Assembly (NCBI GenBank): GCA_026018925.1
Contig: JAKSZU010000050.1
Coordinates: 806,001 to 870,000 of the forward strand
Source of the DNA: Tupaia tana
Lineage: Eukaryota > Chordata > Mammalia > Scandentia > Tupaiidae
Direction: 5' to 3'
DNA: 64,000 nt
The notes beneath the pieces are model-generated. The model saw only the letters and a list, made by a program, of their open reading frames with translations, was not told where the DNA came from and did no database searches. Position numbers and translations under genes: made by a program. The stretch's first letter is position 1, and each line of letters begins with the position of its first letter. Shown here piece after piece: positions 1 to 64,000 of this stretch.

Positions 1-168
1 GTTTGAGTTAGGCTTCAGGTTAGGTTAGGTTTGAACTTAGTTTGAGGGAGTAAGTTTAGGGCTACTGTTAGTTTTCGGTGAAGTGTTATGGTTGGAGATA
101 ACGTCAGGGTCTGGTTAGGGTTGGGGTTGAGCTTCAGGTGTCCGCCTAGGGCTAGGGTTAAGTCTATG
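1..168 (+). repeat. Representative 168-bp satellite monomer (28 hexamers)
   Basis: This first complete unit runs from GTTTGAGTTAGG to the base before the next GTTTGAGTTAGG at 169. A typical unit divides into 28 hexamers. Four are exactly GTTAGG and several more are one change away (TTTAGG, GTTAGT, GTTACG, GTTAGC, GTCAGG twice). TTAGGG TTGGGG TTGAGC and a TTAGG pentamer appear after one-base register shifts. This one carries variants such as GATAACGTC and GGGCTAGGG. Known telomere-like satellites arise by amplification of degenerate TTAGGG tracts; that this is one is my inference from the hexamer structure. Confidence 0.9.
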
Positions 169-610
169 GTTTGAGTTAGGCTTCAGGTTAGGTTAGGTTT
201 GAACTTAGTTTTAGGGAGTAAGTTTAGGGCTATAGTTAGTTTTCGGTTCAGTGTTAAGGTTGGATTTAGCCTCAGCGTCAGGTTAGGATTGGGATTAAGC
301 TTAAGGTGTCTGCCTAGGGTTAGGGTTAGGTCTATTGTTTGACTTAGGCTTCAGGTTAGTTTAGGTTTGAACTTAGTTTTAGGGAGTAAGTTTAGGGCTA
401 CTGTTAGTTTTCGGTTCAGTGTTACGGTTGGAGATAAGGTCAGGTTCAGGGTAGGGTTTGAGTTGAGCTTAAGGTGTCCGCCTAGGGTTAGAGTTAGGTC
501 TGTGGTTTGATTTAGGCTTCAGGTTAGGTTACGTTTGAACTTAGTTTGACTGAGTAAGTTTAGGGCTACTGTTAGTTTTCGGTTCAGTGTTACGGTTGGA
601 GATAGCGTCA

Positions 611-630
611 GGGTCAGGGTAGGGTTGGGG
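611..630 (+). other. Canonical G-quadruplex motif (example)
   Basis: GGGTCAGGGTAGGGTTGGGG has four runs of three or more G with loops of 3, 2 and 2 bases, which fits the standard intramolecular G-quadruplex pattern. Most units read GGTTAGGG at the second run and so have only three closely spaced runs; this variant completes the fourth. The same variant recurs near 24.93, 27.61 and 31.81 kb and inside the higher-order repeat near 38.18, 39.35 and 40.86 kb and their counterparts. Folding in cells is not shown by the sequence. Confidence 0.65.
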
Positions 631-648
631 TTGAGCTTCAGGTGTCCG

Positions 649-666
649 CCTAGGGTTAGGGTTAGG
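649..666 (+). repeat. TTAGGG core of the unit with paired TRF-type sites (example)
   Basis: Near the end of almost every unit is CCTAGGGTTAGGGTTAGG, the least degenerate telomeric part. It holds two overlapping matches to YTAGGGTTR, the known DNA site of the Myb domains of the telomere proteins TRF1 and TRF2 in vertebrates (here 650-658 and 656-664). Many units have a third match, TTAGGGTTG, about 30 bases upstream. The sites recur at the 168-bp period through the window. Binding in this organism is inference; the motif match is visible. Confidence 0.7.
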
Positions 667-2768
667 TCTAAGATTTGATTTAGGCTTCAGGTTAGGTTAG
701 GTTTGAACTTAATTTGAGGGAGTCAGTTTAGGGCGACTCTTAGTTTTCGGTTCAGTGATATGGTTGGAGTTAGCCTGGAGGTCAGGTTAGGTTTGGGGTT
801 GAGCTTAAGGTGTCCGCCTAGGGTTAGGGTAAGGTGTATGGTTTGATTTAGGCTTCAGGTTAGGTTAGGTTTGAAGTTAGTTTGAGGGAGTAAGTTTAGG
901 GCTACTGTTAGTTTTCGCTTCAGTGGTACGGTTGGAGTTAGCGTGAGGGTCAGGTTAGGGTTGGGGTTGAGATTAAGGTGTCCGCCTAGGGTTAGGGTTA
1001 GGTCTGTGGTTTGAGTTAGGCTTCAGGTTAGGTTAGGTTTGAACTTAGTTTCAGCGAGTAAGTTTAGGGCTACTGTTAGTTTTCGGTTCACTGTTACGGT
1101 TGGAGATAGCGTCAGGGTCAGGTTAGGTTGGGGGTTGAGCTTAAGGTGTCCGCCTAGCGTTAGGGTTAGGTCTATGTTTTGAGTTAGGCTTCAGGTTAGA
1201 TTAGGTTTGAAGTTAGTTTGAGTGTGTAAGTTCAGGACTACTGTTAGTTTTCGGTTAACTGTTACAGTTGGAGTAAGCGTCAGGGTCAGGTTAGGGTGGG
1301 GGTTAAGCATAAGTTGTCCGCCTAGGGTTAGGGTTAGGACTGTGGTTTTAGTTAGGCTTCAGGTTTGGTTAGGCTTGAACTTAGTTTGAGGGAGTCAGTT
1401 TAGGGCTACTGTTAGTTTTCGGTTCAGTGTTACGGTTTCAGTAAGCGTCAGGGTCAGGTTAGGTTTGGGGTTGAGCTTAAGGTGTCCGCCTAGGGTTAGG
1501 GTTAGGTGTATGGTTTGAGTTAGGCTTCAGGTTAGGTTAGGTTTGAACTTGGTTTTAGGGAGTAAGTTTAGGGCTACTGTTAGTTTTAGGTTCAGTGTTA
1601 CGGTTGGAGTTAGCGTGAGTGTCCAGTTAGGGTTGGGGTTGAGCTTTAGGTGTCCGCTTAGGGTTAGGGTTAGGTCTGTGGTTTGAGATAGGCTTCAGGT
1701 TAGGTTAGTTTTGAACTTAGTTTGAGGGAGTAAGTTTAGGGCTACTGTTAGTTTTCGGTTCAGTGTTACGTTTGGAGTTGGCATGAGGGTCCAGTTAGGG
1801 TTGGGGCTGAGCTTAAGGTGTCTGCCTAGGGTTATGGTTAGGTCTGTGGTTTGAGTTAGGCTTCAGGTTAGGTTAGGTTTGAACATAGTTTGAGGGAGTA
1901 AGTTTAGGGCTACTGTTAGTTTTCGGTTCAGTGTTACGGTTGGAGTTTGCGTGAGGGTCAGGTTAGGGTTGGGGTTGAGCCTAAGGTGTCCGCCTAGGGT
2001 TAGGGTTAGGTCTGTGGTATGAGTTAGGCTTCAGGTTAGGTTAGGTTTGAACTTAGTTTGAGGGAATAAGTTTAGGGCTACTGTTAGTTTTCGGTTCAGT
2101 GTTACAGTTGGAGATAGCGTCAGGGTCAGGTTAGGGTTGGGGTTTAGCTTCAAGTGTCCGCCTAGGGTTAGGGTTAGGTCTATGGTTTGAGTTAGGCTTC
2201 AGGTTAGGTAAGGTTTGAAGTTAGTTTGAGGGTGTAATTTTAGGGCTACTGTTAGTTTTCGGTTAACTGTTACAGTTGGAGTAAGCGTCAGGGTCAGGTT
2301 AGGCTGGGGTTAAGCATAAGTTTTCCGCCTAGGTTTAGGGTTAGGTCCATGATTTGATTTAGGCTTCAGGTTTGGTTACGTTTGAACATAGTTTGAGGGA
2401 GTCAGTTTAGGGCTACTGTTAGTTTTCGGTTCAGTGTTACGGTTGGATTTAGCCTCAGGGTCAGGTTAGGCTTGGGGTTAAGCTTAAGGTGTCCACCTAG
2501 GGTTAGCGTTAGGTCTGTGGTTTGAGTTAGGCTTCAGGTTAGGTTAGGTTTGAACTTAGTTTGAGGGAGTAAGTTTAGGGCTACTGTTAGTTTTCGGGTA
2601 ACTGTTACGTTTGGAGTTAGCGTCAGGGCAAGGTTAGGGTTGGGATTGAGCTTAAGGTGTCCGCCTAGGTTTAGGGTTAGGTGCATGGTTTGATTTAGGC
2701 TTTAGGGTGGGTTAGGTTAGAAGTTAGTTTCAGGGAGTAAGTTAGGGGCTACTGTTAGTTTTCGGTTA

Positions 2769-5284
2769 AGTGTTACAGTTGGAGTAAGCGTCAAGGTCAG
2801 GTTAGGTTGGGGGTTAAGCATAAGGTGTCCGCCTAGGGTTAGGGTTAAGTCTATGGTTTCATTTAGGCTTCAGGTTAGGTTGGTTTGAACTTAGTTTGAG
2901 GGAGTAAGTTTAGGGCTACTCTTAGTTTTCGGGTAACTGTTACTGTTGGAGTTAGTGTCAGGGCCAGGTTAGGGTTGGGGTTGAGCTTAAGGTGTCCGCC
3001 TAGGGTTAGGGTTAGGTCTATGGTTTCATTTAGGCTTCAGGTAAGGTTAGGATTGAACTTAGTTTGAGGGAGTAAGTTTAGGGCTACTGTAATTTTTCGG
3101 TTCAGTGTTACGGTTGGACTTAGCGTGAGGGTCAGGTTAGGGTTGGGGTCGAGCTTAAGGTGTCCGTCTAGGGTTAGGGTTAGGTGTATGGTTTGATTTA
3201 GGCTTCAGGTTAGTTTAGGTTTGAACTTAGTTTGAGGGAGTAAGTTTAGGGCTACTATTAGTTTTCGGGTAACTGTTACGATTGGAGTTAGCATCAGGGC
3301 CAGGTTATGGTTGGGGTTGAGCTTAAGGTGTCCGCCTAGGGTTACGGTTAGGTGTAAGGTTTGATTTAGGCTTCAGGTTTGGTTATGTTTGAACTTAGTT
3401 TGAAGGAGTAAGTTTAGGGCTACTGTTAGTTTTCGTTTAACTGTTACGGTTGGAGTAAGCGTCAGGGTCAGGTTAGGGTGGGGGTTAAGCATAAGGTGTC
3501 CGCCTGGGTTAGGGTTAGGTCTATGGTTTCATTTAGGCTTCAGGTTAGGTTAGGATTGAACTTAGTTTAAGGGAGTAAGTTTAGGGCTACTGTTAGTTTT
3601 CGGTTCAGTGTTACGGTTGGATTTAGCCTCAGGGTCAGGTTAGGGTTGTGGTTGAGCTTCAGGTATCCGCCTAGGATTAGGGTTAGGTCTATGGTTTCAG
3701 TTAGGCTTCAGGTTAGGTTAGGTTTGAACTTAGTTTGAGGGAGAAAATTTAGGGCTACTGTTATTTTCGGGAAACTGTTACGGTTCGAGTTAGCGTGAGG
3801 GCCAGGTTAGGGTTGGGGTTGAGCTTAAGGTGTCCGCCTTGGGTTAGGGTTAGGTCTATTGTTTAAGTTAGGCTTCAGGTTAGGTTAGGTTTGAACATAG
3901 TTTGAGGGAGTAAGTTTAGGGCTAATGTTAGTTTTCGGTTCAGTGTTACGGTTGGAGATAGCGTCAGGGTCAATTTAGGGTTGTGGCTGAGCTTCAGGTG
4001 TACGCCTAGGGTTAGGGTTAGGTCTATGGTTTAAGTTAGGCTTCAGGTTAGGTTAGGTTTGAACTTAGTTTGAGGTAGTAAGTTTAGGGCTACTGTTAGT
4101 TTTCGGTTCAGTGTTACGGTTGGAGTTAGCGTGAGGGTCAGGATAGGGTTGGGGTTGAGCTTAAGGTGCCGCCTAGGTTTAGGGTTAGGTGTATGGTTTG
4201 ATTTAGGCTTCAGGTTAGGTTAGGTTTGAACTTAGTTTGAGGGAGTAAGTTTAGGGCTACTGTTAGTTTTCGGTTCAGTGTTACGGTTGGAGTTAGCGTG
4301 AGGGTCAGGTTAGGGTTGGGGTTGAGCTTCAGGTGTCAGCCTAGGGCTAGGGTTAGGTCTGTGGTTTGAGTTAGGCTTCAGGTTAGGTTAGGTTTGAACT
4401 TAGTTTGAGGGAGTAAGTTTAGGGCTACTGTTAGTTTTCGGTTAAGTGTTATGGTTGGAGATAACGTCAGGGTCTGGTTAGGGTTGGGGTTGAGCTTCAG
4501 GTGTACGCCTAGGGCTAGGGTTAAGTCTATGGTTTGAGTTAGGCTTCAGGTTAGGTTAGGTTTGAACTTAGTTTTAGGGAGTAAGTTTAGGGCTATAGTT
4601 AGTTTTCGGTTCAGTGTTAAGGTTGGATTTAGCCTCAGCGTCAGGTTAGGATTGGGATTAAGCTTAAGGTGTCTGCCTAGGGTTAGGGTTAGGTCTATTG
4701 TTTGACTTAGGCTTCAGGTTAGTTTAGGTTTGAACTTAGTTTTAGGGAGTAAGTTTAGGGCTACTGTTAGTTTTCGGTTCAGTGTTACGGTTGGAGTTAG
4801 CGTGAGGGTCAGGTTAGGGTTGGGGTTGAGCCTAAGGTGTCCGCCTAGGGTTAGGGTTAGGTCTGTGGTATGAGTTAGGCTTCAGGTTAGGTTAGGTTTG
4901 AACTTAGTTTGAGGGAGTATGTTTAGGGCTACTGTTAGTTTTCGGTTCAGTGTTACAGTTGGAGATAGCGTCAGGGTCAGGTTAGGGTTGGGGTTTAGCT
5001 TCAGGTGTCCGCCTAGGGTTAGGGTTAGGTCTATGGTTTGAGTTAGGCTTCAGGTTAGGTAAGGTCTGAAGTTAGTTTGAGGGTGTAATTTTAGGGCTAC
5101 TGTTAGTTTTCGGTTAACTGTTACAGTTGGAGTAAGCGTCAGGGTCAGGTTAGGCTGGGGGTTAAGCATAAGTTTTCCGCCTAGGTTTAGGGTTAGGTCC
5201 ATGATTTGATTTAGGCTTCAGGTTTGGTTACGTTTGAACTTAGTTTGAGGGAGTCAGTTTAGGGCTACTGTTAGTTTTCGGTTC
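2769..5284 (+). repeat. Segmental tandem duplication, copy 1 (2516 bp, 15 units)
   Basis: This block is followed directly by a second, almost identical copy. Matching landmarks sit 2516 bp apart: GGTTAAGTCTATGGTTTCAT at 2843 and 5359, GTCTATTGTTTAAG at 3854 and 6370, GATAACGTCAGGGTCTGG at 4460 and 6976. The period is 15 x 168 minus 4. The breakpoint lies in AGTGTTAC, shared by both edges. The few differences I saw (for example CAAGG here against CAGGG in copy 2 near the start) imply a recent event. Confidence 0.92.
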
Positions 5285-7800
5285 AGTGTTACAGTTGGAG
5301 TAAGCGTCAGGGTCAGGTTAGGTTGGGGGTTAAGCATAAGGTGTCCGCCTAGGGTTAGGGTTAAGTCTATGGTTTCATTTAGGCTTCAGGTTAGGTTGGT
5401 TTGAACTTAGTTTGAGGGAGTAAGTTTAGGGCTACTCTTAGTTTTCGGGTAACTGTTACTGTTGGAGTTAGTGTCAGGGCCAGGTTAGGGTTGGGGTTGA
5501 GCTTAAGGTGTCCGCCTAGGGTTAGGGTTAGGTCTATGGTTTCATTTAGGCTTCAGGTAAGGTTAGGATTGAACTTAGTTTGAGGGAGTAAGTTTAGGGC
5601 TACTGTAATTTTTCGGTTCAGTGTTACGGTTGGACTTAGCGTGAGGGTCAGGTTAGGGTTGGGGTCGAGCTTAAGGTGTCCGTCTAGGGTTAGGGTTAGG
5701 TGTATGGTTTGATTTAGGCTTCAGGTTAGTTTAGGTTTGAACTTAGTTTGAGGGAGTAAGTTTAGGGCTACTATTAGTTTTCGGGTAACTGTTACGATTG
5801 GAGTTAGCATCAGGGCCAGGTTATGGTTGGGGTTGAGCTTAAGGTGTCCGCCTAGGGTTACGGTTAGGTGTAAGGTTTGATTTAGGCTTCAGGTTTGGTT
5901 ATGTTTGAACTTAGTTTGAAGGAGTAAGTTTAGGGCTACTGTTAGTTTTCGTTTAACTGTTACGGTTGGAGTAAGCGTCAGGGTCAGGTTAGGGTGGGGG
6001 TTAAGCATAAGGTGTCCGCCTGGGTTAGGGTTAGGTCTATGGTTTCATTTAGGCTTCAGGTTAGGTTAGGATTGAACTTAGTTTAAGGGAGTAAGTTTAG
6101 GGCTACTGTTAGTTTTCGGTTCAGTGTTACGGTTGGATTTAGCCTCAGGGTCAGGTTAGGGTTGTGGTTGAGCTTCAGGTATCCGCCTAGGATTAGGGTT
6201 AGGTCTATGGTTTCAGTTAGGCTTCAGGTTAGGTTAGGTTTGAACTTAGTTTGAGGGAGAAAATTTAGGGCTACTGTTATTTTCGGGAAACTGTTACGGT
6301 TCGAGTTAGCGTGAGGGCCAGGTTAGGGTTGGGGTTGAGCTTAAGGTGTCCGCCTTGGGTTAGGGTTAGGTCTATTGTTTAAGTTAGGCTTCAGGTTAGG
6401 TTAGGTTTGAACATAGTTTGAGGGAGTAAGTTTAGGGCTAATGTTAGTTTTCGGTTCAGTGTTACGGTTGGAGATAGCGTCAGGGTCAATTTAGGGTTGT
6501 GGCTGAGCTTCAGGTGTACGCCTAGGGTTAGGGTTAGGTCTATGGTTTAAGTTAGGCTTCAGGTTAGGTTAGGTTTGAACTTAGTTTGAGGTAGTAAGTT
6601 TAGGGCTACTGTTAGTTTTCGGTTCAGTGTTACGGTTGGAGTTAGCGTGAGGGTCAGGATAGGGTTGGGGTTGAGCTTAAGGTGCCGCCTAGGTTTAGGG
6701 TTAGGTGTATGGTTTGATTTAGGCTTCAGGTTAGGTTAGGTTTGAACTTAGTTTGAGGGAGTAAGTTTAGGGCTACTGTTAGTTTTCGGTTCAGTGTTAC
6801 GGTTGGAGTTAGCGTGAGGGTCAGGTTAGGGTTGGGGTTGAGCTTCAGGTGTCAGCCTAGGGCTAGGGTTAGGTCTGTGGTTTGAGTTAGGCTTCAGGTT
6901 AGGTTAGGTTTGAACTTAGTTTGAGGGAGTAAGTTTAGGGCTACTGTTAGTTTTCGGTTAAGTGTTATGGTTGGAGATAACGTCAGGGTCTGGTTAGGGT
7001 TGGGGTTGAGCTTCAGGTGTACGCCTAGGGCTAGGGTTAAGTCTATGGTTTGAGTTAGGCTTCAGGTTAGGTTAGGTTTGAACTTAGTTTTAGGGAGTAA
7101 GTTTAGGGCTATAGTTAGTTTTCGGTTCAGTGTTAAGGTTGGATTTAGCCTCAGCGTCAGGTTAGGATTGGGATTAAGCTTAAGGTGTCTGCCTAGGGTT
7201 AGGGTTAGGTCTATTGTTTGACTTAGGCTTCAGGTTAGTTTAGGTTTGAACTTAGTTTTAGGGAGTAAGTTTAGGGCTACTGTTAGTTTTCGGTTCAGTG
7301 TTACGGTTGGAGTTAGCGTGAGGGTCAGGTTAGGGTTGGGGTTGAGCCTAAGGTGTCCGCCTAGGGTTAGGGTTAGGTCTGTGGTATGAGTTAGGCTTCA
7401 GGTTAGGTTAGGTTTGAACTTAGTTTGAGGGAGTATGTTTAGGGCTACTGTTAGTTTTCGGTTCAGTGTTACAGTTGGAGATAGCGTCAGGGTCAGGTTA
7501 GGGTTGGGGTTTAGCTTCAGGTGTCCGCCTAGGGTTAGGGTTAGGTCTATGGTTTGAGTTAGGCTTCAGGTTAGGTAAGGTCTGAAGTTAGTTTGAGGGT
7601 GTAATTTTAGGGCTACTGTTAGTTTTCGGTTAACTGTTACAGTTGGAGTAAGCGTCAGGGTCAGGTTAGGCTGGGGGTTAAGCATAAGTTTTCCGCCTAG
7701 GTTTAGGGTTAGGTCCATGATTTGATTTAGGCTTCAGGTTTGGTTACGTTTGAACTTAGTTTGAGGGAGTCAGTTTAGGGCTACTGTTAGTTTTCGGTTC
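5285..7800 (+). repeat. Segmental tandem duplication, copy 2 (2516 bp, 15 units)
   Basis: Second copy of 2769-5284. At 7801 the sequence changes to the continuation seen at 2433 (AGTGTTACGGTTGGATTTAG), so both ends of the copy fall at the same AGTGTTAC motif. Rare variants carried by both copies include TAATTTTTCGG, GGTGCCGCC and GAGAAAATTTAGGG. Confidence 0.92.
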
Positions 7801-8975
7801 AGTGTTACGGTTGGATTTAGCCTCAGGGTCAGGTTAGGGTTGGGGTTAAGCTTAAGGTGTCCGCCTAGGGTTAGCGTTAGGTCTTTGGTTTGAGTTAGGC
7901 TTCAGGTTAGGTTAGGTTTGAACTTAGTTTGAGGGAGTAAGTTTAGGGCTACTGTTAGTTTTCGGGTAACTGTTACGTTTGGAGTTAGCGTCAGGGCAAG
8001 GTTAGGGTTGGGATTGAGCTTAAGGTGTCCGCCTAGGGTTAGGGTTAGGTGCATGGTTTGATTTAGGCTTTAGGGTAGGTTAGGTTTGAAGTTAGTTTCA
8101 GGGAGTAAGTTTAGGGCTACTGTTAGTTTTCGGTTAAGTGTTACAGTTGGAGTAAGCGTCAGGGTCAGGTTAGGTTGGGGGTTAAGCATAAGGTGTCCGC
8201 CTAGGGTTAGGGTTAGGTCTGTGGTTTGAGTTAGGCTTCAGGTTAGGTTAGGTTTGAACTTAGTTTCAGCGAGTAAGTTTAGGGATACTGTTAGTTTTCG
8301 GTTCAGTGTTACGGTTGGAGATAGCGTCAGGGTCAGGTTAGGGTTGGGGTTGAGCTTAAGGTGTCTGCCTAGGGTTAGGATTAGGTCCATGGTTTGAGTT
8401 AGGCTTCAGGTTAGATTAGGTTTGAAGTTAGTTTGAGTGTGTAAGTTCAGGACTACTGTTAGTTTTCGGTTAACTGTTACAGTTGGAGTAAGCGTCAGGG
8501 TCAGGTTAGGTTGGGGGTTAAGCATAAGGTGTCCGCCTAGGGTTAGGGTTAGGTCTGTGGTTTGAGTTAGGATTCAGGTTAGGTTAGGTTTGAACTTAGT
8601 TTGAGGGAGTAAGTTTAGGGCTACTGTTAGTTTTCGGTTCAGTGTTACGGTTTCAGTAAGCGTCAGGGTCAGGTTAGGTTTGGGGTTGAGCTTAAGGTGT
8701 CCGCCTAGGGTTAGGGTTAGGTGTATGGTTTGAGTTAGTCTTCAGGTTAGGTTAGGTTTGAACTTAGTTTTAGGGAGTAAGTTTAGGGCTACTGTTAGTT
8801 TTAGGTTCAGTGTTACGGTTGGAGTTAGCGTGAGTGTCCGGTTAGGATTGGGGTTGAGCTTAAGGTGTCTGCTTAGGGTTAGGGTTAGGTCTGTGGTTTG
8901 AGATAGGCTTCAGGTTAGGTTAGTTTTGAACTTAGTTTGAGGGAGTAAGTTTAGGGCTACTGTTAGTTTTCGGGT
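7801..8975 (+). repeat. Patchwork of earlier units (7 units)
   Basis: 7801 to about 8205 repeats 2433 to about 2840 with small changes, then from about 8215 the sequence switches to a copy of about 1000-1755 (offset 7215), including the marker TTTCAGCGAGTAAG and GTTTGAGATAGGC (8896 and 1681). Similarity is lost near 8975. The switch happens within the conserved TTAGGG core, without loss of unit phase. Confidence 0.8.
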
Positions 8976-11900
8976 AAATGTTACGGTTTGAGTTAGCGTC
9001 ACGGCCAGGTTAGGGTTGGGGTTGAGCTTAAGGTGTCTGCCTAGGGTTAGGTTTAGGTGTATGGTTTATTTAGGCTTCAGGTTAGGTTATGTTTGAACTT
9101 AGTTTGAGGGAGTAAGTTTAGGGCTACTGTTAGTTTTCGGTTAACTGTTACAGTTGGAGTAAGCGTTAGGGTCAGGTTAGGTTTGGGGTTGAAGTTAAGG
9201 TGTCCGCCTAGGGTTAGGGTTAGGTGTATGGTTTGATTTAGGCTTCAGGTTAGGTTAGGTTTGAACTTAGTTTGAGGGAGTAAGTTTAGGGCTACTGTTA
9301 GTTTTCGGTTCAGTATTATGGTTTGAGTTAGCGTCAGGGTCAAGTTAGGGTTGGGGTTAGCTTTAGGTGTCCGCCTAGGGTTAGGGTTAGGTCCATGGTT
9401 TGATTTAGGTTCCAGGTTAGGTTACGTTTGAACTTAGTTTGAGGGAGTATGTTTATGGCTACTGTTAGTTTTCGGTTCAGTGTTACGGTTGGAGATAGCG
9501 TCAGGGTCGGGTTAGGTTTGGAGTTGAGCTTAAGGTGTCCGCCTAGGGTTAGGGTTAGGTCTGTGGTTTGATTTAGGCTTCACTTAGGTTATGTTGGAAC
9601 TTAGTTTGAGTGAGTAAGTTTAAGGCTACTGTTAGTTTTCGGGTAACTGTTACGGTTGAAGATAGCGTCAGGGTCATGTTAGGGTTGGGGTTGAGCTTCA
9701 GGTGTCGGCCTATTGTTAGGGTTATGTCTATGTTTTGAGTTAGGCTTCAGGTTAGGTTAGGTTTGAACTTAGTTTGAGCGAGTAAGTTTAGGGCTACTCT
9801 TAGTTTTCGGTTCAGTGATATTATTGGAGTTACCCTGGAGGTCATGTCAGGGTTGGGGTTGAGCTTACGGTGTCCACCTAGGGTTAGGGTTAGGTGTATG
9901 GTTTGATTTAGGCTTCAGGTTAGTTTAGGTTTGAACTTAGTTAGAGGGTGTCAGTTTAGGGCTACTGTTAGTTTTCGGTTAACTGTTACGTTTGGAGTAA
10001 GCGTCAGGGTCAGGTTAGGTTTGGAGTTGAGCTTAACGTGTCCGCCTAGGGTTAGGGTTAGGTGTATGGTTTGATTTAGGCTTCAGGTTAGGTTAGGTTT
10101 GAACTTAGTTTGAGGGAGTAAGTTTAGGGCTACTGTTAGTTTTCGGTTCAGTGTTACGGTTGGATTTAGCCTCAGGGTCAGGTTAGGGTTGGGGTTAAGC
10201 TTAAGGTGTCCGCCTAGGGTTAGGGTTAGGTCTATTGTTTGAGTTAGGCTTCAGGTTAGGTTAGGTTTGAACTTAGTTTGAGGGAGTAAGTTTAGTGCTA
10301 CTGTTAGTTTTTGGTTCAGTGTTACGTTTGGAGTTAGTGTGAGGGTCCGGTTAGGGTTGGGGTTGAGATTAAGGTGTCCGCCTAGGGTTAGGGTTAGGTC
10401 TGTGGTTTGAGTTAGGCTTCAGGTTAGTTTAGGTTTGAACTTAGTTTGAGGGAGAAAGTTTAGGGCTACTGTTAGTTTTCGGGTAACTGTTTCGATTGGA
10501 GTTAGCGTCAGGGCCAGGTTATGGTTGGGGTTGAGCTTAAGGTGTCCGCCTAGGGTTAGGGTTAGGTCTATGGTTTGAGTTAGGCTTCAGGTTAGGTTAG
10601 GTTTGAACGTAGTTTTAGGGAGTAAGTTTAGGGCTACTGTTAGTTTTAGGTTCAGTGTTACGGTTGGAGTTATCATGAGGGTCAGGTTAGGGTTGGGTTT
10701 GAGCTTCAGGTGTAAACCTAGGGTTAGGGTTAGGTGTATGGTTTGATTTAGGCTTCAGGTTAGGTTAGGTTTGAACTTAGTTTGAGGGAGTAAGTTTAGG
10801 GATACTGTTAGTTTTCGGTTCAATATTATGGTTGGAGTTAGCGTCAGGGTCAGGTTAGGGTTGGGGTTAGCCTAGGTGTCAGCCTATGGTTAGGGTTAAG
10901 TCCATGGTTTCATTTAGGCTCCAGGTTAGGTTACGTTTGAACTTAGTTTGAGTGAGTAAGTTTAGGGCTTCTGTTAGTTTTCGGCTCAGTGTTACGGTTA
11001 GAGATAGCGTCAGGGTCAGGTTAGGGTTGGAGTGGAGCTTAAGGTGTCCGCCTAGGGTTAGGGTTAGGTCTGTGGTTTGATTTAGGCTTCAGGTTAGGTT
11101 ACGTTTGAACTTAGTTTGTGTGAGTAAGTTTAGGGCTACTGTTAGTTTTCGGTTCAGTGTTACGGTTGGAGATAGCGTCAGGGTCAGGTTAGGGTTGGGG
11201 TTGAGCTTCAGGTGTCCGCCTATTGTTAGGGTTAGGTCTATGATTTGAGTTAGGCTTCAGGTAAGGTTAGGTTTGAACTTAGTTTGAGCGAGTAAGTTTA
11301 GGGCTACTCTTAGTTTTCGTTTCAGTGATATGCCTGGAGTTAGCCTGGAGGTCCGGTTAGGGTAGGGGTTGAGCTTAAGGTGTCCGCCTAGGGTTAGGGT
11401 TAGGTGTATGGTTTGATTTAGGCTTTAGGTTAGGTTAGGTTTGAACTTAGTTTGAGGGAGTAAGTTTAGGGCTACTGTTATTTTTCGGGAAACTGTTACG
11501 GTTGGAGTTAGCGTCAGGGCCAGGTTAGGGTAGGGGTTGAGATTAAGGTGTCCGCCTAGGGTTAGGGTTAGGTGTATGGTTTGATTTAGGCTACAGGTTA
11601 GGTTAGGTTTGAAGTTAGTTTAAGGGAGTAAGTTTAGGGCTACTGTTAGTTTTCGGTTAACTGTTACAATTGGAGTAAGCGTCAGGGTCAGGTTATGGTG
11701 GGGGTTAACCATAAGGTGTCCGCCTAGGGTTAGGGTTAGGTCTATGGTTTCATTTAGGCTTCAGGTTAGGTTAGGATTGAACTTAGTTTGAGTGAGTAAG
11801 TTTAGGGCTACTGTTAGTTTTCGGATCAGTGTTACGGTTGGATTTAGCCTCAGGGTCAGGTTAGGGTTGGGGTTAAGCTTAAGGTGTCCGCCTAGGGTTA

Positions 11901-12360
11901 GGGTTAGGTCTATTGCTTGAGTTAGGCGTCAGGTTAGGTTAGGTTTGAAATTAGTTTGAGGGAGTAAGTTTAGGGCTACTGTTAGTTTTCGGTTCAGTGT
12001 TACGGTTGGAGTTAGCGTGAGGGTCAGGTTAGGGTTGGGGTTGAGCTTCAGGTGTCAGCCTAGGGCTAGGGTTAGGTCTATGGTTTGAGTTAGGCTTCAG
12101 GTTAGGTTAGCTTTGAACTTAGTTTGAGGGAGTTAGTTTAGGGCTAATGTTAGTTTTCGGTTCAGTGTTACGGTTGGAGATAGCGTCATGGTCAATTTAG
12201 GGTTGTGGTTGAGATTCAGGTGTACGCCTAGGGTTAGGGTTAGGTCTATGGTTTGAGTTAGGCTTCAGGTTAGGTTAGGTTTGAACTTAGTTTGAGGGAG
12301 TAAGTTTAGGGCTACTGTTAGTTTTCAGTTCAGTGTTACGGTTGGAGTTAGCGTGAGGGT
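8976..12360 (+). repeat. Diverged satellite monomers, no fixed order
   Basis: About 20 units of mixed subtypes. About 10376-11540 is the partner of 17762-18925. Markers here include GTTCAGTATTATGG with GGGTTAG, and the subtype with GATATG and TAGCCTGGAGGTC. Nothing but satellite is visible. Confidence 0.85.
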
Positions 12361-13031
12361 CAGGATAGGGTTGGGGTTGAGCTTAAGGTGCCGCCTAGGG
12401 TTAGGGTTAGGTGTATGGTTTGATTTAGGCTTCAGGTTAGGTTAGGTTTGAACTTAGTTTGAGGGAGTCAGTTTAGGGCTACTGTTAGTTTTCGGTTAAA
12501 TGTTACGGTTGGAGTAGGCGTCAGGGTCAGGTTAGGTTTGGGGTTGAGCTTAAGGTGTCCGCCTAGGGTTAGGGTTAGGTGTATGGTTTGATTTAGGCTT
12601 CAGGTTAGGTTAGGTTTGAACTTAGTTTGAGGGAGTAAGTTTAGGGCTACTTTTAGTTTTCCTTTAACTGTTATGGTTGGAGTAAGCGTCAGGGTCAGGT
12701 TAGGGTGGGGGTTAAGCATAAGGTGTCCGCCTAGGGTTAGGGTTAGGTCTATGGTTTCATTTAGGCTTCAGGTTAGGTTAGGATTGAACTTAGTTTGAGG
12801 GAGTAAGTTTAGGGCTACTGTTAGTTTTCGGATCAGTGTTACAGTTGGATTTAGCCTCAGGGTCAGGTTAGGGTTGGGGTTAAGCTTAAGGTGTCCGCCT
12901 AGGGTTAGGGTTAGGTCTATTCTTTGAGTTAGGCTTCAGGTTAGGTTAGGTTTGAACTTAGTTTGAGGGTGTAAGTTTAGGGCTACTGTTAGTTTTCGGT
13001 TCAGTGTTACGGTTGGAGTTAGCGTGAGGGT
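12361..13031 (+). repeat. Four-unit tandem duplication, copy 1 (671 bp)
   Basis: Starts with CAGGATAGGGTTGGGG and contains GGTGCCGCC (a 1-bp deletion that explains 671 against 672), GTTAAATGTTACGG, GAGTAGGCGTC, TTTTCCTTTAACTG and TTCGGATCAGTG in the same order as the next block. A third, more diverged copy begins at 22413. Confidence 0.88.
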
Positions 13032-13702
13032 CAGGATAGGGTTGGGGTTGAGCTTAAGGTGCTGCCTAGGGTTAGAGTTAGGTGTATGGTTTGATTTAGG
13101 CTTCAGGTTAGGTTAGGTTTGAACTTAGTTTGAGGGAGTCAGTTTAGGGCTACTGTTAGTTTTCGGTTAAATGTTACGGTTGGAGTAGGCGTCAGGGTCA
13201 GGTTAGGTTTGGGGTTGAGCTTAAGGTGTCCGCCTAGGGTTAGGGTTAGGTGTATGGTTTGATTTAGGCTTCAGGTTAGGTTAGGTTTGAACTTAGTTTG
13301 AGGGAGTAAGTTTAGAGCTACTTTTAGTTTTCCTTTAACTGTTATGGTAGGAGTAAGAGTCAGGGTCAGGTTAGGGTGGGGGTTAAGCATAAGGTGTCCG
13401 CCTAGGGTTAGGGTTAGGTCTATGGTTTCATTTAGGCTTCAGGTTAGGTTAGGATTGAACTTTGTTTGAGTGAGTAAGTTTAGGGCTACTGTTAGTTTTC
13501 GGATCAGTGTTACGGTTGGATTTAGCCTCAGGGTCAGGTTAGGGTTGGGGTTAAGCTTAAGGTGTCCGCCTAGGGTTAGGGTTAGGTCTATTGCTTGAGT
13601 TAGGCTTCAGGTTAGGTTAGGTTTGAAATTAGTTGGAGGGAGTAAGTTTAGGGCTACTGTTAGTTTTCGGTTCAGTGTTACGGTTGGAGTTAGCGTGAGG
13701 GT
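13032..13702 (+). repeat. Four-unit tandem duplication, copy 2 (671 bp)
   Basis: Repeats 12361-13031 with the same diagnostic variants. Differences include GGTGCTGCC against GGTGCCGCC, GGTAGGAGTAAGAGTC against GGTTGGAGTAAGCGTC, and the last unit, which has TTGCTTGAG like 11910 rather than TTCTTTGAG. The right edge is therefore approximate. Confidence 0.82.
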
Positions 13703-16700
13703 CAGGTTAGGGTTGGGGTTGAGCTTCAGGGGTCCGCCTAGGGCTAGGGTTCATTCTAGGGTTTGAGTTAGGCTTCAGGTTAGGTTAGGTTTGAACTTAG
13801 TTTTAGGGAGTAAGTTTAGGGCTACTGTTAGTTTTCGGTTCAGTGTTAAGGTTGGATTTAGCCTCAGCGTCAGGTTAGGATTGGGATTAAGCTTAAGGTG
13901 TCTGCCTAGGGTTAGGTTTAGGTCTGTGGTATGAGTTAGGCTTCAGGTTAGGTTAGGTTTGAACTTTGTTTGAGGGAGTAAGTTTAGGGCTACTGTTAGT
14001 TTTTGGGTAACTGTTACGTTTGGAGTTAGCGTCAGGGCAAGGTTAGGGTTGGGATTGAGCTTAAGGTGTCCGCCTAGGGTCAGGGTTAGATGCATGGTTT
14101 GATTTAGGCTTCAGGGTAGGTTAGGTTTGAAGTTAGTTTCAGGGAGTAAGTTTAGGGCTGCTGTTAGTTTTCGGTTAAGTGTTACAGTTGGAGTAAGTGT
14201 CAGGGTCAGGTTAGGGTGGGGGTTAAGCATAAGGTGTCCGCCTAGGGTTAGGGTTAGGTCTATGATTTGATTTATTCTTCAGGTTAGGTTAGGTTTGAAC
14301 TTAGTTTGAGGGAGTCAGTTTAGGGCTAATGTTAGTTTTCGGTTCAGTGTTACGGTTGGAGATAGCGTCAGGGTCAGGTTAGGGTTGGGGTTGAGCTTTA
14401 GGTGTCGGCCTAGGGTTAGGGTTAGGTGTATGGTTTGAATTAGGCTTCAGGTTAGGTTATGTTTGAACTTAGTTTGAGGGAGTAAGTTTAGGGCTACTGT
14501 TAGTTTTCGGTTAACTGTTACAGTTGAAGTGTGCGTCAGGGTCAGGTTAGGTTTGGGGTTGAAGTTAAGGTGTCCGCCTAGGGTTAGGTTTAGGTGTATG
14601 GTTTGATTTAGGCTTCAGGTTAGGTTAGTTTTGAACTTAGTTTGAGGGAGTAAGTTTAGGGCTACTGTTAGTTTTCGGTTCAGTATTATGTTTGGAGTTA
14701 GCGTCAGGGTCAGGTTAGGGTTGGGGTTAGCTTGAGGTGTCCACCTAGGGTTAGGGTAAGGTCCATGGTTTGATTTAGGCTCCAGGTTAGGTTACGTTTG
14801 AACTTAGTTTGAGTGAGTAAGTTTAGAACTACTGTTAGTTTTCGGTTCAGTGTTACGGTTGGAGATAGCGTCAGGGTCAGTTTAGGGTTGGAGTTGAGCT
14901 TAAGGTGTCTGCCTAGGGTTAGGGTTAGGTCTAAGATTTGATTTAGGCTTCAGGTTAGGTTAGGTTTGAACTTAATTTGAGGGAGTCAGTTTAGGGCGAC
15001 TCTTAGTTTTCGGTTCAGTGATATGGTTGGATTTAGCCTGGAGGTCAGGTTAGGGTTTGGGTTGAGCTTAAGGTGTCCGCCTAGGGTTAGGGTTAGGTGT
15101 ATGGTTTGATTTAGGCTTCAGGTTAGGTTAGGTTTGAAGTTAGTTTGAGTGTGTAAGTTCAGGACTACTGTTAGTTTTCGGTTAACTGTTACAGTTGGAA
15201 TAAGCGTCAGGGTCAGGTTCGGGTGGGGGTTAAGCATAAGTTGTCCGCCTAGGGTTAGGTTTAGGTCTGTGGTTTGAGTTAGGCTTCAGGTTAGGTTAGG
15301 TTTGAACTTAGTTTGAGGGAGTAAGTTTAGGGCTACTGTTAGTTTTCGGTTCAGTGTTCCGGTTGGATTTAGCCTCAGGGTCAGGTTAGGGTTGGGTTTG
15401 AGCTTCAGGTGTCCGCCTAGGGTTAGGGTTAGATGTATGGTTTGATTTAGGCTTCAGGTTAGGTTAGTTTTGAACTTAGTTTGAGGGAGTAAGTTTAGGG
15501 CTACTGTTAGTTTTCGGTTCAGTGTTACGGTTGGAGATAGCGTCAGGGTCAGGTTAGGGTTGGGGTTGAGCTTCAGGTGTCCGCCTATTGTTAGGGTTAG
15601 GTCTATGATTTGAGTTTGGCTTCAGGTTAGGTTAGGTTTGAACTTAGTTTGAGCGAGTAAGTTTAGGGCTACTCTTAGTTTTCGTTTCAGTGATATGCCT
15701 GGAGTTAGCCTGGAGGTCAGGTTAGGGTTGGGGTTGAGCTTAAGGTGTCCGCCTAGGGTTAGGGTTAGGTGTATGGTTTGATTTAGGCTTCAGGTTAGGT
15801 TAGGTTTGAAGTTACTTTAAGGGAGTAAGTTTAGGGCTACTGTTAGTTTTAGGTTAACTGTTACAATTGGAGTAAGCGTCAGGGTCAGGGTAGGGTGGTG
15901 GTTAAGCCTAAGTTGTCCGCCTAGGGTTAGGGTTAGGTCTATTATTTGATTTAGGCTTCAGGTTAGGTTAGGTTTGAACTTAGTTTGAGGGAGTCAGTTT
16001 AGGGCTACTGTTAGTTTTCGGTTAACTGTTACGGTTGGAGTAAGCGTCAGGGTCAGGTTAGGTTTGGGGTTGAGCTTAAGGTGTCCGCCTAGGGTTAGGG
16101 TTAGGTGTATGGTTTGATTTAGGCTTCAGGTTAGGTTAGGTTTGAACTTAGTTTGAGGGAGTAAGTTTAGGGCTACTGTTAGTTTTCGTTTAACTGTTAC
16201 GGTTGGAGTAAGCGTCAGGGTCAGGTTAGGGTGGGGGTTAAGCATAAGGTGTCCGCCTAGGGTTAGGGTTAGGTCTATGGTTTCATTTAGGCTTCAGGTT
16301 AGGTTAGGATTGAACTTAGTTTGAGGGAGTAAGTTTAGGGCTACTGTTAGTTTTCGGTTCAGTGTTACGGTTGGAGATAGCGTCAGGGTCAGGTTAGGGT
16401 TGGAGTTGAGCTTAAGGTGTCCGCCTAGGGTTAGGGTTAGGTCTGTGGTTTGATTTAGGCTTTAGGTTAGGTTACATTTGAACTTAGTTTGAGTGAGTAA
16501 GTTTAGAGCTACTCTTAGTTTTCGGTTCAGTGTTACGGTTGGAGATAACGTCAGGGTCAGGTTAGGGTTGTGGTTGAGCTTCAGGTGTCCGCCTATTGTT
16601 TGGGTTAGGTCTATGATTTGAGTTAGGCTTCAGGTTAAGTTAGGTTTGAACTTAGTTTGAGGGAGTAAGTTTAGGGCTAATGTTAGTTTTCGGGAAACTG

Positions 16701-17761
16701 TTACGGTTGGAGTTAGCGTCAGGGCCAGGTTAGGGTTGGGGTTGAGCTTAAGGTGTCCGCCTAGGGTTAGGGTTAAGTGTATGGTTTGATTTACGCTTCA
16801 GGTTAGGTTAGGATTGAACTTAGTTTGAGGGAGTAAGTTTAGGGTTACTGTTAGTTTTCGGGAAACTGTTACGGTTGGTGTTAGCGTCAGGGCCAGGTTA
16901 GGGTTTGGGTTGAGATTAAGGTGTCCGCCTAGGGCTAGGGTTAGGTGTATGGTTTCATTTAGGCTTAAGGTTAGGTTAGGTTTGAAGTTAGTTTGATGGA
17001 GTAAGTTTAGGGCTACTGTTAGTTTTCGGTTACCTCTTACGGTTGGAGTAAGCGTCAGGGTCAGGTTATGGTGGGGGTTAACCATAAGGTGTCCGCCTAG
17101 GGTTAGGGTTAGGTCTATGGTTTCATTTAGGCTTCAGGTTAGGTTAGGATTGAACTTAGTTTGAGGGAGTAAGTTTAGTGCTACTCTTAGTTTTCGGTTC
17201 AGTGATATGGTTAGAGTTAGCCTGGAGGTCAGGTTAGGGTTGGGGTTGAGCTTAAGGTGTCCACCTAGGGTTAGGGTTAGGTGTATGGTTTGATTTAGGC
17301 TTCAGGTTACGTTAGGTTTGAAGTTAGTTTGAGGGAGTACGTTTAGGGCTACTGTTAGTTTTCGGTTCAGTGTTACGGTTGGAGTTAGCGTGAGGGTCAT
17401 GTTAGGGTTGGGATTGAGCTTAAGGTGTCCACCTAGGGTTAGGGATACGTCTATGATTTGATTTAGGCTACAGGTTAGGTTAGGGTTGAACTTAGTTTGA
17501 GGGAGTCAGTTTAGGGCTACTGTTAGATTTCGGTTAACTGTTACGGTTGGAGTAAGTGTCAGGGTCAGGTTAGGTTTGGGGTTGAGCTTAAGGTGTCCGC
17601 CTAGGGTTAGGGTTAGGTGTATGGTTTGATTTATGCTTCAGCTTAGGTTATGTTTGAACTTAGTTTGAGGGAGTAAGTTTAGGGCTACTGTTAGTTTTCG
17701 GTTCAGTATTATGGTTGGAGTTAGCGTCAGGGTCAGGTTAGGGTTGGGGTTAGCTTGAGGT
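13703..17761 (+). repeat. Diverged satellite monomers, no fixed order
   Basis: About 24 units of mixed subtypes. Parts match other places: about 13930-14335 resembles 23.4-23.88 kb (shared GTGCATGG or ATGCATGG, TTCAGGGTAGG, GATTTATTCTTC or GATTTACTCTTC), and about 16320-16690 resembles 18990-19370 (shared TTTAGGTTAGGTTACATTTG and GGAGATAACGTC). A minus-strand open frame at 16798-17085 lies across unit borders and is a repeat by-product. Confidence 0.85.
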
Positions 17762-18925
17762 GTCCGCCTAGGGTTAGGGTTAGGTCTGTGGTTTGAGTTA
17801 GGCTTCAGGTTAGGTTAGGTTTGAACTTAGTTTGAGGGAGAAAGTTTAGGGCTACTGTTAGTTTTCGGGTAACTGTTTCGATTGGAGTTAGCGTCAGGGC
17901 CAGGTTATGGTTGGGGTTGAGCTTAAGGTGTCTGCCTAGGGTTAGGGTTAGGTCTATGGTTTGAGTTAGGCTTCAGGTTAGGTTAGGTTTGAACGTAGTT
18001 TTAGGGAGTAAGTTTAGGGCTACTGTTAGTTTTAGGTTCAGTGTTACGGTTGGAGTTAGCATGAGGGTCAGGTTAGGGTTGGTTTGAGCTTCAGGTGTCC
18101 ACCTAGGGTAGGGTTAGGTGTATGGTTTGATTTAGGCTTCAGGTTAGGTTAGGTTTGAACTTAGTTTGAGGGAGTAAGTTTAGGGCTACTGTTAGTTTTC
18201 GGTTCAGTATTATGGTTGGAGTTAGCGTCAGGGTCAGGTTAGGGTTGGGGTTAGCTTGAGGTGTCCGCCTAGGGTTAGGGTTAAGTCCATGGTTTGATTT
18301 AGGCTCCAGGTTAGGTTACGTTTGAACTTAGTTTGAGTGAGTAAGTTTAGGGCTTCTGTTAGTTTTCGGCTCAGTGTTACGGTTGGAGATAGCGTCAGGG
18401 TCAGGTTAGGGTTGGAGTGGAGCTTAAGGTGTCCGCCTAGGGTTAGGGTTAGGTCTGTGGTTTGATTTAGGCTTCAGGTTAGGTTACGTTTGAACTTAGT
18501 TTGTGTGAGAAAGTTTAGGGCTACTGTTAGTTTTCGGTTCAGTGTTACGGTTGGAGATAGCGTCAGGGTCAGGTTAGGGTTGGGGTTGAGCTTCAGGTGT
18601 CCGCCTATTGTTAGGGTTAGGTCTATGATTTGAGTTAGGCTTCAGGTTAGGTTAGGTTTGAACTTAGTCTGAGCGAGTAAGTTTAGGGCTACTCTTAGTT
18701 TTCGTTTCAGTGATATGCCTGGAGTTAGCCTGGAGGTCAGGTTAGGGTTGGGGTTGAGCTTAAGGTGTCCGCCTAGGGTTAGGGTTAGGTGTATGGTTTG
18801 ATTTAGGCTTTAGGTTAGGTTAGGTTTGAACTTAGTTTGAGGGAGTAAGTTTAGGGCTACTGTTAGTTTTCGGGAAACTGTTACGGTTGGAGTTAGCGTC
18901 AGGGCCAGGTTAGGGTTGCGGTTAA
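17762..18925 (+). repeat. Long-range copy of 10376-11540 (7 units)
   Basis: Carries the same run of rare variants as 10376-11540: GGGAGAAAGTTTAG, GTTTCGATTGG, GAACGTAGTTTTAGGG, GGGCTTCTG, TTCGGCTCAG, GTTTGTGTGAG, ATGCCTGGAG. The offset at GTTTCGATTGG is 7386 bp, that is 44 x 168 minus 6, and drifts slightly with small indels. The ancestral block therefore spans seven units. Confidence 0.85.
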
Positions 18926-21900
18926 GCTTAAGGTGTCCGCCTAGGGTTAGGGTTAGGTCTATGGTTTCATTTAGGCTTCAGGTTAGGTTAGGATTGAACT
19001 TAGTTTGAGGGAGTAAGTTTAGGGCTACTGTTAGTTTTCGGTTCAGTGTTACGGTTGGAGATAGCGTCAGGGTCAGGTTACGGTTGGAGTTGAGCTTAAG
19101 GTGTCCGCCTAGGGTTAGGGTTAGGTCTGTGGTTTGATTTAGGCTTTAGGTTAGGTTACATTTGAACTTAGTTTGAGTGAGTAAGTTTAGAGCTACTCTT
19201 AGATTTCGGTTCAGTGTTACGGTTGGAGATAACGTCAGGGTCAGGTTAGGGTTGGGGTTGAGCTTCAGGTGTCCGCCTATTGTTAGGGTTAGGTCTATGA
19301 TTTGAGTTAGGCTTCAGGTTAAGTTAGGTTTGAACTTAGTTTGAGTGAGTAAGTTTAGGGCTAATGTTAGTTTTCGGGAAACTGTTACGGTTGGAGTAAG
19401 CGTCAGGGTCAGGTTAGGTTTGGGGTTGAGGTTAAGGTGTCCGCCTAGGGTTAGGGTTAGGTGTATGGTTTGATTTAGGCTTCAGGTTAGGTTAGGTTTG
19501 AACTTAGTTTGAGGGAGTAAGTTTAGGGCTACTGTTAGTTTTCGTTTAACTGTTACGGTTGTAGTAAGCGTAAGGGTCAGGTTAGGGTGGGGGTTAAGCA
19601 TAAGGTGCCCGCCTAGGGATAGGATTAGGTCTATGGTTTCATTTAGGCTTCAGGTTAGGTTAGGATTGAACTTAGTTTGAGGGAGTAAGTTTAGGGCTAC
19701 TGTTAGTTTTCGGATCAGTGTTACTGTTGGATTTAGCCTCAGGGTCAGGTTAGGGTTGGGGTTAAGCTTAAGGTGTCCGCCTAGGGTTAGGGTTAGGTCT
19801 ATTGTTTGAGTTAGGCTTCAGGTTAGGTTAGGTTTGAAATTAGTTTGAGGGAGTAAGTTTAGGGCTACTGTTAGTTTTCGGTTCAGTGTTACGGTTGGAG
19901 TTAGCGTGAGGGTCAGGTGAGGTTTGGGGTTGAGCTTAAGGTGTCCGCCTAGGGTTAGGGTTAGGTCGGTGGTTTGAATTAGACTTCAGGTTAGGTTAGG
20001 TTTGAACTTAGTTTGAAGGAGTAAGTTTAGGGTTACTGTTAGTTTTCGATTCAGTGTTACGGTTGGAGATAGCGTCAGGGTCAAGTTAGGGTTGGGGTTG
20101 AGCTTAAGGTGTCCGCCTAGGGTTAGGGTTAGGTCTGTGGTTTGAGTTAGGCTTCAGGTTAGGTTAGGTTTGAACTTAGTTTGAGGGAGTAAGTTTAGGG
20201 CTACTGTTAGTTTTTGGTTCAGTGTTACGTTTGGAGTTAGTGTGAGGGTCCGCTTAGGGTTGGGGTTGAGCTTATGGTCTCCGCCTAGGGTTAGGGTTCG
20301 GTCTGTGGTTTGAGTTAGGCTTCAGGTTAGGTTGGTTTGAACTTAGTTTGAGGGAGTAAGTTTAGGGCTACTCTTATTTTTCGGGTAACTGTTACTGTTG
20401 GAGTTAGTGTCAGGGCCAGGTTAGGGTTGGGGTTGAGCTTAAGGTGTCCGCCTAGGGTTAGGGTTAGGTCTATGGTTTCATTTTGGCTTCAGGTAAGGTT
20501 AGGATTGAACTTAGTTTGAGGGAGTAAGTTTAGGGCTACTGTTAGTTTTCGGTTCAGTGTTACGGTTGGACTTAGCGTGAGGGTCAGGTTAGGGTTGGGG
20601 TTGAGCTTAAGGTGTCCGTCTAGGGTTAGGTTTAGGTGTATGGTTTGATTTAGGCTTCAGGTTAGTTTAGGTTTGAACTTAGTTTGAGGGAGTAAGTTTA
20701 GGGCTACTGTTAGTTTTCGGGTAACTGTTACGATTGGAGTTAGCATCAGGGCCAGGTTATGGTTGGGGTTGAGTTTAAGGTGTCCGCCTAGGGTTACGGT
20801 TAGGTGTAAGGTTTGATTTAGGCTTCAGGTTTGGTTATGTTTGAACTTAGTTTGAAGGAGTAAGTTTCGGCTACTGTTAGTTTTGGGTTAACAGTTACGG
20901 TTGGAGTAAGCGTAAGGGTCAGGTTAGGTTTGGGGTTGAGCTTAAGGTGTCCGCCTAGGGTTAGGGTTAGGTGTATGGTTTGATTTAGGCTTCAGGTTAG
21001 GTTAGGTTTGAACTTAGTTTGACGGAGTAAGTTTAGGCTTACTGTTAGTTTTCTGTTCAGTATTATGGTTGGAGTTAGCGTCAGGGTCAGGTTAGGGTTG
21101 GGGTTAGCTTGAGGTGTCCGCCTAGGGTTAGGGTTAGGTCTATGGTTTGAGTTAGGCTTCAGGTTAGGTTAGGTTTGAACTTAGTTTGAAGGAGTAAGTT
21201 TAGGGCTACTGTTAGTTTTCGGTTCAGTGTTACGGTTCGAGTTAGCGTGAGGGTCAGGTTACGGTTGGGGTTGAGCTTAAGGTGTCCGCCTATGGTTAGG
21301 GTTAGGTCTGTGGTTTGAGTTACCCTTCAGGTGAGGTTAGGTTTGAACTTAGTTTGAGGGAGTAAGTTTAGGTCTACTGTTATGGTTGGAGGAAGCATCA
21401 GGGTCAGGTTAGGGTGGGGGTTAAGCATAAGGTGTCCGCCTAGGGTTAGGGGTAGGTCTATGGTTTCATTTAGGCTTCAGGTTAGGTTAGGATTGAACGT
21501 AGTTTGAGGGAGTAAGTTTAGGGCTACTGTTAGTTTTCGGTTCAGTGTTACGTTTGGAGTTAGCATGAGGGTCCGGTTAGGGTTGGGGCTGAGCTTAAGG
21601 TGTGCGCCTAGGTTTATGGTTAGGTCTGTGGTTTGAGTTAGGCTTCAGGTTAGGTTAGGTTTGAACTTAGTTTGAGGGAGTAAGTTTAGGGCTACTGTTA
21701 GTTTTTGGTTCAGTTTTTCGGTTGGAGATAGCTTCAGGGTCAGGTTAGGGTTGGGGTTGAGCTTCAGCTGTCCTCCTAAGGTTAGGGTTAGGTCTATGAT
21801 TTGAGTTAGGCTTCAGGTTAGGTTAGGTTTGAACTTAGTTTGAGGGAGTAAGTTTAGGGCTACTGTTAGTTTTCGGGTAACTGTTACAGTTGGAGTAAGC

Positions 21901-22412
21901 CTCAGGGTCAGGGTAGGGTGGGGCTTAAGCATAAGGTGTCCGCCTACGGTTAGGGTTAGGTCTATGATTTGATTTAGGCTTCAGATTATGTTAGGTTTGA
22001 ACTCTAGTTTGAGGGAGTCAGTTTAGGGCTACTGTTAGTTTTCGGTTAACTGATACGGTTGGAGTAAGCGTCAGGGTCAGGTTAGGTTTGGGCTTTTGCT
22101 AAGGTGTCCGCATAGCGTTAGGGTTAGGTGTATGGTTTGATTTAGGCTTCAGGTTAAGTTAGGTTTCAACTTAGTTTGAGGGAGTAAGTTTAGGGCTACT
22201 GTTAGTTTTCGTTTAACTGTTACGGTTGGAATAAGCGTCAGGGTCAGGTTAGGGTTGTGGTTGAGCTTCAGGTATCCGCCTAGGGTTAGGGTTAGGTCTA
22301 TGGTTTGAGTTAGGCTTCAGGTTAGGTTAGGTTTGAACTTAGTTTGAGGGAGTAAGTTTATGGCTACTGTTAGTTTTCGGTTCAGTGTTACGGTTGGAGT
22401 TAGCGTGAGGGT
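18926..22412 (+). repeat. Diverged monomers with a copy of the 2.86-3.42 kb block
   Basis: About 21 units. About 20310-20870 repeats the order of variants seen at about 2857-3420 and in its duplicate at about 5373-5936, including GGTTGGTTTGAAC, CTGTTACTGTTGG and TTTGAAGGAGTAAG. Near 21381 one unit lacks 18 bp (three hexamers), joining CTACTGTTA directly to TGGTTGG. Confidence 0.82.
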
Positions 22413-23999
22413 CAGGATAGGGTAGGGGTTGAGCTTAAGGTGCCGCCTAGGTTTAGGGTTAGGTGTATGGTTTGATTTAGGCTTCAGGTTAGGTTAGGTT
22501 TGAACTTAGTTTGAGGGAGTCAGTTTAGGGCTACTGTTAGTTTTCGGTTAAATGTTACGGTTGGAGTAGGCGTCAGGGTCAGGTTAGGTTTGGGGTTGAG
22601 CTTAAGGTGTCCCCCTAGGGTTAGGGTTATGTGTATGGTTTGATTTAGGCTTCAGGTTAGGTTAGGTTTGAACTTAGTTTGAGGGAGTAAGTTTAGGGCT
22701 ACTTTTAGTTTTCCTTTAACTGTTATGGTTGGAGTAAGCGTCAGGGTCAGGTTAGGGTGGGGGTTAAGCATAAGGTGTCCGCCTAGGGTTAGGGTTAGGT
22801 CTATGGTTTCATTTAGGCTTCAGGTTAGGTTAGGATTGAACTTAGTTTGAGTGAGTAAGTTTAGGGCTACTGTTAGTTTTCAGATCAGTGTTACGGTTGG
22901 ATTTAGCCTCAGGGTCAGGTTAGGGTTGGGGTTAAGCTTAAGGTGTCGGCCTAGGGTTAGGGTTAGGTCTATTCTTTGAGTTAGGCTTCAGGTTAGGTTA
23001 GGTTTGAACTTAGTTTGAGGGAGTAAGTTTAGGGCTACTGTTAGTTTTCGGTTCAGTGTTACAGTTGGAGATAGCGTCAGGGTCAGGTTAGGGTTGCCGT
23101 TTAGCTTCAGGTGTCCGCCTAGGGTTACGGTTAGGTCTATGGTTTGAGTTAGGCTTCAGGTTAGGTAAGGTTTGAAGTTAGTTTGAGGGTGTAATTTTAG
23201 GTCTACTGTTAGTTTTCGGTTAACTGTTACAGTTGGAGTAAGCGTCAGGGTCAGGTTAGGGTGGGGGTTAAGCATAAGTTTTCCGCCTAGGGTTAGGGTT
23301 AGGTCTATGATTTGATTTAGGCTTCTGGTTAGGTTACGTTTGAACTTAGTTTGAGGGAGTCAGTTTAGGGCTACTGTTAGTTTTCGGTTCAGAGTTACGG
23401 TTGGATTTAGCCTCAGGGTCAGGTTAGGCTTGGGGTTAAGCTTAAGGTGTCCGCCTAGGGTTAGGGTTAGGTCTGTGGTTTGACTTAGGCTTCAGGTTAG
23501 GTTAGGTTTGAACTTAGTTTGAGGGAGTAAGTTTAGGGCTACTGTTAGTTTTCGGGTAACTGTTACGTTTGGAGTTAGCGTCAGGGCAAGGTTAGGGTTG
23601 GGATTGAGCTTAAGTTGTCCGCCTAGGGTTAGGGTTAGGTGCATGGTTTGATTTAGGCTTCAGGGTAGGTTAGGTTTGAAGTTAGTTTCAGGAAGTAAGT
23701 TTAGGGCTACTGTTAGTTTTCGGTTAAGTGTTACAGTTGGAGTAAGTGTCAGGGTCAGGTTAGGGTGCGGGTTAAGCATAAGGTGTCCGCCTAGGGTTAG
23801 GGTTAGGTCTATGATTTGATTTACTCTTCAGGTTAGGTTAGGTTTGAACTTAGTTTGCGGGAGTCAGTTTAGGGCTAATGTTAGTTTTCGGTTAACTGTT
23901 AGGTTTGGAGTAAGCGTCAGGGTCAGGTTAGGTTGGGGGTTAAGCATAAGTTGTCCGCCTAGGGTTAGGGTTAGTTCTATGGTTTCATTTAGGCTTCAG
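22413..23999 (+). repeat. Third copy of the four-unit block, then a copy of the 2.1-2.8 kb type
   Basis: 22413 to about 23000 repeats the 12361-13031 block (CAGGATAGGG, GGTGCCGCC, TTTTCCTTTAACTG, TCTATTCTTTGAG at 22968 and 12917). It is followed by units like 2.08-2.79 kb and 13.9-14.3 kb. A plus-strand open frame at 23844-24026, starting at TTG, exists because TTTGCGGG replaces the usual TTTGAGGG and removes a TGA; it is not a gene. Confidence 0.82.
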
Positions 24000-26900
24000 G
24001 TTAGGTTAGGATTGATCTTAGTTTGAGGGAGTAAGTTTAGGGCTACTGTTAGTTTTCGGTTCAGTGTTACGGTTGCAGTTAGGGTCAGGGTCAGGTTAGG
24101 ATTGGGGTTGAGCTTAAGGTGTCCGCCTAGGGTTAGGGTTAGGTCTATGGTTTGAGTTAGGCTTCAGGTTAGGTTAGGTTTGAACTTAGTTTGAGGGAGT
24201 AAGTTTAGGCCTACTGTTAGTTTTCGGTTCAGTGTTTCGGTTGGAGATAGCGTCAGGGTCAGGTTAGTGTTGGGGTTGAGCTTCAGGTGTCCGCCTAGGG
24301 TTATGGTTAGGTCTATGGTTGAGTTAGGCTTCAGGTTAGGTTAGGTTTGAACTTAGTTTGAGGGAGTAAGTTTAGGGCTACTGTTAATGTTTGGTTCAGT
24401 GTTACGGTTGGAGTTAGTGTCAGGGTCAGGTTAGTGTTTGGGTTGAGCTTAAGGTGTTCGCCTAGGGTTAGGTTTAGGTGTATGGTTTGATTTAGGCTTC
24501 AGGTTAGATTAAGTTTGAACTTAGTTTGAGGGAGTAAGTTTAGGGCTACTGTTAGTTTTCGGTTCAGCGTTACGGTTGGAGTTAGCGTGAGGGTCAGGTT
24601 AGGGTTGGGGTTGAGCTTAAGGTGTCCGCCTAGGGTTAGGGTTAGGTGTATGGTTTGTTTTAGGCTTCAGGTTAGGTTAGGTTTGAACTTAGTTTTCGGG
24701 AGTAAGTTTAGGGCAACTGTTAGTTTTTGGTTAACTTTTACGGTTGCAGTTAGCCTGAGGGTCAGGTTAGGGTTGGGGTTGAGCTTCAGGAGTCCCCCTA
24801 GGGTTAGGGTTAGGTGTATGGTTTGATTTAGGCTTCAGGTTAGGTGAGGTTTGAACTTAGTTTGAGGGAGTAAGTTTAGGGCTACTGTTATTTTTCACTT
24901 AACTGTTCCGGTTCGAGTTAGCGTCAGGGTCAGGGTAGGGTTGGGGTTGAGTTTAAGGTGTCTGCCTAGGGTTACGGTTAGGTGTATGGTTTGATTTAGC
25001 CTTCAGGTTAGGTTAGGTTTAAATTTAGTTAGAGGGAGTAAGTTTAGGGCTACTGTTAATTTTCGGTTCAGTGTTATGGTTGGAGTTAGTGTGAGGGTCA
25101 GGTTAGGGTTGGGGTTGAGCTTAAGGTGTCCCCCTAGGTTTAGGGTTAGGTGTATGGTTTGATTTAGGCTTCAGGTTAGGTTAGGTTTGAATTTAGTTTG
25201 AGGGAGTAAGTTTAGGTCTACTGTTAGTTTTCGGTTAACTGTTACTGTTGGAGGAAGCGTTAGGGTCAGATTATGGTCGGGGTTAAGCATAAAGTGTCCG
25301 CCTAGGGTTAGGGTTAGGTCAATGGTTTGATTTAGGCTTCAGGTTAGGTTACGTTTGAACTTAGTTTGGGTGAGTTAGTTTCGGGCTACTCTAAGTTTTC
25401 GATTCAGTGTTACGGTTCGAGTTAGCGTCAGGGTCAGGTTAGGGTTGGGGTTGAGTTTAAGGTGTCCGCCTAGGGTTAGGGTCCGGTGTATGGTTTGATT
25501 TAGACTTCAGGTTAGGTTAGGTTTGAACTTAGTTTGAGGGAGTAAGTTTAGGGCTACTGTTAGTTTTCGGTTCAGTGTTATGGTTGGAGTTAGCGTGAGG
25601 GTAAGGTTCGGGTTGGGGTTGAGCTTAAGGTGTCCCCCTAGGGTTAGGGTTAGGTTTATGGTTTGATTTAGGCTTCAGGTTAGGTTAGGTTTGAACTTAG
25701 TTTGAGGGAGTAAGTTTAAGCCTACTGTTAGTTTTCGGTTCAGTGTTACGGTTGGAGATAGCGTCAGGGTCAGGTTAGGGTTGGGGTTGTGCTTCAGGTG
25801 TCCGCCTAGGGTTATGGTTAGGTGTATGGTTGAGTTAGGCTTCAAGTTAGGTTAGGTTTGAACTTAGTTTGAGGGAGTAAGTTTAGGGCTACTGTTAATT
25901 TTCGGTTCAGTGTTACGGTTGGAGTTAGTGTCAGGGTCAGGTTAGTGTTGGGGTTGAGCTTAAGATGTTCGCCTAGGGTTAGGATTAGGTGTATGGTTTG
26001 ATTTAGGCTTCAGGTTAGATTAGGTTTGAACTTAGTTTGAGGGAGTATGTTTAGGTCTACTGTTAGTTTTCGGTTCAGCGTTACGGTTGGAGTTAGCGTG
26101 AGGGTCAGGTTAGGATTGGGGTTGAGCTTAAGATGTCCGCCTAGGGTTAGGGTTAGGTGTATGGTTTGATTTAGGCTTCAGGTTAGGTTAGGTGTAAACT
26201 TAGTTAGAGGGAGTAAGTTTAGGGCTACTGTTAGTTTTCGGTTAACTGTTACGGTTGGAGTAAGCGTTAGGGTCAGGTTATGGTGTGGGTTAAGCATAAA
26301 GTGTCCGCCTAGGGTTAGGGTTAGGTCTATGGTTTGATTTAGGCTTCAGGTTAGGTTACGTTTGAACTTAGTTTGAGTGAGTAAGTTTAGGGCTACTCTT
26401 AGTTTTCGGTTCAGTGTTACGGGTGGAGTTAGCGTGAGGGTCAGGTTAGGGTTGGAGTTGAGCTTCAGGTGTCCGCCTAGGTTAAGGTTCAGGTGTATGG
26501 TTTGATTTAGGCTTCAGGTTAGGTTAAGTTTGAACTTAGTTTGAGGGAGTAAGTTTAGGGCTACTGTTAGTTTTCGGTTCAGTGTTACGGTTGGAGTTAG
26601 GGTCAGGGTCAGGTTAGGTTGGGGGTTAAGCATTAGGTGTCCGCCTAGGTTTAGGGTTAGGTCTATGGTTTGATTTAGGCTTCAGGTTAGGTTACCTTTG
26701 AACGTAGATTGAATGAGTAAGTTTAGGGCTACTGTTAGTTTTCGATTCAGTGTTACGTATGGAGTTAGCATCAGGGTCAGGTTAGGGTTGGGGTTGAGCT
26801 TAAGGTGTCCGCTTAGGGTTAGGGTTAAGTCTATGGTTTGAGTTAGGCTTCAGGTTAGGTTACGTTTGAACTTAGTTTGTGTGAGTAAGTTTAGGGCTAC

Positions 26901-29900
26901 TGTTAGTTTTCGGTTCAGTGTTACGGTTGGAGATAGCGTCAGGGTCATGTTTGGGTTGGGGATCAGCTTCAGGTGTCCGCCTAGGGTTAGGGTTAGGTCT
27001 ATGGTTTGAGTTAGGCTTCCGGTTAGGTTAGGTTTGAACTTAGTTTGAGGGAGTAAGTTTAGGACTACTGTTAGTTTTCGGTTCAGTGTTAAGGTTGGAG
27101 TTAGCGTGAGGGTAAGGTTATGGTTGGGGTTGAGCTTAAGGTGTCCCCCTAGGGTTAGGGTTAAGTGTATGGTTTGATTTAGGCTTCAGGTTAGGTTAGG
27201 TTTGGACCTAGTTTGACAGAGTATGTTTAGGGCTACTGTTAGTTTTTGGTTAACTGTTACGGTTCGAGTTAGCGTCAGGGTCAGGGTAGTGCTGGGGTTG
27301 AGTTTAAGGTGTCCGCCTAGGGTTAGGTTCAGGTGTATGGTTTGATTTAGGCTTCAGGTTAGGTTAGGTTTGAACTTAGTTTGTGTGAGTAAGTTTATGG
27401 CTACTGTTAGTTTTCGGTTCAGTGTTATGTTTGGAGTTAGCGTGAGGGTCAGATTAGGGTTGGGGTTGAGCTTAAGATGTCCACCTAGGGTTAGGGTTAG
27501 GTGGATGGGTTGATTTAGGCTTCAGGTTAGGTTAGGTTTGAACTTAGTTTGAGGGAGTAAGTTTAGGGCTATTGTTAGTTTTCGGTTCAGTGTTACGGTT
27601 CGAGTTAGCGTCAGGGTCAGGGTAGGGTTGGGGTTGAGTTAAATTGTCCACCTAGGGTTATGATTAGGTGTATGCTTTGATTTAGGCTTCAGGTTAGGTT
27701 ACGTTTGAACTTAGTTTGAGGGAGTAAGTTTAGGGCTACTGTTAGTTTTCGGTTCAGTGTTACGGTTGGAGTTAGGGTCAGGGTCAGGTTAGGGTTGCGG
27801 TTTAGCTTAAGGTGTCCGCCTAGGGTTAGGGTTAGGTCTATGGTTTGAGTTAGGCTCCAGGTTAGGTTAGGTTTGAACTTAGTTTGAGGGAGTACGTTTA
27901 GGGCTACTGTTAATTTTCGGTTCAGTGTTACGGTTGGATTTAGCGTGAGGGTCAGGTTAGGGTTGGGGTTGAGCTTAAGGTGCCCGCCTAGGGTCAGTGT
28001 TAGGTGTATGGTTTGATTTAGGCTTCAGGTTAGGTTAGGTTTGAACTTAGTTTGAGGGAGTAAGTTTAGGTCTACTATTAGTTTTCGGTTAACTCTTACG
28101 GTTGGAGTTAGGGTCAGGGTCAGGTTAGGGTGGGGGTTAAGCATAAGGTGTCCGCCTAGGTTTAGGGTTAGGTCTATGGTTTGAGTTAGGCTTCCGGTTG
28201 GGTTAGGTTTGAACTTAGTTTGAGGGAGTAAGTTCAGGGCTACTGTTATTTATCGGTTAAGTGTTACGGTTGGAGTTAGCGTGAGGGTCAGGTTATGGTT
28301 GGAGTTGAGCTTAAGGTGTCTGCCTAGGGTTAGGGTTATGTCAATGGTTTGAGTTAGGCTTCCGGTTAGGTAAGGTTTGAACTTAGTTTGAGGGAGTAAG
28401 TTTAGGGCTACTGTTAGTTTTCTATTCAGTGTTTTTGTTGGAGTTAGCGTGAGGGTCAGGTTAGGGTTGGGGTCGAACTTAAGGTGTCCCCCAAGGGTTA
28501 GGGTTAGGTCTATGGTTTGATTTAGGCTTCAGGTTAGATTAGGTTTGTACTTAGTTTGCGTGAGTAAGTTGAGGGCTACTCTTAGTTTTCGGTTCAGTGT
28601 TACGGAAGGAGTTAGGGTCAGGGTCTAGTTAGGGTTGGTGTTGAGCTTCAGGTGTCCGCCTAGGGTTAGGGTTAGGTTTATGCTTTGAGTTAAGCTTCAG
28701 GTTAGGTTAGGTTTGAACATAGTTTGAGGGAGTGAGTATAGTGCTACTGTTAGTTTTCTGTTCTGTGTTACGATTGGAGTTAGCGTCAGGGTCAGGTTCG
28801 GGTTGGGGTTGAGCTTCAGGTGTCCGCCTAGGGTTAGGGTTAAGTGTATGGTTTGATTTAGGATTCAGGTTAGGTTACGTTTGAACTTAGGTTGAGGGAG
28901 TACGTTTAGGGCTACTGTTAGTTTTCGGTTCAGTGTTACGGTTGGAGTTAGCGTCAGGGTCAAGTTAGGGTTGGGGTTGAGCTTAAGATGTCCGCCTAGG
29001 GTTAGGGTTAAGTGTATGGTTTGATTTAGGCTTCAGGTTAGGTTAGGTTTGAACTTAGTTTTCGGGAGTAAGTTTAGGGCTACTGTTAGTTTTCGGTTAA
29101 CTGTTACGGTTGTAGTTAGCGTGAGGGTCAGGTTAGAGTTGGGGTTGAGCTTAAGGTGTCCCCCTAGGGTTAGGGTTAGTTGTATGGTTTGATTAAGGCT
29201 TCAGGTTAGGTGAGGTTTGAACTTAGTTTGAGGGAGTAAGTTTAGGGCTACTGTTAGTTTTCGGTTCAGTGTTATGGTTGGAGTTAGCGTGAGGGTCAAG
29301 TTAGGGTTGGGGTTGAGCTTAAGGTGTCCCCCTAGGGTTAGGGTTAGGTTGATGGTTTGTTTTAGGCATTAGGTTAGGTTAGGTTTGAACTTAGTTTGAG
29401 GGAGTAAGTTTAAGCCTACTGTTAGTTTTCGGTTCAGTGTTACGGTTGGAGTTAGCGTGAGGTTAAGGTTAGGGTTGGGGTTGATCTTAAGCTGTCCCCC
29501 TAGGGTTAGGGTTAGGTGTATGGTTTGATTTAGGCTTCAGGTTAGGTTAGGTTTGAACATAGTTTGAGAGAGTAAGTTTAGGGCAACTGTTAGTTTTCGC
29601 TTAACTGTTACGGTTCGAGTTAGCGTCAGGGTCAGGGTAGGTTTGGGGTTGAGTTTAAGGTGTCCGTCTAGGGTTAGCTTCAGGTGTATGGTTTGATTTA
29701 GGCTTCAGGTTAAGTTAGGTTTGAACTTAGTTTGAGGGAGTAAGTTTAGGGTTATTGTTAGTTTTCGGTTCAGTGTTATGGTTGGAGTTAGCGTGAGGGT
29801 CAGGTTAGGGTTGGGGTTGAGCTTAAGGTGTCCCCCTACGGTTAGGGTCAGGTTGATGGTTTGATTTAGGCATCAGGTTAGGTTAGGTTTGAACTTAGTT

Positions 29901-32900
29901 TGAGGGAGGACGTTTAAGCCTACTGTTAGTTTTAGGTTCAGTGTTACGGTTGGAGATAGCGTCAGGGTCAAGTTAGGGTTGGGGTTGATCTTTAGGTGTC
30001 CGCCTAGGGTTAGGGTTAGGTCTATGGTTTGAGTTAGGCTTCAGGTTAGGTTAGGTTTGAACTTAGTTTGAGGGAGTAAGTTTAGGGCTACTGTTATTTT
30101 TCGGTTCAGTGTTACGGTTGGAGTTATCGTCAGGGTCAGGATAGGATTGGTGTTGAGCTTCAGGTGTCCGCCTAGGGTTAGGGTAATGTTTATGGTTTGA
30201 GTTAGGCTTCAGGTTAGGTTAGGTTTGAACTTAGTTTGAGGGAGTAAGTTTAGTGCTACTGTTAGTTTTCGGTTCAGTGTTACGGTTGGAGTTAGCGTCA
30301 CGGTCAGGTTAGGGTTGGGGTTGAGCTTAAGATGTCCGCCGAGGGTTAGGGTTAAGTGTATGGTTTGATTTAGGCTTCAGGTTAGTTTAGGTTTCAACTA
30401 GTTTGAGGGAGTAAGTTTAGGGCTACTGTTAGTTTTTGGTTAACTGTTACGGTTCGAGTTAGCGTCAGGGTCACGGTAGAGTTGGGGTTGAGTTTAAATT
30501 GTCCGCCTAGGTTTAGGGTTAGGTGTATGGTTTGATTTAGGCTTCAGGTTAGGTTAGGTTTGAACTTAGTTTGAGGGATTAAGTTTAGGTCTACTGTTAG
30601 TTTTCGGTTAACTGTTACGGTTGGAGTTAGGATCAGGGTCAGGTTAGGGAGGGGGTTAAGCATAAGTTGTCCGCCTAGGTTTAGGGTTAGGTGTATGGTT
30701 TGATTTAGGCTTCATGTTAGGTTACGTTTAAACTTAGTTTGAGAGAGTAAGTTTAGGGCTACTGTTAGTTTTCGGTTCAGTGTTAAGGTTGGAATTAGCG
30801 TGAGGGCCAGGTTAGGGTTGGAGTTGAGATTAAGGTGTCCGCTTAGGGTTAGGGTTAAGTCTATGGTTTGAGTTATGCTTCAGGTTAGGTTACGTTTGAA
30901 CTTAGTTTGTGTGAGTAAGTTTAGGGCTACTGTTAGTTTTCGGTTCAGTGTTACGGTTGGAGATAGCTTCAGGGTCAGGTTAGGGTTGGGGTTGAGCTTC
31001 AGGTGTCCGCCTAGGGTTAGGGTTAGGTCTATGGTTTGAGTTAGTCTTCAGGTTAGGTTAGGTTTGAACTTAGTTTGAGGGAGTAAGTTTAGGGCTACTG
31101 TTAGTTTTTGGTTCAGTGTTACGGTTGGAGATAGCGTCAGGGTCAGGTTAGGGTTGGGGTTGAGCTTAAGGTGTCCGCTTAGGGTTAGGGTTAAGTCTAT
31201 GGTTTGAGTTAGGCTTCAGGTTAGGTTAGGTTTGAACTTAGTTTGAGGGAGTAAGTTTAGGGCTACTGTTAATTTTCGGTTCAGTGTTATGGTTGGAGTT
31301 AGTGTCAGGGTCGGGTTAGTGTTGTGGTTGAGCTTAAGATGTTCGCCTAGGGTTAGGGTTAGGTTTATGGTTTGATTTAGGCTTCAGGTTAGGTTAGGTT
31401 TGAACTTAGTTTGAGGGAGTAAGTTTAAGCCTACTGTTAGTTTTTGGTTCAGTGTTACGGTTGGAGATAGCGTCAGGGTCAGGTTAGGGTTGGGGTTGAG
31501 CTTCAGGTGTCCGCCTAGGGTTAGGGTTAGGTCTATGGTTTGAGTTAGGCTTCAGGTTAGGTTAGGTTTGAACTTAGTTTGAGGGAGTAAGTTTAGGGCT
31601 ACTGTTAGTTTCGGTTCAGTGTTACGGTTGGAGTTAGCGTGAGGGTAAGGTTAGGGTTGGGGTTGAGCTTAAGGTGTCCCCCTAGGGTTAGGGTTAGGTG
31701 TATGGTTTGATTTAGGCTTCAGGGTAGGTTAGGTTTGGACTTAGTTTGACAGAGTAAGTTTAGGGCTACTGTTAGTTTTTGGTTAACTGTTACGGTTCGA
31801 GTTAGCGTCAGGGTCAGGGTAGGGTTGGGGTTGAGCTTAAGGTGTCCGCCTAGGGTTAGGTTCAGGTGTATGGTTTGATTTAGGCTTCAGGTTAGGTTAG
31901 GTTTGAACTTAGTTTGAGGGAGTAAGTTTAGGGGTACTGTTAGTTTTCGGTTCAGTGTTATGTTTGGAGTTAGCGTGAGGGTCAGTTTAGGGTTGGGGTT
32001 GAGCTTAAGGTGTCCCCCTAGGGTTACGGTTAGGTTTATTGTTTGATTTAGGCATCAGGTTAGGTTAGGTTTGAACTTAGTTTGAGGGAGTAAGTTTCAG
32101 CCTACTGTTATTTTTCGGTTCAGTGTTACGTTTGGAGATAGCGTCAGGGTCAGGTTAGTGTTGGGGTTGAGCTTCAGGTGTCAGCCTATGGTTAGTTTTA
32201 GGTCTATGGTTTGAGTTAGGCTTCAGGTTAGGTTAGGTTTGTTCTTAGTTTGAGGGAGTAAGTTTAGGGCTACTGTTATTTTTCGGTTCAGTGTTACGGT
32301 TGGATTTAGCATCTGGGTCAGGTTAGGGTTGGGGTTGGGCTTAAGATGTCCGCCTAGGGTTAGGGTTAGGTTTATTTTGATTTAGGCTTCAGGTTAGGTT
32401 AGGTTTGAACTTAGTTTGAGGGAGTAAGTTTAGGGCTATTGTTAGTTTTCGGTTCAGTGTTACGGTTCGAGTTAGCGTCAGGATCAGGGTATTGTTGGGG
32501 TTGTGTTTAAATTGTCCACCTAGGGTTATGATTAGGTGTATGGTTTGATTTAGGCTTCAGGTTAGGTTACATTTGAACTTAGTTTGAGGGAGTAAGTTTA
32601 GGGCTATTGTTAGTTTTCGGTTCAGTGTTACGGTTGGAGTTAGGGTCAGGGTCAGGTTAGGGTTGCGGTTGAGCTTAAGGTGTCCGCCTAGGGTTAGGGT
32701 TAGGTCTATGGTTTGAGTTAGGCTCCACGTTAGGTTAGGTTTGAACATAGTTTGAGGGAGTAAGTTTAGGGCTACTGTTAATTTTCGGTTCAGTGTTACG
32801 GTTGGAGTTAGCGTTTGGGTCAGGTTAGGGTTGGGGTTGAGCTTAAGGTGCCCGCCTAGGGTCAGGGTTAGGTGTATGGTTTGATTTAGGCTTCAGGTTA

Positions 32901-33059
32901 GGTTAGGTTTGAACTTAGTTTTCGGGAATAAGTTTAGGGCTACTGTTAGTTTTCGATTAACTGTTACAGTTGGAGTTAGCGTGAGGGTCAGGTTAGGGTT
33001 GGGGTTGAGCTTAAGCTGTCCCCCTAGGGTTAGGGTTAGGTGTATGGTTTGATTTAGGC

Positions 33060-34480
33060 TTCAGGTTAGGTTAGGTTTGAATTTAGTTTGAGGGAGTAAG
33101 TTTAGGGCTACTGTTAGTTTTCAGTTAACTGTTACGGTTGGAGTAAGCGTTAGGGTCAGGTTATGGTGGGGGTTAAGCATAAAGTGTCCGCCTAGAGTTA
33201 GGGTTAGTTCTATGGTTTGATTTAGGTTTCAGGTTAGGTTACGTTTGAACTTAGTTTGAGTGAGTAAGTTTAGGGCTACTGTTAGTTTTCGGTTCAGTGT
33301 TACGGTTGGTGTTAGCGTGAGGGTCAGGTTAGGGTTGGAGTTTAGCTTAAGGTGTCCGCCTAGGGTTAGGGTTAGGTCTATGGTTGAGTTAGGCTTCAGG
33401 TTAGGTTAGGTTTGTACTTAGTTTGAGGGAGTAAGTTTAGGGCTACTGTTAATTTTCGGTTCAGTGCTACGGTTGGAGTTAGGGTCAGGGTCAGGTTAGT
33501 GTTGTCGTTGAGCTAAAGATGTTCGCCTAGGGTTAGGATTAGGTGTATGGTTTGACTTAGGCTTCAGGTTAGATTAGGTTAGAACTTAGTTTGAGGGAGT
33601 ATGTTTAGGTCTACTGTTAGTTTTCGGGTCCGCGTTACGGTTGGAGTTAGCGTGAGTGTCAGGTTAGGGTTGGGGTTGAGCTTAAGGTGTCCGCCTAAGG
33701 TTAGGGTTAGGTGTATGGTGTGATTTAGGCTTCTGGTTAGGTTAGTTTTGAACTTAGTATTCGGGAGTAAGTTTAGGGCTACTGTTAGTATTCGGTTAAC
33801 TGTTACGGTTGGAGTAAGCGTCAGGGTCAGGTTAGATTGGGGGTTAAGCATAAGGTGTCTGCCTAGGGTTAGGGTTAGGTCTATGGTTTGATTTAGGCTT
33901 CAGGTTAGGTTACCTTTGAACTTAGTTTGAGTGAGTAAGTTTAGTCCTACTGTTAGTTTTCGATTCAGTGTTACGGTTGGAGTTAGCGTCAGGGTCAGTT
34001 TAGGGTTGGGGTTGAGCTTAAGGTGTCCGCCTAGGGTTAGGGTTAGGTCTATGGTTTGAGTTAGGCTTCAGGATAGGTTATGTTTGAACTTAGTTTGTGT
34101 GAGTAAGTTTAGGGCTACTGTTAGTTTTCGGTTCAGTGTTACGGTTGGAGTTAGCGTGAGGGTAAGGTTAGGGTTGGGGTTGAGCTTAAGGTGTCCCCCT
34201 AGGGTTAGGGTTAGGTGTATGGTTTGATTTAGGCTTCAGGTTAGGTTAGGTTTGATCTTAGTTTGAGAGAGTAAGTTTAGGGCTACTGTTACTTTTCGGT
34301 TAACTGTTACGGTTCGAGTTAGCGTCAGGGTCAGGGTAGTGTTGGGTCTAGTTTAAGGTGTCCGCCTAGGGTTAGGTTCAGGTGTATGGTTTGATTTAGG
34401 CTCCAGGTTAGGTTAGGTTTGAACTTAGTTTGAGGGAGTAAGTTTAGGGCTACTGTTAGTTTTGGGTTCAGTGTTATGGT
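33060..34480 (+). repeat. Duplicated block paired with about 36.24-37.5 kb
   Basis: The rare variants GAATTTAGTTTGAGGG, TTTTCAGTTAACTG, GTGTATGGTGTGATTTAGG, TTCTGGTTAGG, GTATTCGGGAG and TTGGGTCTAGTTTAAGG occur here and again about 3 kb downstream. The offset is 3182 at the start (33080 to 36262) and 3015 later (33711 to 36726, 34344 to 37359), so the downstream copy has lost one unit between those points. A third relative is at 59.8-61.9 kb. Confidence 0.82.
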
Positions 34481-36239
34481 TGGAGTTAGCGTGAGGTTCA
34501 GGTTAGGGGTGGGGTTGAGCCTAAGGTGTCCGCCTAGGGTTAGGGTTCGGTGTATGGTTTGATTTAGGCTTCAGGTTAGGTTAGGTTTGAACTTAGTATT
34601 CTGGAGTAAGTTTAGGGCTACTGTTAGTTTTCGGTTAACTGTTACGGTTGGAGTAAGCGTCAGGGTCAGGTTAGGGTGGGGGTTAAGCATAAGGTGTCTG
34701 CCTAGGGTTAGGGTTAGGTCTATGGTTTGATTTAGGCTTCAGGTTAGGTTACCTTTGAACTTAGTTTGAGTGAGTAAGTTTAGGCCTACTGTTAGTTTTC
34801 GATTCAGTGTTACAGTTGGAGTTAGCGTCAGGGTCAGGTTAGGGTTGGGGTTGAGCTTAAGGTGCCCGCCTAGGGTCAGGGTTAGGTGTATGGTTTGATT
34901 TAGGCTTCAGGTTAGGTTAGGTTTGAACTTAATTTTCGGGAATAAGTTTAGGGCTACTGTTAGTTTTCGATTAACTGTTACGGTTGGAGTTAGTGTGAGG
35001 GTCAGGTTAGGGTTGGGGTTGAGCTTAAGCTGTCCCCCTAGGGTTAGGGTTAGGTGTATGGTTTGATTTAGGCTTCAGGTTAGGTGAGGTTTGAACTTAG
35101 TTTGAGACAGTAAGTTTAGGGCTACTGTTATTTTTCGGTTAACTGTTACGTTTCGCAATAGAGTCAGGGTAGGGTTGGGGTTGAGTTTAAGGTGTCCGCC
35201 TAGGGTTAGGGTTAGATGTATGGTTTGATTTAGGCTTCAGGTTAGGTTAGGTTTAAACTTAGTTAGAGGGAGTAAGTTTAGGGCTACTCTTAGTTTTCGG
35301 TTCAGTGTTATGGTTGGAGTTAGCGTGAGAGTCAGGTTAGGGTTGGGGTTGAGCTTAAGGTGTCCCCCTAGGGTTAGGGTTAGGTTTATGGTTTGATTTA
35401 GGCATCAGGTTAGGTTAGGTTTGAACTTAGTTTGAGGGAGTAAATTTAAGCCTACTGTTATTTTTCGGTTCAGTGTTACGTTTGGAGATAGCGTCAGGGT
35501 CAGGTTAGGGTTGGGGTTGAGCTTCAGGTGTCCGCCTAGGGTTAGGGTTAGGTCTATGGTTTGAGTTAGGATTCAGGTTAGGTTAGGTTTGAACTTAGTT
35601 TGAGGGAGTAAGTTTAGGGCTACTGTTAGTTTTCGGTTCAGTGTTACGGTTGGATTTAGCATCTGGGTCAGGTTAGGGTTGGGGTTGAGCTTAAGATGTC
35701 CGCCTAGGGTTAGGGTTAGGTGTATGGTTTGATTTAGGCTTCAGGTTAGGTTACGTTTGAACTTAGTTTGAGGGAGTAAGTTTAGGGCTACTGTTATTTT
35801 TCGGTTCAGTGTTACGGTTGGAGTTAGCGTGAGGGTAAGGTTAGGGTTGGGGTTGAGCTTAAGGTGTCCCCCTTGGGTTAGTGTTAGGTGTATGGTTTGA
35901 TTTAGGCTTCAGGTTAGGTTAGGTTTGAACTTAGTTTGAGAGAGTAAGTTTAGGGCTACTGTTACTTTTCGGTTAACTGTTACGGTTCGAGTTAGCGTCA
36001 GGGTCAGGGTAGTGTTGGGTCTAGTTTAAGGTATCCGCTTAGGGTTAGGTTCAGGTGTATGGTTGGATTTAGGCTCCATGTTAGGTTAGGTTTGAACTTA
36101 GTTTGAGGGAGTAAGTTTAGGGCTACTGTTAGTTTTGTGTTCAGTGTTATGGTTGGAGTTATAGTGAGGGTCAGGTTAGGGTTGGGGTTGAGCTTAAGGT
36201 GTCCCCCTAGGGTTAGGGTTAGGTGTATGGTTTGATTTA

Positions 36240-37510
36240 GGCTTCAGGTTAGGTTAGGTTTGAATTTAGTTTGAGGGAGTAAGTTTAGGGCTACTGTTAG
36301 TTTTCAGTTAACTGTTACGGTTGGAGTAAGCGTTAGGGTCAGGTTATGGTGGGGGTTAAGCATAAAGTGTCCGCCTAGGGTTAGGGTTAGGTCTATGGTA
36401 TGATTTAGGCTTCAGGTTAGGTTACGTTTGAACTTAGTTTGAGTGAGTAAGTTTAGGGCTACTCTTAGTTTTCGGTTCAGTGTTACGGTTGGTGTTAGCG
36501 TGAGGGTCAGGTTAGGGTTGGAGTTTAGCTTAAGGTGTCCGCCTAGGGTTAGGGTTAGGTCTATGGTTGAGTTAGGCTTCAGGTTAGGTTACCTTTGAAC
36601 TTAGTTTGAGGGAGTAAGTTTAGGGCTACTGTTAGTTTTCAGTTAACTGTTACGGTTGGAGTTAGCGTGAGGGTCAGGTTAGGGTTGGGGTTGAGCTTAA
36701 GGTGTCCGCCTAAGGTTAGGGTTAGGTGTATGGTGTGATTTAGGCTTCTGGTTAGGTTAGGTTTGAACTTAGTATTCGGGAGTAAGTTTAGGGCTACTGT
36801 TAGTATTCGGTTAACTGTTACGGTTGGAGTAAGCGTCAGGGTCAGGTTAGGTTGGGGGTTAAGCATAAGGTGTCTGCCTAGGGTTAGGGTTAGGTCTATG
36901 GTTTGATTTAGGCTTCAGGTTAGGTTACCTTTGAACTTAGTTTGAGTGAGTAAGTTTAGGCCTACTGTTAGTTTTCGATTCAGTGTTGCGGTTGGAGTTA
37001 GCGTCAGGGTCAGTTTAGGGTTGGGGTTGAGCTTAAGGTGTCCGCCTAGGGTTAGGGTTAGGTCTATGGTTTGAGTTAGGCTTCAGGATAGGTTATGTTT
37101 GAACTTAGTTTGTGTGAGTAAGTTTAGGGCTACTGTTATTTTTCGGTTCAGTGTTACGGTTGGAGTTAGCGTGAGGGTAAGGTTAGGGTTGGGGTTGAGC
37201 TTAAGGTGTCCCCCTAGGGATAGGGTTAGGTGTATGGTTTGATTTAGGCTTCAGGTTAGGTTAGGTTTGAACTTAGTTTGAGAGAGTAAGATTAGGGCTA
37301 CTGTTACTTTTCGGTTAACTGTTACGGTTCGAGTTAGCGTCAGGGTCAGGGTAGTGTTGGGTCTAGTTTAAGGTGTCCGCCTAGGGTTAGGTTCAGGTGT
37401 ATGGTTTGATTTAGGCTCCAGGTTAGGTTAGGTTTGAACTTAGTTTGAGGGAGTAAGTTTAGGGCTACTGTTAGTTTTGGGTTCAGTGTTATGGTTGGAG
37501 TTAGCTTGAG
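36240..37510 (+). repeat. Partner copy of 33.06-34.48 kb
   Basis: Same ordered variants as the upstream partner, one unit shorter. It lies directly before the first higher-order repeat copy. Minus-strand open frames at 33579-33851 and 36639-36866 encode nearly the same low-complexity string only because the two DNA blocks are duplicates. Confidence 0.8.
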
Positions 37511-37631
37511 GGTCAGGTTAGGGGTGGGGATGAGCCTAAGGTGTCCGCCTAGGGTTAGGGTTAGGTGTATGGTTTGATTTAGGCTTCAGGTTAGGTTAGG
37601 TTTGAACTTAGTATTCGGGAGTAAGTTTAGG

Positions 37632-40600
37632 GCTACTCTTAGTTTTCGGGTCAGTGTTATGGTTGGAGTTAGCGTGAGGGTCAGGTTAGGGTTGGGGTTG
37701 AGCTTAAGGTGTCTCCCTAGGGCTAGGGTTAGGTTTATGGTTTTATTTAGGCTTCAGGTTAGGTTAGGTTTGAACATAGTTTGAGGGAGTAAGTTTAAGC
37801 CTACTGTTAGTTTTCGGTTCAGTGTTACGGTTGGAGATAGCGTCAGGGTCAGGTTAGGGTTGGGGTTGAGCTTCAGGTGTCCGCCTAGGGTTAGGGTTAG
37901 GTCTATGGTTTGAGTAAGGCTTCAGGTTAGGTTAGGTTTGAACTTAGTTTGAGGGAGTAAGTTTAGGGCTACTGTTAGTTTTCGGTTAAGTGTTACGGAT
38001 GGAGTTAGGGACAGGGTCAGGTTAGGTTGGGGGTTAAGCATAAGGTGTCCGCCTCGGGTTAGGGTTAGGTCTATGGTTTGATTTAGGCTTCAGGTTAGGT
38101 TACCTTTGAACTTCGATTGAGTGAGTAAGTTTCAGCCTACTGTTAGTTTTCGATTCAGTGTTAAGGTTGGAGTTAGCGTCAGGGTCAGGGTAGGGTTGGG
38201 GTTGAGTTTAAGGTGTCCGCCTAGGGTTAGGATTAGGTGTATGGTTTGATTTAGGCTTCAGGTTAGGTTAGGTTGAAACTTAGTTAGAGGGAGTAAGTTT
38301 AGGGCTACTGTTAGTTTTCGGTTCAGTGTTATGGTTGGAGTTAGCATGAGGGTCAGGTTAGGGTGGGGGTTGAGCTTCAGGTGTCTTCCAAGGGTTAGGG
38401 TTAGGTCTATGGTTTGAGTTAGGCTTCAGGTTAGGTTAGGTTTGAACTTAGTTTGAGGGAGTAAGTTTAGGCCTACTGTTAGTTTTCGGTTCAGTGTTAC
38501 AGTTGGAGTTAGCGTGAGGGTAAGTTTAGGGTTGGGGTTGAGCTTAAGGTGTCCCCCTAGGGTTAGGGTTAGGTGTATGGTTTGATTTAGGCTTCAGGTT
38601 AGGTTAGGTTTGAACTTAGTTTGAGGGAGTAAGTTTAGGGCTACTGTTAGTTTTCGGTTCAGTGTTACGGTTGGAGTTAGCGTGAGGGTAGGGTTGGGGT
38701 TGAGTTTAAGGTGTCCGCCTAGGGTTAGGGTTAGGTGTATGGTTTGATTTAGGCTTCAGGTTAGGTTAGGTTTAAACTTAGTTAGAGGGAGTAAGTTTAG
38801 GGCTACTGTTAGTTTTCGGTTCAGTGTTATGGTTGGATTTAGCGTGAGGGTCAGGTTAGGGTTTGGGTTGAGCTTAAGGTGTCCCCCTAGGGTTAGGGTT
38901 AGGTTTATGGTTTGATTTAGGCATCAGGTTAGGTTAGGTTTGAACTTAGTTTGAAGGAGTAACTTTAAGCCTACTGTTATTTTTCGGTTCAGTGTTACGT
39001 TTGAAGATAGCGTCAGGGTCAGGTTAGGGTTGGGGTTGAGCTTCAGGTGTCCGTCTAGGGTTAGGGTTAGGTCTATGGTTTGAGTTAGGCTTCAGGTTAT
39101 GTTAGGTTTGAACTTAGTTTGAGGGAGTAAGTTTAGGGCTACTGTTAGTTTTCGGTTCAGTGTTACGGTTGGATTTAGCATCTGGGTCAGGTTAGGGTTG
39201 GGGTTGAGCTTAAGATGTCCGCCTAGGGTTAGGGTTAGGTGTATGGTTTGAGTTAGGCTTCAGGTTAGGTTAGGTTTGAACTTAGTTTGAGGGAGTAAGT
39301 TTAGGGCTATTGTTAGTTTTCGTTTCAGTGTTACAGTTCGAGTTATCGTCAGGGTCAGGGTAGGGTTGGGGTTGAGTTTAAATTGTCCGCCTAGGGTTAT
39401 GATTAGGTGTATGGTTTGATTTAGGCTTCAGGTTAGGTTACGTTTGAACTTAGTTTGAGGGAGTAAGTTTAGTGCTACTGTTAGTTTTCGGTTCATTGTT
39501 ACGGTTGGAGTTAGGGTCAGGGTCAGGTTAGGGTTGGGGTTGAGCTTAAGGTGTCCGCCTAGGGTTAGGGTTAGGTCTATGGTTTGAGTTAGGCTTCAGG
39601 TTAGGTTAGGTTTGAACTTAGTTTGAGGGAGTAAATTTAGGGCTACTGGTAGTTTTCGGTTCAGTGTTATGGTTGTAGATAGCGTCAGGGTCAGGTTAGT
39701 GTTGGGGTTGAGCTTCAGGTGTCCGCCTAGGGTTATAGTTAGGTCTATGGTTGAGTTAGGCTCCAGGTTAGGTTAGGTTTGAACTTAGTTTGAGGGAGTA
39801 AGTTTAGGGCTACTGTTAATTTTCGGTTCAGTGTTACGGTTGGAGTTAGTGTCAGGGTCGGGTTAGTGATGTGGTTGAGCTTAAGATGTTCGCCTAGGGT
39901 TAGGATTAGGTGTATGGTTTGATTTAGGCTTCACGTTAGATTAGGTTTGAACTTAGTTTGAGGGAGCAAGTTTAGGGCTATTGTTAGTTTTCGGTTCAGT
40001 GTTACGGTTCGAGTTAGCGTCAGGGTCAGTGTAGGGTTGGGGTTGAGTTTAAATTGTCCACCTAGGGTTATGATTAGGTGTATGGTTTGATTTAGGCTTC
40101 AGGTTAGGTTATGTTTGAACTTAGTTTGAGGGAGTAAGTTTAGGGCTACTGTTAGTTTTCGCTTCAGTGTTACGGTTGGAGTTAGGGTCAGGGTCAGGTT
40201 AGGGTTGCGGTTGAGCTTAAGGTTTCCGCCTAGGGTTAGGGTTAGGTCTATGGTATGAGTTAGGCTCCAGGTTAGGTTAGGTTTGAACTTAGTTTGAGGG
40301 AGTAAGTTTAGGGCTACTGTTAATTTAAGTTTCAGTGTTACGATTGGAGTTAGTGTCAGGGTCAGGTTAGTGTTGTGGTTGAGCTTAAGATGTTTGCCTA
40401 GGGTTAGGATTAGGTGTATGGTTTGATTTAGGCTTCAGGTTAGATTAGGTTTGAACTTAGTTTGAGGGAGTGTGTTTAGGTCTACTGTTAGTTTTCGGTT
40501 CAGAGTTACAGTTGGAGTTAGCGTTTGGGTCAGGTTAGGGTTGGGGTTGAGCTTAAGGTGCCCGCCTAGGGTCAGTGTTAGGTGTATGGTTTGATTTAGG

Positions 40601-40984
40601 CTTCAGGTTAGGTTAGGTTTGAACTTAGTTTTCGGGAATAAGTTTAGGGCTACTGTTAGTTTTCGATTAACTGTTACGGTTGGAGTTAGCGTGAGGGTCA
40701 TGTTAGGGTTGGGGTTGAGCTTAAGGTGTCCCCCTAGGGTTAGGCTTAGGTGTATGGTTTGATTTAGTCTTCAGGTTAGGTGAGGTTTGAACTTAGTTTG
40801 AGAGAGTAAGTTTAGGGTTACTGTTATTTTTCGGTTAACTGTTACGTTTCGAGTTAGCGTCAGGGTCAGGGTAGGGTTGGGGTTGAGTTTAAGGTGTCCG
40901 CCTAGGGTTAGGGTTAGGTGTATGGTTTGATTTAGGCTTCAGGTTAGGTTAGGTTTAAACTTAGTTAGAGGGAGTAAGTTTAGG
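37632..40984 (+). repeat. Higher-order repeat copy A (20 units, 3353 bp)
   Basis: The phase is set at GCTACTCTTAG (37632), which recurs at 40985, 44836, 48188, 51541, 54894 and 58246. GGATGGAG followed by AGGGACAGGG gives the same spacing (37997, 41350, 45201, 48553, 51906, 55259, 58611). The period 3353 equals 20 x 168 minus 7: one unit (38580-38741) is 162 bp because GAGGGTAGGGTTGGGG lacks 6 bp, and one has ATGGTTGAG in place of ATGGTTTGAG. Copy A is the first and carries older states such as GGTTGGATTTAG and GTGATGTGG. Confidence 0.93.
38580..38741 (+). repeat. 162-bp short monomer, marker unit of the higher-order repeat
   Basis: From GTTTGA at 38580 to the next at 38742 is 162 bp. GAGGGTAGGGTTGGGG replaces GAGGGTCAGGTTAGGG TTGGGG, a loss of exactly one hexamer. 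It occurs once per higher-order copy (twice in B) and is a convenient marker for counting copies. Confidence 0.88.
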
Positions 40985-43900
40985 GCTACTCTTAGTTTTC
41001 GGTTCAGTGTTATGGTTGGAGTTAGCGTGAGGGTCAGGTTAGGGTTGGGGTTGAGCTTAAGGTGTCTCCCTAGGGTTAGGGTTAGGTTTATGGTTTGATT
41101 TAGGCTTCAGGTTAGGTTAGGTTTGAACTTAGTTTGAGGGAGTAAGTTTAAGCCTACTGTTAGTTTTCGGTTCAGTGTTACGGTTGGAGATAGCGTCAGG
41201 GTCAGGTTAGGGTTGGGGTTGAGCTTCAGGTGTCCGCCTAGGGTTAGGGTTAGGTCTATGGTTTGAGTAAGGCTTCAGGTTAGGTTAGGTTTGAACTTAG
41301 TTTGAGGGAGTAAGTTTAGGGCTACTGTTAGTTTTCGGTTCAGTGTTACGGATGGAGTTAGGGACAGGGTCAGGTTAGGTTGGGGGTTAAGCATAAGGTG
41401 TCCGCCTCGGGTTAGGGTTAGGTCTATGGTTTGATTTAGGCTTCAGGTTAGGTTACCTTTGAACTTAGATTGAGTGAGTAAGTTTCAGCCTACTGTTAGT
41501 TTTCGATTCAGTGTTACGGTTGGAGTTAGCGTCAGGGTCAGGGTAGGGTTGGGGTTGAGTTTAAGGTGTCCGCCTAGGGTTAGGATTAGGTGTATGGTTT
41601 GATTTAGGCTTCAGGTTAGGTTAGGTTTAAACTTAGTTAGAGGGAGTAAGTTTAGGGCTACTGTTAGTTTTCGGTTCAGTGTTATGGTTGGAGTTAGCAT
41701 GAGGGTCAGGTTAGGGTGGGGGTTGAGCTTCAGGTGTCTTCCAAGGGTTAGGGTTAGGTCTATGGTTTGAGTTAGGCTTCAGGTTAGGTTAGGTTTGAAC
41801 TTAGTTTGAGGGAGTAAGTTTAGGGCTACTGTTAGTTTTCGGTTCAGTGTTACAGTTGGAGTTAGCGTGAGGGTAAGTTTAGGGTTGGGGTTGAGCTTAA
41901 GGTGTCCCCCTAGGGTTAGGGTTAGGTGTATGGTTTGATTTAGGCTTCAGGTTAGGTTAGGTTTGAACTTAGTTTGAGGGAGTAAGTTTAGGGCTACTGT
42001 TAGTTTTCGGTTCAGTGTTACGGTTGGAGTTAGCCTGAGGGTAGGGTTGGGGTTGAGTTTAAGGTGTCCGCCTAGGGTTAGGGTTAGGTGTATGGCTTGA
42101 TTTAGGCTTCAGGTTAGTTTAGGTTTTAACTTAGTTAGAGGGAGTAAGTTTAGGGCTACTGTTAGTTTTCGGTTCAGTGTTATGGTTGGAGTTAGCATGA
42201 GGGTCAGGTTAGGGTGGGGGTTGAGCTTCAGGTGTCTTCCAAGGGTTAGGGTTAGGTCTATGGTTTGAGTTAGGCTTCAGGTTAGGTTAGGTTTGAACTT
42301 AGTTTGAGGGAGTAAGTTTAGGGCTACTGTTAGTTTTCGGTTCAGTGTTACAGTTGGAGTTAGCTTGAGGGTAAGTTTAGGGTTGGGGTGGAGCTTAAGG
42401 TGTCCCCCTAGGGTTAGGGTTAGGTGTATGGTTTGATTTAGGCTTCAGGTTAGGTTAGGTTTGAACTTAGTTTGAGGGAGTAAGTTTAGGGCTACTGTTA
42501 GTTTTCGGTTCAGTGTTACGGTTGGAGTTAGCGTGAGGGTAGGGTTGGGGTTGAGTTTAAGGTGTCCGCCTAGGGTTAGGGTTAGGTGTATGGTTTGATT
42601 TAGGCTTCAGGTTAGGTTAGGTTTAAACTTAGTTAGAGGGAGTAAGTTTAGGGCTACTGTTAGTTTTCGGTTCAGTGTTATGGTTGGATTTAGCGTGAGG
42701 GTCAGGTTAGGGTTTGGGTTGAGCTTAAGGTGTCCCCCTAGGGTTAGGGTTAGGTTTATGGTTTGATTTAGGCATCAGGTTAGGTTAGGTTTGAACTTAG
42801 TTTGAGGGAGTAACTTTAAGCCTACTGTTATTTTTCGGTTCAGTGTTACGTTTGAAGATAGCGTCAGGGTCAGGTTAGGGTTGGGGTTGAGCTTCAGGTG
42901 TCCGTCTAGGGTTAGGGTTAGGTCTATGGTTTGAGTTAGGCTTCAGGTTAGGTTAGGTTTGAACTTAGTTTGAGGGAGTAAGTTTAGGGCTACTGTTAGT
43001 TTTCGGTTCAGTATTACGGTTGGATTTAGCATCTGGGTCAGGTTAGGGTTGGGGTTGAGCTTAAGATGTCCGCCTAGGGTTAGGGTTAGGTGTATGGTTT
43101 GAGTTAGGCTTCAGGTTAGGTTAGGTTTGAACTTAGTTTGAGGGAGTAAGTTTAGGGCTATTGTTAGTTTTCGTTTCAGTGTTACAGTTCGAGTTATCGT
43201 CAGGGTCAGGGTAGGGTTGGGGTTGAGTTTAAATTGTCCGCCTAGGGTTATGATTAGGTGTATGGTTTGATTTAGGCTTCAGGTTAGGTTACGTTTGAAC
43301 TTAGTTTGAGGGAGTAAGTTTAGGGCTACTGTTAGTTTTCGGTTCATTGTTACGGTTGGAGTTAGGGTCAGGGTCAGGTTAGGGTTGGGGTTGAGCTTAA
43401 GGTGTCCGCCTAGGGTTAGGGTTAGGTCTATGGTTTGAGTTCGGCTTCAGGTTAGGTTAGGTTTGAACTTAGTTTGAGGGAGTAAATTTAGGGCTACTGG
43501 TAGTTTTCGGTTCAGTGTTATGGTTGTAGAGAGCGTCAGGGTCAGGTTAGTGTTGGGGTTGAGCTTCAGGTGTCCGCCTAGGGTTATAGTTAGGTCTATG
43601 GTTGAGTTAGGCTCCAGGTTAGGTTAGGTTTGAACTTAGTTTGAGGGAGTAAGTTTAGGGCTACTGTTAATTTTCGGTTCAGTGTTACGGTTGGAGTTAG
43701 TGTCAGGGTCGGGTTAGTGATGTGGTTGAGCTTAAGATGTTCGCCTAGGGTTAGGATTAGGTGTATGGTTTGATTTAGGCTTCAGGTTAGATTAGGTTTG
43801 AACTTAGCTTGAGGGAGCAAGTTTAGGGCTATTGTTAGTTTTCGGTTCAGTGTTACGGTTCGAGTTAGCGTCAGGGTCAGTGTAGGGTTGGGGTTGAGTT

Positions 43901-44835
43901 TAAATTGTCCACCTAGGGTTATGATTATGTGTATGGTTTGATTTAGGCTTCAGGTTAGGTTACGTTTGAACTTAGTTTGAGGGAGTAAGTTTAGGGCTAC
44001 TGTTAGTTTTCGCTTCAGTGTTACGGTTGGAGTTAGGGTCAGGGTCAGGTTAGGGTTGCGGTTGAGCTTAAGGTTTCCGCCTAGGGTTAGGGTTAGGTCT
44101 ATGGTATGAGTTAGGCTCCAGGTTAGGTTAGGTTTGAACTTAGTTTAAGGGAGTAAGTTTAGGGCTACTGTTAATTTTCGTTTCAGTGTTACGATTGGAG
44201 TTAGTGTCAGGGTCAGGTTAGTGTTGTGGTTGAGCTTAAGATGTTTGCCTAGGGTTAGGATTAGGTGTATGGTTTGATTTAGGCTTCAGGTTAGATTAGG
44301 TTTGAACTTAGTTTGAGGGAGTGTGTTTAGGTCTACTGTTAGTTTTCGGTTCAGAGTTACAGTTGGAGTTAGCGTTTGGGTCAGGTTAGGGTTGGGGTTG
44401 AGCTTAAGGTGCCCGCCTAGGGTCAGGGTTAGGTGTATGGTTTGATTTAGGCTTCAGGTTAGGTTAGGTTTGAACTTAGTTTTCGGGAATAAGTTTAGGG
44501 CTACTGTTAGTTTTCGATTAACTGTTACGGTTGGAGTTAGCGTGAGGGTCATGTTACGGTTGGGGTTGAGCTTAAGGTGTCCCCCTAGGGTTAGGCTTAG
44601 GTGTATGGTTTGATTTAGGCTTCAGGTTAGGTGAGGTTTGAACTTAGTTTGAGAGAGTAAGTTTAGGGTTACTGTTATTTTTCGGTTAACTGTTACGTTT
44701 CGAGTTAGCGTCAGGGTCAGGGTAGGGTTGGGGTTGAGTTTAAGGTGTCCGCCTAGGTTTAGGGTTAGGTGTATGGTTTGATTTAGGCTTCAGGTTAGGT
44801 TAGGTTTAAACTTAGTTAGAGGGAGTAAGTTTAGG
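40985..44835 (+). repeat. Higher-order repeat copy B with 3-unit insertion (3851 bp)
   Basis: Same unit order as copy A, but 498 bp longer because an internal three-unit block is present twice (see 41734-42729). 498 is 3 x 168 minus 6, since the duplicated block includes the 162-bp unit. Otherwise it carries the A-type states (CCCCCTAGGG, TTTGGGTCAGG). Confidence 0.93.
41734..42729 (+). repeat. 498-bp internal tandem duplication inside copy B
   Basis: GTGTCTTCCAAGGG occurs once per higher-order copy elsewhere (38381 in A) but twice here, at 41734 and 42232. The two halves run 41734-42231 and 42232-42729. Small differences, such as GTTAGCCTGAGGG in the first half against GTTAGCGTGAGGG in the second and GTTAGCTTGAGGG in the second against GTTAGCGTGAGGG in the first, show the copies have begun to diverge. 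Confidence 0.9.
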
Positions 44836-47800
44836 GCTACTCTTAGTTTTCGGTTCAGTGTTATGGTTGGAGTTAGCGTGAGGGTCAAGTTAGGGTTGGG
44901 GTTGAGCTTAAGGTGTCTCCCTAGGGTTAGGGTTAGGTTTATGGTTTTATTTAGGCTTCAGGTTAGGTTAGGTTTGAACTTAGTTTGAGGGAGTAAGTTT
45001 AAGCCTACTGTTAGTTTTCGGTTCAGTGTTACGGTTGGATATAGCGTCAGGGTCAGGTTAGGGTTGGGGTTGAGCTTCAGGTGTCCGCCTAGGGTTAGGG
45101 TTAGGTCTATGGTTTGAGTAAGGCTTCAGGTTAGGTTAGGTTTGAACTCAGTTTGAGGGAGTAAGTTTAGGGCTACTGTTAGTTTTCGGTTCAGTGTTAC
45201 GGATGGAGATAGGGACAGGGTCAGGTTCGGTTGGGGGTTAAGCATAAGGTGTCCGCCTCGGGTTAGGGTTAGGTCTATGGTTTGATTTAGGCTTCAGGTT
45301 AGGTTACCCTTGAATTTAGATTGAGTGAGTAAGTTTCAGCCTACTGTTAGTTTTCGATTCAGTGTTACGGTTGGAGTTAGCGTCAGGGTCAGGGTAGGGT
45401 TGGGGTTGAGTTTAAGGTGTCCGCCTAGGGTTAGGATTAGGTGTATGGTTTGATTTAGGCTTCAGGTTAGGTTAGGTTTAAACTTAGTTAGAGGGAGTAA
45501 GTTTAGGGCTACTGTTAGTTTTCGGTTCAGTGTTATGGTTGGAGTTAGCATGAGGGTCAGGTTAGGGTGGGGGTTGAGCTTCAGGTGTCTTCCAAGGGTT
45601 AGGGTTAGGTCTATGGTTTGAGTTAGGCTTCAGGTTAGGTTAGGTTTGAACTTAGTTTGAGGGAGTAAGTTTAGGGCTACTGTTAGTTTTCGGTTCAGTG
45701 TTACAGTTGGAGTTAGCGTGAGGGTAAGTTTAGGGTTGGGGTTGAGCTTAAGGTGTCCCCCTAGGGTTAGGGTTAGGTGTATGGTTTGATTTAGGCTTCA
45801 GGTTAGGTTAGGTTTGAACTTAGTTTGAGGGAGTAAGTTTAGGGCTACTGTTAGTTTTCGGTTCAGTGTTACGGTTGGAGTTAGCGTGAGGGTAGGGTTG
45901 GGGTTGAGTTTAAGGTGTCCGCCTAGGGTTAGGGTTAGGTGTATGGTTTGATTTAGGCTTCAGGTTAGGTTAGGTTTAAACTTAGTTAGAGGGAGTAAGT
46001 TTAGGGCTACTGTTAGTTTTCGGTTCAGTGTTATGGTAGGATTTAGCGTGAGGGTCAGATTAGGGTTTGGGTTGAGCTTAAGGTGTCCCCCTACTGTTAG
46101 GGTTAGGTTTATGGTTTGATTTAGGCATCAGGTTAGGTTAGGTTTGAACTTAGTTTGAGGGAGTAACTTTAAGCCTACTGTTATTTTTCGGTTCAGTGTT
46201 ACGTTTGAAGATAGCGTCAGGGTCAGGTTAGGGTTGGGGTTGAGCTTCAGGTGTCCGTCTAGGGTTAGGGTTAGGTCTATGGTTTGAGTTAGGCTTCAGG
46301 TTAGGTTAGGTTTGAACTTAGTTTGAGGGAGTAAGTTTAGGGCTACTGTTAGTTTTCGGTTCAGTGTTACGGTTGGATTTAGCATCTGGGTCAGGTTAGG
46401 GTTGGGGTTGAGCTTAAGATGTCCGCCTAGGGTTAGGGTTAGGTGTATGGTTTGAGTTAGGCTTCAGGTTAGGTTAGGTTTGAACTTAGTTTGAGGGAGT
46501 AAGTTTAGGGCTATTGTTAGTTTTCGTTTCAGTGTTACAGTTCGAGTTATCGTCAGGGTCAGGGTAGGGTTGGGGTTGAGTTTAAATTGTCCGCCTAGGG
46601 TTATGATTAGGTGTATGGTTTGATTTAGGCTTCAGGTTAGGTTACGTTTGAACTTAGTTTGAGGGAGTAAGTTTAGGGCTACTGTTAGTTTTCGGTTCAT
46701 TGTTACGGTTGGAGTTAGGGTCAGGGTCAGGTTAGGGTTGGGGTTGAGCTTAAGGTGTCCGCCTAGGGTTAGGGTTAGGTCTATGGTTTGAGTTAGGCTT
46801 CAGGTTAGGTTAGGTTTGAACTTAGTTTGAGGGAGTAAATTTAGGGCTACTGGTAGTTTTCGGTTCAGTGTTATGGTTGTAGATAGCGTCAGGGTCAGGT
46901 TAGTGTTGGGGTTGAGCTTCAGGTGTCCGACTAGGGTTATAGTTAGGTCTATGGTTGAGTTAGGCTCCAGGTTAGGTTAGGTTTGAACTTAGTTTGAGGG
47001 AGTAAGTTTAGGGCTACTGTTAATTTTCGGTTCAGTGTTACGGTTGGAGTTAGTGTCAGGGTCGGGTTAGTGATGTGGTTGAGCTTAAGATGTTCGCCTA
47101 GGGTTAGGATTAGGTGTATGGTTTGATTTAGGCTTCAGGTTAGATTAGGTTTGAACTTAGTTTGAGGGAGCAAGTTTAGGGCTATTGTTAGTTTTCGGTT
47201 CAGTGTTACGGTTCGAGTTAGCGTCAGGGTCAGTGTAGGGTTGGGGTTGAGTTTAAATTGTCCACCTAGGGTTATGATTAGGTGTATGGTTTGATTTAGG
47301 CTTCAGGTTAGGTTACGTTTGAACTTAGTTTGAGGGAGTAAGTTTAGGGCTACTGTTAGTTTTCGCTTCAGTGTTACGGTTGGAGTTAGGGTCAGGGTCA
47401 GGTTAGGGTTGCGGTTGAGCTTAAGGTTTCCGCCTAGGGTTAGGGTTAGGTCTATGGTATGAGTTAGGCTCCAGGTTAAGTTAGGTTTGAACTTAGTTTG
47501 AGGGAGTAAGTTTAGGGCTACTGTTAATTTTCGTTTCAGTGTTACGATTGGAGTTAGTGTCAGGGTCAGGTTAGTGTTGTGGTTGAGCTTAAGATGTTTG
47601 CCTAGGGTTAGGATTAGGTGTATGGTTTGATTTAGGCTTCAGGTTAGATTAGGTTTGAACTTAGTTTGAGGGAGTGTGTTTAGGTCTACTGTTAGTTTTC
47701 GGTTCAGAGTTACAGTTGGAGTTAGCGTTTGGGCCAGGTTAGGGTTGGGGTTGAGCTGAAGGTGCCCGCCTAGGGTCAGGGTTAGGTGTATGGTTTGATT

Positions 47801-48187
47801 TAGGCTTCAGGTTAGGTTAGGTTTGAACTTAGTTTTCGGGAATAGGTTAGGGCTACTGTTAGTTTTCGATTAACTGTTACGGTTGGAGTTAGCGTGAGGG
47901 TCATGTTACGGTTGGGGTTGAGCTTAAGGTGTCCCCCTAGGGTTAGGCTTAGGTGTATGGTTTGATTTAGGCTTCAGGTTAGGTGAGGTTTGAACTTAGT
48001 TTGAGAGAGTAAGTTTAGGGTTACTGTTATTTTTCGGTTAACTGTTACGTTTCGAGTTAGCGTCAGGGTCAGGGTAGTGTTGGGGTTGAGTTTAAGGTGT
48101 CCGCCTAGGGTTAGGGTTAGGTGTATGGTTTGATTTAGGCTTCAGGTTAGGTTAGGTTTAAACTTAGTTAGAGGGAGTAAGATTAGG
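44836..48187 (+). repeat. Higher-order repeat copy C (3352 bp)
   Basis: First of three nearly identical copies (C, D, E). Shared states absent from A and B include GGATATAGCG (45037), GGTAGGATTTAG, CCCCCTACTG, TCCGACTAGGG, TTTGGGCCAGG and GTAGTGTTGGGG near the end. It is 1 bp short because AATAGGTTAGGG at about 47842 replaces AATAAGTTTAGGG. Confidence 0.93.
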
Positions 48188-51100
48188 GCTACTCTTAGTT
48201 TTCGGTTCAGTGTTATGGTTGGAGTTAGCGTGAGGGTCAAGTTAGGGTTGGGGTTGAGCTTAAGGTGTCTCCCTAGGGTTAGGGTTAGGTTTATGGTTTT
48301 ATTTAGGCTTCAGGTTAGGTTAGGTTTGAACTTAGTTTGAGGGAGTAAGTTTAAGCCTACTGTTAGTTTTCGGTTCAGTGTTACGGTTGGATATAGCGTC
48401 AGGGTCAGGTTAGGGTTGGGGTTGAGCTTCAGGTGTCCGCCTAGGGTTAGGGTTAGGTCTATGGTTTGAGTAAGGCTTCAGGTTAGGTTAGGTTTGAACT
48501 TAGTTTGAGGGAGTAAGTTTAGGGCTACTGTTAGTTTTCGGTTCAGTGTTACGGATGGAGTTAGGGACAGGGTCAGGTTAGGTTGGGGGTTAAGCATAAG
48601 GTGTCCGCCTCGGGTTAGGGTTTGGTCTATGGTTTGATTTAGGCTTCAGGTTAGGTTACCTTTGAACATAGATTGAGTGAGTAAGTTTCAGCCTACTGTT
48701 AGTTTTCGATTCAGTGTTACGGTTGGAGTTAGCGTCAGGGTCAGGGTAGGTTTGGGGTTGAGTTTAAGGTGTCCGCCTAGGGTTAGGATTAGGTGTATGG
48801 TTTGATTTAGGCTTCAGGTTAGGTTAGGTTTAAACTTAGTTAGAGGGAGTAAGTTTAGGGCTACTGTTAGTTTTCGGTTCAGTGTTATGGTTGGAGTTAG
48901 CATGAGGGTCAGGTTAGGGTGGGGGTTGAGCTTCAGGTGTCTTCCAAGGGTTAGGGTTAGGTCTATGGTTTTATTTAGGCTTCAGGTTAGGTTAGGTTTG
49001 AACTTAGTTTGAGGGAGTAAGTTTAGGGCTACTGTTAGTTTTCGGTTCAGTGTTACAGTTGGAGTTAGCGTGAGGGTAAGTTTAGGGTTGGGGTTGAGCT
49101 TAAGGTGTCCCCCTAGGGTTAGGGTTAGGTGTATGGTTTGATTTAGGCTTCAGGTTAGGTTAGGTTTGAACTTAGTTTGAGGGAGTAAGTTTAGGGCTAC
49201 TGTTAGTTTTCGGTTCAGTGTTACGGTTGGAGTTAGCGTGAGGGTAGGGTTGGGGTTGAGTTTAAGGTGTCCGCCTAGGGTTAGGGTTAGGTGTATGGTT
49301 TGATTTAGGCTTCAGGTTAGGTTAGGTTTAAACTTAGTTAGAGGGAGTAAGTTTAGGGCTACTGTTAGTTTTCGGTTCAGTGTTATGGTAGGATTTAGCG
49401 TGAGGGTCAGATTAGGGTTTGGGTTGAGCTTAAGGTGTCCCCCTACTGTTAGGGTTAGGTTTATGGTTTGATTTAGGCATCAGGTTAGGTTAGGTTTGAA
49501 CTTAGTTTGAGGGAGTAACTTTAAGCCTACTGTTATTTTTCGGTTCAGTGTTACGTTTGAAGATAGCGTCAGGGTCAGGTTAGGGTTGGGTTTGATCTTC
49601 AGGTGTCCGTCTAGGGTTAGGGTTAGGTCTATGGTTTGAGTTAGGCTTCAGGTTAGGTTAGGTTTGAACTTAGTTTGAGGGAGTAAGTTTAGGGCTACTG
49701 TTAGTTTTCGGTTCAGTGTTACGGTTGGATTTAGCATCTGGGTCAGGTTAGGGTTGGGGTTGAGCTTAAGATGTCCGCCTAGGGTTAGGGTTAGGTGTAT
49801 GGTTTGAGTTAGGCTTCAGGTTAGGTTAGGTTTGAACTTAGTTTGAGGGAGTAAGTTTAGGGCTATTGTTAGTTTTCGTTTCAGTGTTACAGTTCGAGTT
49901 ATCGTCAGGGTCAGGGTAGGGTTGGGGTTGAGTTTAAATTGTCCGCCTAGGGTTATGATTAGGTGTATGGTTTGATTTAGGCTTCAGGTTAGGTTACGTT
50001 TGAACTTAGTTTGAGGGAGTAAGTTTAGGGCTACTGTTAGTTTTCGGTTCATTGTTACGGTTGGAGTTAGGGTCAGGGTCAGGTTAGGGTTGGGGTTGAG
50101 CTTAAGGTGTCCGCCTAGGGTTAGGGTTAGGTCTATGGTTTGAGTTAGGCTTCAGGTTAGGTTAGGTTTGAACTTAGTTTGAGGGAGTAAATTTAGGGCT
50201 ACTGGTAGTTTTCGGTTCAGTGTTATGGTTGTAGATAGCGTCAGGGTCAGGTTAGTGTTGGGGTTGAGCTTCAGGTGTCCGACTAGGGTTATAGTTAGGT
50301 CTATGGTTGAGTTAGGCTCCAGGTTAGGTTAGGTTTGAACTTAGTTTGAGGGAGTAAGTTTAGGGCTACTGTTAATTTTCGGTTCAGTGTTACGGTTGGA
50401 GTTAGTGTCAGGGTCGGGTTAGTGATGTGGTTGAGCTTAAGATGTTCGCCTAGGGTTAGGATTAGGTGTATGGTTTGATTTAGGCTTCAGGTTAGATTAG
50501 GTTTGAACTTAGTTTGAGGGAGCAAGTTTAGGGCTATTGTTAGTTTTCGGTTCAGTGTTACGGTTCGAGTTAGCGTCAGGGTCAGTGTAGGGTTGGGGTT
50601 GAGTTTAAATTGTCCACCTAGGGTTATGATTAGGTGTATGGTTTGATTTAGGCTTCAGGTTAGGTTACGTTTGAACTTAGTTTGAGGGAGTAAGTTTAGG
50701 GCTACTGTTAGTTTTCGCTTCAGTGTTACGGTTGGAGTTAGGGTCAGGGTCAGGTTAGGGTTGCGGTTGAGCTTAAGGTTTCCGCCTAGGGTTAGGGTTA
50801 GGTCTATGGTATGAGTTAGGCTCCAGGTTAGGTTAGGTTTGAACTTAGTTTGAGGGAGTAAGTTTAGGGCTACTGTTAATTTTCGTTTCAGTGTTACGAT
50901 TGGAGTTAGTGTCAGGGTCAGGTTAGTGTTGTGGTTGAGCTTAAGATGTTTGCCTAGGGTTAGGATTAGGTGTATGGTTTGATTTAGGCTTCAGGTTAGA
51001 TTAGGTTTGAACTTAGTTTGAGGGAGTGTGTTTAGGTCTACTGTTAGTTTTCGGTTCAGAGTTACAGTTGGAGTTAGCGTTTGGGCCAGGTTAGGGTTGG

Positions 51101-51540
51101 GGTTGAGCTTAAGGTGCCCGCCTAGGGTCAGGGTTAGGTGTATGGTTTGATTTAGGCTTCAGGTTAGGTTAGGTTTGAACTTAGTTTTCGGGAATAAGTT
51201 TAGGGCTACTGTTAGTTTTCGATTAACTGTTACGGTTGGAGTTAGCGTGAGGGTCATGTTACGGTTGGGGTTGAGCTTAAGGTGTCCCCCTAGGGTTAGG
51301 CTTAGGTGTATGGTTTGATTTAGGCTTCAGGTTAGGTGAGGTTTGAACTTAGTTTGAGAGAGTAAGTTTAGGGTTACTGTTATTTTTCGGTTAACTGTTA
51401 CGTTTCGAGTTAGCGTCAGGGTCAGGGTAGTGTTGGGGTTGAGTTTAAGGTGTCCGCCTAGGGTTAGGGTTAGGTGTATGGTTTGATTTAGGCTTCAGGT
51501 TAGGTTAGGTTTAAACTTAGTTAGAGGGAGTAAGATTAGG
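48188..51540 (+). repeat. Higher-order repeat copy D (3353 bp)
   Basis: Near-identical to C and E, with all the C-E diagnostic states. It also has GGGTTTGGTC (shared with E and G) and GGTTTTATTTAGG near 48969 (shared with F but not C or E), so variants are distributed as a mosaic rather than as a simple tree. Confidence 0.93.
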
Positions 51541-54500
51541 GCTACTCTTAGTTTTCGGTTCAGTGTTATGGTTGGAGTTAGCGTGAGGGTCAAGTTAGGG
51601 TTGGGGTTGAGCTTAAGGTGTCTCCCTAGGGTTAGGGTTAGGTTTATGGTTTTATTTAGGCTTCAGGTTAGGTTAGGTTTGAACTTAGTTTGAGGGAGTA
51701 AGTTTAAGCCTACTGTTAGTTTTCGGTTCAGTGTTACGGTTGGATATAGCGTCAGGGTCAGGTTAGGGTTGGGGTTGAGCTTCAGGTGTCCGCCTAGGGT
51801 TAGGGTTAGGTCTATGGTTTGAGTAAGGCTTCAGGTTAGGTTAGGTTTGAACTTAGTTTGAGGGAGTAAGTTTAGGGCTACTGTTAGTTTTCGGTTCAGT
51901 GTTACGGATGGAGTTAGGGACAGGGTCAGGTTAGGTTGGGGGTTAAGCATAAGGTGTCCGCCTCGGGTTAGGGTTTGGTCTATGGTTTGATTTAGGCTTC
52001 AGGTTAGGTTACCTTTGAACATAGATTGAGTGAGTAAGTTTCAGCCTACTGTTAGTTTTCGATTCAGTGTTACGGTTGGAGTTAGCGTCAGGGTCAGGGT
52101 AGGGTTGGGGTTGAGTTTAAGGTGTCCGCCTAGGGTTAGGATTAGGTGTATGGTTTGATTTAGGCTTCAGGTTAGGTTAGGTTTAAACTTAGTTAGAGGG
52201 AGTAAGTTTAGGGCTACTGTTAGTTTTCGGTTCAGTGTTATGGTTGGAGTTAGCATGAGGGTCAGGTTAGGGTGGGGGTTGAGCTTCAGGTGTCTTCCAA
52301 GGGTTAGGGTTAGGTCTATGGTTTGAGTTAGGCTTCAGGTTAGGTTAGGTTTGAACTTAGTTTGAGGGAGTAAGTTTAGGGCTACTGTTAGTTTTCGGTT
52401 CAGTGTTACAGTTGGAGTTAGCGTGAGGGTAAGTTTAGGGTTGGGGTTGAGCTTAAGGTGTCCCCCTAGGGTTAGGGTTAGGTGTATGGTTTGATTTAGG
52501 CTTCAGGTTAGGTTAGGTTTGAACTTAGTTTGAGGGAGTAAGTTTAGGGCTACTGTTAGTTTTCGGTTCAGTGTTACGGTTGGAGTTAGCGTGAGGGTAG
52601 GGTTGGGGTTGAGTTTAAGGTGTCCGCCTAGGGTTAGGGTTAGGTGTATGGTTTGATTTAGGCTTCAGGTTAGGTTAGGTTTAAACTTAGTTAGAGGGAG
52701 TAAGTTTAGGGCTACTGTTAGTTTTCGGTTCAGTGTTATGGTAGGATTTAGCGTGAGGGTCAGATTAGGGTTTGGGTTGAGCTTAAGGTGTCCCCCTACT
52801 GTTAGGGTTAGGTTTATGGTTTGATTTAGGCATCAGGTTAGGTTAGGTTTGAACTTAGTTTGAGGGAGTAACTTTAAGCCTACTGTTATTTTTCGGTTCA
52901 GTGTTACGTTTGAAGATAGCGTCAGGGTCAGGTTAGGGTTGGGGTTGAGCTTCAGGTGTCCGTCTAGGGTTAGGGTTAGGTCTATGGTTTGAGTTAGGCT
53001 TCAGGTTAGGTTAGGTTTGAACTTAGTTTGAGGGAGTAAGTTTAGGGCTACTGTTAGTTTTCGGTTCAGTGTTACGGTTGGATTTAGCATCTGGGTCAGG
53101 TTAGGGTTGGGGTTGAGCTTAAGATGTCCGCCTAGGGTTAGGGTTAGGTGTATGGTTTGAGTTAGGCTTCAGGTTAGGTTAGGTTTGAACTTAGTTTGAG
53201 GGAGTAAGTTTAGGGCTATTGTTAGTTTTCGTTTCAGTGTTACAGTTCGAGTTATCGTCAGGGTCAGGGTAGGGTTGGGGTTGAGTTTAAATTGTCCGCC
53301 TAGGGTTATGATTAGGTGTATGGTTTGATTTAGGCTTCAGGTTAGGTTACGTTTGAACTTAGTTTGAGGGAGTAAGTTTAGGGCTACTGTTAGTTTTCGG
53401 TTCATTGTTACGGTTGGAGTTAGGGTCAGGGTCAGGTTAGGGTTGGGGTTGAGCTTAAGGTGTCCGCCTAGGGTTAGGGTTAGGTCTATGGTTTGAGTTA
53501 GGCTTCAGGTTAGGTTAGGTTTGAACTTAGTTTGAGGGAGTAAATTTAGGGCTACTGGTAGTTTTCGGTTCAGTGTTATGGTTGTAGATAGCGTCAGGGT
53601 CAGGTTAGTGTTGGGGTTGAGCTTCAGGTGTCCGACTAGGGTTATAGTTAGGTCTATGGTTGAGTTAGGCTCCAGGTTAGGTTAGGTTTGAACTTAGTTT
53701 GAGGGAGTAAGTTTAGGGCTACTGTTAATTTTCGGTTCAGTGTTACGGTTGGAGTTAGTGTCAGGGTCGGGTTAGTGATGTGGTTGAGCTTAAGATGTTC
53801 GCCTAGGGTTAGGATTAGGTGTATGGTTTGATTTAGGCTTCAGGTTAGATTAGGTTTGAACTTAGTTTGAGGGAGCAAGTTTAGGGCTATTGTTAGTTTT
53901 CGGTTCAGTGTTACGGTTCGAGTTAGCGTCAGGGTCAGTGTAGGGTTGGGGTTGAGTTTAAATTGTCCACCTAGGGTTATGATTAGGTGTATGGTTTGAT
54001 TTAGGCTTCAGGTTAGGTTACGTTTGAACTTAGTTTGAGGGAGTAAGTTTAGGGCTACTGTTAGTTTTCGCTTCAGTGTTACGGTTGGAGTTAGGGTCAG
54101 GGTCAGGTTAGGGTTGCGGTTGAGCTTAAGGTTTCCGCCTAGGGTTAGGGTTAGGTCTATGGTATGAGTTAGGCTCCAGGTTAGGTTAGGTTTGAACTTA
54201 GTTTGAGGGAGTAAGTTTAGGGCTACTGTTAATTTTCGTTTCAGTGTTACGATTGGAGTTAGTGTCAGGGTCAGGTTAGTGTTGTGGTTGAGCTTAAGAT
54301 GTTTGCCTAGGGTTAGGATTAGGTGTATGGTTTGATTTAGGCTTCAGGTTAGATTAGGTTTGAACTTAGTTTGAGGGAGTGTGTTTAGGTCTACTGTTAG
54401 TTTTCGGTTCAGAGTTACAGTTGGAGTTAGCGTTTGGGCCAGGTTAGGGTTGGGGTTGAGCTTAAGGTGCCCGCCTAGGGTCAGGGTTAGGTGTATGGTT

Positions 54501-54893
54501 TGATTTAGGCTTCAGGTTAGGTTAGGTTTGAACTTAGTTTTCGGGAATAAGTTTAGGGCTACTGTTAGTTTTCGATTAACTGTTACGGTTGGAGTTAGCG
54601 TGAGGGTCATGTTACGGTTGGGGTTGAGCTTAAGGTGTCCCCCTAGGGTTAGGCTTAGGTGTATGGTTTGATTTAAGCTTCAGGTTAGGTGAGGTTTGAA
54701 CTTAGTTTGAGAGAGTAAGTTTAGGGTTACTGTTATTTTTCGGTTAACTGTTACGTTTCGAGTTAGCGTCAGGGTCAGGGTAGTGTTGGGGTTGAGTTTA
54801 AGGTGTCCGCCTAGGGTTAGGGTTAGGTGTATGGTTTGATTTAGGCTTCAGGTTAGGTTAGGTTTAAACTTAGTTAGAGGGAGTAAGATTAGG
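51541..54893 (+). repeat. Higher-order repeat copy E (3353 bp)
   Basis: Near-identical to D; carries GGATATAGCG (51742), CCCCCTACTG, TCCGACTAGGG, TTTGGGCCAGG and GTAGTGTTGGGG. A private change is TTTAAGCTTCAGG near 54671, which creates a HindIII-type AAGCTT site. Confidence 0.93.
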
Positions 54894-57800
54894 GCTACTC
54901 TTAGTTTTCGGTTCAGTGTTATGGTTGGAGTTAGCGTGAGGGTCAAGTTAGGGTTGGGGTTGAGCTTAAGGTGTCTCCCTAGGGTTAGGGTTAGGTTTAT
55001 GGTTTTATTTAGGCTTCAGGTTAGGTTAGGTTTGAACTTAGTTTGAGGGAGTAAGTTTAAGCCTACTGTTAGTTTTCGGTTCAGTGTTACGGTTGGATAT
55101 AGCGTCAGGGTCAGGTTAGGGTTGGGGTTGAGCTTCAGGTGTCCGCCTAGGGTTAGGGTTAGGTCTATGGTTTGAGTAAGGCTTCAGGTTAGGTTAGGTT
55201 TGAACTTAGTTTGAGGGAGTAAGTTTAGGGCTACTGTTAGTTTTCGGTTCAGTGTTACGGATGGAGATAGGGACAGGGTCAGGTTAGGTTGGGGGTTAAG
55301 CATAAGGTGTCCGCCTCGGGTTAGGGTTAGGTCTATGGTTTGATTTAGGCTTCAGGTTAGGTTACTTTGAACTTAGATTGAGTGAGTAAGTTTCAGCCTA
55401 CTGTTAGTTTTCGATTCAGTGTTACGGTTGGAGTTAGCGTCAGGGTCAGGGTAGGGTTGGGGTTGAGTTTAAGGTGTCCGCCTAGGGTTAGGATTAGGTG
55501 TATGGTTTGATTTAGGCTTCAGGTTAGGTTAGGTTTAAACTTAGTTAGAGGGAGTAAGTTTAGGGCTACTGTTAGTTTTCGGTTCAGTGTTATGGTTGGA
55601 GTTAGCATGAGGGTCAGGTTAGGGTGGGGGTTGAGCTTCAGGTGTCTTCCAAGGGTTAGGGTTAGGTCTATGGTTTTATTTAGGCTTCAGGTTAGGTTAG
55701 GTTTGAACTTAGTTTGAGGGAGTAAGTTTAGGGCTACTGTTAGTTTTCGGTTCAGTGTTACAGTTGGAATTAGCGTGAGGGTAAGTTTAGGGTTGGGGTT
55801 GAGCTTAAGGTGTCCCCCTAGGGTTAGGGTTAGGTGTATGGTTTGATTTAGGCTTCAGGTTAGGTTAGGTTTGAACTTAGTTTGAGGGAGTAAGTTTAGG
55901 GCTACTGTTAGTTTTCGGTTCAGTGTTACGGTTGGAGTTAGCGTGAGGGTAGGGTTGGGGTTGAGTTTAATGTGTCCTCGTAGGGTTAGGGTTAGGTGTA
56001 TGGTTTGATTTAGGCTTCAGGTTAGGTTAGGTTTAAACTTAGTTAGAGGGAGTAAGTTTAGGGCTACTGTTAGTTTTCGGTTCAGTGTTATGGTAGGATT
56101 TAGCGTGAGGGTCAGATTAGGGTTTGGGTTGAGCTTAAGGTGTCCCCCTAGGGTTAGGGTTAGGTTTATGGTTTGATTTAGGCATCAGGTTAGGTTAGGT
56201 TTGAACTTAGTTTGAGGGAGTAACTTTAAGCCTACTGTTATTTTTCGGTTCAGTGTTACGTTTGAAGATAGCGTCAGGGTCAGGTTAGGGTTGGGGTTGA
56301 GCTTCAGGTGTCCGTCTAGGGTTAGGGTTAGGTCTATGGTTTGAGTTAGGCTTCAGGTTAGGTTAGGTTTGAACTTAGTTTGAGGGAGTAAGTTTAGGGC
56401 TACTGTTAGTTTTCGTTTCAGTGTTACGGTTGGATTTAGCATCTGGGTCAGGTTAGGGTTGGGGTTGAGCTTAAGATGTCCGCCTAGGGTTAGGGTTAGG
56501 TGTATGGTTTGAGTTAGGCTTCAGGTTAGGTTAGGTTTGAACTTAGTTTGAGGGAGTAAGTTTAAGGCTATTGTTAGTTTTCGTTTCAGTGTTACAGTTC
56601 GAGTTATCGTCAGGGTCAGGGTAGGGTTGGGGTTGAGTTTAAATTGTCCGCCTAGGGTTATGATTAGGTGTATGGTTTGATTTAGGCTTCAGGTTAGGTT
56701 ACGTTTGAACTTAGTTTGTGGGAGTAAGTTTAGGGCTACTGTTAGTTTTTGGTTCATTGTTATGGTTGGAGTTAGGTTCAGGGTCAGGTTAGGGTTGGGG
56801 TTGAGCTTAAGGTGTCCGCCTAGGGTTAGGGTTAGGTCTATGGTTTGAGTTAGGCTTCAGGTTAGGTTAGGTTTGAACTTAGTTTGAGGGAGTAAATTTA
56901 GGGCTACTGGTAGTTTTCGGTTCAGTGTTACGGTTGTAGATAGCGTCAGGTTCAGGTTAGTGTTGGGGTTGAGCTTCAGGTGTCCGCCTAGGGTTATAGT
57001 TAGGTCTATGGTTGAGTTAGGCTCCAGGTTAGGTTAGGTTTGAACTTAATTTGAGGGAGTAAGTTTAGGGCTACTGTTAATTTTCGGTTCAGTGTTACGG
57101 TTGGAGTTAGTGTCAGGGTCGGGTTAGTGTTGTGGTTGAGCTTAAGATGTTCGCCTAGGGTTAGGATTAGGTGTATGGTTTGATTTAGGCTTCAGGTTAG
57201 ATTAGGTTTGAACTTAGTTTGAGGGAGCAAGTTTAGGGTTATTGTTAGTTTTCGGTTCAGTGTTACGGTTCGAGTTAGCGTCAGGGTCAGTGTAGGGTTG
57301 GGGTTGAGTTTAAATTGTCCACCTAGGGTTATGATTAGGTGTATGGTTTGATTTAGGCTTCAGGTTAGGTTACGTTTGAACTTAGTTTGAGGGAGTAAGT
57401 TTAGGGCTACTGTTAGTTTTCGCTTCAGTGTTACGGTTGGAGTTAGGGTCAGGGTCAGGTTAGGGTTGCGGTTGAGCTTAAGGTTTCCGCCTAGGGTTAG
57501 GGTTAGGTCTATGGTATGAGTTAGGCTCCAGGTTAGGTTAGGTTTGAACTTAGTTTGAGGGAGTAAGTTTAGGGCTACTGTTAATTTTCGTTTCAGTGTT
57601 ACGATTGGAGTTAGTGTCAGGGTCAGGTTAGTGTTGTGGTTGAGCTTAAGATGTTTGCCTAGGGTTAGGATTAGGTGTATGGTTTGATTTAGGCTTCAGG
57701 TTAGATTAGGTTTGAACTTAGTTTGAGGGAGTGTGTTTAGGTCTACTGTTAGTTTTCGGTTCAGAGTTACAGTTGGAGTTAGCGTTTGGGTCAGGTTAGG

Positions 57801-58245
57801 GTTGGGGTTGAGCTTAAGGTGCCCGCCAAGGGTCAGGGTTAGGTGTATGGTTTGATTTAGGCTTCAGGTTAGGTTGGGTTTGAACTTAGTTTTCGGGAAT
57901 AAGTTTAGGGCTACTGTTAGTTTGCGATTAACTGTTACGGTTGGAGTTAGCGTGAGGGTCATGTTACGGTTGGGGTTGAGCTTAAGGTGTCCCCCTAGGG
58001 TTAGGCTTAGGTGTATGGTTTGATTTAGGCTTCAGGTTAGGTGAGGTTTGAACTTAGTTTGAGAGAGTAAGTTTAGGGTTACTGTTATTTTTCGGTTAAC
58101 TGTTACGTTTCGAGTTAGCGTCAGGGTCAGGGTAGGGTTGGGGTTGAGTTTAAGGTGTCCGCCTAGGGTTAGGGTTAGGTGTATGGTTTGATTTAGGCTT
58201 CAGGTTAGGTTAGGTTTAAACTTAGTTAGAGGGAGTAAGTTTAGG
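54894..58245 (+). repeat. Higher-order repeat copy F, chimeric (3352 bp)
   Basis: The front of this copy matches C-E (GGATATAGCG at 55095, GGTAGGATTTAG near 56094), but from about 56147 it has the states of A, B and the last partial copy H: CCCCCTAGGG, TCCGCCTAGGG, TTTGGGTCAGG, and TTACGGTTGTAGATAG and TTAGTGTTGTGG, which only F and H share. The switch lies between about 56100 and 56150. It is 1 bp short at GTTACTTTGAAC (about 55364). Confidence 0.9.
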
Positions 58246-59828
58246 GCTACTCTTAGTTTTCGGTTCAGTGTTATGGTTGGAGTTAGCGTGAGGGTCAGGT
58301 TAGGGTTGGGGTTGAGCTTAAGGTGTCTCCCTAGGGTTAGGGTTAGGTTTATGGTTTGATTTAGGCTTCAGGTTAGGTTAGGTTTGAACTTAGTTTGAGG
58401 GAGTAAGTTTAAGCCTACTGTTAGTTTTCGGTTCAGTGTTACGGTTGGAGATAGCGTCAGGGTCAGTTTAGGGTTGGGGTTGAGCTTCAGGTGTCCGCCT
58501 AGGGTTAGGGTTAGGTCTATGGTTTGAGTAAGGCTTCAGGTTAGGTTAGGTTTGAACTTAGTTTGAGGGAGTAAGTTTAGGGCTACTGTTAGTTTTCGGT
58601 TCAGTGTTACGGATGGAGTTAGGGACAGGGTCAGGTTAGGTTGGGGGTTAAGCATAAGGTGTCCGCCTCGGGTTAGGGTTTGGTCTATGGTTTGATTTAG
58701 GCTTCAGGTTAGGTTACCTTTGAACATAGATTGAGTGAGTAAGTTTCAGCCTACTGTTAGTTTTCGATTCAGTGTTACGGTTGGAGTTAGCGTCAGGGTC
58801 AGGGTAGGGTTGGGGTTGAGTTTAAGGTGTCCGCCTAGGGTTAGGATTAGGTGTATGGTTTGATTTAGGCTTCAGGTTAGGTTAGGTTTAAACTTAGTTA
58901 GAGGGAGTAAGTTTAGGGCTACTGTTAGTTTTCGGTTCAGTGTTATGGTTGGAGTTAGCATGAGGGTCAGGTTAGGGTGGGGGTTGAGCTTCAGGTGTCT
59001 TCCAAGGGTTAGGGTTAGGTCTATGGTTTGAGTTAGGCTTCAGGTTAGGTTAGGTTTGAACTTAGTTTGAGGGAGTAAGTTTAGGGCTACTGTTAGTTTT
59101 CGGTTCAGTGTTACAGTTGGAGTTAGCGTGAGGGTAAGTTTAGGGTTGGGGTTGAGCTTAAGGTGTCCCCCTAGGGTTAGGGTTAGGTGTATGGTTTGAT
59201 TTAGGCTTCAGGTTAGGTTAGGTTTGAACTTAGTTTGAGGGAGTAAGTTTAGGGCTACTGTTAGTTTTCGGTTCAGTGTTACGGTTGGAGTTAGCGTGAG
59301 GGTAGGGTTGGGGTTGAGTTTAAGGTGTCCGCCTAGGGTTAGGGTTAGGTGTATGGTTTGATTTAGGCTTCAGGTTAGGTTAGGTTTAAACTTAGTTAGA
59401 GGGAGTAAGTTTAGGGCTACTGTTAGTTTTCGGTTCAGTGTTATGGTTGGATTTAGCGTGAGGGTCAGGTTAGGGTTTGGGTTGAGCTTAAGTTGTCCCC
59501 CTATGGTTAGGTTTAGGTTTATGGTTTGATTTAGGCATCAGGTTAGGTTAGGTTTGAACTTAGTTTGAGGGAGTAACTTTAAGCCTACTGTTATTTTTCG
59601 GTTCAGTGTTACGTTTGAAGATAGCGTCAGGGTCAGGTTAGGGTTGGGCTTGAGCTTCAGGTGTCCGTCTAGGGTTAGGGTTAGGTCTATGGTTTGAGTT
59701 AGGCTTCAGGTTAGGTTAGGTTTGAACTTAGTTTGAGGGAGTAAGTTTAGGGCTACTGTTAGTTTTCGGTTCAGTGTTACGGTTGGATTTAGCATCTGGG
59801 TCAGGTTAGGGTTGGGGTTGAGCTTAAG
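58246..59828 (+). repeat. Higher-order repeat partial copy G (about 9.4 units)
   Basis: Follows the copy order up to TTAGCATCTGGGTCAGG, then leaves it at about 59828, where AGCTTAAGGTGTCCCCC replaces the expected AGCTTAAGATGTCCGCC. It has A/B-type states (GGAGATAGCG, GGTTGGATTTAG) rather than those of C-F. Confidence 0.88.
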
Positions 59829-62045
59829 GTGTCCCCCTAGGGTTAGGGTTAGGTGTATGGTTTGATTTAGGCTTCAGGTTAGGTTAGGTTTGAACTTAGT
59901 TTGAGAGAGTAAGTTTAGGGCTACTGTAACTTTTCGGTTAACTGTTACGGTTCGAGTTAGCGTCAGGGTCAGGGTAGTGTTGGGTCTAGTTTAAGGTGTC
60001 CGCTTATGGTTAGGTTCAGGTGTATGGTTGGATTTAGGCTCCATGTTAGGTTAGGTTTGAACTTAGTTTGAGGGAGTAAGTTTAGGGCTACTGTTAGTTT
60101 TGGGTTCAGTGTTATGGTTGGAGTTATAGTGAGGGTCAGGTTAGGGTTGGGGTTGAGCTTAAGGTGTCCCCCTAGGGTTAGGGTTACGTGTATGGTTTGA
60201 TTTAGGCTTCAGGTTAGGTTAGGTTTGAATTTAGTTTGAGGGAGTAAGTTTAGGGCTACTGTTAGTTTTCAGTTAACTGTTACGGTTGGAGTAAGCGTTA
60301 GGGTCAGGTTATGGTGCGGGTTAAGCATAAAGTGTCCGCCTAGGGCTAGGGTTAGGTCTATGGTTTGATTTAGGCTTCAGGTTAGGTTACGTTTGAACTT
60401 AGTTTGAGTGCGTAAGTTTAGGGCTACTGTTCGTTTTTGGTTCAGTGTTACGGTTGGTGTTAGCGTGAGGGTCAGGTTAGGGTTGGAGTTTAGCTTAAGG
60501 TGTCCGCCTAGGGTTAGGGTTAGGTCTATGGTTGAGTTAGGCTTCAGGTTAGGTTAGGTTTGAACTTAGTTTGAGGGAGTAAGTTTAGGGCTACTGTGAA
60601 TTTTCGGTTCAGTGTTACGGTTGGAGTTAGTGTCAGGGTCAGGTTAGTGTTGTGGTTGAGCTAAAGATGTTAGCCTAGGGTTAGGATTAGGTGTATGGTT
60701 TGACTTAGGCTTCAGGTTAGATTATTTTAGAACTTAGTTTGAGGGAGTATGTTTAGGTCTACTGTTAGTTTTCGGGTCCGCGTTATGGTTGGAGTGAGCG
60801 TGAGGGTCAGGTTAGGGTTGGGGTTGAGCTTAAGGTGTCCGCCTAAGGTTAGGGTTAGGTGTATGGTTTGATTCAAGCTTCAGGTTAGGTTAGGTTTGAA
60901 CTTAGTATTCTGGAGTAAGTTTAGGGCTACTGTTAGTATTCGGTTAACTGTTACGGTTGGAGTAAGCGTCAGGGTCAGGTTAGGTTGGGGGTTAAGCATA
61001 AGGTGTCTGCCTAGGGTTAGGGTTAGGTCTATGGTTCGATTTAGGCTTCAGGTTAGGTTACATTTGAACTTAGTTTGAGTGAGTAAGTTTAGGCCTACTG
61101 TTAGTTTTCGATTCAGTGTTACGGTTGGATTTAGCGTCAGGGTCAGTTTAGGGTTTGGGTTGAGCTTAAGGTGTCCGCCTAGGGTTAGGGTTAGGTCTAT
61201 TGTTTGAGTTAGGCTTCAGGATAGGTTATGTTTGAACTTAGTTTGTGTGAGTAAGTTTAGGGCTACTGTTAGTTTTCGGTTCAGTGTTACGGTTGGAGAT
61301 AGCGTCAGGGTCAGGTTAGGGTTGGGGTTGAGCTTCAGGTGTCCCCCTAGGGTTAGGGTTAGGTGTATGGTTTGATTTAGGCTTCAGGTTAGTTTAGGTT
61401 TGAACTTAGTTTGAGAGAGTAAGTTTAGGGCTACTGTTACTTTTCGGTTAACTGTTACGGTTCGAGTTAGCGTCAGGGTCAGGGTAGTGTTGGGTCTAGT
61501 TTAAGGTGTCCGCCTAGGGTTAGGTTCAGGTGTATGGTTTGATTTAGGCTCCATGTTAGGTTAGGTTTGAACTTAGTTTGAGGGAGTAAGTTTAGGGCTA
61601 CTGTTAGTTTTGGTTTCAGTGTTATGGATGGAGTTACCGTGAGGGTCAGGTTAGGGGTGGGGTTGAGCCTAAGGTGTCCGCCTAGGGTTAGGGTTAGGTG
61701 TATGGTTTGATTTAGGCTTCAGGTTAGGTTAGGTTTGAACTTAGTATTCGGGAGTAAGTTTAGGGCTACTGTTAGTTTTCGGTTAACTGTTACGGTTGGA
61801 GTAAGCGTCAGGGTCAGGTTAGGGTTGGGGTTGAGCTTAAGGTGTCCGCCTAGGGTTAGGGTTAGGTCTGTGGTTTGAGTTAGGCTTCAGGATAGGTTAC
61901 GTTTGAACTTAGTTTGTGTGAGTAAGTTTAGAGCTACTCTTAGTTTTCGGTTCAGTGTTACGGTTGGAGATAGCGTCAGGGTCAGGTTAGGGTTGGGGTT
62001 GAGTTTAAGGTGTCCGCCTAGGGTTAGGTTCAGGTGTATGGTTTG
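59829..62045 (+). repeat. Older-type block interrupting the higher-order array
   Basis: About 13 units that match 35.87-37.6 kb instead of the higher-order repeat: TTGGGTCTAGTTTAAGG at 59982 and 61492 (36018 and 37359 upstream), GTGTATGGTTGGATTTAGG, GCTCCATGTTAGG, TTTTCAGTTAACTG and GTATTCTGGAG or GTATTCGGGAG. It has one more unit than the upstream block between the two markers (1510 against 1341 bp). A plus-strand open frame at 60896-61078 is a by-product of TATTCTGGAG replacing the usual stop-containing TTTGAGGG. Confidence 0.82.
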
Positions 62046-64000
62046 ATTTAGGCTTCAGGTTAGGTTAGGTTTGAACTTAGTTTGAGGGAGTAAGTTTAGG
62101 GCTACTGTTAGTTTTCGGGTCAGTGTTACGGTTGGAGTTAACGTGAGGGTAGGGTTGGGGTTGAGTTTAAGGTGTCCGCCTAGGGTTAGGGTTAGGTGTA
62201 TGGTTTGATTTAGGCTTCAGGTTAGGTTAGGTTTAAACTTAGTTAGAGGGAGTAAGTTTAGGGCTACTGTTAGTTTTCGGTTCAGTGTTATGGTTGGAGT
62301 TAGCGTGAGGGTCAGGTTAGGGTTTGGGTTGAGCTTAAGGTGTCCCCCTAGGGTTAGGGTTAGGTGTATGGTTTGATTTAGGCATCAGGTTAGGTTAGGT
62401 TTGAACTTAGTTTGAGGGAGTAACTTTAAGCCTACTGTTATTTTTCGGTTCAGTGTTACGTTTGGAGATAGCGTCAGGGTCAGGTTAGGGTTGGGGTTGA
62501 GCTTCAGGTGTCCGCCTAGGGTTAGGGTTAGGTCTATGGTTTGAGTTAGGCTTGAGGTTAGGTTAGGTTTGAACTTAGTTTGAGGGAGTAAGTTTAGGGC
62601 TACTGTTAGTTTTCGGTTCAGTGTTACGGTTGGATTTAGCATCTGGGTCAGGTTAGGGTTGGGATTGAGCTTAAGATGTCCGCCTAGGGTTAGGGTTAGG
62701 TGTATGGTTTGAGTTAGGCTTCAGGTTAGGTTAGGTTTGAACTTAGTTTGAGGGAGTAAGTTTTGGGCTATTGTTAGTTTTCGTTTCAGTGTTACAGTTC
62801 GAGTTATCGTCAGGGTCAGGGTAGGGTTGGGGTTGAGTTTAAATTGTCCGCCTAGGGTTATGAATAGGTGTATGGTTTGATTTAGGCTTCAGGTTAGGTT
62901 ACGTTTGAACTTAGTTTGAGGGAGTAAGTTTAGGGCTACTGTTAGTTTTCGGTTCATTGTTACGGTTGTAGTTAGGGTCAGGGTCAGGTTAGGGTTGGGG
63001 TTGAGCTTAAGGTGTCCGCCTAGGGTTAGGGTTAGATCTATGGTTTGAGTTAGGCTTCAGGTTAGGTTAGGTTTGAACTTAGTTTGAGGGAGTAAATTTA
63101 GGGCTACTGGTAGTTTTCGGTTCAGTGTTACGGTTGTAGATAGCGTCAGGGTCAGGTTAGTGTTGGGGTTGAGCTTCAGGTGTCCGCCTAGGGTTATAGT
63201 TAGGTCTATGGTTGAGTTAGGCTCCAGGTTAGGTTAGGTTTGAACTTAGTTTGAGGGAGTAAGTTTAGGGCTACTGTTAATTTTCGGTTCAGTGTTACGG
63301 TTGGAGTTAGTGTCAGGGTCGGGTTAGTGTTGTGGTTGAGCTTAAGATGTTCGCCTAGGGTTAGGATTAGGTGTATGGTTTGATTTAGGCTTCAGGTTAG
63401 ATTAGGTTTGAACTTAGTTTGAGGGAGCAAGTTTAGGGCTATTGTTAGTTTTCGATTCAGTGTTACGGTTCGAGTTAGCGTCAGGGTCAGTGTAGGGTTG
63501 GGGTTGAGTTTAAATTGTCCACCTAGGGTTATGATTAGGTGTATGGTTTGATTTAGGCTTCAGGTTAGGTTACGTTTGAACTTAGTTTGAGGGAGTAAGT
63601 TTAGGGCTACTGTTAGTTTTCGGTTCAGTGTTACGGTTGGAGTTAGGGTCAGGGTCAGGTTAGGGTTGCGGTTGAGCTTAAGGTTTCCGCCTAGGGTTAG
63701 GGTTAGGTCTATGGTATGATTTAGGCTCCAGGTTAGGTTAGGTTTGAACTTAGTTTGAGGGAGTAAGTTTAGGACTACTGTTAATTTTCGTTTCAAAGTT
63801 ACGATTGGAGTTAGTGTCAGGGTCAGGTTAGTGTTGTGGTTGAGCTTAAGATGTTCGCCTAGGGTTAGGATTAGGTGTATGGTTTGATTTAGGCTTCAGG
63901 TTAGATTAGGTTTGAACTTAGTTTGAGGGAGTGTGTTTAGGTCTACTGTTAGTTTTCGTTTCAGAGTTACAGTTGGAGTTAGCGTTTGGGTCAGGTTAGG
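62046..64000 (+). repeat. Higher-order repeat partial copy H, cut by the window end
   Basis: Rejoins the higher-order order at about 38584 in copy A coordinates and keeps a constant offset of 23461 bp (CGTGAGGG 38681 and 62142, GTAACTTTAAGCC 38959 and 62420), ending at the equivalent of 40539. It includes the 162-bp unit and the 1-bp-short unit. Minus-strand open frames at 62385-62642 and 63560-63796 are repeat by-products. The array clearly continues past the window. Confidence 0.88.

Follow-up and report, generated by a model that had tools for sequence, protein, structure and literature searches.

Recent, local tandem amplification as the probable origin of a 20-monomer higher-order repeat in a telomere-like 168-bp satellite of Tupaia tana

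In a 64,000-nucleotide stretch of the Tupaia tana genome (hereafter the window; assembly GCA_026018925.1, contig JAKSZU010000050.1, positions 806,001 to 870,000 of the forward strand), monomers of a 168-bp satellite recur in a fixed order of 20, creating a period of 3353 bp. Does this higher-order repeat (HOR) reflect the way in which the satellite as a whole is organized, as its likeness to alpha-satellite HORs might suggest, or a local event within the array? Our analysis makes it highly probable that the 20-mer arose by recent, local tandem amplification within a megabase-scale, telomere-derived satellite.

The host satellite fills the window without interruption and in a single orientation, with the G-rich strand on + (positions 1-64000). 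Tandem Repeats Finder, one of the checks suggested in the preliminary description, returned a 168-bp satellite of 381.7 copies with 88% matches, and GC skew lay between 0.51 and 0.59 in 64 of 64 1-kb bins. The same one-strand satellite continues in the surrounding 224 kb, and all 20 further samples taken along the 1.47-Mb contig consisted of it. Its earlier designation as telomere-like was borne out by the consensus monomer, which consists of 28 in-register hexamers, with 106 of its 168 bases matching TTAGGG in the best phase (20-85 in the five other phases). Mean circular identity at multiples of six was 0.472, versus 0.300 ± 0.008 in 5000 shuffles, and the strongest inner distances of the consensus were 78 and 90 bp. 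TTAGGG occurs 2989 times in the 224 kb, as against one CCCTAA (counted in 2-kb bins). Thus, in-register degenerate TTAGGG, measured against a shuffle control, and strand asymmetry, as expected of a telomere-derived satellite, are both present. An exact 32-mer of the satellite matched 129,369 times in the assembly, and its total was extrapolated to 72-85 Mb; titles and abstract openings of the open-licence PMC literature yielded no 168-bp telomere-like mammalian satellite. Within the window, potential G-quadruplex words on the + strand numbered 21 for three-G words (12.5 ± 3.0 in 20 shuffles) and 822 for two-G words (396.9 ± 12.3), with none on the - strand. Coding content was rejected, the longest between-stop stretch in the 64 kb (111 codons) being taken as repeat-driven. 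Elsewhere in the assembly, contig C1198 (16,812 bp) carries a cytochrome b gene that looks mammalian; a rough comparison with eight mammalian cytochromes b gave 84-87% for each of them. Words taken to mark particular SINE families had no hits for the supposed xenarthran, AfroSINE and rodent ID types and 32 (13 + 19) for 7SL-derived SINEs, and serve as leads only.

The chromosomal position of the satellite is suggested by another contig, C608, which begins with a word of a 313-bp repeat. Short samples (36-50 bases) at 0.1, 0.5, 1.0 and 1.6 Mb of C608 were 168-bp satellite on the + strand, and among the matches listed, a TTAGGG tract lies on the same strand at most 5.6 kb from the contig end. 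This order (313-bp repeat, 168-bp satellite, TTAGGG tract) and the strand are as expected of a chromosome end, seen in one contig and through short samples; the telomere-derived 168-bp satellite is probably subterminal. It may form heterochromatin at chromosome ends, on the side that faces the telomere. The word of the 313-bp satellite had 225,434 exact matches and starts a 71-Mb contig in addition to C608.

Might the satellite, then, be a functional telomere-like reserve, kept for TRF1/TRF2 binding and chromosome-end support, with HOR patches as by-products? The shared strand of satellite and TTAGGG tract on C608 would fit, as would the density of YTAGGGTTR, which we take to be a TRF-type word: a monomer contains the word 1.97 times on average, always on the same strand, and conservation of its two best sites (intact copies in 72% and 71% of monomers) is somewhat above average. 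Decayed telomere repeats contain such words anyway, however, and the two sites rank only 30 and 34 among 160 nine-base windows (114 for a third site), other stretches of the monomer being better conserved. We therefore consider such a reserve unlikely. Selection on TRF-type motifs as such was rejected, as two sites were somewhat above average and not outstanding.

To delimit the 20-mer, we decomposed the 224 kb into 1335 monomers, 1285 of which passed a score cut, and compared them in an all-against-all identity table. In the interval 37632-59828, monomers 20 apart shared 97.6% mean identity (111 pairs), while every other distance between 1 and 30 gave 88.9-91.7%. This confirms the HOR. In 200 permutations of the block's monomers, the best distance (among 1-60) did not exceed 91.1%. 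Monomer identity diagonals placed the block at 37750-59869 on the + strand (132 monomers); the block first described at 37632-59828 was thereby upheld, with its limits moved by 118 and 41 bp. It contains six full copies, as described before, and parts of two more where one partial copy had been counted, namely the last three monomers of a preceding copy (37750-38253, +) and the first six of a seventh (58868-59869, +), amounting to 6.6 copies in 22 kb as assembled. Within one unit, monomers were on average 89.2% identical, whereas the six units matched each other at 98.7-99.7%. Divergent monomers, a repeated order and higher identity between units, i.e. the general features of a HOR, were thus all found, and the permutation control supports them.

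The most frequent exact 60-base self-matches in the window fell at offsets of 3353, 3352, 2516 and 3851 bp; those at 3353 and 3352 bp are the periods described before. Two 36-mer markers (A and B), each with seven sites in the block (the seventh of marker B at window positions 59593-59628), were spaced 3851, 3353, 3352, 3353, 3352 and 3353 bp apart, reproducing the reported phase spacing including its one long gap. This gap results from a tandem duplication of three monomers (498 bp; 41607-42104), which separates copy 1 (38254-41606, 3353 bp) from copy 2 (42105-45457, 3353 bp). These are followed by copy 3 (45458-48809, 3352 bp), copy 4 (48810-52162, 3353 bp), copy 5 (52163-55514, 3352 bp) and copy 6 (55515-58867, 3353 bp); all these elements lie on the + strand. 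The unit length had been explained as 20 x 168 minus 6 and 1 bp, with one further loss in the shorter copies. Indeed, each full unit contains one 162-bp and one 167-bp monomer, and a further base is missing from both 3352-bp units, at a different site in each.

Near-identical tandem units are a known assembly hazard, and the copy number could be inflated or copies wrongly joined, particularly for copies 3-5, which are 99.7% alike and differ at only 9-10 positions (copies 1, 2 and 6 are about 99% alike); every contig sample being satellite, there is also no unique anchor. Pairwise differences among the six full copies are graded, however, ranging from 9 to 44 positions, and 55 of the 71 variable columns are seen in a single copy. 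These differences, some of them private to each copy, argue that the assembler did not simply multiply a single unit. Moreover, the three-monomer duplication and an HOR fragment at 62051 interrupt the pattern in the way expected of a real history, and we regard an artefact as quite improbable.

How far does the 20-mer extend beyond this locus? Across the 2.95-Gb assembly, searched with exact words that diverged copies escape, all seven matches to marker B fell within the block. Marker A had 13 exact matches, seven of them in the block and six on four other contigs, none of these at 3353-bp spacing. A 401-bp piece of the HOR matched contig C542 at 99% on the reverse strand, and the separate fragment 2 kb downstream of the block (62051-64000 on the + strand, running on to 64563 beyond the window) comprises 15 monomers of the 20-mer with 98.3-98.7% monomer-level identity to the HOR copies. 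The C542 match, the six outside matches of marker A and this downstream piece together indicate that parts of the HOR unit are shared; the periodic block itself, as far as the markers test it, is private to the locus.

Within the array, the 20-mer looks like one of several local patches and not the standard organization of the satellite. The 224 kb hold patches with units of 10, 13, 14, 15, 16, 20 and 31 monomers side by side; one of them (2866-7729, +) consists of two 14-monomer pieces at an offset of 15 monomers (2516 bp), with a monomer identity of 1.000 as rounded. When copied segments were searched for at distances up to 60 monomers, 63.2% of the 1285 monomers had a relative that was 97% or more identical, compared to 17.0% in a control that took the closest match among 120 monomers drawn at random from more than 200 monomers away. 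The leading distances of such pairs were 31, 20, 15, 16, 10 and 37 monomers. Pairs of at least 97% identity were present in 20 of 20 further contig samples, at scattered distances with none in common. At distances of 1-4 monomers such pairs were seldom seen (0.5%), so slippage by single monomers is not what chiefly drives the copying.

In arrays of the alpha-satellite type, one HOR dominates over a long stretch and is often chromosome-specific, CENP-B boxes occur in a regular subset of monomers, and CENP-A chromatin is present. The likeness drawn in the preliminary description holds for form and fails for array organization, the block accounting for 22 kb of a 1.47-Mb contig alongside other unit lengths. 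A chromosome-specific array of this type, maintained for the centromere or another chromosome function, would share the form of the block (about 89% between monomers in a unit, 98.7-99.7% between units), but is very unlikely given a block of only 22 kb and 6.6 copies, the differing unit lengths around it, the confinement of one marker to it, the lack of an exact CENP-B box (TTCGNNNNANNCGGG) on either strand of the 224 kb, and a 313-bp satellite that may be the better centromere candidate. An alpha-like HOR that is chromosome-wide was rejected in view of the marker counts and varied unit lengths.

Taken together, the small extent and copy number of the block, its differing neighbor patches, the scattered distances in the contig samples and the marker counts look like local amplification. 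Stretches ranging from several monomers to tens of them repeatedly recur as copies nearby, which gives short patches of varied unit number, and the array keeps its 168-bp register. Such copying may come from sister chromatids that exchange or repair DNA out of register, i.e. by unequal crossing-over or break-induced replication, and the 20-mer itself would be under no selection. Copies 1, 2 and 6 (about 99%) may go back to an earlier round than copies 3-5 (99.7%), and a small event of its own would account for the three-monomer duplication. The HOR is ordinary in kind; local tandem amplification probably produced it, and it is likely to be short-lived. What makes it useful is that it shows cleanly how multi-monomer units arise outside primate centromeres: patches that differ in size and divergence are preserved next to each other in this array.

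Of greater interest may be the host satellite, a telomere-derived 168-bp family of, by extrapolation, tens of megabases, which in one contig is flanked by the 313-bp satellite on one side and a TTAGGG tract on the other. A wider scheme, which we put forward tentatively and with considerable doubt, would be that of an undescribed mammalian satellite of ~75 Mb shaped by telomere-repeat decay and re-amplification, forming megabase caps just inside the telomeres and subject to end-specific repair that copies segments of several up to tens of monomers, and to an unusual, transversion-rich mutation spectrum with an apparently low share of transitions. The 20-mer would then be a snapshot of a series leading from 6 bp via 78/90 bp and 168 bp to local units of 1.7-5.2 kb.

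Among known systems, heterochromatic interstitial telomeric sequences and the 'heavy satellite' of baleen whales are related to degenerate TTAGGG; compared by description, the present satellite differs in a monomer that is in most cases exactly 168 bp long and has a 78/90 substructure. African great apes carry subterminal heterochromatic caps (32-bp satellite, pCht), described in PMC12758386 as large telomere-adjacent satellite blocks with higher-order block types. The likeness lies in large satellite blocks near telomeres, a position here taken from one contig, and the difference in a 32-bp satellite there versus a 168-bp telomere-derived monomer here. A spacer was not noticed in the 224 kb of 168-bp satellite. 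As in alpha satellite, the copies of the block resemble each other far more than their constituent monomers do, consistent with PMC8122249, in which HORs are divergent monomers amplified together in blocks. Unlike alpha-satellite HORs, several unit lengths coexist in one array here, one marker is private to the locus, and the sequence is G-rich and telomere-derived. Finally, the unequal-exchange model of Smith, as PMC8122249 summarizes it, derives tandem repeats and multi-monomer units from random exchange; it describes a process and not a family, and the same process is what we propose for the 20-mer patch.

The entire 64-kb window (C653:806001-870000, in an assembly of 2.95 Gb and 1198 contigs) consists of a single 168-bp tandem array. 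Together with 80 kb on either side (224 kb in total), it was split into monomers using the consensus of the repeat-finding tool TRF, and all monomers were compared pairwise. Of the 1335 monomers obtained, 1135 were exactly 168 bp and 152 were 167 bp long, and mean monomer-monomer identity was 88.6% anywhere within the 224 kb; 50 monomers under the score cut were excluded from the general monomer statistics. The register jumps at C653:907451, and the 40 low-scoring monomers listed beyond this jump lie outside the window.

Exact 60-mers in the window recurred most frequently at offsets of 3353, 3352, 2516 and 3851 bp. Across the interval 37632-59828, to which the preliminary description had assigned a 20-unit, 3353-bp repeat, monomers 20 places apart were on average 97.6% identical. 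All other spacings between 1 and 30 gave 88.9-91.7%, the value of 91.7% at distance 23 being due to a 3-monomer duplication. When monomer order was shuffled (200 trials), best-distance identity was at most 91.1%, compared with 97.6% for the real order. By form, the 20-monomer block is a higher-order repeat (HOR). Its limits, 37750 and 59869, were defined by runs of monomer pairs with at least 96.5% identity, and in between three monomers are followed by a 20-monomer copy, the 3-monomer duplication, five 20-monomer copies and six monomers. The full copies 1-6 measure 3353, 3353, 3352, 3353, 3352 and 3353 bp, respectively; each contains one 162-bp and one 167-bp monomer, and both 3352-bp copies lack one further base, at a site that differs between them. 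The corresponding figures of the preliminary description, i.e. copy lengths, the 6-bp and 1-bp deletions and extra 1-bp losses, therefore hold.

Two 36-mers from the HOR unit were searched assembly-wide as exact words, which miss diverged copies. Marker A, spanning the 6-bp deletion, matched 13 times, seven times within the HOR block and six times outside (three on C33 and one each on contigs C333, C608 and C986), where the spacing was not 3353 bp; all seven matches of marker B fell within the block. A 401-bp piece of the HOR unit found a 99% match on C542 (40 of 7330 candidates scored), and pieces of the unit are thus present elsewhere.

Pairwise, the HOR copies differ at 9-44 of 3353 columns. 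Copies 3, 4 and 5 mutually differ by 9-10 and every other pair by 25-44, hence copies 3-5 look like a later amplification round. If neutral change amounts to 1-2 per thousand sites in a million years, the implied age is, as a rough figure blurred by conversion between copies, one to a few million years. Singleton substitutions between copies (38254-58867, majority-polarised; n = 53) comprised 19 transitions versus 34 transversions, and 446 near-identical, non-independent monomer pairs outside the block gave 332 versus 580. Recent variants are transversion-rich, G-T being the commonest change. Passages of one study link 8-oxoguanine to G>T at G-runs, and its abstract also mentions G>A in telomere repeats (PMC12795821). 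Alternatively, the transversion-rich spectrum may reflect sequencing or consensus error.

The 224 kb also contain a 31-monomer patch (window coordinates 75305-85706, i.e. on C653 outside the window; 5202 bp, two copies, 99.7%), a second 20-mer patch of 3355 bp, and 16-, 15-, 14-, 13- and 10-mers. Within 60 monomers, 63.2% of 1285 monomers had a relative of at least 97% identity, compared with 17.0% in a control that took the best match from 120 distant monomers drawn at random. Pairs at this threshold were rare at 1-4 monomers (0.5%) and peaked at 10-39 (1.7-1.8%), which argues that copied segments mostly comprise several to tens of monomers. In twenty further C653 samples (5 or 10 kb each), the share of monomers belonging to such pairs was 7-62%, and pair distances varied between samples. 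Segmental copying was in register, local, repeated and of several unit lengths, and may have proceeded via unequal exchange or repair between sister chromatids. The 20-mer bore no sign of selection. The motif that we take to be the TRF-type word (TRF1/TRF2 binding) occurs 1.97 times per monomer; of its three consensus sites, two rank 30th and 34th of 160 in conservation, somewhat better than average, and the third ranks 114th, below average.

The satellite consensus comprises 28 hexamers in one frame, TTAGGG being matched at 106 of 168 bases, and at 20-85 bases in the five remaining phases. Mean circular identity was 0.472 at multiples of six and 0.266 at other distances; 5000 shuffles gave 0.300 +/- 0.008 at multiples of six. 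Inner distances were strongest at 78 and 90, which, together with the in-frame hexamers, indicates a hierarchy of 6, 78/90, 168 and then local units. The array is strand-asymmetric, with TTAGGG occurring 2989 times in the 224 kb and CCCTAA once in 2-kb bins of the same region. A conserved 32-mer had 62,981 + 66,388 exact matches genome-wide, extrapolating to ~76, 85 or 72 Mb of satellite based on its density in the window, the 224 kb or 20 samples, respectively. Judging from open-licence papers, the 168-bp satellite may be undescribed.

On C653 (1,470,822 bp), the satellite lies on the + strand throughout the 224 kb and in 20 of 20 samples, including both ends. The contig start (C653:1-10000) is more decayed, with 59% of monomers not 168 bp long versus 0-28% in the other 19 samples; 7% of its monomers had a near-identical mate, as in two other samples (14-62% in the rest). 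Samples of 30-50 bases placed the satellite at both ends of C453 and C542, within each of which its strand switches, at the end of C475, at the start of C33, C333 and C986, and internally in C508. Contig C608 (1,715,603 bp) begins with another repeat, followed by the 168-bp satellite on the + strand (four short samples, 0.1-1.6 Mb) and, from 1,710,006 onward, a (TTAGGG)10 tract, likewise on the + strand. Assembly-wide, the 60-base (TTAGGG)10 word matched 901 times forward and 6 times in reverse, and the first 100 matches listed were all on C608; 901 overlapping matches would just fit a tract reaching the C608 end. Long perfect telomere repeats are thus scarce in 2.95 Gb, as if most chromosome ends were absent from the assembly.

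The repeat starting C608 also starts the 71-Mb contig C220. A 23-base word from it had 225,434 exact matches, spaced mostly by 311-317 bp or multiples among the matches listed (30 places on C2 and C3). We read this repeat as a second satellite of ~313 bp, perhaps centromeric, and the 168-bp satellite as lying on its telomere side on one contig, C608. The ~313-bp satellite, found at the starts of C608, C220, C2 and C3, would amount to ~71 Mb if each 23-base match equals one unit. Besides the mitochondrial one, partial cytochrome b copies occur in large contigs, e.g. C220, C419 and C420 (21 matches in total), the pattern that nuclear insertions of mitochondrial DNA would produce.

The likeness to alpha-satellite HORs proposed in the preliminary description stands as regards form and does not extend to an alpha-type array. 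Because neither of the two defining features tested was found, i.e. one HOR dominating the array at C653 or exact CENP-B boxes in the 224 kb, we do not class the block among alpha-type HOR arrays.
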